A stretch of 43,660 nt of DNA from a virus: the IMG/VR virus record IMGVR_UViG_3300019884_000126, positions 1 to 43,660 of that record, one strand, 5' to 3'. A program made the position numbers and the translations under genes. Under the pieces are notes generated by a model. The model had not been told where the DNA came from. It saw only the letters and a list, made by a program, of their open reading frames with translations, and ran no database searches. This document shows, one piece after another, positions 1 to 43,660 of the stretch; the stretch's first letter is position 1; each line of letters opens with the position of its first letter.

Positions 1-160
1 ATTAAAGTGATCTTATTCTGTAAGTGAAAGGAATTTAAATGCCAATCATTCAAAACTTTGATTTCTCAAAAAATAGACCAAGAAACAAAAAACCTAAATC
101 TCAGAATCTCAATCTCAATGAGAATCTCAAATCAAAAGATGAGAAATCTCGTAACGAAAA
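1..160. repeat. terminal direct repeat, left copy
   Basis: Bases 1-160 recur at 43501-43660. The only difference I find is C at 128 versus T at 43628. It falls in the third position of a leucine codon (CTC/CTT) of the first gene. The repeat covers the ribosome-binding site and start of gene 39-512, so it is a contig overlap of a circular or terminally redundant genome. The unit length is 43500 bases. Confidence 0.97.
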
Positions 161-512
161 ATCAAAACTCAAACAATTTTCACAAAATGAATTACTCATG
201 ATCAAAGAATCTCTAAAGTTTTTCCGAAAGATCTCGAACGACGAATCAATGATTCTTCAAACTTTTGGACTCACAAGTGAGCAATTCTTCATTATGAGTC
301 ATTCGATTTTTGATAAGATTTTTTGGAATATCGAATATCTCTCATCAAATGGATCAACTGTTTTAAATGAGTTAGATTCAAAAACTTTAGAAATTTCTCA
401 TTGGGAATCAAAACCACAATCTAATTACAAAAGAGAACCGACATTGATTGAGAAACTCCGTTTAATGTCAAAAACTGAGAGACTCAAGTATTGGGAGAAA
501 AATTCAAAATGA
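39..512 (+). CDS. hypothetical early protein, lysine-rich N-terminus
   Basis: A 157-residue protein I do not recognise. Residues 1-45 are a basic, low-complexity Asn/Lys/Ser/Glu segment that is probably disordered. Residues 45-100 look helical with aromatic positions, and the C-terminus is again basic. The start ATG follows AAAGGAA by seven bases. It is the first gene after the circle junction: the terminal repeat copy begins the same gene at 43539. The gene therefore follows 43238-43435 on the circular map and is probably in the early transcript from the promoter near 43140. Its stop overlaps the start of the next gene (ATGA), which suggests translational coupling. Confidence 0.75.
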   Translation: MPIIQNFDFSKNRPRNKKPKSQNLNLNENLKSKDEKSRNEKSKLKQFSQNELLMIKESLKFFRKISNDESMILQTFGLTSEQFFIMSHSIFDKIFWNIEYLSSNGSTVLNELDSKTLEISHWESKPQSNYKREPTLIEKLRLMSKTERLKYWEKNSK

Positions 513-1351
513 CTCAATCAAATCTCACTTCAAAAACTGAAAATGAAATCGAAGAAATCCCAATAATTCCATCAGAATGCTACATTACGAAAGATCATTC
601 ACTCTATTCAAAGATTGAAAATTTCCTAATCGGCGAATTACCAAATGCCTATCACGATATTCTCAAAGCGAGAATCTATAATGGGCAGGGATATCGAGAT
701 ATCAGAATATATCAATTAGTCGCTGATAAGTCATTTCTGTTTAAATTTCAGGAGACTCAGAAGTTTTTAAGTCCCGTTGAAATCTCAGTCTATTTGAGAG
801 AATTTCAAAATAGATCCATTCAGAATCTCCCGAAAGACAAATCTCATAAAGTAATAGGTTTGAATTTTATAACCGACTTGAATTGTGATACGCGATTAAT
901 TTCAACAGAAATTAAAGCTCATCTAACAGATGAGAAACTTGTTGAATTAGGTAATATTGGAATTCAGCAACAATCAGCAAAATTAATGTCTGAAAAGAGT
1001 TTCCAAGAACAGATGGAAGATCTGAAAATCATGGAAGCAATGGTTAATTTTGCCAGAGAACAAATTGGAAATCGGAAAGTTAGGGAACTCGATAAGATTA
1101 AAATCTCTCAGAATGAGAAATATGCACAAGAGAGACTTGATAAGGCGAATGGAATTAAAACCTCTAAATCTGGTAAAATACTCAAAGTTAAATCTCAAAC
1201 CAACTCAAATATCATCCAAAACCTAACTGCCAAATTTGGTTCATCAAAAGTTAACTATTGGACTAAAATCCTCAAACTAAATATTGAGAAAATTTCCATG
1301 GAAGAATTAGAACAGAGATCAAAACAGTTTGATCTAATTAATGAAATTTGA
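509..1351 (+). CDS. hypothetical protein, DNA-packaging-like or HTH-like, function unknown
   Basis: A 280-residue protein with no family I can name. I chose the ATG at 509 because it overlaps the previous stop (ATGA) and follows GGGAGAAA at 493-500. A TTG at 491 would add six residues. Residues 40-110 are compact and mixed, with an NAYHDILKARIYNGQGYRDIRI segment resembling helix-turn-helix 'repeat the cycle' regions of phage regulatory proteins. Residues 140-230 are strongly charged and probably coiled. The C-terminus is basic. Position between the first gene and the SNF2 helicase suggests an early role. The helix-turn-helix idea is only inference. Confidence 0.72.
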   Translation: MTQSNLTSKTENEIEEIPIIPSECYITKDHSLYSKIENFLIGELPNAYHDILKARIYNGQGYRDIRIYQLVADKSFLFKFQETQKFLSPVEISVYLREFQNRSIQNLPKDKSHKVIGLNFITDLNCDTRLISTEIKAHLTDEKLVELGNIGIQQQSAKLMSEKSFQEQMEDLKIMEAMVNFAREQIGNRKVRELDKIKISQNEKYAQERLDKANGIKTSKSGKILKVKSQTNSNIIQNLTAKFGSSKVNYWTKILKLNIEKISMEELEQRSKQFDLINEI

Positions 1352-1369
1352 AATCTCAAGTGAAATAAA

Positions 1370-3502
1370 ATGACAGATCCAAATCTAACTGAGAATCCCA
1401 CATCTTGGGAACTCATATATCAAAATGGAGTTAAACACATAAGATGTCTCGTGTGTGGTTCATTATCGCCAAATCAACTTTACATTGATTCATTATGGTG
1501 TCCATCATGTAAAGTTTATCATCCTCAAAGAATCCCAAATCAATTTAAATCAAAAGATGAAATCTCAAACTCAAAAGAAACCCAAAGTCAAAATTCTCAG
1601 AGAGAATTACATAACGAAACGACAGAGAAAAATCAATCGGGAGATTCAGGAGAAATTTCAAGATCCAATAATCTCAATAGAATGTCTAATAGGGATGTTT
1701 CTAATGGCCATGATTCTACTGTTAATAAATCTGAGAATCTTTTAAATAAATCTCATGAAGTGAGAGAGAATATAATCTACTGTGATCGTTGTTTAAATGA
1801 GATGAAACCGAATTACGTCGGTTCAAAGTATTACTCATGTCCGAATGGTCATTCGGCAATCATTTCAAACTTAATTCCAATTGAAGATAAATCAAAAGAT
1901 ATCAAGATTAAAAAATCCCGAAAGATTGAAACTCACTGTAAATTCTGTGGAAAAATTGCAGAGATCTCATTAGAGACAAATCTAGGTCCAAATAGAAAAC
2001 TTAGAAAATATACATGCGGACATTCTGAGTTAATTGATTTATTAGCACCACCAGAAGATAGAGATTCTCGATGGGTTAAGGCATTTCCATTTCAACAGGA
2101 GGGAGTGGAGTTTATTGAGAATTCCAATTATCAGGCACTCTTAGCCGATGAAATGGGTTTGGGTAAGACGATGCAAAGTTTATTTGCATTGAGATATAAT
2201 TATAATGAATTAACTCCAACATTAATAGTTTGTGAAGCGGCAAAAGTTTATGATTGGAAAGATGAATTTAATGAGTGGGTTATAAAAGATAACCCGAAAG
2301 AATTTGAAATCTACGAAGAGCCGCTAATTCATACATCGGGAACATTTGGATTATGTCCGGGTTTTAAAACTCACATCATAAGTATGGCGTTACTCCAGAA
2401 ACCTAAGGTTCTCAAATCAATCTTGGAATATGGATTCAAACTGGTAATTGTTGATGAATCGCACTCATTTAAAAATGAAGACTCAAAGAGAACATCTGCG
2501 ATTCAAAAGATCTGTCAATCAATAGATCACTACATATTTCTAAGTGGGACGCCCGTTATGAATAAGGTCGAAGAATTTTTCACAACATTAAATATTTTAA
2601 GACCGAGTCACTTTCCAAGTAAAAAATCTTTAATCGCCAAATGTGATCGAACTGACAGTGGTAAAATACTCGGAATCTCTAAGATCTATCGTGAAAGATT
2701 TTTTAAAATGACATCAGAATATATTCTCAGAAGAACCAAAAAAGATATTGGGATTCAATTACCTAAATTATTCATTCATGAGAAATTCGTTGAAGTAAAT
2801 GATTCAAAAGAACTTGTAGATGCCTATAATCGAGGACTGGATGATCTTGAAGAGATCTTAAATTCCAAAAAGTCAAATATGACTCAAGATATTCTAGGAA
2901 TTTTCTCAAATTTAAGACATATCACTGGACTCATGAAAGTTAATACGGTCGCCGCATATGTTGAAGAGTTTATGGAGTCAACTGAGGAAGATGGAAATAA
3001 AATTTGTGTGGGAATTCATCACAAACTTGTAGGTGAGTTCTTAATGAAACGGCTGAATAAATATAATCCAATTACAATATCTGACGAAGATGGACTTACA
3101 AAGGCAAATAAGATTGAGTCATTTAAAAAACCAGAGAATCGATTACTCATTGCCTCAATATTGGGAGCGGGTCAGGGTCTGAATATTCAATTCTGTAAGA
3201 ATTTCGTACAGGCAGAAAGACAGTGGAATCCGGCAAAAGAGAAACAGTTTTATGGACGATTTCACCGAATTGTTAAAGATGCGAATGGTAACGTAGTTAC
3301 AGAATTCACCGATGATGATGCAGTAATTGGCGATATTCTAAATGCAAAAGATACCCTAGACGAGTATTTTGATGCAGCAGTCAAATTAAAAGAACAAATA
3401 GTTAAAACAACTGAAGAGTCAGACTTTGAAACTGACACATCATTTATGATTGAACTGGCGAGAAAGATGGTTCAAGTCAGAATGAAGCATGGAATTGGGT
3501 AA
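1370..3502 (+). CDS. SNF2-family (superfamily 2) DNA helicase/translocase with N-terminal zinc ribbons
   Basis: A 710-residue protein. Three zinc-binding clusters come first: CLVC...CPSC (about 26-48), CDRC...CPNGH (about 140-162) and HCKFC...CGH (about 188-215). The ATPase core follows: Q-like FQQEGVEF, Walker A DEMGLGKT (about 258-265), DESH box (about 361), SGTP motif III (about 391), and the C-terminal lobe ending in QFYGRFHRI motif VI (about 627-635). This is the SNF2 order, so ATP-driven movement on double-stranded DNA is expected. Phages carry such proteins among replication and recombination genes, as here. The zinc ribbons probably add DNA or protein contacts. The ribosome-binding site is weak (AAGTGAAATAAA), so coupling to the upstream gene is likely. 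Confidence 0.93.
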   Translation: MTDPNLTENPTSWELIYQNGVKHIRCLVCGSLSPNQLYIDSLWCPSCKVYHPQRIPNQFKSKDEISNSKETQSQNSQRELHNETTEKNQSGDSGEISRSNNLNRMSNRDVSNGHDSTVNKSENLLNKSHEVRENIIYCDRCLNEMKPNYVGSKYYSCPNGHSAIISNLIPIEDKSKDIKIKKSRKIETHCKFCGKIAEISLETNLGPNRKLRKYTCGHSELIDLLAPPEDRDSRWVKAFPFQQEGVEFIENSNYQALLADEMGLGKTMQSLFALRYNYNELTPTLIVCEAAKVYDWKDEFNEWVIKDNPKEFEIYEEPLIHTSGTFGLCPGFKTHIISMALLQKPKVLKSILEYGFKLVIVDESHSFKNEDSKRTSAIQKICQSIDHYIFLSGTPVMNKVEEFFTTLNILRPSHFPSKKSLIAKCDRTDSGKILGISKIYRERFFKMTSEYILRRTKKDIGIQLPKLFIHEKFVEVNDSKELVDAYNRGLDDLEEILNSKKSNMTQDILGIFSNLRHITGLMKVNTVAAYVEEFMESTEEDGNKICVGIHHKLVGEFLMKRLNKYNPITISDEDGLTKANKIESFKKPENRLLIASILGAGQGLNIQFCKNFVQAERQWNPAKEKQFYGRFHRIVKDANGNVVTEFTDDDAVIGDILNAKDTLDEYFDAAVKLKEQIVKTTEESDFETDTSFMIELARKMVQVRMKHGIG

Positions 3503-3526
3503 CTCACGAAGTGAGAGAAACTTTCA

Positions 3527-3667
3527 ATGTACACTGAATTCCTATCAGCAATGATATTAAGTTTCATTGGGATATTCCTAGTATTCTCATTACTTACAGC
3601 GATTCTAGAAGGACTCTGCGATACTTTAGACTCAATTAAAAATTTATTTAGAAAAATAACGAAATGA
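3527..3667 (+). CDS. small membrane protein (46 aa)
   Basis: Short frame beginning MYTEFLSAM. Residues 6-30 form one strongly hydrophobic segment, followed by an acidic/basic tail ending IRKITK-like (FRKITK). Its stop overlaps the ATG of the next gene (ATGA at 3664-3667), and the next two genes are linked the same way. This is good support for a real translated gene despite its size. Function is unknown. It opens a group of membrane-anchored mini-proteins. Confidence 0.6.
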   Translation: MYTEFLSAMILSFIGIFLVFSLLTAILEGLCDTLDSIKNLFRKITK

Positions 3668-3750
3668 AAAACTTAATCGTAACACTCCCAATTATTTACG
3701 TAATGTTTAGAATTATTGATTCATTACTCGAAGGATCATTTTCAAAATGA
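3664..3750 (+). CDS. micro-membrane protein (28 aa)
   Basis: Starts MKNLIVTLPIIYVMF. It overlaps the upstream stop by four bases and its own stop overlaps the next ATG (ATGA at 3747-3750). One hydrophobic stretch (residues 4-17) precedes a short amphipathic tail. It may be a functional mini-protein, or a coupling cistron that carries ribosomes to the next gene. The overlaps on both sides are the main evidence. Confidence 0.5.
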   Translation: MKNLIVTLPIIYVMFRIIDSLLEGSFSK

Positions 3751-4022
3751 CCATTGAATTAAGAGACTTAGGAATAGTTACAGGGATTGGATTTGGATTA
3801 CTTACTTTTCAAACCACAGTAATTCTCTGGTCAGTTAATAGAGTTGAAAATTCTTTGAGAGAACTACTAAAATCCCAAATTAAAGGATTAGAAGATTTGA
3901 TGGATTCTAAAATTAAAAGATTAGAAGACCTTATAAATTCTAAAATTAATGGATTGGAAAATTTATTCAAATCAGAAATCAAGAGACTCGAAGATAAAAT
4001 TGAGACAAGGATACTAAAATAG
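3747..4022 (+). CDS. membrane-anchored coiled-coil protein with internal repeats (91 aa)
   Basis: Residues 8-31 form a transmembrane segment (GIVTGIGFGLLTFQTTVILW). Residues 32-91 are a charged coiled coil built of four copies of an 11-12-residue unit of the form K-S-x-I-K-x-L-E-D/N-L. The C-terminal end, KSEIKRLEDKIETRILK, is nearly the same as the end of the protein at 4244-4435, so the two are paralogues. The architecture suggests a membrane-tethered oligomer. Phage phi29 p16.7 has the same general plan and organises replication at the membrane, but no sequence relation is claimed. Confidence 0.72.
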   Translation: MTIELRDLGIVTGIGFGLLTFQTTVILWSVNRVENSLRELLKSQIKGLEDLMDSKIKRLEDLINSKINGLENLFKSEIKRLEDKIETRILK

Positions 4023-4217
4023 ATGACAACCTACAAATTCAAAATTCAAACCTACAATCTAAATGATCTCACAAGTTCAAAATATACGCCGTTTGCAACA
4101 ATTGAGTCATTTGAGAAAGGAGTCGTTTCAACAATCGTAAGTGCCTTAAATCAATTAGCAATTAAAAACGACGAAGGGATTCGATATGTATTCCTCGAAG
4201 ATAGGATACCAGCATGA
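4023..4217 (+). CDS. hypothetical small soluble protein (64 aa)
   Basis: The ATG follows the previous stop directly (TAG-ATG). The product begins MTTYKFKIQTYNL and has alternating strand-like and helical stretches (residues 30-48 helical) with no hydrophobic membrane segment. I do not recognise it. Its place between two related membrane coiled-coil genes suggests it belongs to the same translational unit. Confidence 0.62.
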   Translation: MTTYKFKIQTYNLNDLTSSKYTPFATIESFEKGVVSTIVSALNQLAIKNDEGIRYVFLEDRIPA

Positions 4218-4243
4218 AAATCCCAAATGAAAAGTAACTCACA

Positions 4244-4435
4244 ATGTCAAATGAACAATTGTACATTTTGTTAGGCGCACATGGATTCCAAATGTTAGTA
4301 ACTTTATGGCTAATAAACCATGTGGATAAATCTATAAATAAGAGAATTGATGATTTGAGAATAGCTTTAACAGATTTAATTAAGTCTGAAATTAAAAGAC
4401 TTGAAGATAAAATTGAAACTAAAATTTGGAAATAA
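4244..4435 (+). CDS. membrane-anchored coiled-coil protein, paralogue of the gene at 3747 (63 aa)
   Basis: Begins MSNEQLYILLG. Residues 6-26 are hydrophobic (one membrane span) and residues 28-63 are a charged coiled coil ending KSEIKRLEDKIETKIWK. This tail matches the C-terminus of the 3747-4022 product almost residue for residue. The MSNEQL start is shared with the product at 15827-16021. It therefore links the group of similar mini-proteins scattered in this arm. The ribosome-binding site is weak. Confidence 0.7.
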   Translation: MSNEQLYILLGAHGFQMLVTLWLINHVDKSINKRIDDLRIALTDLIKSEIKRLEDKIETKIWK

Positions 4436-4440
4436 AACAC

Positions 4441-5121
4441 ATGTCAAATTTAAACTCAAACCCAGATGAAAAGATCATTGAGAAAATTAAAAAACTCTTA
4501 GAGTTAACCACTTCAGATAATGAAAATGAGGCATCTCATGCAATGGAGACTGCAAAGAGATTGATGCTCAAATACTCACTCAATGAGACTAATTTCCTAG
4601 AAACTAACTCAGTACCGGAAATTATTGAGTCTCAGTATTCATCATCATATTTTCAAAAACCTGGTCTTAAAGAATCAATGCCACGCATTTTAGCAGTAAT
4701 TGCGCCAATATTTGGGTGTCAGGCGTTTGTTCGAGTAGATATTAGTGGATTCAAGAGTTATCATTTATTAGGATTCAAAACTAATATTGAAATTACAAAA
4801 TTCGCACTTGATTCACTACTCGCACAAGGAAACATTGATGCCCGCCGAGAATATCGAAAGTTTCGTACGGTAACTTTTGGTCTAAGTTTTTGGAGGGGAT
4901 TTGCCGACGGCCTCAAAGTGAAATTCGCTAAAGAAAAATCAAATGAAATTGGTTTGGAACTCTACGATAAGGTCAAAGAGAAATTAGATTCTATTACAAC
5001 GGGAACTATTGATACGGCAAAAGAGGATGGAGTGGCACGAGAATCAGGATTTCAAAGTGGAATCTCATCTCAAATAAGATCTGGTATTAATACATCTAAT
5101 TCAGGGAAACTATTAAACTGA
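4441..5121 (+). CDS. DUF2786-family protein
   Basis: A 226-residue protein from the ATG at 4441. An in-frame ATG at 4426 lies inside the previous gene, and GGAA at 4428 fits the later start. Residues 9-47 match the DUF2786 pattern: EKIIEKIKKLLELTTS then NEASHAMETAKRLMLKY. The rest (60-190) is a mixed domain of the kind that usually follows DUF2786 in phage and bacterial proteins, here with GFKTNIEITKFALDSL and a charged helix. The biochemical role of the family is not known. It ends in TGATG with the next gene. Confidence 0.85.
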   Translation: MSNLNSNPDEKIIEKIKKLLELTTSDNENEASHAMETAKRLMLKYSLNETNFLETNSVPEIIESQYSSSYFQKPGLKESMPRILAVIAPIFGCQAFVRVDISGFKSYHLLGFKTNIEITKFALDSLLAQGNIDARREYRKFRTVTFGLSFWRGFADGLKVKFAKEKSNEIGLELYDKVKEKLDSITTGTIDTAKEDGVARESGFQSGISSQIRSGINTSNSGKLLN

Positions 5122-5369
5122 TGACTATGAACATCTTACAACAATACATTGAAAGTCTACATGAAGCACTTCTCAGTAAAAATGATGAAAAACTGAAAGT
5201 TCACATGAGAAAATGGCAAATTAAAATTCCTGAATCTGATGAAATATTCCAAATAATGAAACATAAATCCATAACTGCCAGAGTAGATTTACCAGAAGAA
5301 ATGAGACGAGAGAGTAAAAAATGGCTTTTTGAAAGAAAATATGAATCATTTGATGATGGAGATGTTTAA
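5121..5369 (+). CDS. hypothetical protein (82 aa)
   Basis: Starts at an ATG sharing one base with the upstream stop (TGATG), so translation is probably coupled. The product is mostly helical and charged, with EEMRRESKKW near the end and an acidic DDGDV tail. It has no membrane segment and no cysteines. I do not recognise it. Confidence 0.62.
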   Translation: MTMNILQQYIESLHEALLSKNDEKLKVHMRKWQIKIPESDEIFQIMKHKSITARVDLPEEMRRESKKWLFERKYESFDDGDV

Positions 5370-5371
5370 AA

Positions 5372-5545
5372 ATGACCTACAGAATCGGCAAAGATTCTCC
5401 TTCTGAAAAGAGTAATGAGCTACCATTCATTAAATGTCTAATCTGTTTGAAGAAATCCTACTACCAAAAAGACATTGAGAATAAGTATTGTGGATTTTGT
5501 CATAAGTTTCATCAAGATTTAAATCAAGGAGAATCTCAGACGTGA
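5372..5545 (+). CDS. zinc-ribbon mini-protein (57 aa)
   Basis: Two CxxC pairs, KCLIC (about 21-25) and YCGFC (about 39-43), followed by HKFH, give a classic zinc-ribbon spacing. It starts two bases after the previous stop and its stop overlaps the GTG start of the next gene (GTGA at 5542-5545). Similar small zinc ribbons occur at 6992 and 11102. They probably act in nucleic-acid or protein binding, but no specific role can be read. Confidence 0.68.
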   Translation: MTYRIGKDSPSEKSNELPFIKCLICLKKSYYQKDIENKYCGFCHKFHQDLNQGESQT

Positions 5546-5814
5546 ATTTCAAAATTGACAACGAAGTTCTCATTGATTTTATCGAAAAGTTTGAATTAGA
5601 TGCGACAAGCGATTTCAAGAAGTCAAAGAATCTAAGTGAATTGCTAATTCAAACTAAAATCCTCAATCCACGAATCGCAATTTGGTTGGAAATGGGAATT
5701 AATGAGTTTCAAATATGTCCACATTTTGGACTGGGATTCATGTTTGCACTCAAATTAATGGCACTTCAAATTGAGAAAGATTCACTCATTCCGAGAGAGA
5801 ATCAAACAAATTAA
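5542..5814 (+). CDS. hypothetical protein with GTG start (90 aa)
   Basis: The GTG at 5542 overlaps the previous stop (GTGA). An AAGGAGAATC sequence about 12 bases upstream could serve as the ribosome-binding site. The product is helical, with ICPHFGLGFMFALKLMALQIEK near the C-terminus (residues 57-79), a mildly hydrophobic amphipathic stretch. I recognise no domain. It directly precedes the PD-(D/E)XK nuclease gene. Confidence 0.62.
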   Translation: MNFKIDNEVLIDFIEKFELDATSDFKKSKNLSELLIQTKILNPRIAIWLEMGINEFQICPHFGLGFMFALKLMALQIEKDSLIPRENQTN

Positions 5815-5819
5815 CTCAA

Positions 5820-6716
5820 ATGATAAACGAATCTCAATTCAAAATTCAAAATCAACTTAAATCTCATGAAGTGAAAGGTTTCAAAAAACGAACCAAACTA
5901 ACATTAATTCTCAATTCACATTCACTAAGTTACTACCAGAAATGCGAGAAACTCTATGAGTATACGACGATTAGAAACTTGGAACAAATTGAAGAAATTT
6001 ATCCGTTTACTCGGGGTTCTCTCATAAGCAAAATCTTAGAGTTATGGTATCGGGCGAAGAAACTCTCATACAGTAAAGAGAGACTCGAAGATCTCGAATT
6101 TAAACTCTATAAGATAGTTTTTAGATCAAAATCACTTAAAGAGGATGACCGAACATTAATAAGTGCCAGATTACAGGAGTACTTTGAGAAATATCGACTC
6201 GAGACTTACAAAGTGATTGCCGTCGAAAAAGGCTTCAGTAAAATACTGTACGAAGATGACTATGTTTTGTACATTTATGAGGGTAAGCCAGATTTAGTGG
6301 TCGATTTTGGACCTAATCTAGGAATTGGACCCATTGATCACAAATCAGAATCGAGAAGGAATGATATTTATCCATTCAATAATCAAATACTCGGTTATTG
6401 TTGGTCAATGGATTCAAAGATCGGCATGTATAACTACATTGGACTTCAAAATGATGACCAGAATGGAAAAGTTCTACGGCGAGAGACACTCACATTCTCA
6501 GAAAATCAAATTAATCAGTGGCGAGATGATACAATTCAGTGGTTTCATCGGATCTTACGATCATTAAACTCAAAAAATTATCTAAGATCATGGAATTGTC
6601 AGGGAGTTTATGGAGTTTGTTCATTCAGTAAGGTTTGCGAAATGCCGACTGAAAATGGTAAACTAGTTAAAATTAAGAACCTATTTAAAGAACGGGAGCC
6701 TTATAGATCGTGGTAA
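5820..6716 (+). CDS. PD-(D/E)XK nuclease, RecB/Cas4-like, with probable Fe-S cluster
   Basis: A 298-residue protein. The nuclease core shows E136 (VEKGF), GKPD with D158, then PIDHKS with D173 and K175, and the Q189-x3-Y193 helix typical of RecB-family nucleases. C42 near the N-terminus (YQKCEKLY) pairs with C260, C267 and C273 near the C-terminus (NC...GVC...KVC). This is the split layout of a 4Fe-4S cluster as in AddB and Cas4, although the spacing C-x6-C-x5-C differs from the usual C-x2-C. An exonuclease acting in replication or recombination is expected, together with the P-loop ATPase at 8138 and the DUF669 protein at 10122. No Cas genes are nearby. Confidence 0.88.
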   Translation: MINESQFKIQNQLKSHEVKGFKKRTKLTLILNSHSLSYYQKCEKLYEYTTIRNLEQIEEIYPFTRGSLISKILELWYRAKKLSYSKERLEDLEFKLYKIVFRSKSLKEDDRTLISARLQEYFEKYRLETYKVIAVEKGFSKILYEDDYVLYIYEGKPDLVVDFGPNLGIGPIDHKSESRRNDIYPFNNQILGYCWSMDSKIGMYNYIGLQNDDQNGKVLRRETLTFSENQINQWRDDTIQWFHRILRSLNSKNYLRSWNCQGVYGVCSFSKVCEMPTENGKLVKIKNLFKEREPYRSW

Positions 6717-6871
6717 GTTTATTACAAGCTACAGTAAGTTTCACAATAGAATCAGATAAAGCTACTGAAGAAATTCAAAAATTTCTCGAATGGTATATTA
6801 ATGAAGCCTGTTCAAAACTTGAAGATGTTGGAATGGATGTAACCTACAATTTAAATGTGAAAGAGCTTTGA
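6710..6871 (+). CDS. hypothetical small protein, GTG start (53 aa)
   Basis: Frame begins at GTG 6710, overlapping the end of the nuclease gene by seven bases, with GGGAG about 12 bases upstream. The product is acidic and helical (SDKATEEIQKFLEWY) and ends NLNVKEL. It has no membrane segment. The overlap and the otherwise unfilled 270 bases support it, but the start is not certain. Confidence 0.45.
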   Translation: MVSLLQATVSFTIESDKATEEIQKFLEWYINEACSKLEDVGMDVTYNLNVKEL

Positions 6872-6873
6872 AA

Positions 6874-6987
6874 ATGACTAATGACACACTAACAATTCTC
6901 GGAGCTAATACACTTTACACAATAATATTGATGATTTATATCAATTTAAAGATTAAATCAATCTCTGAGATTAAAAAGATTGAGTAA
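6874..6987 (+). CDS. micro-membrane protein (37 aa)
   Basis: Starts MTNDTLTILGANTLY. Residues 8-25 are hydrophobic, then a short lysine/glutamate helix follows (IKSISEIKKIE). This is the shortest member of the membrane-plus-charged-helix pattern seen at 3747, 4244, 7900, 9000 and 15827. It lies in a compact run with its neighbours (2-4 base gaps). Confidence 0.55.
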   Translation: MTNDTLTILGANTLYTIILMIYINLKIKSISEIKKIE

Positions 6988-6991
6988 ATAG

Positions 6992-7321
6992 ATGCCAGTC
7001 TTAGACCATCTCCACACATACGAACGGATAAAAGATAGGCCAGAATATTTTAAATGTATTCATCCTCTCTGTTATCACTTCATTCATAAAGATCTCTTAG
7101 AACTTAAAAAAGCGATGTGCCGTTGCGGAGATTCATTCATTTTAAATCGAGAGGAGTTAAAAAAGAAATCACCGAAATGTTCCAATTGCATTAAAACAAG
7201 AAATCGCAAATCAAATTCATCTCTGAGAACAGAAGAAATCGCAGGAGTTATCGAAGATCTAATTGCTGAAACGCCATCATCTACGGCGAAAGATGAAAAT
7301 GATAAATCTTATGAGCTTTGA
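6992..7321 (+). CDS. zinc-binding protein (109 aa)
   Basis: The cysteine and histidine clusters are CIHPLCYHF (about 22-30), MCRCG (about 42-46) and KCSNC (about 62-66). They are consistent with one or two zinc sites. The basic stretch KTRNRKSNSS and an acidic C-terminal tail follow. I cannot assign a family. It is the second of three small zinc proteins in the early arm, which makes roles in DNA or RNA polymerase binding plausible but unproven. Confidence 0.68.
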   Translation: MPVLDHLHTYERIKDRPEYFKCIHPLCYHFIHKDLLELKKAMCRCGDSFILNREELKKKSPKCSNCIKTRNRKSNSSLRTEEIAGVIEDLIAETPSSTAKDENDKSYEL

Positions 7322-7344
7322 TAAATCTAATTAAGGAAAATTAA

Positions 7345-7653
7345 ATGGAAAATGAAACAACATTTTTGGTCAATGGAATAGTCTCAAGTAGAGATAAACA
7401 ACCTTATCTGCAATTATCAAATGCAGATAGAATGATAGCACAATTAACAATGTCACAAGCGAGACAAATAGCCCAAGATATATTAATAATGTGCAGTCGT
7501 ACAGAAGCTGATGCAATGGTTATGGAATTTTTCAGTAATTTAGCCACAGATAAAGATGAAGCACTTCAATTAAGTGCAGTTTTTATGCAGAAATTCCGAG
7601 ATTATCGAGCAAATTTAGATGATGAACAAATTAAACATAATCATCGAGGTTAA
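7345..7653 (+). CDS. conserved-type phage hypothetical protein (102 aa)
   Basis: Has a good ribosome-binding site (AAGGAAA, seven bases before ATG). The sequence runs GIVSSRDKQPYLQL, then LTMSQARQIAQDIL and CSRTEADAMVMEFF, a helix pattern I have seen in many phage proteins of unknown function that lie near replication genes. It has no membrane segment. The TAAAACAT motif sits just downstream of its stop, at 7657. Confidence 0.7.
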   Translation: MENETTFLVNGIVSSRDKQPYLQLSNADRMIAQLTMSQARQIAQDILIMCSRTEADAMVMEFFSNLATDKDEALQLSAVFMQKFRDYRANLDDEQIKHNHRG

Positions 7654-7686
7654 AATTAAAACATAATTAAAGGAATTATTAAAATC

Positions 7687-7899
7687 ATGAACAAACGAAT
7701 GTACAATCTCGAAATTAACAATCAAGTATTTGAAATTGCCTACACAGATGACCAAATGAGATCATTTGTCAATCAATTCAAAAGATACATTGAATTGGAA
7801 ACTGGAAAAACTGATAATGCAGTAGGAACTCACACTGAATCAGTTGATGATGCACCAGATGATCAGGGTCATACAGGATTTAAGGGAAATCTTAAATAA
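7687..7899 (+). CDS. hypothetical small acidic protein (70 aa)
   Basis: Preceded by AAAGGAAT. The N-terminal half looks structured (MYNLEINNQVFEIAYTDDQM), and the C-terminal half is acidic and disordered (SVDDAPDDQGHTG). It ends directly against the ATG of the next gene. It is not recognised. Confidence 0.62.
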   Translation: MNKRMYNLEINNQVFEIAYTDDQMRSFVNQFKRYIELETGKTDNAVGTHTESVDDAPDDQGHTGFKGNLK

Positions 7900-8136
7900 A
7901 TGTTTGAAAATGACTGGACAAAAATCTCAGTAATAGTTATCAGTTTTGCAGTTGGAGCTTATTTCAACAACAAAAGAATCGATGATTTCAAAGATTCCAC
8001 GAATAAAAGATTTGAAGATCTTTACAAATATTTAGAAATCAGATTCAAACATATTGATGACGATATGAAATTAATGAGAGATGATCTTAAAGAACTTAAA
8101 ACTGACATGAAAGAATTACTTAAAGTAAAAAACTAA
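7900..8136 (+). CDS. membrane-anchored coiled-coil protein (78 aa)
   Basis: Residues 7-23 form a single transmembrane segment (ISVIVISFAVGAYF). Residues 25-78 are a highly charged coiled coil (RIDDFKDSTNKRFEDL..., ending LKTDMKELLKVKN). Start and stop are fused to the neighbours (TAA-ATG upstream, one-base gap downstream). It shares its plan, not close sequence, with 3747-4022, 4244-4435, 9000-9200 and 15827-16021. It lies immediately before the Sak4-like ATPase, so membrane tethering of a replication or recombination complex is one hypothesis. Confidence 0.7.
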   Translation: MFENDWTKISVIVISFAVGAYFNNKRIDDFKDSTNKRFEDLYKYLEIRFKHIDDDMKLMRDDLKELKTDMKELLKVKN

Positions 8137-8137
8137 A

Positions 8138-8998
8138 ATGCCAACTCTAAATGACCTAAAACCCACTGAGAATTTTGTTTCACTCGTAGTCGGAAAGCCA
8201 GGATCAGGGAAAACTTCGGCAATTGCGAGTTTCACATCTAAGGATTCACCAACTTACATATTTGACATAGATCACCGAATTAAAGGTTTGGAGGGATCTC
8301 GTGAATGGCTTGGTCAAGATGTTTGGGATAATTTAACATTTGACCAGTATGACACTAGAGACGGCTTTCGATCTATTGAGAAACAGTTTATGGTATTCGC
8401 GGAAAAGTATGACAAAAGAAATCTCGAATTCAAAAATCTTGTAATTGAATCTGTTGGATCATTGAGTGAAATGTTTCTCGTCGATTCACAAACAATGAAG
8501 GGATTAAAACCTGGAACTGATTTTTCAAAGTTAAAAGGTGATCAAACGAGAGGTGCCCGAATTGTCGGGAATATTAGTTTCCCCACGCCAGATGATTATA
8601 ATTATGGCAAACGGGCGTTTCATATTTTGTTCTACCATTATTTTACACACTTCACAAAGTGTAATATATTTTTAAGTGGTTGGACGGCGGATAGATGGAT
8701 TAAAGATCCTAACGCAGAGTCAGTATATGCTCCCCAGATTGTTAGTGGAACTCAATTACTAGCTACTAACAAGATTGCAAGTGAATTGCCTGGGTATTTC
8801 GACCACATTTGGGAATTTGATAAGGAGGAAACGGGATCGGCAAAGAATCCACTGAAATACAGAGTTAAATTTAGAAGTGGAATGGCTAAAACAACTATGC
8901 CACAGATTCCAAACGAAATAGACATAACAGGCAAGAATTTCAAACACGAGTTGTTTCAGTATTTACCACAAGAGATTAAATCTCAGAAGACGGCCTAA
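8138..8998 (+). CDS. P-loop ATPase of the phage Sak4/AAA_24 type (recombination)
   Basis: A 286-residue protein with Walker A GKPGSGKTS (residues 19-27). A Walker-B-like FKNLVIESVGSLSE stands about residues 103-116, and a RecA-core layout follows. Phage proteins of this size, in a block with a RecB-like exonuclease and a DUF669 SSB-like protein, are usually Sak4-type single-strand annealing or RecA-related recombinases. The acid residue at the end of the Walker B strand is E rather than D. There is a good start (single base after the previous stop). ATP-dependent ssDNA binding is inferred from family, not shown here. Confidence 0.85.
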   Translation: MPTLNDLKPTENFVSLVVGKPGSGKTSAIASFTSKDSPTYIFDIDHRIKGLEGSREWLGQDVWDNLTFDQYDTRDGFRSIEKQFMVFAEKYDKRNLEFKNLVIESVGSLSEMFLVDSQTMKGLKPGTDFSKLKGDQTRGARIVGNISFPTPDDYNYGKRAFHILFYHYFTHFTKCNIFLSGWTADRWIKDPNAESVYAPQIVSGTQLLATNKIASELPGYFDHIWEFDKEETGSAKNPLKYRVKFRSGMAKTTMPQIPNEIDITGKNFKHELFQYLPQEIKSQKTA

Positions 8999-8999
8999 G

Positions 9000-9200
9000 A
9001 TGATACCATCTAATGAAGCTTTACAAACATTCTATGGGACAATACCACTAATCATCGTCATTCTTGGAATCTTTTTAAGAAGTCAAATACTTCAAAAAGA
9101 TATTCTACACAGATTGGGGAAAATCGAAGACAAATTAACCAAAATTACTGAACGACTAATAATTCTTGAAAGTAGATTTGGGATAGTCTATAAAGATTAG
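9000..9200 (+). CDS. membrane-anchored coiled-coil protein (66 aa)
   Basis: A membrane segment (residues 13-29: GTIPLIIVILGIFL) is followed by a coiled coil (RLGKIEDKLTKITERLIILESRFG). Such Rz/spanin-like or membrane-tether proteins are common in phages. It starts one base after the upstream stop. It belongs to the same architectural group as the other small membrane coiled-coil proteins in this arm. Confidence 0.68.
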   Translation: MIPSNEALQTFYGTIPLIIVILGIFLRSQILQKDILHRLGKIEDKLTKITERLIILESRFGIVYKD

Positions 9201-9219
9201 ACAATTAAGGAGAATTAAG

Positions 9220-9546
9220 ATGAACTTTGAAATAATCTCAATGACCGAGAAAAGACGAGATATGTTACTTCAGATGAATGAAAGTGATTCTGAGAATGAA
9301 TCTGATGAACTGATTACAGTTTTGAAAGATCAAGATTTTGACGATTCTGAAGACTCTGAGAATGAAGATTCTGATGAAATAGATTTAGAGGATGAATTAG
9401 AGGAGGATGAAACTGAAGATGACTCTGAGGATGAATTAGAAGATGAAATAGAGATAATTGATGAAACTGATGAGAATGAGACTGACTCTGATGAAAATGA
9501 GGATGAGATCGAAATTACAGACGAAGAAACTGAAGAAACTACTTAA
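9220..9546 (+). CDS. extremely acidic protein (108 aa), possible DNA mimic
   Basis: Excellent ribosome-binding site (AAGGAG). After a mixed start (MNFEIISMTEKRRDML), residues 22-108 consist almost wholly of Asp, Glu, Ser, Asn and Thr, in repeats such as EDSEDELEDE. The coding DNA is a low-complexity GATGAA/ACTGAT array. Charge alone fits either a DNA-mimic inhibitor (like T7 Ocr) or an acidic tail protein that modulates an SSB. No fold is visible, so both are guesses. The HNH endonuclease gene follows. Confidence 0.72.
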   Translation: MNFEIISMTEKRRDMLLQMNESDSENESDELITVLKDQDFDDSEDSENEDSDEIDLEDELEEDETEDDSEDELEDEIEIIDETDENETDSDENEDEIEITDEETEETT

Positions 9547-9619
9547 AGAATCTGAAGAGATACTTGAATCTATTAAAAGATTAGAGATCAAGGTTAATGA
9601 AAACTCTCACAATTTATGA
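9497..9619 (+). CDS. possible overlapping basic coiled-coil mini-ORF (40 aa)
   Basis: This frame overlaps the end of the acidic gene and the start of the HNH gene. It reads MRMRSKLQTKKLKK followed by LLKESEEILESIKRLEIKV, a heptad-like helix. It fills the 50-base gap that would otherwise be non-coding, and the acidic gene's GAT/GAA repeats can explain part of its composition. It may be an artefact of low-complexity DNA. No ribosome-binding site is clear. Confidence 0.25.
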   Translation: MRMRSKLQTKKLKKLLKESEEILESIKRLEIKVNENSHNL

Positions 9620-10121
9620 TAAATCTATCTTTTGGTGGCAAAATCTTTTAATTGACGACGAAGATTTTGAAAAAGTTTCGAAAGTAAGTAAATCCATACG
9701 TAAAGATTCTGGAGGGCGCAAATCACTCCGGATTTATACCAATGGAAGCTCTATAAGTCTAACTAATTTTATTCTAAATTTAGATAAAAGTGTATTAATA
9801 GATCATAAAGATCGTAATCAATTTAATAACCAAAAATCTAATCTTAGGATATGTAATAGCCAACAAAATAATTTCAACAAAGGTCCAATTACTGGACAAT
9901 ACAAAGGAGTAAGTTATAACAAAGAAAATAGTAAGTGGAAAGCCCAGATAATGAAAACACATAAGAATTATCACATAGGTTACTTCAACACCGAAATTGA
10001 AGCCGCGAAAGCATACGATAAAAAAGCAAAGAAACTATTTGGTGAATTTGCCTATCTAAACTTTCCAGAAACAAATAACTCTCAAAAACACGAAACTCTA
10101 ATTAAAAAGGAACAGAATTAA
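9597..10121 (+). CDS. HNH endonuclease with AP2 DNA-binding domain (free-standing homing-type)
   Basis: A 174-residue protein. Residues about 65-95 form an HNH core (LIDHKDRNQFNNQKSNLR then N), and residues about 101-158 an AP2-type domain (GQYKGVSYNKENSKWKAQI ... IGYFNTEIEAAKAYDKKAKK). This pair is typical of phage homing endonucleases, which cut a target next to their own gene and spread by repair. AAGG lies seven bases before the ATG. It sits between the acidic gene and the DUF669 gene. There is no sign of an intron or broken host gene around it. The first histidine of the HNH site reads D-H rather than H-H. Confidence 0.9.
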   Translation: MKTLTIYDKSIFWWQNLLIDDEDFEKVSKVSKSIRKDSGGRKSLRIYTNGSSISLTNFILNLDKSVLIDHKDRNQFNNQKSNLRICNSQQNNFNKGPITGQYKGVSYNKENSKWKAQIMKTHKNYHIGYFNTEIEAAKAYDKKAKKLFGEFAYLNFPETNNSQKHETLIKKEQN

Positions 10122-10547
10122 ATGCCGATCATTAGTTTGACACAGGAAGCGATAGATAGGGGAAAGTTCCCAGAAATTGGCTGGAGTCATGCAGATCTGC
10201 ATGCAGTCCGAGAGGCAAAAAGTGCCAAAGGAGATTCAACCAATTTCTTCTTTGAATTTATTATGACCTCTGGACCAGAATCAAAGAATGACAATAAGGG
10301 GAGATACCAGACCTTTTTAGTTAATTCTTTGGCAATCTCAAATGGAATTAAAGATGTCATTACGAGCTTTAAAGCCATGATTGCAGCATTGATGGGGATC
10401 AAACCCAATGATGTTCAGGCGGATGATTTTGATACTGATAAATTAGTTGGTAAGTCGTGCTGGATTAAAATTGATGTAGTTACAATTGAAGGTAAATTAA
10501 TCTACACGATTACTGATTTCTCAGCCGATCAAGATATTCCATTCTAG
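10122..10547 (+). CDS. DUF669-type protein, probable single-stranded DNA-binding protein
   Basis: A 141-residue protein with the DUF669 pattern: GWSHADLHAVREAKSAKGDSTNFFFEFIM at the start, SFKAMIAALMGI in the middle and GKSCWIKIDVV...ITDFS at the end. Proteins of this type are found beside Sak4-like ATPases and RecB-like nucleases in phages and are proposed to act as SSBs. The C-terminus ends IPF after DQD, an acidic-hydrophobic tail as in SSB partners. It directly follows the HNH gene (stop-ATG contact). Confidence 0.8.
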   Translation: MPIISLTQEAIDRGKFPEIGWSHADLHAVREAKSAKGDSTNFFFEFIMTSGPESKNDNKGRYQTFLVNSLAISNGIKDVITSFKAMIAALMGIKPNDVQADDFDTDKLVGKSCWIKIDVVTIEGKLIYTITDFSADQDIPF

Positions 10548-10601
10548 ATTTTGGTGAGTAGTTAACTTTTGCTAAGTAGTTATCGCATGTAACTTGGGGT
10601 T

Positions 10602-11105
10602 ATGGGGTCAGATCTTAAAATCTTAACCGAGATGAGAGAAATGGCCCCATTAAATGTGGAATCTAATAAAGATGGAGATAAAATGACCGAGGATGACAGA
10701 ATTAAAGCTGAAAGATTTGAAACTGAGGTACTTAAAATCAAACATTCATTAAGTGACAGATTACCGTGGCCTCTTTCTGTGAGAATTGTGTTACTAGCTC
10801 ATCTAAAATTCATTAAATACCATAATTCACTAGATTGGAGCTTCAGAAACACCGCCAAATTACTCAATAAACCAGATTCTCAAATCAAAACAGCAATAGA
10901 AATGGCAAAGATGTTAGAAACTTATCCAGATTTAGCTAAAATTACAAACAAAAGGAGAGCATGGAGAATTCTCAAGATGTTCCAGTACCTGCCGTCAGAT
11001 AATTTGCGTTTGAAAATTGCTCAGGAGATTCAAAATCAACTAGTTAAAGAACGTCGGTCGACATATGATGAATTAGCTGGAAATTTAGGTGAGATGACGT
11101 TATGA
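10602..11105 (+). CDS. helix-turn-helix protein, ParB-like region (167 aa, start uncertain)
   Basis: Residues about 85-150 show the DWSFRNTAKLLNKPDSQIK...AKMLETYPDLAKI pattern of ParB/RepB-type helix-turn-helix regions (W-x-x-x-x-T-A-x-x-L-x-x-x...). This suggests sequence-specific DNA binding, perhaps to an origin or operator. The first ATG (10602) lacks a clear ribosome-binding site. An in-frame ATG at 10683 has GGAG six bases upstream and would give 140 residues, still with the whole helix-turn-helix. The gene follows a 54-base gap that carries AGTAGTTA repeats. Its stop overlaps the next start (ATGA). Confidence 0.72.
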   Translation: MGSDLKILTEMREMAPLNVESNKDGDKMTEDDRIKAERFETEVLKIKHSLSDRLPWPLSVRIVLLAHLKFIKYHNSLDWSFRNTAKLLNKPDSQIKTAIEMAKMLETYPDLAKITNKRRAWRILKMFQYLPSDNLRLKIAQEIQNQLVKERRSTYDELAGNLGEMTL

Positions 11106-11263
11106 GATACCATTGCTATGGATGTAATAAATCGGTAACAAGTGAATTACCAGAAGATTCAGTAATTCGTGCATTACTATTATGTCCAGAATGTATCGAA
11201 TTAATTCCTGAGAAAGGTTTCGATTATGTAATTTCACAAAAACGGATACCTAAATATGAGTGA
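11102..11263 (+). CDS. zinc-ribbon mini-protein (53 aa)
   Basis: Starts MRYHCYGCNKS (CxxC, residues 5-8), with the second pair LLLCPECIEL (28-31). A basic tail follows (SQKRIPKYE). It overlaps its upstream neighbour by four bases and the polymerase gene by eight bases, which strongly supports its being translated. The third small zinc ribbon of the early arm, placed directly before the DNA polymerase. Confidence 0.7.
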   Translation: MRYHCYGCNKSVTSELPEDSVIRALLLCPECIELIPEKGFDYVISQKRIPKYE

Positions 11264-13709
11264 AATTCTCATCGAAGAAACTAAGGTTCAAATAAATGGT
11301 TGGGGTCCAGAAGTATCGCCGTTAATGTTAGTATCGGATTACCCTGGACCAGATGAGATTAAATTTGGAAAGGCATTAGTTGGATCTCATGGTAATACAA
11401 TTGGCGATTTCCTACGTCTCTCGGGTTATAGTTTAAACGGCTGCTACAAGACCAACTTCATTAAGTATCCAATGAATGGTTATGGGTCTAAGAATCGTAA
11501 GAAAGCCCAAGGAATCTTAGATTATGTCAAGTCTCAAGGAAACTGGACTGAAATCCTCAAACAAGAGATCAAAGATATTCAACCAAACGTCATACTCGCA
11601 TTTGGGGAATTAGCATTACGTGCGTTAACTGTCGAAAAGAATATTAATAATTTCCGGGGATCAATTTTACCAATTTCCAAAGAAATTTCAGATCGAAATA
11701 TTAGAGTCATTCCCACATTTCATCCAAGAGATATAGTTCTCAACCCACTAAGTTCAGTTTATTTGAAAACCGACTATGATAAGGCTCTCAAATATTTAAA
11801 TGACACATCTGAATACAAAGAACCTGGTAACTTATGGATTTGTAAAACTACAGACGCACTTATTGAGTATTGGAAACGGGCAAAACATGGTCCGTTTCTC
11901 GTGTTTGACATTGAAACTTGGTACAATTTTGTCACTTGTATTAGTTTTTGTACGGATGGAAATGAATCGGTTTCAGTTTCATTGCTCGATAAAGACACTT
12001 CAATCATGGAGAAAGTTTGCCTTTGGAAACAAGTCAATGAGATCTTACGATCGCCGATTCCAAAAGTCAATCAAAATATAGGCTACGATGAAACAATTCT
12101 CAGAATGAAATATGGGGTCGAGGTACGAAATATCATTGGCGATACAATGTTAATGGCCCATACACTTTATTGTGAATTACCGAAAGGACTTAATTTCCTA
12201 ACCTCACTTTATACAGATATTCCCTATTACAAAGATGAGGGCCGTGAATATAATCCAAAGATTCATGATTTCAGTCGAATGCTCTATTACAATGCAAAAG
12301 ATTCATTAGCAACTCATAAAGTTTGGACGGCACAATTAAAAGACTGCGAAGAACTCGGTTTAACTAATTTCTACAACGAAAAAGTTATGCCGTTGTATTT
12401 TCATTATCAAAAAATCAATCGAAGGGGGATTACAGTTGATACTTTGGTTAAATATGATCTCATTGACAAATATACTAATCTATTAACTGAATCACAGAAA
12501 AAGATTGATGATCTTTACGGCCAGAATCTCAACATTAACTCACCAAAACAGGTTGCAGAATTTGTATATGATTTTTTGAAATGCCCGTTACATACCCATA
12601 CGAATAATTCCGGCGAATTGATACCTTCAACTGGTGAAGAAGTCATTCAAGAAATATATTTAAATGAGATAACAGATGAAACTCGCCGGGATATTCTCCA
12701 GGAGATACTTTTCTGTAGGAAACTAGATAAAGTTATTGAGTTTTTAAATACACCGTACCATTACGATGGGAAATTTCGTAGTTCATACAATCTCGCAGGA
12801 ACTGAAAATGGCCGTACTTCTGGATCGGCATCAATTGGATGGTTTTTTAAATTGAGTGGGAAAGCAATTAAAGTCGGTCGGTTAGGGGCATCTCTCCAAA
12901 CAATCCCAAAACATGGATTTATTCACAAAAATCAAAGATACGGAAATGACATACGAAACATATTTGTTCCATCATCCGGTAAGATATTTTTTGATGCAGA
13001 TGGATCAAATGCCGAGGGACATATTGTAGCAGTTTTATGTGAAGATTGGGAAATGTTGGAATACATGAAAGCGGGAGGTGATATTCATAAGTTAACGGCA
13101 TCTTGGATTTATAATCAACCCGTTGAGACAATTGTTAAGCCATCTGATGAACGAGATATTGGTAAAATGGCGAGACATGCAGGAAATCTTGGACAATCTC
13201 CAAGTGGACTCTCCATTCAAATCAATAAACCAATCAGTTTTACTCGAACTGTCATGGAGAGATTCCATAAAAATGCTCCAAAAGTCCAAGAAGTTTTCCA
13301 TTACGAGATAACAAATCGAATAAAAGGTTATCGGGCAAATAGATTTCTAATGTCACCTCATGGACGAAGGAGAGATTTCTTTGGACGGGTAGATGATCAT
13401 ATGCTCAAAGAAGCCTTTTCATTTATTCCACAGTCAACATGTTCAGATCATTATAAATTTGCCTCACTCAAAATATCAAATCAAACAGAACACTTTGGTG
13501 CTGAGCAACTTTTTGAAGCTCATGACGGACTAATGTGGGAAATTCCCTATTCGAGATTAAATGAATTTGCCCAAATAGTGAAAACTGAGATGACCCAACC
13601 GATTAATTTCAAAGATTGTACACTAAGTAGGGATTACAATCTCACAATTCCAGTTGAATTAGGTTATAGTGACACAAACTGGAAAGAAATGAAAGATTTT
13701 CAGATTTAG
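11256..13709 (+). CDS. family A DNA polymerase with N-terminal uracil-DNA-glycosylase-like domain
   Basis: An 817-residue replicative polymerase. Residues about 20-165 look like the UDG superfamily: SDYPGPDE (27-34), GKALVGSHG (38-46), TNFIKYP (about 65-71), ILAFGELALRAL and THP-like FHPRD (H156). The 3'-5' exonuclease has D218-I-E220, D278 and Y345-x3-D349. The polymerase has motif A (D582 in DADGSNAEG), motif B (R633, K637, H641, then L645-G646) and motif C (H756-D757-G758). So the exonuclease set is complete, while the fingers tyrosine of motif B (Taq Y671 position) is Leu and the motif C HDE is HDG. UDG-like fusion to family A polymerases is known in some phages (SPO1 type). Confidence 0.93.
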   Translation: MSEILIEETKVQINGWGPEVSPLMLVSDYPGPDEIKFGKALVGSHGNTIGDFLRLSGYSLNGCYKTNFIKYPMNGYGSKNRKKAQGILDYVKSQGNWTEILKQEIKDIQPNVILAFGELALRALTVEKNINNFRGSILPISKEISDRNIRVIPTFHPRDIVLNPLSSVYLKTDYDKALKYLNDTSEYKEPGNLWICKTTDALIEYWKRAKHGPFLVFDIETWYNFVTCISFCTDGNESVSVSLLDKDTSIMEKVCLWKQVNEILRSPIPKVNQNIGYDETILRMKYGVEVRNIIGDTMLMAHTLYCELPKGLNFLTSLYTDIPYYKDEGREYNPKIHDFSRMLYYNAKDSLATHKVWTAQLKDCEELGLTNFYNEKVMPLYFHYQKINRRGITVDTLVKYDLIDKYTNLLTESQKKIDDLYGQNLNINSPKQVAEFVYDFLKCPLHTHTNNSGELIPSTGEEVIQEIYLNEITDETRRDILQEILFCRKLDKVIEFLNTPYHYDGKFRSSYNLAGTENGRTSGSASIGWFFKLSGKAIKVGRLGASLQTIPKHGFIHKNQRYGNDIRNIFVPSSGKIFFDADGSNAEGHIVAVLCEDWEMLEYMKAGGDIHKLTASWIYNQPVETIVKPSDERDIGKMARHAGNLGQSPSGLSIQINKPISFTRTVMERFHKNAPKVQEVFHYEITNRIKGYRANRFLMSPHGRRRDFFGRVDDHMLKEAFSFIPQSTCSDHYKFASLKISNQTEHFGAEQLFEAHDGLMWEIPYSRLNEFAQIVKTEMTQPINFKDCTLSRDYNLTIPVELGYSDTNWKEMKDFQI

Positions 13710-13759
13710 TGGTTTAAGTAAGTAGTTAAATTAGTTAGTTAAATTGAAACGGAGAAACC

Positions 13760-14245
13760 TTGAAACTAGCATCAAAAAAGAAGTGGAAAATTGAAGATTC
13801 TCAGATTAGAGAATTAATTTCGATTAGAGATGAGAGGAAATTAAATCAAATGACGCTTTATAAACGAATTGGTCAATTAATTGGTCGTTCAATTAAACAT
13901 CTTAGAAATTTAAATAAGAACGAAGCATCAAAGGTCATTGAGAATTATCGAAATAATCAGGAGTCTCAAATTAATCAACAGAAGATAATCTCCAAATTTT
14001 CACCTCAGATCTCAAAGGATGAAATCAGGCCGTCTCACGAACAACCCGATGAAACATCAAATGAAGTTAAAAGTGAATCACCTGAGAATGTGGAATCGGC
14101 CGAAAATGAGTCTCAACGAGATATTCATTTAGTGAAACCTGAAGTTAAATCAGAAATTGAAACTCCAAAGAAACTAACCTGGCAAGAAATAGTTGAACGG
14201 CAGAGACTTGAGAAACTAGCTAAGGAAAATCAAAAGAATGCTTAA
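13760..14245 (+). CDS. hypothetical charged protein with TTG start (161 aa)
   Basis: The start is TTG at 13760, with GGAG five bases upstream at 13751-13754. The product begins MKLASKKKWKIED. Residues 1-55 look like a compact helical domain (MTLYKRIGQLIGRSIKHLRNLNK) that could bind nucleic acid. Residues 55-130 are acidic, Ser/Glu-rich and probably disordered, and the end is a charged helix (KKLTWQEIVERQRLEKLAKE). I recognise no family. It overlaps the next gene by eight bases. The upstream gap repeats AAGTAGTTAA. Confidence 0.65.
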   Translation: MKLASKKKWKIEDSQIRELISIRDERKLNQMTLYKRIGQLIGRSIKHLRNLNKNEASKVIENYRNNQESQINQQKIISKFSPQISKDEIRPSHEQPDETSNEVKSESPENVESAENESQRDIHLVKPEVKSEIETPKKLTWQEIVERQRLEKLAKENQKNA

Positions 14246-14474
14246 ATTAAGTGTTGAACAAACCAGAGAAGAAATTAGAATGATTGAGACACATATCTCG
14301 AAACTGTCGGATCTTGACATAGTTGAGATTCAAAAAGGTCAATTAAGCCGATTAGTTTATTTCGCCAAGAGATCTGTTACATCAAATCTAAGTAAATCAA
14401 AATCCCACATAACTCTCACAAATTCTCATGATCATGGACCTCCTGGTCCTCCTGATTATTCTCCCGTTGAGTAA
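14238..14474 (+). CDS. hypothetical protein with proline-rich tail (78 aa)
   Basis: Overlaps the previous gene by eight bases. Residues 1-35 form a charged helix (VEQTREEIRMIETHISKLSDLD). The C-terminus is SHDHGPPGPPDYSPVE, a Gly-Pro-Pro tail. Unknown function. The 100 bases downstream before 14580 contain a short dyad (AGCAT...ATGCT near 14540) and no clear promoter. Confidence 0.6.
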   Translation: MLKLSVEQTREEIRMIETHISKLSDLDIVEIQKGQLSRLVYFAKRSVTSNLSKSKSHITLTNSHDHGPPGPPDYSPVE

Positions 14475-14579
14475 TTGTCTACATTAAAATTTAATTAAAT
14501 CACCTATGCACGGAGTGTCTTTAAAATTATTTAGAATTACAGCATTCTAATATGCTAAAAACTTTGAAAGATATTCAAG

Positions 14580-15800
14580 ATGTTTAATTTCATTGAAGAA
14601 TACCTAAGATTAACTGAAGATCTTGAAACTCCGACAAGTTATCTCAAATGGGGCGCAATAAGTTGTATTGGGGCAGCACTCAGAGATAATTTTTACTTTA
14701 AATTTCCAGCAAGACAAGAGAAAATCTATCCAAATACTTACATCTTGTTACTGGGAGATACGTCTGCTGTTAGAAAATCAAATCCATTAAATGTAACTAG
14801 AAAACTTCTTAAAAAATTAGACAATACAAAAGTTGTTGCAGGAGCAGCATCCATGCAAGGCATTTTAAAAGAGTTAGGAAGTACTATGAACGGCAAACCA
14901 AAAGGGGGATCTGGGATAATGTTAGCTAAAGAGTTAGAAGCATACTTTGTCAAAGATCCCGCCACTATAGGTATTTTAACCGATCTTTATGATTTTCATG
15001 AAATTTACGAGAAAATACTATCAACCCAAGATACTATAATAATACGAAATGTCTGTTTAAGTTTATTTGGCGGATCAAATGAAATTATGATGCGAAAGTT
15101 AATTGATCAGTCTGCCGTCGAGGGGGGATTAGTTGGGAGAATGTTAATTATTGAGGAAGTTGAAAGACGTAAAAACAACTCTGGGTTTGAAGATAATCAA
15201 ATAATAATTACAGACGAACACTGGGAACCTTGTTCAAAATTTCTGAATCGACTCAAAACCTTTACCAATGTTGAACTTAAATTCACTGAAAATGCCAGGA
15301 AACATTACAATGAGTGGTATCATTCGCTGCCGGAATTACAGAAACGAGTTAAAACAGGCACCGGATTTGAATATCGACTCCATACTCATGTTTTGAAAGT
15401 TGCTACCATTTTGGCGGCATCCATTGAAAACTTCGTGGGAACTATTGAACTTGAGTTTCTTGAATCGGCGATTCTTGAATGCGGCAAGCTAATTCCAACG
15501 TATCAGAAATTAACATTAGGTTCAGGTTCCCATCAAGATTCTCCGGCGATGGGACATGTTGTACTTGGAATAGTTAATTCCCCAAATCATGAAATTTCCC
15601 ATCGTGATCTACTGTACAAACTTTTTGGAATTTGTGATACTGAAATGCTAAATCGAATTATTACGACATTAGAGCAGGCAGAATTAATTAAACAGAAATC
15701 CGTTAGAATGATTCCTGGTTACAAAGCAACTGATAAATTAGTTGAGAAAGTTTTGTACAAAAATCAAGAGAATGACAAGTCCAAGTGGACGGTGAATTAG
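14580..15800 (+). CDS. DUF3987-family protein, helicase/primase-associated ATPase
   Basis: A 406-residue protein of the DUF3987 (YfjI-like) type. Phages often use these as replicative helicase or primase partners. Residues 20-30 read YLKWGAISCIGAALRDNFYF. The P-loop equivalent is GDTSAVRKS (59-67), where the Walker glycines are partly lost. Then comes GGSGIMLAKELEAYF (about 110-125), LSLFGGSNEIMM and the GLVGRMLIIEE segment. The C-terminal part is a winged-helix-like region (HEISHRDLLYKLFG...LEQAELIKQK). No DnaB-type helicase or separate primase is visible, so this is the best candidate for loading or driving the fork. Confidence 0.82.
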   Translation: MFNFIEEYLRLTEDLETPTSYLKWGAISCIGAALRDNFYFKFPARQEKIYPNTYILLLGDTSAVRKSNPLNVTRKLLKKLDNTKVVAGAASMQGILKELGSTMNGKPKGGSGIMLAKELEAYFVKDPATIGILTDLYDFHEIYEKILSTQDTIIIRNVCLSLFGGSNEIMMRKLIDQSAVEGGLVGRMLIIEEVERRKNNSGFEDNQIIITDEHWEPCSKFLNRLKTFTNVELKFTENARKHYNEWYHSLPELQKRVKTGTGFEYRLHTHVLKVATILAASIENFVGTIELEFLESAILECGKLIPTYQKLTLGSGSHQDSPAMGHVVLGIVNSPNHEISHRDLLYKLFGICDTEMLNRIITTLEQAELIKQKSVRMIPGYKATDKLVEKVLYKNQENDKSKWTVN

Positions 15801-15826
15801 CGCGGATGCGCTTAGGGAATTAAGAG

Positions 15827-16021
15827 ATGTCAAACGAACAATTATTTTTAAGTTTACTAGGAACTCAGATAACAATCTCTGCACTGTTTGCAGGTTTTCT
15901 CAAATACTACATTGACGCTAAAATAGATCCAATTGCAAAACAAATGGACATACTCACAAAATTTATCATTGAACATTCTGAACGAATTGCAACTCTCGAA
16001 GAAAAAACTAAGAAACTATAA
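15827..16021 (+). CDS. membrane-anchored coiled-coil protein (64 aa)
   Basis: Begins MSNEQLFLSLLG, the same opening as the 4244-4435 product. A membrane segment (residues 8-28) precedes a coiled coil (PIAKQMDILTKFIIEHSERIATLEEK). It is therefore another member of the membrane coiled-coil group, about 11 kb away from the first pair. A five-base hairpin (AGCGC/GCGCT at 15799-15812) separates it from the DUF3987 gene. Confidence 0.7.
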   Translation: MSNEQLFLSLLGTQITISALFAGFLKYYIDAKIDPIAKQMDILTKFIIEHSERIATLEEKTKKL

Positions 16022-16027
16022 CTCACG

Positions 16028-16234
16028 ATGAAGTCATTGGAAAGATATGGAGATATGAGAACCCAACTTGAGATTGTGAGAACTAAAATAACCCCTAGTT
16101 CATGGGATATATTTCTTTATCAAAATTACATAATTGCTGAATCAATTGAAGATGATGTCACGAGATTTAATATCTTAGACAAGATTGTTCAATTACGAAA
16201 GGATGATTACAAATTAACTATGGAGATTCCCTAA
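16028..16234 (+). CDS. hypothetical protein, last gene of the early arm (68 aa)
   Basis: Product begins MKSLERYGDMRTQLEIVRTK. Helical and charged, with SSWDIFLYQNYIIAESIEDDV in the middle and no membrane segment. It ends two bases before the tail-to-tail stop of the late arm, so the two transcription units converge here. Function unknown. Confidence 0.62.
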   Translation: MKSLERYGDMRTQLEIVRTKITPSSWDIFLYQNYIIAESIEDDVTRFNILDKIVQLRKDDYKLTMEIP

Positions 16235-16247
16235 GCCTACGGCTTTT
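16233..16247 (+). terminator. possible short terminator at the convergence point
   Basis: AAGCC-TAC-GGCTT forms a five-base stem with a three-base loop and is followed by only two more Ts. It covers the stop of the plus-strand gene and the stop of the minus-strand gene. The stem is short and the T run poor, so it may only slow polymerases from the early arm. Confidence 0.3.
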
Positions 16248-18231
16248 GAGAGTCAAGTTTAACTTTCCCTTGATTATTAATTTCACCAGAAATTTCACGA
16301 CCATCGGGTGTCTGATACATTATTCGGGCACCCCTTAATGCATTCAAAATAGTTTGTTGGGCAAATCTAGATTCCCGAGATGAAGCATCTTTGTCAAGTA
16401 ATCCAGCTGCAATTCTGGCGTTTTTAGGATTGAACATTACTTTTTCAGTGAACTTATTAACCGAATTAGCGCCCGCCAAAGTTATTGTCCCAGCAAGTGC
16501 GGAACTTCCTAAATTATGCCCAGCCATTAAATTTCCTGCTCCAACTCCCATAGAAACTACTCCAGAGGCTAATCGCATTAAAGGTGAAACACTGCCACTT
16601 GGTGAATCGCCGATAATTGATGCGCGGGCTAAGAGTCTTTTGGCATTTCCTAAAGTTTGCGATGGAACAGCTTCCTTAGCACTCAATTCATTTGTGTTGA
16701 GATAATTAATTCCTTTTTGAATATCAATTTTACCAGTAATTGGGTCATACATCTCGCGACTTAATTCTCCCCTGAATAATTCGGTAGCTTTACCCCTCCC
16801 ACCCATTGAAATAAACTGACGCATTTTCTGAGGATCACTAATTGCAGTCTCTAATACTTGTTTGGCAGTAGTTTCAGGATCTATTCCTTTGGAAAGGAGA
16901 TCTTTAGTCATATTCGGATCAAGTCGGTTGGAAATATGTGCCCAAAAATCTTGAGCTTTACGAAATCTCCCATAGGCATTAGATCCCCATCCCTTAACAC
17001 CCTCATCAATATCTGATCTTATTGCCTTTTTGAGATAATTTAGTGGACCCTCAAGTACATCTTTTTGAACTTTATATTCTGATGATTTAGTAAATCTCTC
17101 AAGAGAATCCCTCATAGTTTTTAACTGATCGAAAGGAACCATAGTTGCTGTTGGCTTTTTAGTAACTGGATCTAAATAAGTCTCTACTTTAGAAATTTTC
17201 TCTAATTCACTACGAAGATGTTTTAAATAAGCCCCTGAAGTTTCTCCGATATTTGCCGCATTTACATCATTTGGTCCTAAAACCTCATTAACTTTTTCAA
17301 GCATAGGATCAGCAAAGGCCTTAGACCGTTTTAAGGGAATTGCCCCTTCAATTTTAATCGGTTCAAATGTTGGTCCAGTTATTACTGGTTGTCCAGTTGT
17401 TGGATCAATTAGAGTTGATGGTTTACCAGGTACTTCTTTAAGAACTGTTTTAGTATTATACTTAATTGCAGGTTCAAAATCCTTGTAAAGGTCTTTGGAT
17501 TTTTCTTTAAATGCCTCGGTACGTGTTTGGGCGAATTGTTGGGCCTCATTTATTATCTTTTCAGGATTTCGAACATTTGCTGTGATTTTATTAATTACCT
17601 CCCGTTTTTGTTTATTTACCAATGCAGTTTTAGCTTGTGGAGTTATGAAATTCTCAATATTTGCAGCCGTTGGGTTAACTTGACCAACTGAAAAGTTAAA
17701 CTCTGGATCAGCTTTAATTGCCGAAGAAACTTCTGGGGTAAATTTACCCGGAAAGAATTTCTTAACTAAAGTTTGAGCTAGATTTGCACGAGCAGATGGA
17801 AATCCTAATTGAGATAATTTACCAGCACCAGCAAAAATAGGTTCAGTAATGACGTTAGCGGCGCCACTTAATACTTCATTGTCAGGTTCACCATAAATTT
17901 GAGGGGCAGCATATTTCAAAGCTGACCCAATACCAGATCCAATTGCAGTTCCAGCCATTCCTCCAGTAACCGGATTAACATAACCACCTGTAATTGGAGT
18001 TAAAGCTGCCCCGGCAATATTACCTGCAACTCCTCCAATGCCGCTTAAAATTCCAGGGACGTGTCTTCCATAGTAATTAAATATTTGATCAGTTAAAGTA
18101 GGAGCTCGTAATTCACTTTTTTCAGTTGTGTTGAGAATTGGAGAAGATGTTTTAGCGGCAGGCTCAATTGGATTTCCATCAGCATCACCTTCAAATATCA
18201 CACCAGTTTTTTTATCTTTCCATTTTGGCAT
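16237..18231 (-). CDS. large internal virion/ejection protein (gp16-like position)
   Basis: A 664-residue protein, last in the late transcript. Residues about 55-130 are rich in Gly and Ala (GILSGIGGVAGNIAGAALTP), and a second Gly/Ala-rich hydrophobic stretch lies at about 555-605. Such glycine-zipper segments are typical of proteins that phages inject and that form or cross membranes. The central part is long, charged and helical. The position after two smaller glycine-rich or coiled proteins resembles the P22 ejection set (gp7, gp20, gp16), but I claim only the position and the composition. Its ATG shares one base with the upstream stop. Confidence 0.72.
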   Translation of the reverse strand: MPKWKDKKTGVIFEGDADGNPIEPAAKTSSPILNTTEKSELRAPTLTDQIFNYYGRHVPGILSGIGGVAGNIAGAALTPITGGYVNPVTGGMAGTAIGSGIGSALKYAAPQIYGEPDNEVLSGAANVITEPIFAGAGKLSQLGFPSARANLAQTLVKKFFPGKFTPEVSSAIKADPEFNFSVGQVNPTAANIENFITPQAKTALVNKQKREVINKITANVRNPEKIINEAQQFAQTRTEAFKEKSKDLYKDFEPAIKYNTKTVLKEVPGKPSTLIDPTTGQPVITGPTFEPIKIEGAIPLKRSKAFADPMLEKVNEVLGPNDVNAANIGETSGAYLKHLRSELEKISKVETYLDPVTKKPTATMVPFDQLKTMRDSLERFTKSSEYKVQKDVLEGPLNYLKKAIRSDIDEGVKGWGSNAYGRFRKAQDFWAHISNRLDPNMTKDLLSKGIDPETTAKQVLETAISDPQKMRQFISMGGRGKATELFRGELSREMYDPITGKIDIQKGINYLNTNELSAKEAVPSQTLGNAKRLLARASIIGDSPSGSVSPLMRLASGVVSMGVGAGNLMAGHNLGSSALAGTITLAGANSVNKFTEKVMFNPKNARIAAGLLDKDASSRESRFAQQTILNALRGARIMYQTPDGREISGEINNQGKVKLDSQKP

Positions 18232-19430
18232 TATTCGACCCTCTCAACTTCCCTGCCTTGTTTATTAGTTTTAGTTTCGGGCGGCCTGGATCTAATATTC
18301 CATCTCTCTTCAACGGCTTTTCTTTGTTCTGGTTTCATTCCACGAAATGCTTGATCATGGGCATTAAAGTAGATATTTTTAATTTCATTAACTCTTCGAT
18401 CATTTTCTTTTTGATTCAAAGTCCAAAAACTTGGAAGTAATTCCCCGATACGGGCAATATCCTGATTACTTAGATTTCCACGTTCACCTTTTGTATTTCG
18501 TCCAAATAATCCAAGATCTGCTTGTAAGGCATTTTTAATATTTCGTGCATCATTTAATCGTTTCTCTTTAATCGCAAGATTGTAAGATTCGACATTGTCC
18601 ATAAATGTTTCTAATCCAGGAGATGCATTGAATTTCTCAATCTCGGATTTTTTAAAAATCCTATCTCCACGAGCTTTAGCAGCGTTTTGAATTCTAACTC
18701 CAATATCACCTTTTGGAAGATCTTCTAAGGCAACTTGACCAGTATAAATATCCGGGAGATGTGCTTCAATGGATTGATTTAACAAATCTTGTTTTTCCGC
18801 TCTAGTTGCACTAGTTCCAGCAGCGATTCTTGTGTTAAGATTCTCACGAATTGCAGATCTATTTAATTCCCCCTCAGAAATTCTAAGATTTCGATTCTTT
18901 TCATTTTCAATTGCAGTAAATTCCTGTTGTTTCCCTTGATTTGCAGCCTGAATATTTCCTCGAACTTGAGCTAATCCGATTCTATTCGGTTGTAATACAA
19001 CTTCTCTCGCCTGAGTAATATCTCCAGCTTCTCTAACTTTTAAATTAGAAATTTGTTGAGGAGTTTGCCCTACAATTCCAGCTAATCCTTCATCGCCAAG
19101 AGCTTTTCCAATATCAACTGGATTACCATTGGCATCAGTTAATTTACCAGATGCAGCAGATGCTGCATTTATTCCAGCAACTTTAACTCTAGTTGTGAGA
19201 TCTTTAATCCGAGCTTTATTTAATTCAAAAGTTGAGAGGGCTTTCTCAGTTTCTAATTTATGCCGTTGTTGAAATTGAGACGCAAGATCAGCAATTTGTT
19301 GACGTCGAACTTCTAATGCCTCTCTTTGAGCTTCAGCTTCTGCAATTCTTTGCTCTCGTTTTTCCCTTAAAGCAGAACCAGCCAAAAAAGATTCAATTAC
19401 ATGTTTGGAAATACTTAAATCTACTGGCAT
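18231..19430 (-). CDS. putative ejection protein, long coiled coil (gp20-like position)
   Basis: 399 residues. Residues 15-85 are a long charged coiled coil (REKREQRIAEAEAQREALEVRRQ). The rest is Gln/Asn/Ala-rich and helical, with ISNLKVREAGDITQARE and a basic C-terminus. The GGAG ribosome-binding site is eight bases upstream of the ATG. It stands between the small glycine-rich protein and the 664-residue protein. An internal virion protein is the best guess. No enzyme motif is visible. Confidence 0.68.
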   Translation of the reverse strand: MPVDLSISKHVIESFLAGSALREKREQRIAEAEAQREALEVRRQQIADLASQFQQRHKLETEKALSTFELNKARIKDLTTRVKVAGINAASAASGKLTDANGNPVDIGKALGDEGLAGIVGQTPQQISNLKVREAGDITQAREVVLQPNRIGLAQVRGNIQAANQGKQQEFTAIENEKNRNLRISEGELNRSAIRENLNTRIAAGTSATRAEKQDLLNQSIEAHLPDIYTGQVALEDLPKGDIGVRIQNAAKARGDRIFKKSEIEKFNASPGLETFMDNVESYNLAIKEKRLNDARNIKNALQADLGLFGRNTKGERGNLSNQDIARIGELLPSFWTLNQKENDRRVNEIKNIYFNAHDQAFRGMKPEQRKAVEERWNIRSRPPETKTNKQGREVERVE

Positions 19431-19442
19431 GAACTTCGCTCC

Positions 19443-20261
19443 TCAAACTCTATTAAGAGATCCAGGAATATTTTGTGGACGATGGCCTATGTTTTGTCCA
19501 CTAATAACTCCAGTAGTTGGTAAATCAGGATAATTTACATCATACTGTGGAATACTTGTTGGTAAGTAGGGATAATTATTCCCACTCGTAACCCCCATTG
19601 AGGGTAAATTTGGATAAGTTCCAGGAGTACCAGGACCACTATTTAATTGAGTTTTACCAAATGCCCCCGCACCATATAATCCACTTAATGTTCCAGCCAA
19701 ATTACCAAACATTCCCCCTAAAGGATTACCAGGATCAGTTTGAGTTCCTTTAGAACTAGAAGTTCTCGTATTAGTTCCAGTTACATGAGATCCAACTGGT
19801 AATTGTCCAAAGAAACCTGACGCATCTAAAAGATTTTGTCTACGTCGAGCATCAGCCATTAATGGGATTTGATTGTTTAAACTCGAAATCTGTCTCCCCC
19901 GATTTAATTGATTACCAATGAGAGAATTAGCACCAGCAGTAGTTCTACCTAATCCACGAGATGCCAGGATATTTTGAATCGCCTCATCATTTAAATCTGC
20001 TTGTTGATTAATATTCCCAATTCCCTCCCTCTGATAACCCCCAAAATAATCATTATCATCTTCTGTACGACCAAGAAATTGATTCATCAGTAATGATCTC
20101 ATAATTTGTTGCTGGGGATCATAAACTGGTTGATTTGTTGAATCTAAATTCTCAGTAGATTTAGTATCCTGAGTAGTCTCAAGAGTTTTCTTACGATTAC
20201 CTAATAATCCACCGAGAGCTGAAATCCCTGAAAGTGCTAAAGGTATTGCCAATGGGAACAT
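19443..20261 (-). CDS. putative ejection/internal virion protein (gp7-like position)
   Basis: 272 residues. It opens with a hydrophobic Gly/Ala segment (MFPLAIPLALSGISALGGLLG), which can act as a signal-like or membrane-inserting end. The middle is Gln/Asn-rich (NQQADLNDEAIQNILASRGLGRTT), and a glycine-rich part follows (GGMFGNLAGTLSGLYGAG). The C-terminus carries a YPxLPxxGVxSGxN repeat three times, at about 220-260. AGGAG precedes the ATG. The composition and place are those of a P22 gp7-like protein. Sequence relation is not claimed. Confidence 0.65.
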   Translation of the reverse strand: MFPLAIPLALSGISALGGLLGNRKKTLETTQDTKSTENLDSTNQPVYDPQQQIMRSLLMNQFLGRTEDDNDYFGGYQREGIGNINQQADLNDEAIQNILASRGLGRTTAGANSLIGNQLNRGRQISSLNNQIPLMADARRRQNLLDASGFFGQLPVGSHVTGTNTRTSSSKGTQTDPGNPLGGMFGNLAGTLSGLYGAGAFGKTQLNSGPGTPGTYPNLPSMGVTSGNNYPYLPTSIPQYDVNYPDLPTTGVISGQNIGHRPQNIPGSLNRV

Positions 20262-20289
20262 TTCTCAATATCTCCTAAAATTTAATTAA

Positions 20290-21042
20290 TTATGCCCTAA
20301 TTCCTGAAATGAATCTCATCGGATAAGTAGTAACATTAACACCTGTAACTACATTCATAGATGCATTACTACCACCATGAGTAATGTAATTCAAAACTGT
20401 GGTAACTGGAGTAACTGCCAAAATTACATTAACTGTTTCACTAACTCCAGGATTTCCAGCAACATAGTAAGTTGTAGCAAAAACCCATTGAGTATCTAAT
20501 ACATATGTAAATACCGTATTCCATCTCCGAGTAGCATGACCAATTTGAACTAAGTTATCTCCATGAGCGACTAAATTACCGACAAGAGTTAAATTAGGAT
20601 TCCAGGGACTCCCATCATTAGTTATAAAACTGGCAGCATGAGATCCAGAGGGATTTAATATATCGAGATTCTCATTTCCTGAGCTATTAGTAGTTGTTTT
20701 AAATGTCCATTTCTTAGTTTTATCATTGACTTTATGAATATTTAACTTCTCAGTGAAGATTTCCTTAGCTTCTAAGATATTAACTTTGAGAGTATCTAAA
20801 ACTTCTAGGAGTTTAACCCTCAAGGAGTCAAAAATATGTAAAACACGATGAGAAATTGATGATCCATCGGCACTAGGAATGTAATCGGAGACATTAATAG
20901 TTTCAGTTGGGTCTAGATTATTTAATTCAAGTGAAATTTCACTAACTTTTCGATTCAATTCATTAATCTGGGTCTTAATCAATGTAAGATCCCGAGTTAA
21001 TAGGTTGATCTTTGATTCGGCGTCTCTGACTGTTTGAATCAT
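20290..21042 (-). CDS. tail needle/fibre-like protein with coiled-coil stalk (250 aa)
   Basis: Residues 1-50 are a coiled coil (RDAESKINLLTRDLTLIKTQINELNRKV), and 65-105 contain another helix (VKLLEVLDTLKVNILEAKE). Residues about 150-180 show NLVAHGDNLVQIGHATRRWNTVFT, the motif common in phage tail fibres where a beta repeat ends in RWNTVYT. Such a protein would trimerise through the stalk. A plug/needle in the tail hub or a short fibre are both possible. It lies five bases after the stop of the giant tail protein. Confidence 0.72.
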   Translation of the reverse strand: MIQTVRDAESKINLLTRDLTLIKTQINELNRKVSEISLELNNLDPTETINVSDYIPSADGSSISHRVLHIFDSLRVKLLEVLDTLKVNILEAKEIFTEKLNIHKVNDKTKKWTFKTTTNSSGNENLDILNPSGSHAASFITNDGSPWNPNLTLVGNLVAHGDNLVQIGHATRRWNTVFTYVLDTQWVFATTYYVAGNPGVSETVNVILAVTPVTTVLNYITHGGSNASMNVVTGVNVTTYPMRFISGIRA

Positions 21043-21047
21043 TTAAT

Positions 21048-24000
21048 TTAACCCTGGCCAGAATATCCGCCACACATTGCCGGACCAGTCAGTTTGATCT
21101 TTTTGTTTTGAGTCTGTCCACCGTCAATATTAATTTTAACCTCAGCCTCAAATCTATGAAATACAGCCGCCGAATCTAATTCCATTCTAAATATATTAGG
21201 ATTGATTCCCTTTGGCAGACTAACTACATAGGTCTTTTCACGATTTATAACTGTTGGAATTGATCCCCGAATAATTACCACATCACTGGAGAAGATTTTG
21301 AAATTCATAATTGATGTAGTGGCAACGAGGCGTATGGAAACTTCTCGAATCTTACCCACTTTGGAAAATTCAATCGGCCCAATCTGATCAAACATTTTAC
21401 CCATCGGAAGAATTTCCACATTGGCCGGCGGCAACATTTCATAGAATTCAAAATCAGTCGAAGATTCTAGAGTCCCACCATAATCAATTCCAAACGGCAC
21501 TCCTAAATCAGGCTGAGAATCTGTAAAGTAGTACAATACGGTACCTTTGTCATTTGTTGTGAAAGTAGATGATGGAAATGTAACTCCATCCACTTTTGGG
21601 GTGTATTTAACAACTCCACCTTTGGTATTTATTGTAAATGGAATAGTTCTAATTCTCTTACGAGTTGCACATCCATAATTTGTTGAGGGAAGTTGAATAA
21701 ATCGACTAGCTGGAGGTAATTTCTCGAATACTGACTCATCTAAACTTAATCCATAAAATTCAAAGGGAGTTTCAGTTAATGATTTCAATGTACAACCAAT
21801 ATCAACTCCAGTTGCTTCACCCTCAAATGTCATAATTACAGTTCGTTTGGCATTTGTGTTTATAATTTTTTGGGGAAAATCAACTCCATCAATATGTGGT
21901 GACATTGAAACATTCTGGCCGCGAGTATCAATTACAATGGCGTATTGGATGAATTTCTTCCTCGAAGTTGTTCCCAAATTTGAATATGGAACCAATGTAT
22001 ATTTACTAATCGGTGGAAGTTTCTCAAAAACACAATCATCCAAACTGACTTGGTAAAATTCAAAGGGGGTGACTCCGCCGCCGGAAGTTAATTCACAACA
22101 AATATCAATTCCAGTTAAATTGTAATTGAAAGTAGCTATGAACGTCTGCTTGCCGTCTGTAATGAGAGTAATAGGTGATTGGATAATTCCATCAACAATT
22201 ACTGACATTTCGACCGGCGCATTATTTGTATTAATAACTATTGCATATTGAATGAATCGTTTTCTCGAAGTTGTTCCGAGATTTGTGTACGGAACATGTT
22301 TAAATATAACCGGATCAGGAAGTATTTCAATTTCTCTTGGAGTAGTTAATTCATAGAATTCAAACACATCCCCAGTTGGTGAGGTTAATAATCCTCCGAT
22401 ATTATAGGCAGTTTTATTTGACCCAATCAGGTAATTAACCACATATCTATCCGCCGTATTTAAAATGGCAGGAGTTTGAGCGACTCCATCGAGAATTGGA
22501 ATGAATGTAATGTCTTTCCCAAGAGTATCTAAGACCATTGGAATTTCATTAATTCGTTTACGACTTACTGTACTAAAGTTACTCGGTGGAATTCTTAAAA
22601 CATTTACTTGTTCAGGTCTTGATTCATAGTCGATTGAGAAACTATAGAGTTTAAAATTTGGAACAGTTCCACTTAGTTCAAGTTGATAGTATTTAACTAC
22701 AAATAATTCCGTATAGACATTAAAATAATGCTCAGATCTCCCATCAAACGCCCTAGTTGTAGTGTAAGTAGCTACAGTTTTATCGTCTCTCAGACAATTT
22801 AATTTAATATCAATGGGAATATTGCCAGTGTCTGCAATTATTTTCAGTGTAAATGTATCTTTACGGTTTCTCGGTTGACCATTATGATCATAGGGAGTTA
22901 GAAATTTAAAATTGATAGGGTTTGACTCATCAAATAATGTCCCAGTGTCAAGGATTCTAACGAATTTATCCCCAAAACTAGCCGTTGAGTAAATTACTGT
23001 GTCATCTTCCTCAACAAACAGGGCATTAATTGAATCAGTATCTCCATGATCTTCTAATCTCCAAAGTTTATCGGCAAAAGTGTAAATAAATAATGCCCGT
23101 TTATTATTTTGTAGCTGGGTTGAGAAATATAATCGGTTATTCCCAATTCCCAAATGATAAATTGGTTCATTTGGAATCATTTTGGTTGGAGAAATTCCAT
23201 ACCGATTGTAGTTATTGAAGAGTAAATCTATCTCATTAGTTACAAGTTGACAAGAGGTTCCAGCTAAAACTCTAATTCCATCTGACGCCAAATAAAATAA
23301 ATTGCCTTCCCGAACGGCAAATGATTTACTTATCGAGGGAGTTTTAATTCCAAGCGGCCGAACCACTAAATCAAAGTATTCAATATTATCTTGAGTAATA
23401 ACTCCAGCCGATCCACTTATTTCATAGAAATCTTTATTCGTCGCCAAAATCATGGCATCAGTTGATAATTTCGTAATGAATAAGTTATATTCGGTATTTC
23501 CCGCAGTATCTATTACATACCTGCTATCGTATGATGACACATTATCTCGATAACTCGGGTAAATTCTTTCGTAGGTCATATACCAATTACGACCTTTGAA
23601 ATTTGTCTCCATCCCAATAATTCCATCTGGGAGATTCTGTTGATAGTAATCTAATTGAATATTTAATGCAAGTGCCTGTTCATCCGACATTGAATCATCA
23701 AACGGCGTCGGATTTGAACCTCCAGTTGCTGGAATTGCCTTAATTCGATAAAATCCCCCTAAACTAGATCCACCTCGAAATATCCAAGCCTCTGTAGCTT
23801 CCATGTGTAATTGGGATGGAATTACATGGATTGAGGTATTTATTGGGTTAACTTCTACACTTTGGATACTCATTAAAGATTTTTCAGTGTAGTAACCATT
23901 ATCTTGGACATTAACTTGAATGTAAGTATAGGTATTATTTAATGGCCCTTTAGTTCCCCCGATAAATTTTGGATCAGTGAATGCATTTTGTTGATATTCT

Positions 24001-24992
24001 GTGGCTACAAAGATTGCCCTTATTCCTTTAATATCTTTCCAGCCTAATGCACTTTCTGTACCTTGCCGTTGGAAATCCGATCTCTTACATTCTAACGTCG
24101 TCCAAGTATTTATGCCAGCATTAAAAACGCCAGATTCTCCAGACCATTCATACCAAAAATAATCAGTTGCATCAGGATTAAATCCAATTACTTCTGGTTG
24201 TTGGAGTAAATATTCAATTCTGAATTTAATTAAAGTTGATGTGTTATTTATTCGGACATTAATTTTATAAGTATCATCAGATCTATCAGATCCTGTAATT
24301 CCATTCAATGCAGTTCCATCTATTGCAATCGTAACAAATTGACCAGCGACTGCAACTGCTCGATTTTCTTCAGATGTACCTATTTCAACATAGTCACTTG
24401 TATTAACAAAAACATCAGTTCCACTTCCATCCGGCGGTCCACCTGCTTCTTTAATTGCCCATTCAACATAAGTAGAATTTGGACCTCGCATATTAATTGA
24501 GGGAGGTGAATTATAACTTAATCCAGGAGGAGCCGCAGCACTCATTCCAATTGGAGTTCTTTTAACACCTGAATCTTTTACTTTTTGTGGTCCGTAAGTT
24601 ATAAATATATGGCCAGATCCAAATCCAAATGCCGCCCCTTGATCTCCGCCGCCAGATATTATCCCTTCGTCATATGCATTCTCATTTTTAAGTGATCCAA
24701 AGTTTCGTATGACTTGATTTCCCAATACTAAATAGCGTAAATGATTTGGGCCGTTGGGATATCCTCCCGGCGAATCTATGACTGAGTTCAGATCTAGTAA
24801 TTTCCCATAAATTTGGGTCGGCTCAGATGGCATTGCTCCTGAAACTTTTTTAGTTCCACGAATTAATCCAATGACACCATCTTCATCGTGAGTTAAATTA
24901 TCACTACGAAGTAGTCCTCTAACATCTCCATTAATTTCATCTGCATTTGGAATCCATCCGATAGGCCAAGAATTTCTAAATAATGTTGCCAT
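21048..24992 (-). CDS. giant tail/nozzle-like protein with four tandem ~100-residue repeats (1314 aa)
   Basis: The N-terminal half reads like the hub or nozzle proteins of podoviruses: DVRGLLRSDNLTHDEDGVIGLIRGTKK at the start, then many short beta-rich stretches through residue 780. Four tandem repeats of about 100 residues follow (about 800-1210). Each has an R-K-rich turn: VSRKR, TTSRKRF, TTSRKKF, ATRKRI. Each then has a conserved 'VDGV...' strand and an 'EFYE/EFYQ/EFYG' end. Repeats two and three share 16 of about 20 residues around their turn, showing fairly recent duplication. The C-terminal 100 residues end in a glycine-rich tail. Likely the largest tail part, possibly with host-binding repeats. 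Confidence 0.75.
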   Translation of the reverse strand: MATLFRNSWPIGWIPNADEINGDVRGLLRSDNLTHDEDGVIGLIRGTKKVSGAMPSEPTQIYGKLLDLNSVIDSPGGYPNGPNHLRYLVLGNQVIRNFGSLKNENAYDEGIISGGGDQGAAFGFGSGHIFITYGPQKVKDSGVKRTPIGMSAAAPPGLSYNSPPSINMRGPNSTYVEWAIKEAGGPPDGSGTDVFVNTSDYVEIGTSEENRAVAVAGQFVTIAIDGTALNGITGSDRSDDTYKINVRINNTSTLIKFRIEYLLQQPEVIGFNPDATDYFWYEWSGESGVFNAGINTWTTLECKRSDFQRQGTESALGWKDIKGIRAIFVATEYQQNAFTDPKFIGGTKGPLNNTYTYIQVNVQDNGYYTEKSLMSIQSVEVNPINTSIHVIPSQLHMEATEAWIFRGGSSLGGFYRIKAIPATGGSNPTPFDDSMSDEQALALNIQLDYYQQNLPDGIIGMETNFKGRNWYMTYERIYPSYRDNVSSYDSRYVIDTAGNTEYNLFITKLSTDAMILATNKDFYEISGSAGVITQDNIEYFDLVVRPLGIKTPSISKSFAVREGNLFYLASDGIRVLAGTSCQLVTNEIDLLFNNYNRYGISPTKMIPNEPIYHLGIGNNRLYFSTQLQNNKRALFIYTFADKLWRLEDHGDTDSINALFVEEDDTVIYSTASFGDKFVRILDTGTLFDESNPINFKFLTPYDHNGQPRNRKDTFTLKIIADTGNIPIDIKLNCLRDDKTVATYTTTRAFDGRSEHYFNVYTELFVVKYYQLELSGTVPNFKLYSFSIDYESRPEQVNVLRIPPSNFSTVSRKRINEIPMVLDTLGKDITFIPILDGVAQTPAILNTADRYVVNYLIGSNKTAYNIGGLLTSPTGDVFEFYELTTPREIEILPDPVIFKHVPYTNLGTTSRKRFIQYAIVINTNNAPVEMSVIVDGIIQSPITLITDGKQTFIATFNYNLTGIDICCELTSGGGVTPFEFYQVSLDDCVFEKLPPISKYTLVPYSNLGTTSRKKFIQYAIVIDTRGQNVSMSPHIDGVDFPQKIINTNAKRTVIMTFEGEATGVDIGCTLKSLTETPFEFYGLSLDESVFEKLPPASRFIQLPSTNYGCATRKRIRTIPFTINTKGGVVKYTPKVDGVTFPSSTFTTNDKGTVLYYFTDSQPDLGVPFGIDYGGTLESSTDFEFYEMLPPANVEILPMGKMFDQIGPIEFSKVGKIREVSIRLVATTSIMNFKIFSSDVVIIRGSIPTVINREKTYVVSLPKGINPNIFRMELDSAAVFHRFEAEVKINIDGGQTQNKKIKLTGPAMCGGYSGQG

Positions 24993-24993
24993 T

Positions 24994-25770
24994 TTAAATT
25001 ACTTCAACTGATTTAAAAACTTCAACAGTAGCTGATACTAATACTGCAGTATCTACAGTTCCAGCAGCATTCCAATTAGCCCTAAACGATAAAACTCCAC
25101 CGTTTGCGGGAACTTTAGATAAAACTAATGGTATTGCACTTGCCCAAGTGCCTTGATTTTGTCTAAATGCCCTGTAATAAACTAATTGTTCAGATGTTGA
25201 GGTCATAATTAAATTAATTTCAATGTAAGCTCCTCGATCTGTGGCACCACCAGCAACTTCTGGCATAATAGCTACTGCATCATAAAGTACACTGTATCGA
25301 CAAATATTAAGAGTACCTATTTTATTAAAATATAAAGTAATTTTACAATGATCTCCAACAGAAAGTACATTTATTGGGATTGTATATGTACCTAATGTTT
25401 GAACAGTTGTTGTTGTATTTGATAAAACTGTATTGTAAACTTTCGATAAAAGTAATTTATAACCAGATGATCCAGATTCTCCAGGAATTCCTTGTTCGCC
25501 TTGAATTCCCTGATCTCCTTTTGGTCCCTGAATTCCTTGAGGTCCAACTGGACCTTGAATTCCCTGTGGACCTTGTTGACCAATTGGTCCATCATTTCCA
25601 TCTACTCCATTAGTTCCATTTATTCCCGGATCACCCTTTGGTCCAATCGGTCCAGAATCTCCCTTTTCACCTTTTTCACCTGGCGGACCTTGAATTTGAT
25701 TTGGATCATAAATAGGTATTCCCTCAGGATCGGCCAAGTATCTTCTGAGATAATCAGTTTCTTCACTCAT
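24994..25770 (-). CDS. collagen-like trimeric fibre protein with beta-sandwich head (258 aa)
   Basis: I use the ATG at 25770, which overlaps the upstream stop by eight bases; an upstream ATG at 25863 would add 31 residues overlapping another gene. Residues about 28-105 are Gly-X-Y repeats rich in Pro, Gln and Asp (GPPGEKGEKGDSG...). Residues about 110-258 form a beta-rich domain (YKLLLSKVYNTVL, DHCKITLYFNKIG, SFRANWNAAG) of the C1q/TNF-like trimer kind that caps phage collagen fibres. Likely a host-contact or decoration fibre. The codon-poor Gly-X-Y DNA is itself a repeat. A weak ribosome-binding site fits translational coupling. Confidence 0.82.
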   Translation of the reverse strand: MSEETDYLRRYLADPEGIPIYDPNQIQGPPGEKGEKGDSGPIGPKGDPGINGTNGVDGNDGPIGQQGPQGIQGPVGPQGIQGPKGDQGIQGEQGIPGESGSSGYKLLLSKVYNTVLSNTTTTVQTLGTYTIPINVLSVGDHCKITLYFNKIGTLNICRYSVLYDAVAIMPEVAGGATDRGAYIEINLIMTSTSEQLVYYRAFRQNQGTWASAIPLVLSKVPANGGVLSFRANWNAAGTVDTAVLVSATVEVFKSVEVI

Positions 25771-26563
25771 AATCGCAGAAATCTCCTGCCGGAATTCCAT
25801 AATTGGAAGGTAAAACTGGACGGGGTTTTTTATATGGTCCCTGGTAACCATAATCATCTTCACAGAAACTATTACAACCAGATGATTCTCTGTGAATTAC
25901 AGCTGCCGAGTAAACTCCATTAACTATTCTCTTTGCTTTGAGTAATTGTATTTGATATCTGTTTCTGTAATACTCAGCCGCTTGTAAATTTTGACCCGGT
26001 CCTTCTTTTTCAAAAGATTTCCACATGACATAACTTTTAATAGTTCGTCTACGAATATAATGTGGAATCTTAAATGAAGTTCCATCTGGAACTCGATAAA
26101 ATTCTATGATTACAGAATTACCAATCTCCGATCCCCATAAATTATCAGGAACTGATGCGATAGTTTCATTTATTCCGGGATTAAATATGACTACATTCTC
26201 TCCAAAAGTACTGTAGAAATATTGAAACGGCCTTCCAACTGGTCTTGAATTTGAATTTGAATCACTCGAAGACCCTATCTCAAATCCCGATGAAAATGCA
26301 CTTGGTTCAAAAGCTCCCCCAATAATTGATGATCCCCCTAAATTCCATATCCAATTTTCGTAATCAATTTGAGCAGCTGGATCTAATCTAAATCCCTTCC
26401 AAAGGATCTTTCTAATGTTTTGAACATATTCTGGTAATTGATATTGTGAAGTTCCAGAAATAGTACTCAGACTCAATCTGTCAATAATTGATTCTGTTTC
26501 GCGGGCAATCTCAATTTCGGCATCAAGAGAAATTCGAGCTAAATATTCATTAGTCCAAAGCAT
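25763..26563 (-). CDS. probable head-tail connector/tail adaptor protein (266 aa)
   Basis: The N-terminal half is helical (DAEIEIARETESIIDRL) followed by Q/Y-rich strands. The end, with IRRRTIKSYVMWKSFEKEGPGQNLQAAEYYRNRYQIQLLKAKRI, has the shape of the C-terminal helix of podovirus head-tail connectors. Cysteine-containing tail GCNSFCEDDYG follows. It matches the general pattern of the product at 28595-29215 (another connector). Good ribosome-binding site (AAGG, six bases). Confidence 0.6.
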   Translation of the reverse strand: MLWTNEYLARISLDAEIEIARETESIIDRLSLSTISGTSQYQLPEYVQNIRKILWKGFRLDPAAQIDYENWIWNLGGSSIIGGAFEPSAFSSGFEIGSSSDSNSNSRPVGRPFQYFYSTFGENVVIFNPGINETIASVPDNLWGSEIGNSVIIEFYRVPDGTSFKIPHYIRRRTIKSYVMWKSFEKEGPGQNLQAAEYYRNRYQIQLLKAKRIVNGVYSAAVIHRESSGCNSFCEDDYGYQGPYKKPRPVLPSNYGIPAGDFCDYE

Positions 26564-26582
26564 AAATTACCTTAGAAATTAC

Positions 26583-28589
26583 TCAAACATTATTGAAAAT
26601 AACCCAACTAAATGTAGCTACATCTCCGGCATTAGTACTTCTCACAATAAAACTCGTGCCGACTGTTTTTCCGGCGATATAAAGTTGACCAAGTGGAGCA
26701 CTTGTTGGAGTTACAAATATTCTAGAACCTGAGATTATTGCAGTACAATTAATAGTAACTTGACCAGCAACTAATGTCCCGATTCCAGATAGTGAATTAG
26801 TTAATCCCTCAGTAAATTTAGGCCCGGCTCCTCCATAATAAACTGTACTTTGTGGCTGTAAAGTATTCGCACCATCTTGATAAACGCCAACAATTCTATC
26901 GGCAGTTGGATAGGCTATACTGTAACCCACCAAATTATTATTTGTAACTATGTGGAAATTATCATCAGGAATTGATACAAATATCTTAGAGCCAGCTACT
27001 GAAGCTGCTGTGGTGTTTCCAACAATTACTACTCTAACATAGTCTCCATTGACAACATTTATTAAGGCTTTATTGAACGGTAAATTTGGTATTCTTAAAA
27101 ATGCATTACCAATTATTTGAACCGATAAACCATCTCCAGAGGTTGGAAATGCAAAATCTATTTCAATAACTGATGTACTATTAATATCAGTTGAATCAGA
27201 ATGAAAGTGACATCCTTCAACTCTAACCATTGAATTTGAACTAGTTGTATTACCAGCTAATTTTAATGCCGAATAATTCTTAGTATGGTGAGTAAATACA
27301 CAACTACTGATATTTAATATTCCACTTGTCCAGGTAATACTAGGACCAGGTGCATTAAATATTCCCAAAGTTTCATTTAAAATAAAATTACAATTATCAA
27401 AACTAACTAATGTATCAGATATTTTACATATACTGAAACCATCAAACATGCAATTATCAATTGTAACTGTCCCTCCGCCTTGGAATCCCGTAGCAATATC
27501 TAATGCTGTTCCATAGTAAAACAGACAGTTTGATATTTTCATATCATCTGTTCTACGGATTTTAATTGCAGTACAAGATTTATCTAATATGTCAAATTGT
27601 TCATCGCCAGTGTAGTTGTACTTTGGAACCCAAGGCCAGAAATGACAATTATCTACTCTAATTGAGTCATAATTATTCAAAACATTTAATCCGGCACTAT
27701 ATCCGGCAATAATACTATTGAAAATCGACCAACCACTCGAATCCGACACCATTGCAATACTTTCAATATGGATTCCCTCCCAAGCACCTGAAATTATTAC
27801 ATCATCAATAATTCCCCTAGCACAATTTTGAGTAAAGAAAAATGGCGGATAGTGTTTGTAATTAGCTATTCCAGTTCCCCAAGGTTGAATTGCTTCAACA
27901 CTGAAATGTTTATAGATTGGGGCTAGTGAGATATGTGGCCCATCGCTTACAAATATTCCACTGTAATTAGTATTAATATTTGAATCAATCATTAATCGAG
28001 TATTAGATGGACCGGCCCCTTCAAAAGTGACCCGATTATAATCTTCCAAGGCTATATAAGTGATTGGCGCATAAATCTGATAAGAACCACCAGGAATATA
28101 AATCTTTCCCCATTGAGTTCCTAATGACATTAATGCTTCAAAAATACCAGAAGTGGCCGAAGTTATGAACCAATTTCCTGCGGTGTGATTTAAAGCTGGG
28201 ACAAAAGTTAAAGTATTACCACTTCCACCAATTAATTTAATTACTTCATTCCCGCCGATTGCATCAACAACTCTCAAATAGTGGTGCTGATTTGATCCTT
28301 TAACACCGAGAGGTAGTTTATTGAAAGTTACTGTATTAGCTATTCCACCAACTAACGAGGTAGTTTCCGATAAAATTGCCGTAAAGTTGTAATCGGTAGA
28401 TATTTTAATTTGATCTGACTGATATGCAAATTCATATTCTGTGACACTGGAATCATTAGTCCGCCGGAATATTTGTAACGGCTCACTTGGCTCACTAAAT
28501 TCATGATTATCATTCCAATGACTTGGTTGAACCTTAGTTAAATCTGAAGTATCTGGTTTAGGACTAAAAAATGTGTGTTTAATTGGCAT
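26583..28589 (-). CDS. tailspike with right-handed beta-helix (668 aa)
   Basis: Residues 1-60 are the particle-binding end (HTFFSPKPDTSDLTKVQPSHWNDNHEFSE), common to podovirus tail proteins. From about 165 the sequence becomes beta-helix-like: GKIYIPGGSYQIYAPITY, TFEGAGPSNTRLMIDSN, then rungs such as ISNCLFYYG, IDNCMFDGF and VEGCHFHSD. These are typical of pectin-lyase-fold spikes, which bind or cleave surface polysaccharide. The C-terminus is beta-rich. No catalytic residues can be assigned from sequence alone. AAGGAG is nine bases from the ATG. Confidence 0.85.
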   Translation of the reverse strand: MPIKHTFFSPKPDTSDLTKVQPSHWNDNHEFSEPSEPLQIFRRTNDSSVTEYEFAYQSDQIKISTDYNFTAILSETTSLVGGIANTVTFNKLPLGVKGSNQHHYLRVVDAIGGNEVIKLIGGSGNTLTFVPALNHTAGNWFITSATSGIFEALMSLGTQWGKIYIPGGSYQIYAPITYIALEDYNRVTFEGAGPSNTRLMIDSNINTNYSGIFVSDGPHISLAPIYKHFSVEAIQPWGTGIANYKHYPPFFFTQNCARGIIDDVIISGAWEGIHIESIAMVSDSSGWSIFNSIIAGYSAGLNVLNNYDSIRVDNCHFWPWVPKYNYTGDEQFDILDKSCTAIKIRRTDDMKISNCLFYYGTALDIATGFQGGGTVTIDNCMFDGFSICKISDTLVSFDNCNFILNETLGIFNAPGPSITWTSGILNISSCVFTHHTKNYSALKLAGNTTSSNSMVRVEGCHFHSDSTDINSTSVIEIDFAFPTSGDGLSVQIIGNAFLRIPNLPFNKALINVVNGDYVRVVIVGNTTAASVAGSKIFVSIPDDNFHIVTNNNLVGYSIAYPTADRIVGVYQDGANTLQPQSTVYYGGAGPKFTEGLTNSLSGIGTLVAGQVTINCTAIISGSRIFVTPTSAPLGQLYIAGKTVGTSFIVRSTNAGDVATFSWVIFNNV

Positions 28590-28594
28590 GTTAA

Positions 28595-29215
28595 CTAACT
28601 CCTTGTGAATACTCTATCAGATTTACTAAGTAATTGGATTTTCTTTTTGTACTCTTCCAATTCTGGTTCATATTTTGCCCAGAATTTAGAGGCTTTAATG
28701 AATTCTTCATTCTGTTCTAACAAATCAGCCGTACAGTAATTCTCAACTAAATGCAAATAATTAGTATTTATTGGAATATGCAATTGGTCGTTGAGAATTG
28801 GTGCAGTAGCTTTGTAAAATATCCTAAAAACTCCCGTTGGATTACTAGTTCTCCCATCAAATGCTATTCTATTTGGACCGGCAATTACTAGTGTCCGGGC
28901 CGTCCCTGATCTTATTTCCCAGTCTGATCGATACGAAAACTCTCTTCGATCTGATCCAATCTCAAAAAATTGAGAAATTCCAGAATACCAGATTCTCGTT
29001 AATCGGTAAAAGTTTGGAATTAAATCTGTTAAATTGTAGTATGTGAGATTACTTTGAAACGGCAATTCAGTTTCGGCGTCCAAACATTCTGAATAGACTA
29101 CAATTTCATCAACGGCATCTTGGATTGAGTTATTTAAATCTTGATTCGAGTAGTAGGTAACTGCCAAATCATTTAAATTATCACTTATTTTACGTGCCAT
29201 TGTAGATCTTAGCAT
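28595..29215 (-). CDS. head-tail adaptor protein, gp4-like (206 aa)
   Basis: Contains SDNLNDLAVTYYSNQDLNNSIQDAVDEIVVYSEC and, near the end, YLHLVENYCTADLLEQNEEFIKASKFWAKYEPELEEYKKK. This two-helix plus beta layout is that of the adaptor that stacks on the portal (phage P22 gp4 or T7 gp11 type). An internal ATG at 29200 (MARKIS) is possible. Placed just before the tailspike in the late transcript. Confidence 0.7.
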   Translation of the reverse strand: MLRSTMARKISDNLNDLAVTYYSNQDLNNSIQDAVDEIVVYSECLDAETELPFQSNLTYYNLTDLIPNFYRLTRIWYSGISQFFEIGSDRREFSYRSDWEIRSGTARTLVIAGPNRIAFDGRTSNPTGVFRIFYKATAPILNDQLHIPINTNYLHLVENYCTADLLEQNEEFIKASKFWAKYEPELEEYKKKIQLLSKSDRVFTRS

Positions 29216-29223
29216 AAAATAAC

Positions 29224-29742
29224 CTAAATTGAAGCTATTAACTCTTCATAACTAACTGGCAAATTTCCCTTACGACACCGAATGATTGTGTTGTAAGTTT
29301 CCTTAGGTTCACTTTGGTACTCAATATCTTTGAAGCCACATTCCTGCAGTAAAACAGCAAATTCACCCGTATCCATCAAACTGACATGATAATCCCCAGG
29401 ATATCTTTGCAAACCATAAATGGTTTTCTTCCAGAAATCTCTAAGACCTTTATAATTTGTAATGTAATTAGTCGCAATCTTAGAGAATTCTGGGTATGAA
29501 ATGTAAAGATAACCATCTGGAATTAGTGCATTATAAAACATGATCAGGATATTTTTGTGATGAATCTCTTCAAGATGTTCGATAGCGTGGAAAAGTAATA
29601 TTTCTTCAACGGACTCCCTTGAGAATCTCTTTGAGAAACTTGTAAGTAAATCCACCACCTCGTCAGGATTATTTTTAATTTCCGCGTCAATATTTAAATA
29701 ACCCTCAATTTTATTATTACCACAACAGACATTTAGTTTCAT
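29224..29742 (-). CDS. SAM-dependent methyltransferase-like protein (172 aa)
   Basis: Residues 1-20 give a degenerate motif I (LNVCCGNNKIEGYLNID, with D19 as the likely SAM-ribose acid), and LFHAIEHLEEI (51-60) is the 'HVLEHL' motif of class I methyltransferases. The C-terminal part (LLQECGFKDIEYQSEP) matches the family. Residue CCG replaces the usual GxG start. It overlaps the glycosyltransferase gene by four bases (ATGA), so both are probably made together. A target such as a glycan or capsid protein is inference. Confidence 0.8.
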   Translation of the reverse strand: MKLNVCCGNNKIEGYLNIDAEIKNNPDEVVDLLTSFSKRFSRESVEEILLFHAIEHLEEIHHKNILIMFYNALIPDGYLYISYPEFSKIATNYITNYKGLRDFWKKTIYGLQRYPGDYHVSLMDTGEFAVLLQECGFKDIEYQSEPKETYNTIIRCRKGNLPVSYEELIASI

Positions 29743-30470
29743 GCTTTAGCTTCGAAAACTGATTTAATTTCATCAAAGTACTCAGATCCTCTATCAAGTT
29801 TCTCTTTTTTAGTTAATTTAATATCCTCTTCGTGATATTTCAGGAGTTTTTCTCGAGTTTTAATTGAAATTATTTCAGGAGATAAAACATGACCAGTCGG
29901 AACTTTACAATCGACTAGAATCTTAGAATCTGGATCAAACTGTTTTAACTTACAACAGTAGTAAATATCTTCAGTTTGATGACTTGAGGTGATGAAATAT
30001 GGAGGTGGCATTTCTAACAGCCGTTTGACTTTTAACAAAGTACACGCAAACCCGACTGCATAACATTCTACCACTCCCTCTTTTAAACCTGATTCCCAAT
30101 CATTGTAATAATCTAACTGAATTTGTCTCTCATTTTGAGATTGATTCTTAAAGAACATTGGGTTAAACGGTGTGCCCCGAATGAATGTTAATGCCATTAC
30201 AACATCCCCATCGGCATCTTTTAAACTCTGATAAGTTTTGGGCGCCAGAACCATATCATCGTCCAGAAACCATATATAATCACATTCGAGTAACATGGCA
30301 TATTTGGCTGCCTGTGCCCGTGCATTATCTATTGAATATCTTTCAGGATGAAATAATATGAATTCATCCGATGTATCCCTCCCTAATCTAAACCATTCCT
30401 GACAGTGAGAACCGTAAACTATTGATTTAACCGAATCTAAGACATTTGTACAAACGAGAGTTTTTGACAT
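29739..30470 (-). CDS. family-2-like glycosyltransferase (GT-A fold, 243 aa)
   Basis: SIDNARAQAAKYAMLLECDYIWFLDDDMVLAP (about 46-77) shows the GT-A pattern, with D70-D71-D72 as the metal-binding DxD motif. ADGDVVMALTFIRGTP and a later HQTEDIYYCCKL (with ED as the possible base) follow. No membrane segment is visible, so a soluble cytoplasmic enzyme is likely. It sits in the late operon beside a methyltransferase and downstream of the decoration protein. Modification of virion proteins or host surface glycans is one reading. Confidence 0.85.
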   Translation of the reverse strand: MSKTLVCTNVLDSVKSIVYGSHCQEWFRLGRDTSDEFILFHPERYSIDNARAQAAKYAMLLECDYIWFLDDDMVLAPKTYQSLKDADGDVVMALTFIRGTPFNPMFFKNQSQNERQIQLDYYNDWESGLKEGVVECYAVGFACTLLKVKRLLEMPPPYFITSSHQTEDIYYCCKLKQFDPDSKILVDCKVPTGHVLSPEIISIKTREKLLKYHEEDIKLTKKEKLDRGSEYFDEIKSVFEAKA

Positions 30471-30489
30471 TTTACTCTTTCTAAGAAAG

Positions 30490-30515
30490 AAGGGGAACTT
30501 GGAGAAATTCCCCTT
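30490..30515 (-). terminator. hairpin after the capsid block, probable terminator/attenuator
   Basis: Eight perfect pairs, AAGGGGAA (30490-30497) with TTCCCCTT (30508-30515), enclose a ten-base loop. On the minus strand it is followed by a pyrimidine-rich CTTCTTTCTTA stretch. It stands between the decoration protein gene and the glycosyltransferase gene, so it may reduce expression of the downstream enzyme and tail genes relative to the capsid. Confidence 0.65.
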
Positions 30516-30550
30516 TTAAGATGATCAAACCATTCAATCGGAGAAACAAC

Positions 30551-31081
30551 TCACATCAAACGAATAAATGCTTTAACGGCATCATAATAAGCTGTAGCAG
30601 ATGCTGCATTCATTCCATTATTTGAACTAGGTAAAGATGCAAAAGATGCCAAAGTTGCAGCTACAACAACTCCAGCCTCAATTCCATTAGTTACAGTTCC
30701 ACTTTGAACCCAACCATTATTAGTTGCAGGAACTAAAAGATCTCCAATTGCATAGGCAATCGTATTTGATGCCCAATCATTTGTAGATGCTGCTCTAGTT
30801 GCCCTTAAAACTTTGACATGCCGATTAAATCCATAAACTTGAACATTTTGCATAGTTCCAGGTTCAATATTACGAATAGCTGGTCCGGCAGTAAATGCTG
30901 CAATTTTAGCTGGATTAACTCCGGCATTTGATGGTAAAACTACAGCAAGTCCATCATCCACTCCATTCATTAGAAATACACATGGCTGTCCGGCTTGAAT
31001 TGTAACTGTATCCATGTTTTTAACTACATGAATCATCAATTCCGATTTCCCACCACCGGCATTCCACATTTTGAAATTCAT
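30551..31081 (-). CDS. probable head decoration protein (176 aa)
   Basis: Alternating beta strands rich in Ala, Gly, Asn and Val (MIHVVKNMDTVTIQAGQPCVFLMNG). It lies right after the capsid in transcription order. The end (ASATAYYDAVKAFIRLM) is a helix. Good start with AGGAG nine bases upstream. Placement, beta-richness and size suggest a capsid-stabilising or decoration protein. I cannot name a family. Confidence 0.62.
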   Translation of the reverse strand: MNFKMWNAGGGKSELMIHVVKNMDTVTIQAGQPCVFLMNGVDDGLAVVLPSNAGVNPAKIAAFTAGPAIRNIEPGTMQNVQVYGFNRHVKVLRATRAASTNDWASNTIAYAIGDLLVPATNNGWVQSGTVTNGIEAGVVVAATLASFASLPSSNNGMNAASATAYYDAVKAFIRLM

Positions 31082-31147
31082 AACATTCGTCTCCTATTGT
31101 ATCCTTTAACTACTTTGGCTTTTGACGTTTCGTTTTATGAAACTTCA

Positions 31148-31240
31148 TTATCTTTGAGGCGGCGGATTATTTGGATCCTGTGGATTACTTGGATCTTTTG
31201 GATCTTGAGGCGGCGGTACCGGTTTTTTTGGATCTGGCAT
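31148..31240 (-). CDS. proline-rich microprotein (30 aa)
   Basis: Preceded by a strong AAGGAG six bases before ATG. The product is almost all Pro, Asp, Lys, Asn and Gln (MPDPKKPVPPPQDPKDP...). Such a good ribosome-binding site just downstream of the capsid gene argues for real translation, although the length is small. Possible roles are a linker or chaperone peptide; none can be assigned. Confidence 0.6.
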   Translation of the reverse strand: MPDPKKPVPPPQDPKDPSNPQDPNNPPPQR

Positions 31241-31266
31241 TTCTTTCTCCTTTTAAATTTAAAACC

Positions 31267-32355
31267 TTAAATTGAACTAAACGTAAGTGTTCGAGAGATA
31301 TTTCCCAAAACACCCTGTTTACGACGGTTATTACTTAGGGTGTTGCCCATCCAAAGAATATGTTTACCTTTGACGTCCTGATTAATGGGCTTTTGGAATT
31401 CCGTAGCTACGAAGTTTGTTTCTGATTCATAAATAATCTTGAAAAACTTCGTATTAAGGAAATACGCAGTTCCTTTTGTAGTATCAGCAGTTAAAGCACC
31501 TTGGCCGCCATTTGCTGCTACATCTGGAATATCTTCATCCCAAACAACTTTTGCTCCCCAGAACTTGAAATTCTGATAGGGGTAGTCATTATCGGACGAT
31601 GTTGCTCGGTATTTCTCCATCATCGCCTGATGCAAAAGTCCCCAAGTTGTCATATCTGTCCAAATTAAATCTGGCGGGCCACCAGAACCTTTGGAAGTTA
31701 ATTGATACATTGTCATGAATTCACTTAACAATGCAGCACCTGATGTTGCAGTTGAAGTTTTTGAAACATTTCGCCAGAATTTCTGAGTCGATTGGTTAAT
31801 ATTTCCAACTGAATAATTTAAACTCGGATCGTACATAACCCATCTTGGTAATGGATCAATTGATGCGGCGCCATTTGCATTATTAATGTATGGTTCTCGA
31901 ATATCTGTGCCACTTCCTGCAAGTGCTCCCAAAAGGAGATGTTTTGTGAAGTTTTCTTCCATCCCTAATTCGGCAATTTTTATCCGAGATTCAAGTAAAC
32001 TTACTAATCTATGCTTATTTTGCTTTCTTTCCCGTTCAGAAATTACAATCGGCGAAGCAAGTTGCCGCCATTCCACTTGTAATTGAGTTAAACCATCATT
32101 CGGCACGAGTGGTAATTCATCATAACCATCATATGGTTCCATTCCACCGACATTGATTAGGAGATCTTCGGCAATATATAATCCGCCGTCTCTACTTTCC
32201 CAAAGATCTTTTTGCTTCAACTCATTAAAGAGTGGATTAGATTTACTTATATTATCAGTTAAAGTTTTGCGATAGTTTGCAAGCGACGAAGATACCAGGG
32301 AATCATAGTTAAAAGTGCTGGTCGCCGGTGATCCTGCTCCACCATAAATTGCCAT
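31267..32355 (-). CDS. major capsid protein, HK97-fold type (362 aa)
   Basis: Length and order (directly after the scaffold, near the portal) fit a major capsid protein. The N-terminus MAIYGGAGSPATSTFNYDSL is followed by an extended stretch with NVGGMEPYDGYDELPL (E-loop-like). The interior has PIVISERERKQNK, helical LLESRIKIAELGMEEN and a beta-rich C-terminus (FVATEFQKPINQD). No N-terminal protease target is seen. AAGGAAA six bases upstream. It is expected to be the most abundant virion protein. Confidence 0.85.
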   Translation of the reverse strand: MAIYGGAGSPATSTFNYDSLVSSSLANYRKTLTDNISKSNPLFNELKQKDLWESRDGGLYIAEDLLINVGGMEPYDGYDELPLVPNDGLTQLQVEWRQLASPIVISERERKQNKHRLVSLLESRIKIAELGMEENFTKHLLLGALAGSGTDIREPYINNANGAASIDPLPRWVMYDPSLNYSVGNINQSTQKFWRNVSKTSTATSGAALLSEFMTMYQLTSKGSGGPPDLIWTDMTTWGLLHQAMMEKYRATSSDNDYPYQNFKFWGAKVVWDEDIPDVAANGGQGALTADTTKGTAYFLNTKFFKIIYESETNFVATEFQKPINQDVKGKHILWMGNTLSNNRRKQGVLGNISRTLTFSSI

Positions 32356-32365
32356 TTAGTTTTCC

Positions 32366-33172
32366 TTATTTCTGCTCACTTAGAGCCATTGCAATTGATT
32401 CTTTGATGGATGGGAGCGCAGAACCTTTTGAGATTCGTTTATCGTCCACATCAGAGGAAAGGTTTCTCACTGATGATTCCTTTCGATTCGCATTAATTCT
32501 ATTAATTCTATCAACCGACTTTAATTCAGTTGATTTTCCTACTCTGACGAGAGTATAAATTTTACTCAAGTAATTCTTCAATGAAATCTTTGGGCCAGGA
32601 GGAACTAAATGAATCTCTTTGATCATAAGCTCCGCTTCTTTTTCTGAAAGTTTATTTTCTTTGAAAAAGGTATCTAACTCAATCGAGAATTCCCTTTCGG
32701 CAACCTTACGTTCTTTCTCGGCCAATTCTTCTTTTAGGGCATTTAACTTTCGATCTGAATCCTCTGTTATCTTATTTAAAATTGCTTCGAGTTTATCTTT
32801 TAAATCGGGATACTCATCGGCAAGAGTTTCCTTTAAAACGGCCTTAATATCTTTCTCGTCTGATTTAGTTACAGTTTCACCAGGAGATATTAATCCCACT
32901 CGTAATGCCAGATCTTGAATTATTCCCTTAGACTGCGACGGATCTCTTAATGCCCTAAGTAAAGTAACTGCTGTCTCAATTTCCTGAGCTTCTTCATCTG
33001 AATCTTTTGATTCTGACTTATCTTTTGAATCATCATCCTCAGATTCAGCTTCTGACTCTTCATTTTCTTCAGATTCAGGCTCAGTTTCTTTAGGCTCTGA
33101 AGTTTTTGTTTGATCATTCTCAGTCTCCTGAGATTTTACTGCTTCATCAATTGATTCTTTTAATGAACTCAT
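32366..33172 (-). CDS. capsid scaffolding protein (268 aa)
   Basis: Residues about 15-68 are very acidic and Ser/Glu-rich (EPESEENEESEAESEDDDSKDK). A helical middle follows (LEAILNKITEDSDRKLNALKEELAEKERKVAERE), and a basic C-terminus ends SIKESIAMALSEQK. This acidic-coiled-basic plan is that of P22-like scaffolds, and the gene lies directly upstream of the capsid gene in transcription. Basic C-termini usually bind the capsid protein. Good ribosome-binding site. Confidence 0.85.
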   Translation of the reverse strand: MSSLKESIDEAVKSQETENDQTKTSEPKETEPESEENEESEAESEDDDSKDKSESKDSDEEAQEIETAVTLLRALRDPSQSKGIIQDLALRVGLISPGETVTKSDEKDIKAVLKETLADEYPDLKDKLEAILNKITEDSDRKLNALKEELAEKERKVAEREFSIELDTFFKENKLSEKEAELMIKEIHLVPPGPKISLKNYLSKIYTLVRVGKSTELKSVDRINRINANRKESSVRNLSSDVDDKRISKGSALPSIKESIAMALSEQK

Positions 33173-33204
33173 CTCATTAACCTTTCACTTAATTAAATTA
33201 TTAA

Positions 33205-33375
33205 TTACTTCCCTTTATGACTCAAATGCCCAAAAGACCCGGTTCTCAACATTTCTTTGATTTTAAGTTTAAGCTTCGCTTTCGAAGATATTTTGCCATT
33301 TTTAATTCCATTCTTTGAGACACCAGATGGATGTCCAGAAGTAGATTTAGGTTTAATTGCAGGAGCTTTCGCCAT
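33205..33375 (-). CDS. small basic protein (56 aa)
   Basis: Lysine-rich protein (MAKAPAIKPKSTSGHPSGVSK ... SSKAKLKLKIKEMLRTG), with AAAGGG before the ATG. Compact and helical in its second half. It is placed between the scaffold and the gene at 33380. Basic short proteins here may bind DNA or the scaffold. Not recognised. Confidence 0.65.
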   Translation of the reverse strand: MAKAPAIKPKSTSGHPSGVSKNGIKNGKISSKAKLKLKIKEMLRTGSFGHLSHKGK

Positions 33376-33379
33376 TTAA

Positions 33380-33748
33380 TTACCCTTTACGAGCCAATTC
33401 CGCCTCAATCAGTCTTCTAAATTCAACCCATTGGGCCTGGAATTTAGTTAAAGAATCCGAACGTGCATCTCTTAATGCATTAACTTGATCCGCCGTTGAA
33501 TTTTCATCAACATTTTCATTGGCTTCATCAATTTTCTCAAGGAAATCATTTCGAGTATCGAGAAGTCTCTCAAATGCCTCATTAATATTCTTTGGATCTT
33601 TATCACTTTTAGGAGTTTGAGGTTGTTTCCCCTTATCTTTTCTCCTGTCTACTTCTATTGGATTCTGAGATGATTTATCTTTATCCAATTTCGACTGATC
33701 ATTTGCAGATTTAGTCTGCTGATCCCTTGTATCTTTCTCTCTTTCCAC
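33380..33748 (-). CDS. hypothetical acidic/helical protein, GTG start (122 aa)
   Basis: GTG start at 33748 with AAAGGAG eight bases upstream. The N-terminal half is low complexity (DTRDQQTKSANDQSKLDKDK), and the C-terminal half is helical (DFLEKIDEANENVDENSTADQVNALRD...). It lies between portal and scaffold genes. Possibly an assembly factor. No family recognised. Confidence 0.65.
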   Translation of the reverse strand: MEREKDTRDQQTKSANDQSKLDKDKSSQNPIEVDRRKDKGKQPQTPKSDKDPKNINEAFERLLDTRNDFLEKIDEANENVDENSTADQVNALRDARSDSLTKFQAQWVEFRRLIEAELARKG

Positions 33749-33784
33749 TTTGTATCTCCTTTGAAAATAAAATTGAAATTTAAA

Positions 33785-35638
33785 CTAACCAAGTTGTTGT
33801 CGAATTTGTTCAATTGCTGGTGGAGTTGCATTTTGAACAGTATTTTGTGCTTGTGGCCCACCCATTATTTCTTGTCCCGAATTACCTTGTTCGAGATTTG
33901 CGGCATAGGCTTCTTGAGATTTTAATTGAGCCTGTCCCTCATTAATCTTGGCAATCATCGCTAATCTCGCCATTTCACTTAAATGCCCAATTACCTTTTC
34001 ATTTCGGTAACCACATTTATAGGCAGCTTCTCGAATTACAGCAGGATGTAGTGACAGAATTGGATAATTTTGTAACACGGCCATGAATTTCAGGAAGTTC
34101 TTTTCCTCGACCTCATTTGTAACCGGCGATTGAGAATTAACTGAGATATTCACATCAAAATCGGCTCCATCATCTAATTGGTCAGATGAGACTACTTCAT
34201 AAGTTTCCTGAAGTAAATTGACTTCATCTCCAACTTCTTGCTCATCGGCAGTCCGTTTAATGAAAAAGTCATTGGAAAATCTCTCAATTATGACATTTAA
34301 TGTCTCTTTGGCAATTTCACATAACCACTCGGCCACAACTATTCGATCTGAATCCTCTCTAATTCGAGTTCTTGCTTCAATTGTATTTGCTTCAGTGGCA
34401 GTGACTCTATCTGAAACTCCTCTTTGGTTATTGGAAGTTCCACTTATTTTGTCGAATTCAACTGTTCCAATCTGATATGTTGAAACAATTGAAGCATCAA
34501 GCGGCGCATTGTTGATCGGCCTAATTGCATCTGGAATTTTAGTTTCAATAATTGTCCCATCAGGAGAATTTATGAATTTATCTTTCTCATCTGGCTCAAT
34601 TGAATCTTTCTGAGCCTGCCACATTTGTCTCGCACGTCTACGGTGTTGACGCATTTGTTCGCGAGATTCATTAATTTCATCTTGTGGATTTATCCAATTG
34701 TAAATTACTGGAATTGGATACCAACCTGCCCGCCGAATATCAAATCTCAAGCCAAAAAGTGGCAATCTGTTAAATGTTTCATTGTAGATCCACTTATGCG
34801 GCGACGCATTAAATATGTTGAATTCTTTTTTTCGCAGATCCCAGATCTTCCAGATTTTAACATAATCTCCTTGGGATTCGAGATCTTTCTCATCGGAATA
34901 CGGATCAAAATAATAATCATCAGATCTCCCACCCGCCCAATCTTTTTTGGGATCTACATTATCGAGGAATTTCTTATTGGCAATTAAATCTTCAGATCTG
35001 ACATACTCATAATAACCAACCCAATTACATCGGCCAATATCATGAGAATCAGAACCACCGACACGAAATCTATGAGCAGGGATTCGTTTAAAGTAGACCC
35101 ATTCCTTTTCGGGTATTTCATCTGGTTCATTTAAAACTTTCCCAAGATCATTATCATTCCCACTCACATCTTCATAGTCACTTTTCAGTATAGGTAAACC
35201 AGCATTAGGATTTAATATCCAATTTGCCCCATAACCCACTTCAATCATTCCAAAGTATGACCATGAATCTAAGATTGCCATATCAATCTCTTGCGAGAAT
35301 TTAAGAGCTGAATCTTGGATGAATGTATTTAATGTATCTTCTTTGAGTCTGGCAACTCTGTAGGCAAATTCAGGATTAAATTCTTCTTTCCAAGGTTTGG
35401 GTGAGATTTTAAACTCTGGCCGAGTAAAAAGCATCGCCGGACGCTTAATTCGTATGGAGGAATATATCAAATTGAGCGAATATTTGCAATTGACTCCAGA
35501 TGACCGGCCTTCAATATATTCATTAAGTCTCTTACAACGAAATCGCTTTTCCCAATCGGCAAAGTATTTCTCTGCCCCTTCGATTCGAGAGAACCAGTGA
35601 TCTGTTAATTCGGAGTCTTTTATTTCTTTTGGGGTCAT
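33785..35638 (-). CDS. portal protein, P22/podovirus type (617 aa)
   Basis: Length and position (between the lysis-like/terminase genes and the scaffold) fit a portal. Residues 1-60 are helical (ELTDHWFSRIEGAEKYFADWEKRF), and the wing/stem region has WINPQDEINESREQMRQHRRRARQMWQAQK (about 310-345). The clip/crown part shows TEANTIEARTRIREDSDRIVVAEWL with a long C-terminal helix and a Gln-rich tail (about 570-617). It would form the dodecameric ring through which DNA is packaged and ejected. The ATG overlaps the preceding gene's region without a strong ribosome-binding site. Confidence 0.85.
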   Translation of the reverse strand: MTPKEIKDSELTDHWFSRIEGAEKYFADWEKRFRCKRLNEYIEGRSSGVNCKYSLNLIYSSIRIKRPAMLFTRPEFKISPKPWKEEFNPEFAYRVARLKEDTLNTFIQDSALKFSQEIDMAILDSWSYFGMIEVGYGANWILNPNAGLPILKSDYEDVSGNDNDLGKVLNEPDEIPEKEWVYFKRIPAHRFRVGGSDSHDIGRCNWVGYYEYVRSEDLIANKKFLDNVDPKKDWAGGRSDDYYFDPYSDEKDLESQGDYVKIWKIWDLRKKEFNIFNASPHKWIYNETFNRLPLFGLRFDIRRAGWYPIPVIYNWINPQDEINESREQMRQHRRRARQMWQAQKDSIEPDEKDKFINSPDGTIIETKIPDAIRPINNAPLDASIVSTYQIGTVEFDKISGTSNNQRGVSDRVTATEANTIEARTRIREDSDRIVVAEWLCEIAKETLNVIIERFSNDFFIKRTADEQEVGDEVNLLQETYEVVSSDQLDDGADFDVNISVNSQSPVTNEVEEKNFLKFMAVLQNYPILSLHPAVIREAAYKCGYRNEKVIGHLSEMARLAMIAKINEGQAQLKSQEAYAANLEQGNSGQEIMGGPQAQNTVQNATPPAIEQIRQQLG

Positions 35639-36472
35639 TTAACTTAATTTAATTTTCGCCGGACTCGAATTTGGTTCCGTAACTACTAGAACTAATCCAG
35701 TGAGTATGATTATTTTCTTAACCAAACCTTCTAACTGAATTTCCCCATCAATTCCATTAACATCTGGCAGTTCGGGAATGTCGTAATTGCCAATGATCTC
35801 ATTAGTTAATTGATTATTGTTGTTCCAATCCTGATCTAATTGATACGGCATCGGTAATTCAGAATGGGTCATTTTTATTACATCAATGACTCCTTTATTT
35901 GCTTGTCTCGCTGCATTTTTAATGACATACATCCGACCAACTTTATCTTGATCTGATGAACCATTCTCAGTCTCTTTGAGATATGATGCCATTACAAAAT
36001 CTTCATAGTTTGACTTTGTATATTTCTCCATTTGGGACTCAATGGAAGGTTCGTAATAATTTCCCGAAAGGGGTTTCATCCTTGAGAAAGTTAAACCTTC
36101 AAATTCGCCAATCTCATCAAATTCCCCAGTCGGCGCCATTAAAGATGTTTTTCCCCCAGTGTATGAATTCGGCGTATTAAATCTAATCGGCCCAGAAATA
36201 TTTTCATTAGCCGCTTGCAAATCAATTTGCCAAACTGGGTCGTTAGAATCGACCATTTGGAGAGTTATTCCTGAAATTTGGGCAGCTTCCTGTACTGATT
36301 TTCCCCAACTTCTGGATGGATGAGTATATTTATTCCTAATTGATCTCGCCACGACTCTCTTGAGATCGAGAGATTTCTCATGTGGGATATCTGCATAGAT
36401 TATAGATGCCACAAGAAACTGCTCATAACTCATTTGTTGAGATCTTGCTGAAAGTGAACTTAAATAACTCAT
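35639..36472 (-). CDS. possible cell-wall-hydrolase-like protein (277 aa), tentative
   Basis: Two similar segments, FLVASIIYADIPHEK...RVVARSIRNKYTHPSRSWGKSV (about 18-63) and FVMASYLKETENGSSDQDKVGRMYVIKNAARQ (about 160-193), faintly resemble the first half of SleB-type cell-wall hydrolases ('IYGEA...VAxxxxNR'). The catalytic glutamate is not obvious in the first (AD instead of GE). The C-terminus has a hydrophobic segment (KKIIILTGLVLVV, about 254-267). The adjacent small membrane protein looks holin-like, so this could be a lysis pair. It is also possible that it is a virion protein. Good AGGAG. Confidence 0.4.
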   Translation of the reverse strand: MSYLSSLSARSQQMSYEQFLVASIIYADIPHEKSLDLKRVVARSIRNKYTHPSRSWGKSVQEAAQISGITLQMVDSNDPVWQIDLQAANENISGPIRFNTPNSYTGGKTSLMAPTGEFDEIGEFEGLTFSRMKPLSGNYYEPSIESQMEKYTKSNYEDFVMASYLKETENGSSDQDKVGRMYVIKNAARQANKGVIDVIKMTHSELPMPYQLDQDWNNNNQLTNEIIGNYDIPELPDVNGIDGEIQLEGLVKKIIILTGLVLVVTEPNSSPAKIKLS

Positions 36473-36476
36473 TTAA

Positions 36477-36665
36477 TTATCTCCTAGGAATTCCAATATG
36501 ATAATTACCGATTCCAAAAAGTCCCAATATCCAAATTAGTAATACTATTACAACTACTACATTGATTATAGTTTTAAACGGCTGATCAAGCGGAAGGTAG
36601 TTATTCACTAACCACATAATTACTCCAACGACAATTAAAATTATCAATAATTGAATTAGGTCCAT
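36477..36665 (-). CDS. small two-span membrane protein, Thivi_2564-like (62 aa)
   Basis: Two hydrophobic helices, LIQLLIILIVVGVIMWLVNN (residues 3-22) and IINVVVVIVLLIWILGLFG (33-51), are joined by a short loop with PLDQP. This resembles small membrane proteins of the Thivi_2564 type from phages. Size and topology are those of a class II-like holin. It lies between the large terminase and a possible hydrolase. AAGGAAA precedes the ATG. A non-lysis membrane role is possible. Confidence 0.7.
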   Translation of the reverse strand: MDLIQLLIILIVVGVIMWLVNNYLPLDQPFKTIINVVVVIVLLIWILGLFGIGNYHIGIPRR

Positions 36666-36685
36666 TTAAGTTTTTCCTTAATTAT

Positions 36686-38260
36686 TCATTGATCCTGAAA
36701 TTGGTCGTAATAATTTGATTGTTTAAGTGCTTTAATTCGTTTAACCAGGCCAAAGAATGATCTCTCAGATGGCTTGCGAATTTCAACATTCCGATTCATT
36801 AAATGTGATGCACAGTAATATCTTAAACAGTCATAACTATGGTCTGTAATTTTAGTATCTCTATCGTCCGAATAGATATTCTTGCCGTTTATAGTATCAA
36901 GAAGTAACTTCTTTTGAGCTTTGAGTTGACGAATTGCATGAAAACATCCATACTTCGTCCTTAAATAACTCTCGGCATATTTGGCCGGCGGAGCTTTGAA
37001 AAAGAAGATTCGTGGAGATCCTAAATTACCAGTGAGTGGATTTATGAGATTTGACTCAACTCTGAGTAATTCATTGATTCGATTTCTCGTTGCAAATTCA
37101 TTATTATCAGCGGGCGTCCAAAAGATTTCTGGTGATCCTGAAAATTCTTCACTTGAATCAGTATATTCATTGGCAACAGTCCAAAATCCGCCATATTTTT
37201 CCCCCGTCTTCTTGAAAATGGCCGGATCTGCTAAATTATTACTGTAGTATTCATTTCCACTTAAATCATTAATATTTTTTCGATGAATACTTATGACTTT
37301 ATCTTCTAGATAATATTCCCGATAACAGTAATGAAATCCCTTGTACGATGCAAACCATAAACAACAAGTTGGAGAAGATGCTCCGTGATCCAAAACTCTA
37401 GAGAGTGAGGCTTTTTTAATTAAATTCTCAATAAATAACTCGACTTCAGGTGAGATTTCAATAATTGAATCTTCTGAAACCTGATGAATCGCCCCTTCTC
37501 CCTGCCCTATTTTCCCATCAACATATCTCGCAATCCATTCGGGATCACGAGTTAACATGTTATCTAAGTTTTCTTTAGGAAGGGCTTTATTATCCCGAGA
37601 AGATGACCATACATAATCATTTGATTGTGACCATTTTAATCTAAACTCATCAGATTGAGGATGGAATCTTTGGATTAAATAGTGTAACTCTCCCTCATCT
37701 GGTGGGTTAATTAAAATGAATGAGTAGACTGGAACTAATGGTTTATTCGTATGTTCATTGAGTGGCCAGTTTGGATCTAATTCTAAGAGATCTTCTGGAA
37801 CCTGTGCATCGGCCTTTCTCCCTAATCTCGCATCTAGAGCTAAATAAATTGATTCAGAAATCTCTTCTGCTTGATCAAGTAACATGAAATTAATCTCAAG
37901 TGACTTAATTGATCCAAGATCTGCATTATCAAAATGCATGAAGTAAACTTCTGAACCATTAATTAGCCTTAAATATCCTCGTCCATCGGCCCTAGCTCCG
38001 CCGAATTCCTCTTTGTAAAGATTTGATGGGCAAAGTTGGTAGAATGTCTGTGCAGTTGTCTTCATCAAGTCGGTATATTTTAATCGGCCGACTACTGCTC
38101 TTGAGTTTGGAAATTTTAATAGGAGTAATAGTAGTTTGTAACAGGCAACAAATGTCTTTCCAGCCCCGTAACCGGAGTTAAAAAGTATTGAACGTTTTGT
38201 GGAATTTAGGAAATAAACTTGGGCGGCAGATGAGGGTTCTATTGTGAGATCAATGCTCAT
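36686..38260 (-). CDS. terL: terminase large subunit (524 aa)
   Basis: Walker A GYGAGKT (residues 30-36) and Walker B FMLLDQAEE (125-133) form the packaging ATPase. The C-terminal nuclease shows VLDHGAS (about D291) and, near the end, DTKITDHSYDCLRYY (about 466-480) with D-H-x-x-D. These are the RNase H-fold acidic residues. It is expected to cut concatemers and drive DNA through the portal. The gene is the fifth of the late arm. No Shine-Dalgarno sequence is strong before the ATG at 38260. Confidence 0.93.
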   Translation of the reverse strand: MSIDLTIEPSSAAQVYFLNSTKRSILFNSGYGAGKTFVACYKLLLLLLKFPNSRAVVGRLKYTDLMKTTAQTFYQLCPSNLYKEEFGGARADGRGYLRLINGSEVYFMHFDNADLGSIKSLEINFMLLDQAEEISESIYLALDARLGRKADAQVPEDLLELDPNWPLNEHTNKPLVPVYSFILINPPDEGELHYLIQRFHPQSDEFRLKWSQSNDYVWSSSRDNKALPKENLDNMLTRDPEWIARYVDGKIGQGEGAIHQVSEDSIIEISPEVELFIENLIKKASLSRVLDHGASSPTCCLWFASYKGFHYCYREYYLEDKVISIHRKNINDLSGNEYYSNNLADPAIFKKTGEKYGGFWTVANEYTDSSEEFSGSPEIFWTPADNNEFATRNRINELLRVESNLINPLTGNLGSPRIFFFKAPPAKYAESYLRTKYGCFHAIRQLKAQKKLLLDTINGKNIYSDDRDTKITDHSYDCLRYYCASHLMNRNVEIRKPSERSFFGLVKRIKALKQSNYYDQFQDQ

Positions 38261-38333
38261 TGAATTAAAGATTCATGAGAGATCTCCAAAAGATGTTGGA
38301 GAGATTTCTTAAAGAATTTACTACTGAATTTAA

Positions 38334-38684
38334 TTACTCGTTTGAGATATTTTGAGATTTTGAATCTTGAGAAATCTCAGAAGCTTGAGAAACTTGTGAG
38401 ATCTCAATAGTTATTGGTTCAGTTATTCCATTATTGAATAATTGATTTAGAGCTTGTGAGACAAATGAATCAATATTTTGTGCAAAAATTTCTTTTGCTT
38501 CAAGATCTAATTTCTCTGAAGTTATCTTGAGATTGAATCTTTTGGGAGGTTTTGTTTTAGGTTCAACGAGATTCTTTCTTAAGTACGAACCTCTCTCTTT
38601 GGCTTCTTTAATTTCAGATTCAGCTTGAGAATTATCTGAGTCATTCAGTTGAATCTCGCCACTTTCAAATTCTTTAGGGTTCAT
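38334..38684 (-). CDS. hypothetical protein between terminase genes (116 aa)
   Basis: N-terminal half acidic (FESGEIQLNDSDNSQAESEI). A helical region around 60-90 reads EIFAQNIDSFVSQALNQLFNNG, and the end is Ser/Gln-rich (QVSQASEISQDSKSQ). The coding strand is unusually rich in the hexamer AATCTC/GAAATC. A small-terminase-like role is possible by position only. Upstream, at 38722-38763, lie two 18-base direct repeats. Confidence 0.6.
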   Translation of the reverse strand: MNPKEFESGEIQLNDSDNSQAESEIKEAKERGSYLRKNLVEPKTKPPKRFNLKITSEKLDLEAKEIFAQNIDSFVSQALNQLFNNGITEPITIEISQVSQASEISQDSKSQNISNE

Positions 38685-38721
38685 TTGATTTTTAGTTAGA
38701 TTATGAAGTTAGATTTTAGAA

Positions 38722-38763
38722 ATGAATAAATAATCCTAGTTATGGATGAATAAATAATCCTAG
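38722..38763. repeat. two exact 18-base direct repeats, 24-base period
   Basis: ATGAATAAATAATCCTAG at 38722-38739 recurs at 38746-38763, with a six-base spacer. The repeats stand in the gap between two small genes on the terminase side of the late arm. The next 15 bases (GGCGGCGGCCTACGG) are unusually G+C-rich. They could be a packaging (pac/cos-like) recognition site for the small terminase, a regulatory site or a leftover duplication. Confidence 0.85.
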
Positions 38764-38801
38764 GCGGCGGCCTACGGCCTGGCTTTATTTACATTCAATT
38801 T

Positions 38802-39053
38802 TCAGATCTCATCATTAGCCGTTGGACTTTTTATATCAATTAAAAATGGTACCGTATGAACATGTTTTAGGGATTTGTTCATTAGGTAAGTTTTTACATC
38901 ATTTACTGCCTCTATGAAACTCCCCGAATGTTCAAAATGCAGGTTACCTAAAATCGGCCCCTTTTTGTAGGTCGTATGATAAATTTGACGACCTTTTAAT
39001 TCGTCAAGTTTTACAGATGGATCAATCGGAGTTAATACTGTTTTCTCGGACAT
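38802..39053 (-). CDS. hypothetical protein (83 aa)
   Basis: Compact beta/helix mix: LKGRQIYHTTYKKGPILGNLHFEHSGSFIEAVNDVKTYLMNKSLKHVHTVPFLIDIK. No membrane segment or cysteine. It precedes the repeats in transcription order and follows the probable small terminase gene. Function unknown. Confidence 0.62.
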   Translation of the reverse strand: MSEKTVLTPIDPSVKLDELKGRQIYHTTYKKGPILGNLHFEHSGSFIEAVNDVKTYLMNKSLKHVHTVPFLIDIKSPTANDEI

Positions 39054-39089
39054 AACATTTCCAAGCCTTTCGTTTTAAAACTTTAAAAT

Positions 39090-39512
39090 CTAAAACTCTT
39101 CATCCCCAATTATCTGAGAATTTCTTGAGACATGGGGTGCAAATACATTGGCGATTTGAACTTCTGACGAGATTATGTTGAAATTGATAATTGGTTGTTT
39201 ATTTAGTTTCCCCTCCTTATTCCTTATCTCGTGTAAATCGAGAACTATTTCGGCGGCCTTGATTCTCGTATTATCAAACTTTGATTGATGCATTACTTCT
39301 GTAATTACAGATGATGCATCTTCAACTGATCCATTATTTCGATTGAGAATTTCTTTAATGTCACTTAGTTCTTGAGAGTCAGATTTTCTCTTTCTGATTT
39401 GACTAAATGTCTCCATCTCCAAATATTCCTGGGGAATTTCTGGAGTCTCTCTGAGAATATCTGTAATGTTTTCAAGATCAATTATTGAATTTGAATTTGA
39501 AACTAAAGGCAT
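39090..39512 (-). CDS. probable terminase small subunit or packaging accessory (140 aa)
   Basis: The region SQELSDIKEILNRNNGSVEDASSVITEVMHQSKFDNTRIKAAEIVLDLHEIRNKEG has the N-terminal helices and the 'K...A.IVLDLH..R' helix usual in small terminases. Position two genes before the large terminase supports this. The rest of the small-terminase core is short, so I rank it probable only. Start ATG overlaps the upstream gene. Confidence 0.6.
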   Translation of the reverse strand: MPLVSNSNSIIDLENITDILRETPEIPQEYLEMETFSQIRKRKSDSQELSDIKEILNRNNGSVEDASSVITEVMHQSKFDNTRIKAAEIVLDLHEIRNKEGKLNKQPIINFNIISSEVQIANVFAPHVSRNSQIIGDEEF

Positions 39513-39787
39513 GATTTTACCTCTTCGTTCTGAGAATTTTCAATCAGATTCTCGCGAGTTTCATTGTTTGACAAATCACTACTTTTGGATAATTGATACT
39601 TTCGAAGTGCCAGATGTAAGGGCGACCTTAAAACTCTTGCATAGGCAAAACTTTCGAGGAGTTCTTTTTCCAACGGCGATGAGTCGTGAGAAACTGTGAA
39701 AATTTGATTTAGAGATTTTGTGACTCTTTGGGATTTTAGAGTCGGCGGGTTAGTTATATTCGAGTGAAGTAAATCTGAAAGCTTCAC
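39503..39787 (-). CDS. first late-arm gene, hypothetical protein, GTG start (94 aa)
   Basis: GTG at 39787 with AAGGAA six bases upstream. The product is basic at its start (LHSNITNPPTLKSQRVTKSLNQ), helical in the middle (EKELLESFAYARVLRSPLHLALRKYQL) and acidic at the end. It overlaps the next gene by ten bases. It is first after the late promoter, about 100 bases from the inferred transcription start. Function unknown. Confidence 0.6.
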   Translation of the reverse strand: MKLSDLLHSNITNPPTLKSQRVTKSLNQIFTVSHDSSPLEKELLESFAYARVLRSPLHLALRKYQLSKSSDLSNNETRENLIENSQNEEVKSCL

Positions 39788-39828
39788 TTTAATTCCTTAC
39801 GGAAAGTTTGAGAATTTTACATTTTATC

Positions 39829-39848
39829 CTAATTCATTAAGGAATTAG
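39829..39848. promoter_or_regulatory. inverted repeat in the late-arm leader
   Basis: CTAATTC (39829-39835) and GAATTAG (39842-39848) are perfectly complementary, with a six-base spacer. The dyad lies between the late promoter and the first late gene, so it may be an operator for an activator or repressor, or a small hairpin in the leader mRNA. Confidence 0.55.
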
Positions 39849-39891
39849 TTAATCTAAGAAACCTAATAATCACTACACTAGGCAGTTACGT

Positions 39892-39920
39892 AGTATGGCA
39901 TAGTCATTAACAAAAGTCAA
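39892..39920 (-). promoter_or_regulatory. late-arm promoter, sigma-70-like
   Basis: On the minus strand, TTGACT (39920-39915) and CATACT (39897-39892) are separated by 17 bases (-35/-10 spacing ideal; four or more matches each). Transcription would begin near 39885 and enter the late arm at 39787. The -10 lies inside a sequence, TTACGTAGTATGGCA, that recurs at 42805-42819. Confidence 0.6.
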
Positions 39921-39980
39921 CTAGGGTGTTTCATTGACCTAAACGCTTAGTTGGTGTTAGCTAACTGGCTTGTAAATGAC

Positions 39981-40021
39981 TGATTTTCATGTACTTTATC
40001 CCGTAAAGCCTTTGAAAATCA
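39981..40021. other. symmetrical two-tier hairpin, candidate RNA element
   Basis: Nine pairs, TGATTTTCA (39981-39989) with TGAAAATCA (40013-40021), then a symmetric 4x4 internal loop, then five pairs, CTTTA with TAAAG, closing a five-base TCCCG loop. Its inner stem sequence ACTTTATCCCGTAAAG (39993-40008) is nearly the same as ACTTTGTCTCGTAAAG at 41441-41456. The nearby dyad GTTAGCTAAC (39956-39965) may be separate. The 354 bases 39788-40141 hold no other gene. Confidence 0.6.
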
Positions 40022-40141
40022 TTGAGAATTTGACTTTGGACCTTTAAATGCAGTACTTTGATTTTAGGGCATCAACCCATCGGTAACCGAGGTATCTTGC
40101 GAGATTCATGTTTTAATTAGATTGATGTTTTTGGAGATTAA

Positions 40142-40213
40142 ATGTTTAATGAGTTGAGGTTTGTAATTCTAGTGTCACTTCTTTATCTGTTTGCTAGGTT
40201 ATTAGGGTTTTAG
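40142..40213 (+). CDS. hydrophobic micro-ORF (23 aa)
   Basis: GGAG at 40133 lies five bases before the ATG. The product MFNELRFVILVSLLYLFARL is almost wholly hydrophobic apart from two arginines. Good ribosome-binding site and membrane character support a real product, but it is short and alone. Possible toxin or membrane factor. Confidence 0.4.
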   Translation: MFNELRFVILVSLLYLFARLLGF

Positions 40214-40291
40214 TTTTAATTACATGAAACGGCGGCGGCGAAAGCCCTTTTATAAGATAAAACTCGTGAAACGGCTGAAATTTAGGTTATT

Positions 40292-40387
40292 TTGATAAAA
40301 CATCTTTTGAGATTTTTATTAGTAATTTTCTTAATCATCTTTTGTATTTATGGAATAGTTGATTTAAGTTACTATTTATTATCATGA
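40292..40387 (+). CDS. hydrophobic micro-ORF, TTG start (31 aa)
   Basis: From TTG 40292 the frame reads IKHLLRFLLVIFLIIFCIYGIV, a strong membrane segment, ending YYLLS. The ribosome-binding site is weak (AGG). A TAAAACAT motif lies inside it at 40296-40303. The start is doubtful, so this is tentative. It resembles the 40142 frame in hydrophobicity. Confidence 0.3.
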   Translation: MIKHLLRFLLVIFLIIFCIYGIVDLSYYLLS

Positions 40388-40395
40388 TTATGAGA

Positions 40396-40430
40396 TTAGA
40401 ATTTAGAATTTAGAATTTAGAATTTAGAAT
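40396..40430. repeat. five tandem 7-base repeats (TTAGAAT)
   Basis: TTAGAAT repeats five times without change, 35 bases in all. It is followed by an AT-rich region with no gene until 40828. It may be a binding array or a slippage tract. Confidence 0.9.
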
Positions 40431-40500
40431 TATTACTTATTGTGTTTGAAGTAACTCTAGAGGTTTTAAAGTACCCGGTTCCCCTTTTGGGTCATCCGGT

Positions 40501-40735
40501 ACCCTAATATCTCAAATCTCTAATCTAATACCTAAAATCTGAAATTTCTCATTAATTATCTCTCATTTCTCATCATTTATTTCATATCTCTTATTAAGTA
40601 TCATATATCTAATACCTCATATGTCATATCTACTATGTAGTATGTGTTATCTGTTATTTCAGATCATATATCTACAATCTATTACTTGATATCTAGTATC
40701 TACTATCTGATATCTGAAACTTCACCTGATATTAT
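40501..40735. repeat. degenerate ATCT-rich array without coding frame
   Basis: I count 15 ATCT copies in about 225 bases, often as TATCTA, ATATCTG or AATCTC, with a pyrimidine-rich strand. GATATCT occurs twice near 40688 and 40709. The region is bounded on the left by a G+C-containing dyad (GTACC..GGTAC near 40471-40502) and on the right by the small plus-strand operon. GATATCT is shared with the iteron region at 42555-43003, so this may be a related protein-binding array. Confidence 0.65.
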
Positions 40736-40763
40736 CACCCTATTAACTCTATCAACTGATAAT

Positions 40764-40811
40764 ACACCTAACTCAGGTGTTTAGATTTACTTAACTTAGT
40801 TATTATATAAT
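40764..40811 (+). promoter_or_regulatory. hairpin and perfect -10 upstream of the small operon
   Basis: ACACCT (40764-40769) pairs with AGGTGT (40775-40780). A perfect TATAAT is at 40806-40811. I see no good -35 at the right distance (best TTTACT at 40786, 14 bases away), so the promoter is uncertain. If used, the transcript would begin near 40818, close to the ATG at 40828. Confidence 0.35.
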
Positions 40812-40827
40812 TGAAGTTTAACTAAAC

Positions 40828-40968
40828 ATGTGTACACTTTGCGAAATTGCTCAGGATCGATCCTCTTTCAGATTTGATACTCAGATACCCCATGAAATTC
40901 CGATCGATTCTAAGGCCATTTCTGACTCATTAATCGATACGTTAACTTTTCATGTTCACTATAGTTAA
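40828..40968 (+). CDS. hypothetical small protein (46 aa)
   Basis: Product MCTLCEIAQDRSSFRFDTQIPHEIPIDS begins with a CTLC cysteine pair. The ribosome-binding site is weak (GAAG) and the frame is short. It is the only frame that fits between the perfect -10 and the next gene. Tentative. Confidence 0.35.
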   Translation: MCTLCEIAQDRSSFRFDTQIPHEIPIDSKAISDSLIDTLTFHVHYS

Positions 40969-41074
40969 TATATCAGATTCTGGTACTAATTTACTAGTAC
41001 TAATGTCTCATGGAATTTCATGTTTTTGAGAGTTGTTGCAGAGATCTCTGAATCATGTTCTAATAGGATCACCT

Positions 41075-41287
41075 ATGTATTTCACCGATGATCAAATTTT
41101 CAGTGCCTACAAATTACTTGTAGATGCAAACGCGGCTTTGGGTTATCTAACTGAATCTCAATGTCTTGATCTATTCTTAGACAATGATTCAAAGTTAGGA
41201 CTTGACCTAATTGATTCTTCTGACGCGAAGCAATTACTATTCGCCGTCAATCGTTACGCTTATCAAGTTTCTCTGGTTACGGAGTAA
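41075..41287 (+). CDS. hypothetical helical protein (70 aa)
   Basis: I favour ATG 41075 (MYFTDDQIFSAYKLL). An upstream TTG at 41033 would add 14 residues but has no clear ribosome-binding site. The sequence is helical (DDQIFSAYKLLVDANAALGYL and SDAKQLLFAVNRYAYQVSL). It has no cysteine or membrane segment. The gene is followed by a 29-residue frame and a strong terminator, forming a small operon. Function unknown. Confidence 0.62.
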   Translation: MYFTDDQIFSAYKLLVDANAALGYLTESQCLDLFLDNDSKLGLDLIDSSDAKQLLFAVNRYAYQVSLVTE

Positions 41288-41292
41288 TTAAT

Positions 41293-41382
41293 ATGACACG
41301 TCGAATCACAATCGATCTCTATTTCTTCATGGCAAAGATTGATTGGTTGAATGATCTCTCTGAGGGTTTCTATCAGGATTAA
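41293..41382 (+). CDS. hypothetical microprotein (29 aa)
   Basis: GGAG at 41281-41284 lies eight bases upstream. The product begins MTRRITIDLYFFMAK and ends EGFYQD. It lies just before the terminator at 41404, so it is the last cistron of this small operon. Size limits confidence. Confidence 0.5.
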   Translation: MTRRITIDLYFFMAKIDWLNDLSEGFYQD

Positions 41383-41403
41383 TTTCTCACAGTTAGTTCC
41401 AAT

Positions 41404-41432
41404 GACCTCCCGTAAAACGGAGGTCTTTTTTT
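41404..41432 (+). terminator. Rho-independent terminator after the small operon
   Basis: GACCTCC (41404-41410) pairs perfectly with GGAGGTC (41419-41425), loop of eight bases, followed by seven Ts (41426-41432). It ends plus-strand transcription from the 40828-41382 operon. Confidence 0.92.
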
Positions 41433-41440
41433 ACCTAATT

Positions 41441-41690
41441 ACTTTGTCTCGTAAAGTTCTTTGTTTCTCAAAATTATTTATGTTTGAGAGTTAAAACATG
41501 AATCTCGATCTCACTACAAGTGTCGTAGATGGACTCTCTGTAACGAATCGTAGAGTTGGGTGACACTTAGGTATCAACTTCGCAAAATGACTCGCTATAG
41601 GCCACGCTAGACACCTTTAACAGGCATGTTTACTACTACACCTGCTGTACCTATAGTCCATACCCTCACCAATACCATGCCATCGCCCCA
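41441..41690. other. dyad-rich non-coding stretch, candidate structured RNA
   Basis: No gene is seen. Structures are ACTTT/AAAGT (41441-41457, a repeat of the element at 39993), TCTCAAA/TTTGAGA (41466-41489), AAGTGTC (41518-41524) with GACACTT (41562-41568) enclosing ACTCT/AGAGT, CTATAGG (41595-41601) with CCTATAG (41650-41656), and GGCATG (41623-41628) with CATGCC (41676-41681). The last two overlap like a pseudoknot. I found no strong promoter or terminator that fits an independent RNA, so whether it is transcribed is open. Also no tRNA features (no TpsiC arm). Confidence 0.45.
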
Positions 41691-41756
41691 CGTCTATACC
41701 ATCTTCGCCTTTTCTTCATTAATTTATTTATTACACTTGTAGTATTTTCAGACAAC

Positions 41757-41787
41757 AAAAAACCTCGAATCTTTCGACCCGAGGTTT
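41757..41787 (-). terminator. Rho-independent terminator after the 41811 gene
   Basis: AACCTCG (41761-41767) pairs with CGAGGTT (41780-41786), extended by A/T at 41760/41787. On the minus strand the stem is followed by six or more Ts (the AAAAAA run on plus at 41757-41762). It ends the transcript of the gene at 41811-42317. Confidence 0.9.
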
Positions 41788-41810
41788 GGATGTTTTAACT
41801 GTTAGGAGAT

Positions 41811-42317
41811 TTATTCCTCATCCTCAGACTTTGATTTTGGTCCCCTCTTACCTGAGGGTTTCTTCAGTTCAACGGATGAAAAATCTACAGATTTATGTTC
41901 TGGTGTCCAAGTATCCATAAGATCTCTCAGAGGTGCAAATTTTTCCTCGCTCAGAATAAAATCCTTAATCTTGTTCTTACGAGCATCTGAAAGATTCGTA
42001 CCAAAAGAACCCATCGCCGTATTGAAACTTTTCAAGAGTTCGTTCAATTCATCAGATCCAAGATCCATTCCCAAACTCTGACCAACTTGAATTCTCGCTT
42101 GCATTTTTCGGCCATAATTGAACCAAAAAACGACATCGGAATCGTTTCCGCCGACCATAGTTAATGCTTCATTTAAATCTGACGCAAGGGGCAATTTGAA
42201 ATCGCCAGTTACCTTTACTTCCACTTGATCTACAGGATGGATAACTTTCGTAGATACTTTACCGGAGTAAATTCCACTTTCAACTTCGACTGCCGGACTA
42301 ACATTTGAGGTCGCCAT
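41811..42317 (-). CDS. hypothetical single-gene transcription unit (168 aa), possible regulator
   Basis: Has its own promoter (42366-42394) and terminator (41757-41787), facing away from the early arm. The product has a beta-like start (SGKVSTKVIHPVDQVEVKVTGDFKLP), helical middle (NYGRKMQARIQVGQSLG and DELNELLKSFNTAMG) and a basic-acidic tail (KPSGKRGPKSKSEDEE) resembling an AT-hook-like GRP segment, KRGPK. I recognise no family. Placement beside the regulatory region makes a DNA-binding role plausible. It may be an early gene expressed by host polymerase. Confidence 0.68.
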   Translation of the reverse strand: MATSNVSPAVEVESGIYSGKVSTKVIHPVDQVEVKVTGDFKLPLASDLNEALTMVGGNDSDVVFWFNYGRKMQARIQVGQSLGMDLGSDELNELLKSFNTAMGSFGTNLSDARKNKIKDFILSEEKFAPLRDLMDTWTPEHKSVDFSSVELKKPSGKRGPKSKSEDEE

Positions 42318-42345
42318 TTTCTAATTTTCCTTAACTTTCTAAATT

Positions 42346-42358
42346 CCGTCTTTGACGG
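42346..42358 (-). promoter_or_regulatory. short dyad at the start of the 41811-42317 transcript
   Basis: CCGTC (42346-42350) and GACGG (42354-42358) form a five-base stem with a three-base loop, right at the inferred transcription start (about 42359). It may be an operator or a 5' mRNA hairpin that stabilises the message. Confidence 0.5.
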
Positions 42359-42365
42359 TAAAACC

Positions 42366-42394
42366 ATCATAGTTCACTTTCAAAATGATGTCAA
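42366..42394 (-). promoter_or_regulatory. strong sigma-70-like promoter of the 41811-42317 gene
   Basis: On the minus strand, TTGACA (42394-42389) and TATGAT (42371-42366) are separated by exactly 17 bases. The -35 is perfect and the -10 has five of six consensus bases. Transcription would begin near 42359. Confidence 0.8.
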
Positions 42395-42804
42395 CAAGTT
42401 TTTTCAAGAAATTTTTCATCCCTTTTCCGCCGCTGGAAAGGTTTGGAGAGTTACAAATTCTAAGGAGTTTTAAGTGACTCAAAAGTTTCATGTTTTAACC
42501 CAAAAACTGTAACCTGGCGTAATACTTAGTTAACTAGGTATATGTGATTTTGGCGATTATCTGGAGATATCTGGGGTATATCTAGAGTATCTTTTAGGGA
42601 TGTTTCTGGCGTCTAAATTCTCTCTTTTCAGTCATTTACTTACATGGTATCTCTCTGTCTAGTTTTTAGGGGCCTCACGAGCGGGAGGGAGTTTTTCTGG
42701 TTTTACGTTTGTAGTTTATATATTTATATATATGATAATAAAAGACTTAACAACCACTCCTATAGTCAAGTGTGACCTAAAAGACTCTTTTACAGTGGGT
42801 TACC

Positions 42805-42819
42805 TTACATAGTATGACA
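42805..42819. repeat. second copy of the late-promoter -10 region motif
   Basis: TTACATAGTATGACA matches TTACGTAGTATGGCA at 39886-39900 in 13 of 15 bases. The first copy holds the -10 of the late promoter. Here I see no matching -35, so this is a motif, not a promoter call. Confidence 0.5.
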
Positions 42820-42878
42820 CCTCACACTAAGCTCTTAATTACCGGAGGGGCGCGACCGGGTAAAAAACACTACAGAGA

Positions 42879-42895
42879 GATACCCTATGGGTATC
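42879..42895. repeat. perfect 17-base inverted repeat
   Basis: GATACCC (42879-42885) and GGGTATC (42889-42895) with a TAT centre. A further GATACCC starts at about 42926. It may be a regulator-binding dyad or a small hairpin in the intergenic region. Confidence 0.7.
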
Positions 42896-43021
42896 ATTAT
42901 GATTCTAGAAGTACTTACACTCCATTGATACCCTAAAAACATACCTCAGATATCCCTGAGAGATCTCCCAATAATCTCCAAAACAACTTATACCCCGATA
43001 TCTGAGTAAGTAATTAGATCC

Positions 43022-43035
43022 GAGAGTTAAAACAT
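43022..43035 (+). repeat. 14-base direct repeat, second copy
   Basis: GAGAGTTAAAACAT at 43022-43035 matches 41486-41499 exactly and nearly matches 43192-43205 (GAGATATAAAACAT). The copies at 41486 and 43192 directly follow a small hairpin that ends in GAGA. Confidence 0.7.
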
Positions 43036-43139
43036 TAAACTCCAATTGATTTAAAACCAACGACTTAGATTTAATAGTACTAAGGTACTAGAGGTACTAG
43101 TGACTCTCCAACTCACTCATTCTAAACGAAAGAAAGCAC

Positions 43140-43168
43140 TTGACACACCCAAAGTAACATGCTACGAT
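43140..43168 (+). promoter_or_regulatory. early promoter, sigma-70-like
   Basis: TTGACA (43140-43145), 17-base spacer, TACGAT (43163-43168). The -35 is perfect and the -10 has four of six consensus bases. It would start near 43175, then enter the gene at 43238 and read over the circle junction into 39-512 and the early arm. The leader contains a hairpin (ATCTC/GAGAT at 43181-43196) and a TAAAACAT motif (43198-43205). Confidence 0.78.
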
Positions 43169-43237
43169 AACTAGAACCACATCTCTCTAACGAGATATAA
43201 AACATAAAATTCCAAAAAACAGGAAACTTTCAAAAAC

Positions 43238-43435
43238 ATGAAATCATTCGACAAACTAAATAAAGTCAAAGCAAAAAACTTTGAACACAATCTAAGTAGT
43301 CTCAATACAAGATTAGAAGAATTAGATAAATTACGTGGAACAGGTTATTGGGATTTTCATTATGAATGTCTATGGCATTCACTCTACAAACTCTCCAAGA
43401 AATACAGAGAGATGTTAGATCAGAGAGAGAATTAA
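43238..43435 (+). CDS. early hypothetical protein (65 aa)
   Basis: Product MKSFDKLNKVKAKNFEHNLS is basic and helical, then SLNTRLEELDKLRGTGYWDFHYECLW with a possible coiled coil and a C-terminal charged helix (SKKYREMLDQREN). The start follows AGGAAAC by about 11 bases. It is the first gene downstream of the early promoter, and the next gene on the circle is 39-512. Early small helical proteins often disable host functions. No specific role can be read. Confidence 0.62.
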   Translation: MKSFDKLNKVKAKNFEHNLSSLNTRLEELDKLRGTGYWDFHYECLWHSLYKLSKKYREMLDQREN

Positions 43436-43500
43436 AATTTCATTAGAAGATCATTTCATTCTGAGATCTCAAACCTAATTTTGAGAGTAAGAGATCTCAG

Positions 43501-43660
43501 ATTAAAGTGATCTTATTCTGTAAGTGAAAGGAATTTAAATGCCAATCATTCAAAACTTTGATTTCTCAAAAAATAGACCAAGAAACAAAAAACCTAAATC
43601 TCAGAATCTCAATCTCAATGAGAATCTTAAATCAAAAGATGAGAAATCTCGTAACGAAAA
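43501..43660. repeat. terminal direct repeat, right copy
   Basis: Repeats bases 1-160 except T at 43628 versus C at 128. See the left copy. It is the evidence that the window is a closed or terminally redundant phage genome. Confidence 0.97.
43539..43660 (+). CDS. partial copy of the first gene (start at 43539)
   Basis: Identical in protein to the first 40 residues of the 39-512 gene, cut by the contig end. The single base difference is synonymous (Leu). Not an independent gene. Confidence 0.9.
   Translation, partial: MPIIQNFDFSKNRPRNKKPKSQNLNLNENLKSKDEKSRNE

Follow-up and report, generated by a model that had tools for sequence, protein, structure and literature searches.

The window, the whole 43,660-nucleotide stretch of IMG/VR virus record IMGVR_UViG_3300019884_000126, contains within its replication arm a number of very small genes for hydrophobic proteins, which raises the question whether they form one family and, if so, what the phage gains from carrying several. 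Eight such open reading frames had been listed in an earlier note, and all of them were found, on the plus strand. Five encode proteins of 91 (3747..4022), 63 (4244..4435), 78 (7900..8136), 66 (9000..9200) and 64 residues (15827..16021, the penultimate gene of the replication arm); they are designated below by their start positions. The others are shorter: 46 residues at 3527..3667; 28 residues at 3664..3750, overlapping each neighbour by 4 bases; and 39 residues at 6868..6987, starting with TTG, or with ATG at 6874. All occupy tightly packed operon slots, many of them abutting or overlapping, among replication and recombination genes, on the same strand as the replication genes. The gene of a Sak4-like ATPase (8138..8998, plus strand; phrog_124, E 1.4e-15) is located immediately 3' of 7900 and immediately 5' of 9000, while the DNA polymerase gene (phrog_17, E 1.5e-75), used as a query for finding relatives, is found at 11256..13709 on the plus strand. 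A search for RNA families detected none.

Hydropathy analysis revealed a single N-terminal membrane segment in each of these products, the weakest being that of 7900 (mean 1.28). The segment is followed by a charged helix in 3747, 4244, 7900, 9000 and 15827, with tails of 35-64 residues, while the tails of 3527, 3664 (7 residues) and 6868 are too short for a coil. The probability assigned by COILS is high for 7900 (1.00) and 3747 (0.99), modest for 9000 (0.39) and low for 15827 (0.09) and 4244 (0.01). The helix period of 4244 is closer to 11/3 than to 7/2. In 3747, where the membrane segment covers approximately residues 10-27 and is predicted to be N-out, the 64-residue tail is made up of 11-residue repeats of the LEDLINSKIKR type; the coil has a period of 3.667, and the repeat displays a wide hydrophobic face, similar to that of a membrane-surface helix. 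The 11-residue unit corresponds to a 33-bp tandem repeat at 3877..3964 on the plus strand (2.7 copies, TRF score 113). Structure prediction, which had been proposed as a check, was performed on 7900 by AlphaFold2 and returned a single helix over residues 5-77 (pLDDT 85).

By sequence comparison, 3747, 4244 and 7900 are members of one family, to which 15827 probably and 9000 possibly belong; the set within the window consists of four or five genes, not eight. Two C-termini had previously been noticed as nearly the same over 17 residues; they are those of 3747 and 4244, with 15 of 17 positions identical (74% at the DNA level over 68 nt), and the pair reaches z 7.6 against segment-preserving shuffles. 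When both proteins were left out of the profile, the score of 4244 was reached by none of 1000 shuffles. For 7900, an A-type protein with the juxtamembrane sequence NNKRIDDFK, the leave-one-out E value is 3.5e-5 (3/1000 shuffles), and comparison with positions 10488-10697 of the closest relative, L007, gives z 9.4. The C-type protein 15827 matches the full profile at E 1.2e-4, a score reached by 0 of 1000 shuffles, and was the top non-member in most leave-one-out runs. It begins with MSNEQLF and 4244 with MSNEQLY; the common MSNEQL start, already reported in the earlier note, is real, and members from other phages begin similarly, with MSNHQLY, MTDIQLY or MNEHQYY. The evidence for 9000 is marginal (E 0.025, second-ranking non-member, score reached by 36/1000 shuffles). 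The suspected paralogy is thus confirmed for part of the listed genes: 3527 is unconvincing (E 0.19, 18/1000 shuffles) and, like 3664, was not placed in the family, and 6868 was rejected, its score being equalled by 577 of 1000 shuffles.

Cross-matching profiles connect the 3747/4244 type with types A, B and C: the profile of 3747 and 4244 detects positions 8007-8219 of the temperate phage L172 at E 2e-8, and the B-type profile detects the L172 protein at 8463 at E 5.9e-11. Members exceed the background density, judged against 84 control loci, with a Fisher p of 0.01 for the window and 9e-5 for L007; some of the control loci are fragments, so that absence from them is no proof.

Profile searching, also suggested previously, detected homologues outside the window, in about 10 further IMG/VR records and in one acidobacterial chromosome. 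The IMG/VR relatives were found with a four-sequence alignment and not with single proteins; neither the polymerase nor the primase of the window, used alone as an IMG/VR query, found relatives, and tblastn of the members against 50,697 phage records revealed none. The window and L007 carry 4 copies each, L172 carries 3, G030 has 2, the 96-kb tailed phage G474 about 8, and the others 1-3. The opinion that no described phage system has this many is fair, but applies here to four or five genes, with G474 carrying more. The copies of L172 are in tandem beside convergent tail genes, on the strand opposite to these, and in L175 a member adjoins the tape-measure gene, again on the opposite strand. 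In the P22-like phages L208 and L212 a member, the sole opposite-strand gene there, separates the portal and scaffold genes, which overlap by 4 bases in the P22-like Rhodoferax phage P26218; at this junction a member is inserted between genes adjacent in relatives. For the L208 gene, no sigma-70-like promoter of its own was detected upstream in a consensus scan, whose consensus may not be that of the host.

The Acidobacteriota genome contains three dispersed copies, one of which adjoins rpsO/pnp-like genes. Strong matches were found in 1 of 396 Acidobacteriota genomes and 0 of 398 Pseudomonadota genomes, too few to establish a wide host family; the B-type profile gave two weak matches only in 247 Acidobacteriota genomes. 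Matches in the phylum of the genome holding L087 were discarded as generic, since they mostly involve the coil alone. None of the libraries searched, Pfam, PHROGs, NCBIfam and PADLOC, describes the family or gives it a name. Many members weakly match PHROG 1009, of unknown function (E 0.0025 to 0.6), which may be either a distant relative or a generic profile of membrane-coil proteins. The PDB search returned generic coils only, and PADLOC defence models gave no match, the best value among ten members (E 0.004) involving the coil alone.

Lysine and arginine are nearly absent from the N-terminal flank of the membrane segment and mostly number 2-5 after it, in the 18 proteins checked. Given this distribution the coil should be cytoplasmic, and the members are predicted to be single membrane helices in N-out, C-in orientation. 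Inner-membrane spanins of the Rz-like type, to which a weak match of the L007 protein at 7652 could point (PHROG 739, E 0.001), are highly improbable: the coil of an i-spanin must be periplasmic (N-in, C-out), while the charge pattern predicts the reverse, and several copies are present with no outer-membrane partner seen. Holin-like or lysis-timing proteins, in which an N-out helix and an amphipathic cytoplasmic helix thin or open the membrane and multiple copies tune the timing, agree better with the architecture and predicted topology, which are those of BhlA/TpeE (PMC9527704), with the membrane-surface character of the 3747 repeat and with the failure to recognise a lysis gene among the proteins scanned; 7900 also has a 'holin/anti-holin' hit, PHROG 10340 (E 1.1e-5), confined to the coil. 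A lysis role is nevertheless improbable, because four or five copies lie in the early arm, Pfam BhlA is unmatched at E up to 10, and the acidobacterial copies adjoin housekeeping genes; the strictly conserved RE motif and the aromatic membrane helix of TpeE, whose homologues are reported from Firmicutes only (PMC9527704), are also lacking. That the proteins are a loose collection, unrelated and alike through composition, is very doubtful. The coils do match many libraries and PDB coils weakly, and 9000, as well as 3747 when left out, score close to the shuffle background. Against it, the juxtamembrane N.RI.D motif is invariant in the six phage A-type proteins, and the N-terminal 42 residues of 7900 alone reach z ~14 with members of L172 and L007. 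Members measure 55-105 residues, their coils varying in length by 11-residue steps; one pair, 85% identical, differs by exactly 33 residues, and pN/pS is 0.19 to 0.56 in every pair tested, which indicates purifying selection. A chance assemblage is thus contradicted for 7900, 4244 and 3747, and is still possible for 9000 and 3527.

The earlier note had suggested either a membrane scaffold for replication or a set of immunity or exclusion factors. In the former, the coils would bring DNA together with helicase, ATPase and polymerase at the inner membrane; there is a published precedent in phi29, with p1 and p16.7 as proposed membrane anchors of replication (PMC4974454). The coil is cytoplasmic by prediction; every copy in the window lies among replication or recombination genes, the L007 copies flank the polymerase gene, and one L029 copy lies between exonuclease and Sak4-like genes. 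However, of the 85 loci at which a homologous polymerase was found, only L007 and L029 have members, leaving 83 with none, and the copies of the window and L007 occupy different slots although the replication genes are collinear, which indicates that they are dispensable to the replication module. Homologues in L172, L175, L208 and the bacterial chromosome are located apart from replication genes, no DNA-binding domain is present, and the predicted structure is one helix. The scaffold idea is not supported, and we consider it unlikely.

A host-directed accessory is likelier than a part of the replication machine, given the spread between unrelated phages and an acidobacterial chromosome; the evidence is nearer to the second suggestion, immunity or exclusion, which is unproven. 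We tentatively regard the family as horizontally spread, mobile, membrane-tethered coiled-coil accessories for takeover or exclusion, a reading with somewhat less than an even chance. Such a function is deduced from where the genes lie and how they are spread, no member having a known phenotype of either kind. The co-direction of the window genes with the replication genes counts against it, as do the negative promoter scan of L208, the scarcity of matches in bacterial genomes and the lack of a PADLOC match. As accessory takeover or superinfection-exclusion factors expressed from the early arm, the members would form oligomers at the inner membrane by way of the coil and there tether or sequester proteins of the host or of a competitor, possibly by co-assembly with paralogues that the host itself encodes; several would be made together because each subtype would have its own partner. 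A rather unlikely extension is that the A-, B-, C- and F-types constitute one modular system of subtype-specific, 11-residue-stepped coils forming mixed inner-membrane oligomers, present as sets of 2-8 in unrelated phages and some bacteria, in which phage copies would capture or poison host or rival assemblies; if true, it would define an undescribed arena of phage-phage and phage-host competition. Small membrane proteins of this kind commonly go unannotated, and here odd tiny reading frames of one phage lead to a traceable, multi-copy family that is under purifying selection and is found in unrelated phages and an acidobacterial chromosome. If it acts in exclusion or takeover, it would add to the phage-host interaction proteins a new class that is easy to test, with the 11-residue coil step as a simple evolvable part.

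Among known systems, PspB, a protein of about 74 residues with an N-terminal membrane helix and a cytoplasmic coil, has the same layout; the match of the L007 protein at 7652 to the NCBIfam model (E 0.002) scores 18.4 bits, far under the curated cut-off of 51.7, and no psp context was seen. The phi29 proteins p16.7 and p1 are small early phage proteins with a membrane anchor and a cytoplasmic coiled coil, and the members are likewise small, with a single N-terminal membrane helix and a predicted cytoplasmic C-terminus. They differ in lacking the C-terminal DNA-binding dimer domain of p16.7, in not being kept with the replication module (2/85 polymerase-bearing loci) and in forming several paralogues, which also occur in a bacterial chromosome and at phage sites outside the replication genes; no sequence match to p16.7 or p1 was found, and p16.7 is absent among the 60 PDB matches listed. 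BhlA/TpeE/UviB proteins (TCDB 1.E.27) are similar in size (about 8 kDa), with a short N-terminal helix predicted N-out and a charged amphipathic C-terminal helix (PMC9527704), whereas the members are multi-copy, have no known holin activity and, in the A-type, show N.RI.D in place of the RE motif. Rz-like i-spanins share the N-terminal membrane helix and the coiled coil, with the opposite topology to that predicted from the positive charges after the membrane segment. From the moron and superinfection-exclusion genes of temperate phages, such as P22 SieA, the window members are set apart by their co-direction with the replication genes, and the L208 gene by the promoter scan; like them, the members are membrane proteins, some inserted on the opposite strand among structural genes.

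The window corresponds to an IMG/VR virus record of 43.66 kb, whose + strand carries, at 39-16234, an arm encoding a SNF2-type helicase, a PD-(D/E)XK-type exonuclease, a Sak4-like ATPase, an HNH endonuclease, a DNA polymerase and a DUF3987-like primase, while terminase, portal and capsid are encoded on the - strand. Polymerase relatives with the same layout were found at about 25% identity in metagenomic and cultured phages. An alignment-based scan retrieved 80 IMG/VR loci, of which L007 is the closest (51%), its replication genes being collinear with those of the window. Another polymerase (L087), 41% identical to that of the window, is found on a 42.6-kb contig within a bacterial MAG (isolate nzgw467); since the genomes drawn from its phylum measure only about 0.5-2 Mb, this points either to a host of that type or to misbinning of the contig.

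The window has several other features. The HNH gene (9597-10121, +), located between the Sak4-like gene and the gene at 10122, has homologues elsewhere in the L007 record, at 13123-13584 and near its other end; these differing sites are consistent with a homing endonuclease. Between the HNH gene and the Sak4-like region, 9220-9546 (+) encodes an extremely acidic protein of 108 residues, D/E-rich throughout, which could be a DNA mimic or the partner of a DNA-binding protein; short acidic ORFs near Sak4 also occur in loci L029 (7670-7918) and L017 (5144-5296). The K1-lyase C-terminal domain (E 7e-13) of the tail-spike-like protein at 26583-28589 (-) suggests a polysaccharide receptor. The gene-poor segment 39800-43200, with many repeats (among others, five TTAGAAT at 40396-40431), may contain the origin or a control region. 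Adjoining the terminase gene, 36477-36665 (-) encodes a holin candidate of 62 residues with two membrane segments; a similar 59-aa protein adjoins the terminase-like gene of the L007 record.

The small ORFs starting at 3527, 3664, 3747, 4244, 6868 (given as 6874 in the note), 7900, 9000 and 15827, described in the earlier note as membrane-anchored coiled-coil proteins, are all real and tightly packed, and hydropathy predicts a single N-terminal membrane segment in each. The charged coil is confirmed for some of them only: a long charged helix is present in 3747, 4244, 7900, 9000 and 15827, and absent from 3527, 3664 and 6868. COILS probabilities, obtained with a matrix checked on GCN4 only, are 1.00 for 7900, 0.99 for 3747, 0.39 for 9000, 0.09 for 15827 and 0.01 for 4244. 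The hendecad periodicity (3.667) of 3747 derives from a 33-bp DNA repeat. AlphaFold2 models 7900 as a single continuous helix (5-77, pLDDT 85). Membrane-plus-coil calls, based on hydropathy and COILS only, select 3 of 44 small ORFs in the window, 4 of 23 in L007 and 13 of 1,486 in 84 control loci, most of the last outside the family; outside annotated records, genes were called by a simple script.

Paralogy, as previously proposed, is clear for 3747 and 4244. The 7900 protein is homologous to two L007 paralogues (z 9.4 and 4.3), themselves related at z 12.8, and profiles of the four family types cross-match. Leave-one-out tests on 2,715 small ORFs recovered the majority of members at E 1e-16 to 1e-5; 3747, the F-type protein of record G030 and L007 3787 were weak, and 15827 and 9000, never included in the profile concerned, were among the best non-members. 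Shuffles preserving segment composition and hydrophobic pattern (1000 each) favour 15827 (0/1000), 4244 (0/1000) and 7900 (3/1000), are marginal for 9000 (36/1000) and for 3747 against outsiders (25/1000), and reject 6868.

In nearly all members K/R are missing ahead of the membrane segment and number 2-5 behind it, which predicts an N-out/C-in topology. A juxtamembrane N.RI.D motif is common to the A-type proteins encoded by phages. C-type N-termini resemble MSNHQLY, MTDIQLY or MNEHQYY, which accounts for the MSNEQL common to 4244 and 15827. An F-type pair from two phages is 85% identical, one protein being longer by exactly 33 residues (3 x 11); since the tail genes of these phages look alike on visual comparison, this pair may have descended vertically. 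All close pairs are under purifying selection (pN/pS 0.19-0.56).

Of the 85 polymerase-bearing loci L003-L087, some of them fragments, only L007 and L029 contain members by profile. A different small membrane protein with a charged tail (MEVTLxAFFTFTLLL...), conserved in the sub-lineage of L028 (7376-7573), L024, L020 and L034, falls outside the family. IMG/VR scans with A-type proteins led to L172, an unrelated, temperate-looking phage without a polymerase homologue, where A (8007), B (8227) and C (8463) members are adjacent; B- and A-type scans gave L175, L177, L207 and L208-L212, and scans with other close pairs L225 and L226. Many of the records may be fragments. A single profile run on nine records yielded 4 hits for the window, 4 good hits for the L007 record, 3 for that of L172, 2 for that of L175, where a second member lies, and 8 for the record of 96 kb to which L207 belongs. 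The latter, judging by tape-measure, terminase-like, portal-like and capsid-like ORFs read from sequence, is a tailed phage; B and C types are neighbours there, as in L172. Three A-like copies occur in one of 396 Acidobacteriota genomes, in surroundings that include genes read from sequence as rpsO-pnp-like and protein-kinase-like; none of 398 Pseudomonadota genomes matched.

Members occupy different gaps in the window and in L007. In the window, 3747 and 4244 lie between the helicase and phrog_421 genes, 7900 and 9000 flank Sak4, one on each side, and 15827 follows the primase; in L007, 686 follows phrog_421, 3787 precedes Sak4, and 7652 and 10488 flank the polymerase, one on each side. In L208/L212 the member is the sole + strand gene between portal and scaffold, two genes that overlap by 4 bases in Rhodoferax phage P26218; in L175 the member is on the opposite strand from the tail genes.

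The replication scaffold envisaged earlier, if taken as a required component, is hard to reconcile with the absence of members from 83 of 85 relatives, the shuffled slots and the structural-region or chromosomal locations. This pattern of distribution and position fits accessory genes working at the host inner membrane; since cellular paralogues are present, the proteins may mix with host coiled coils. A holin-type role in lysis timing is a less likely alternative: members match the architecture of the BhlA/TpeE holins (PMC9527704), but sequence and copy number count against it.
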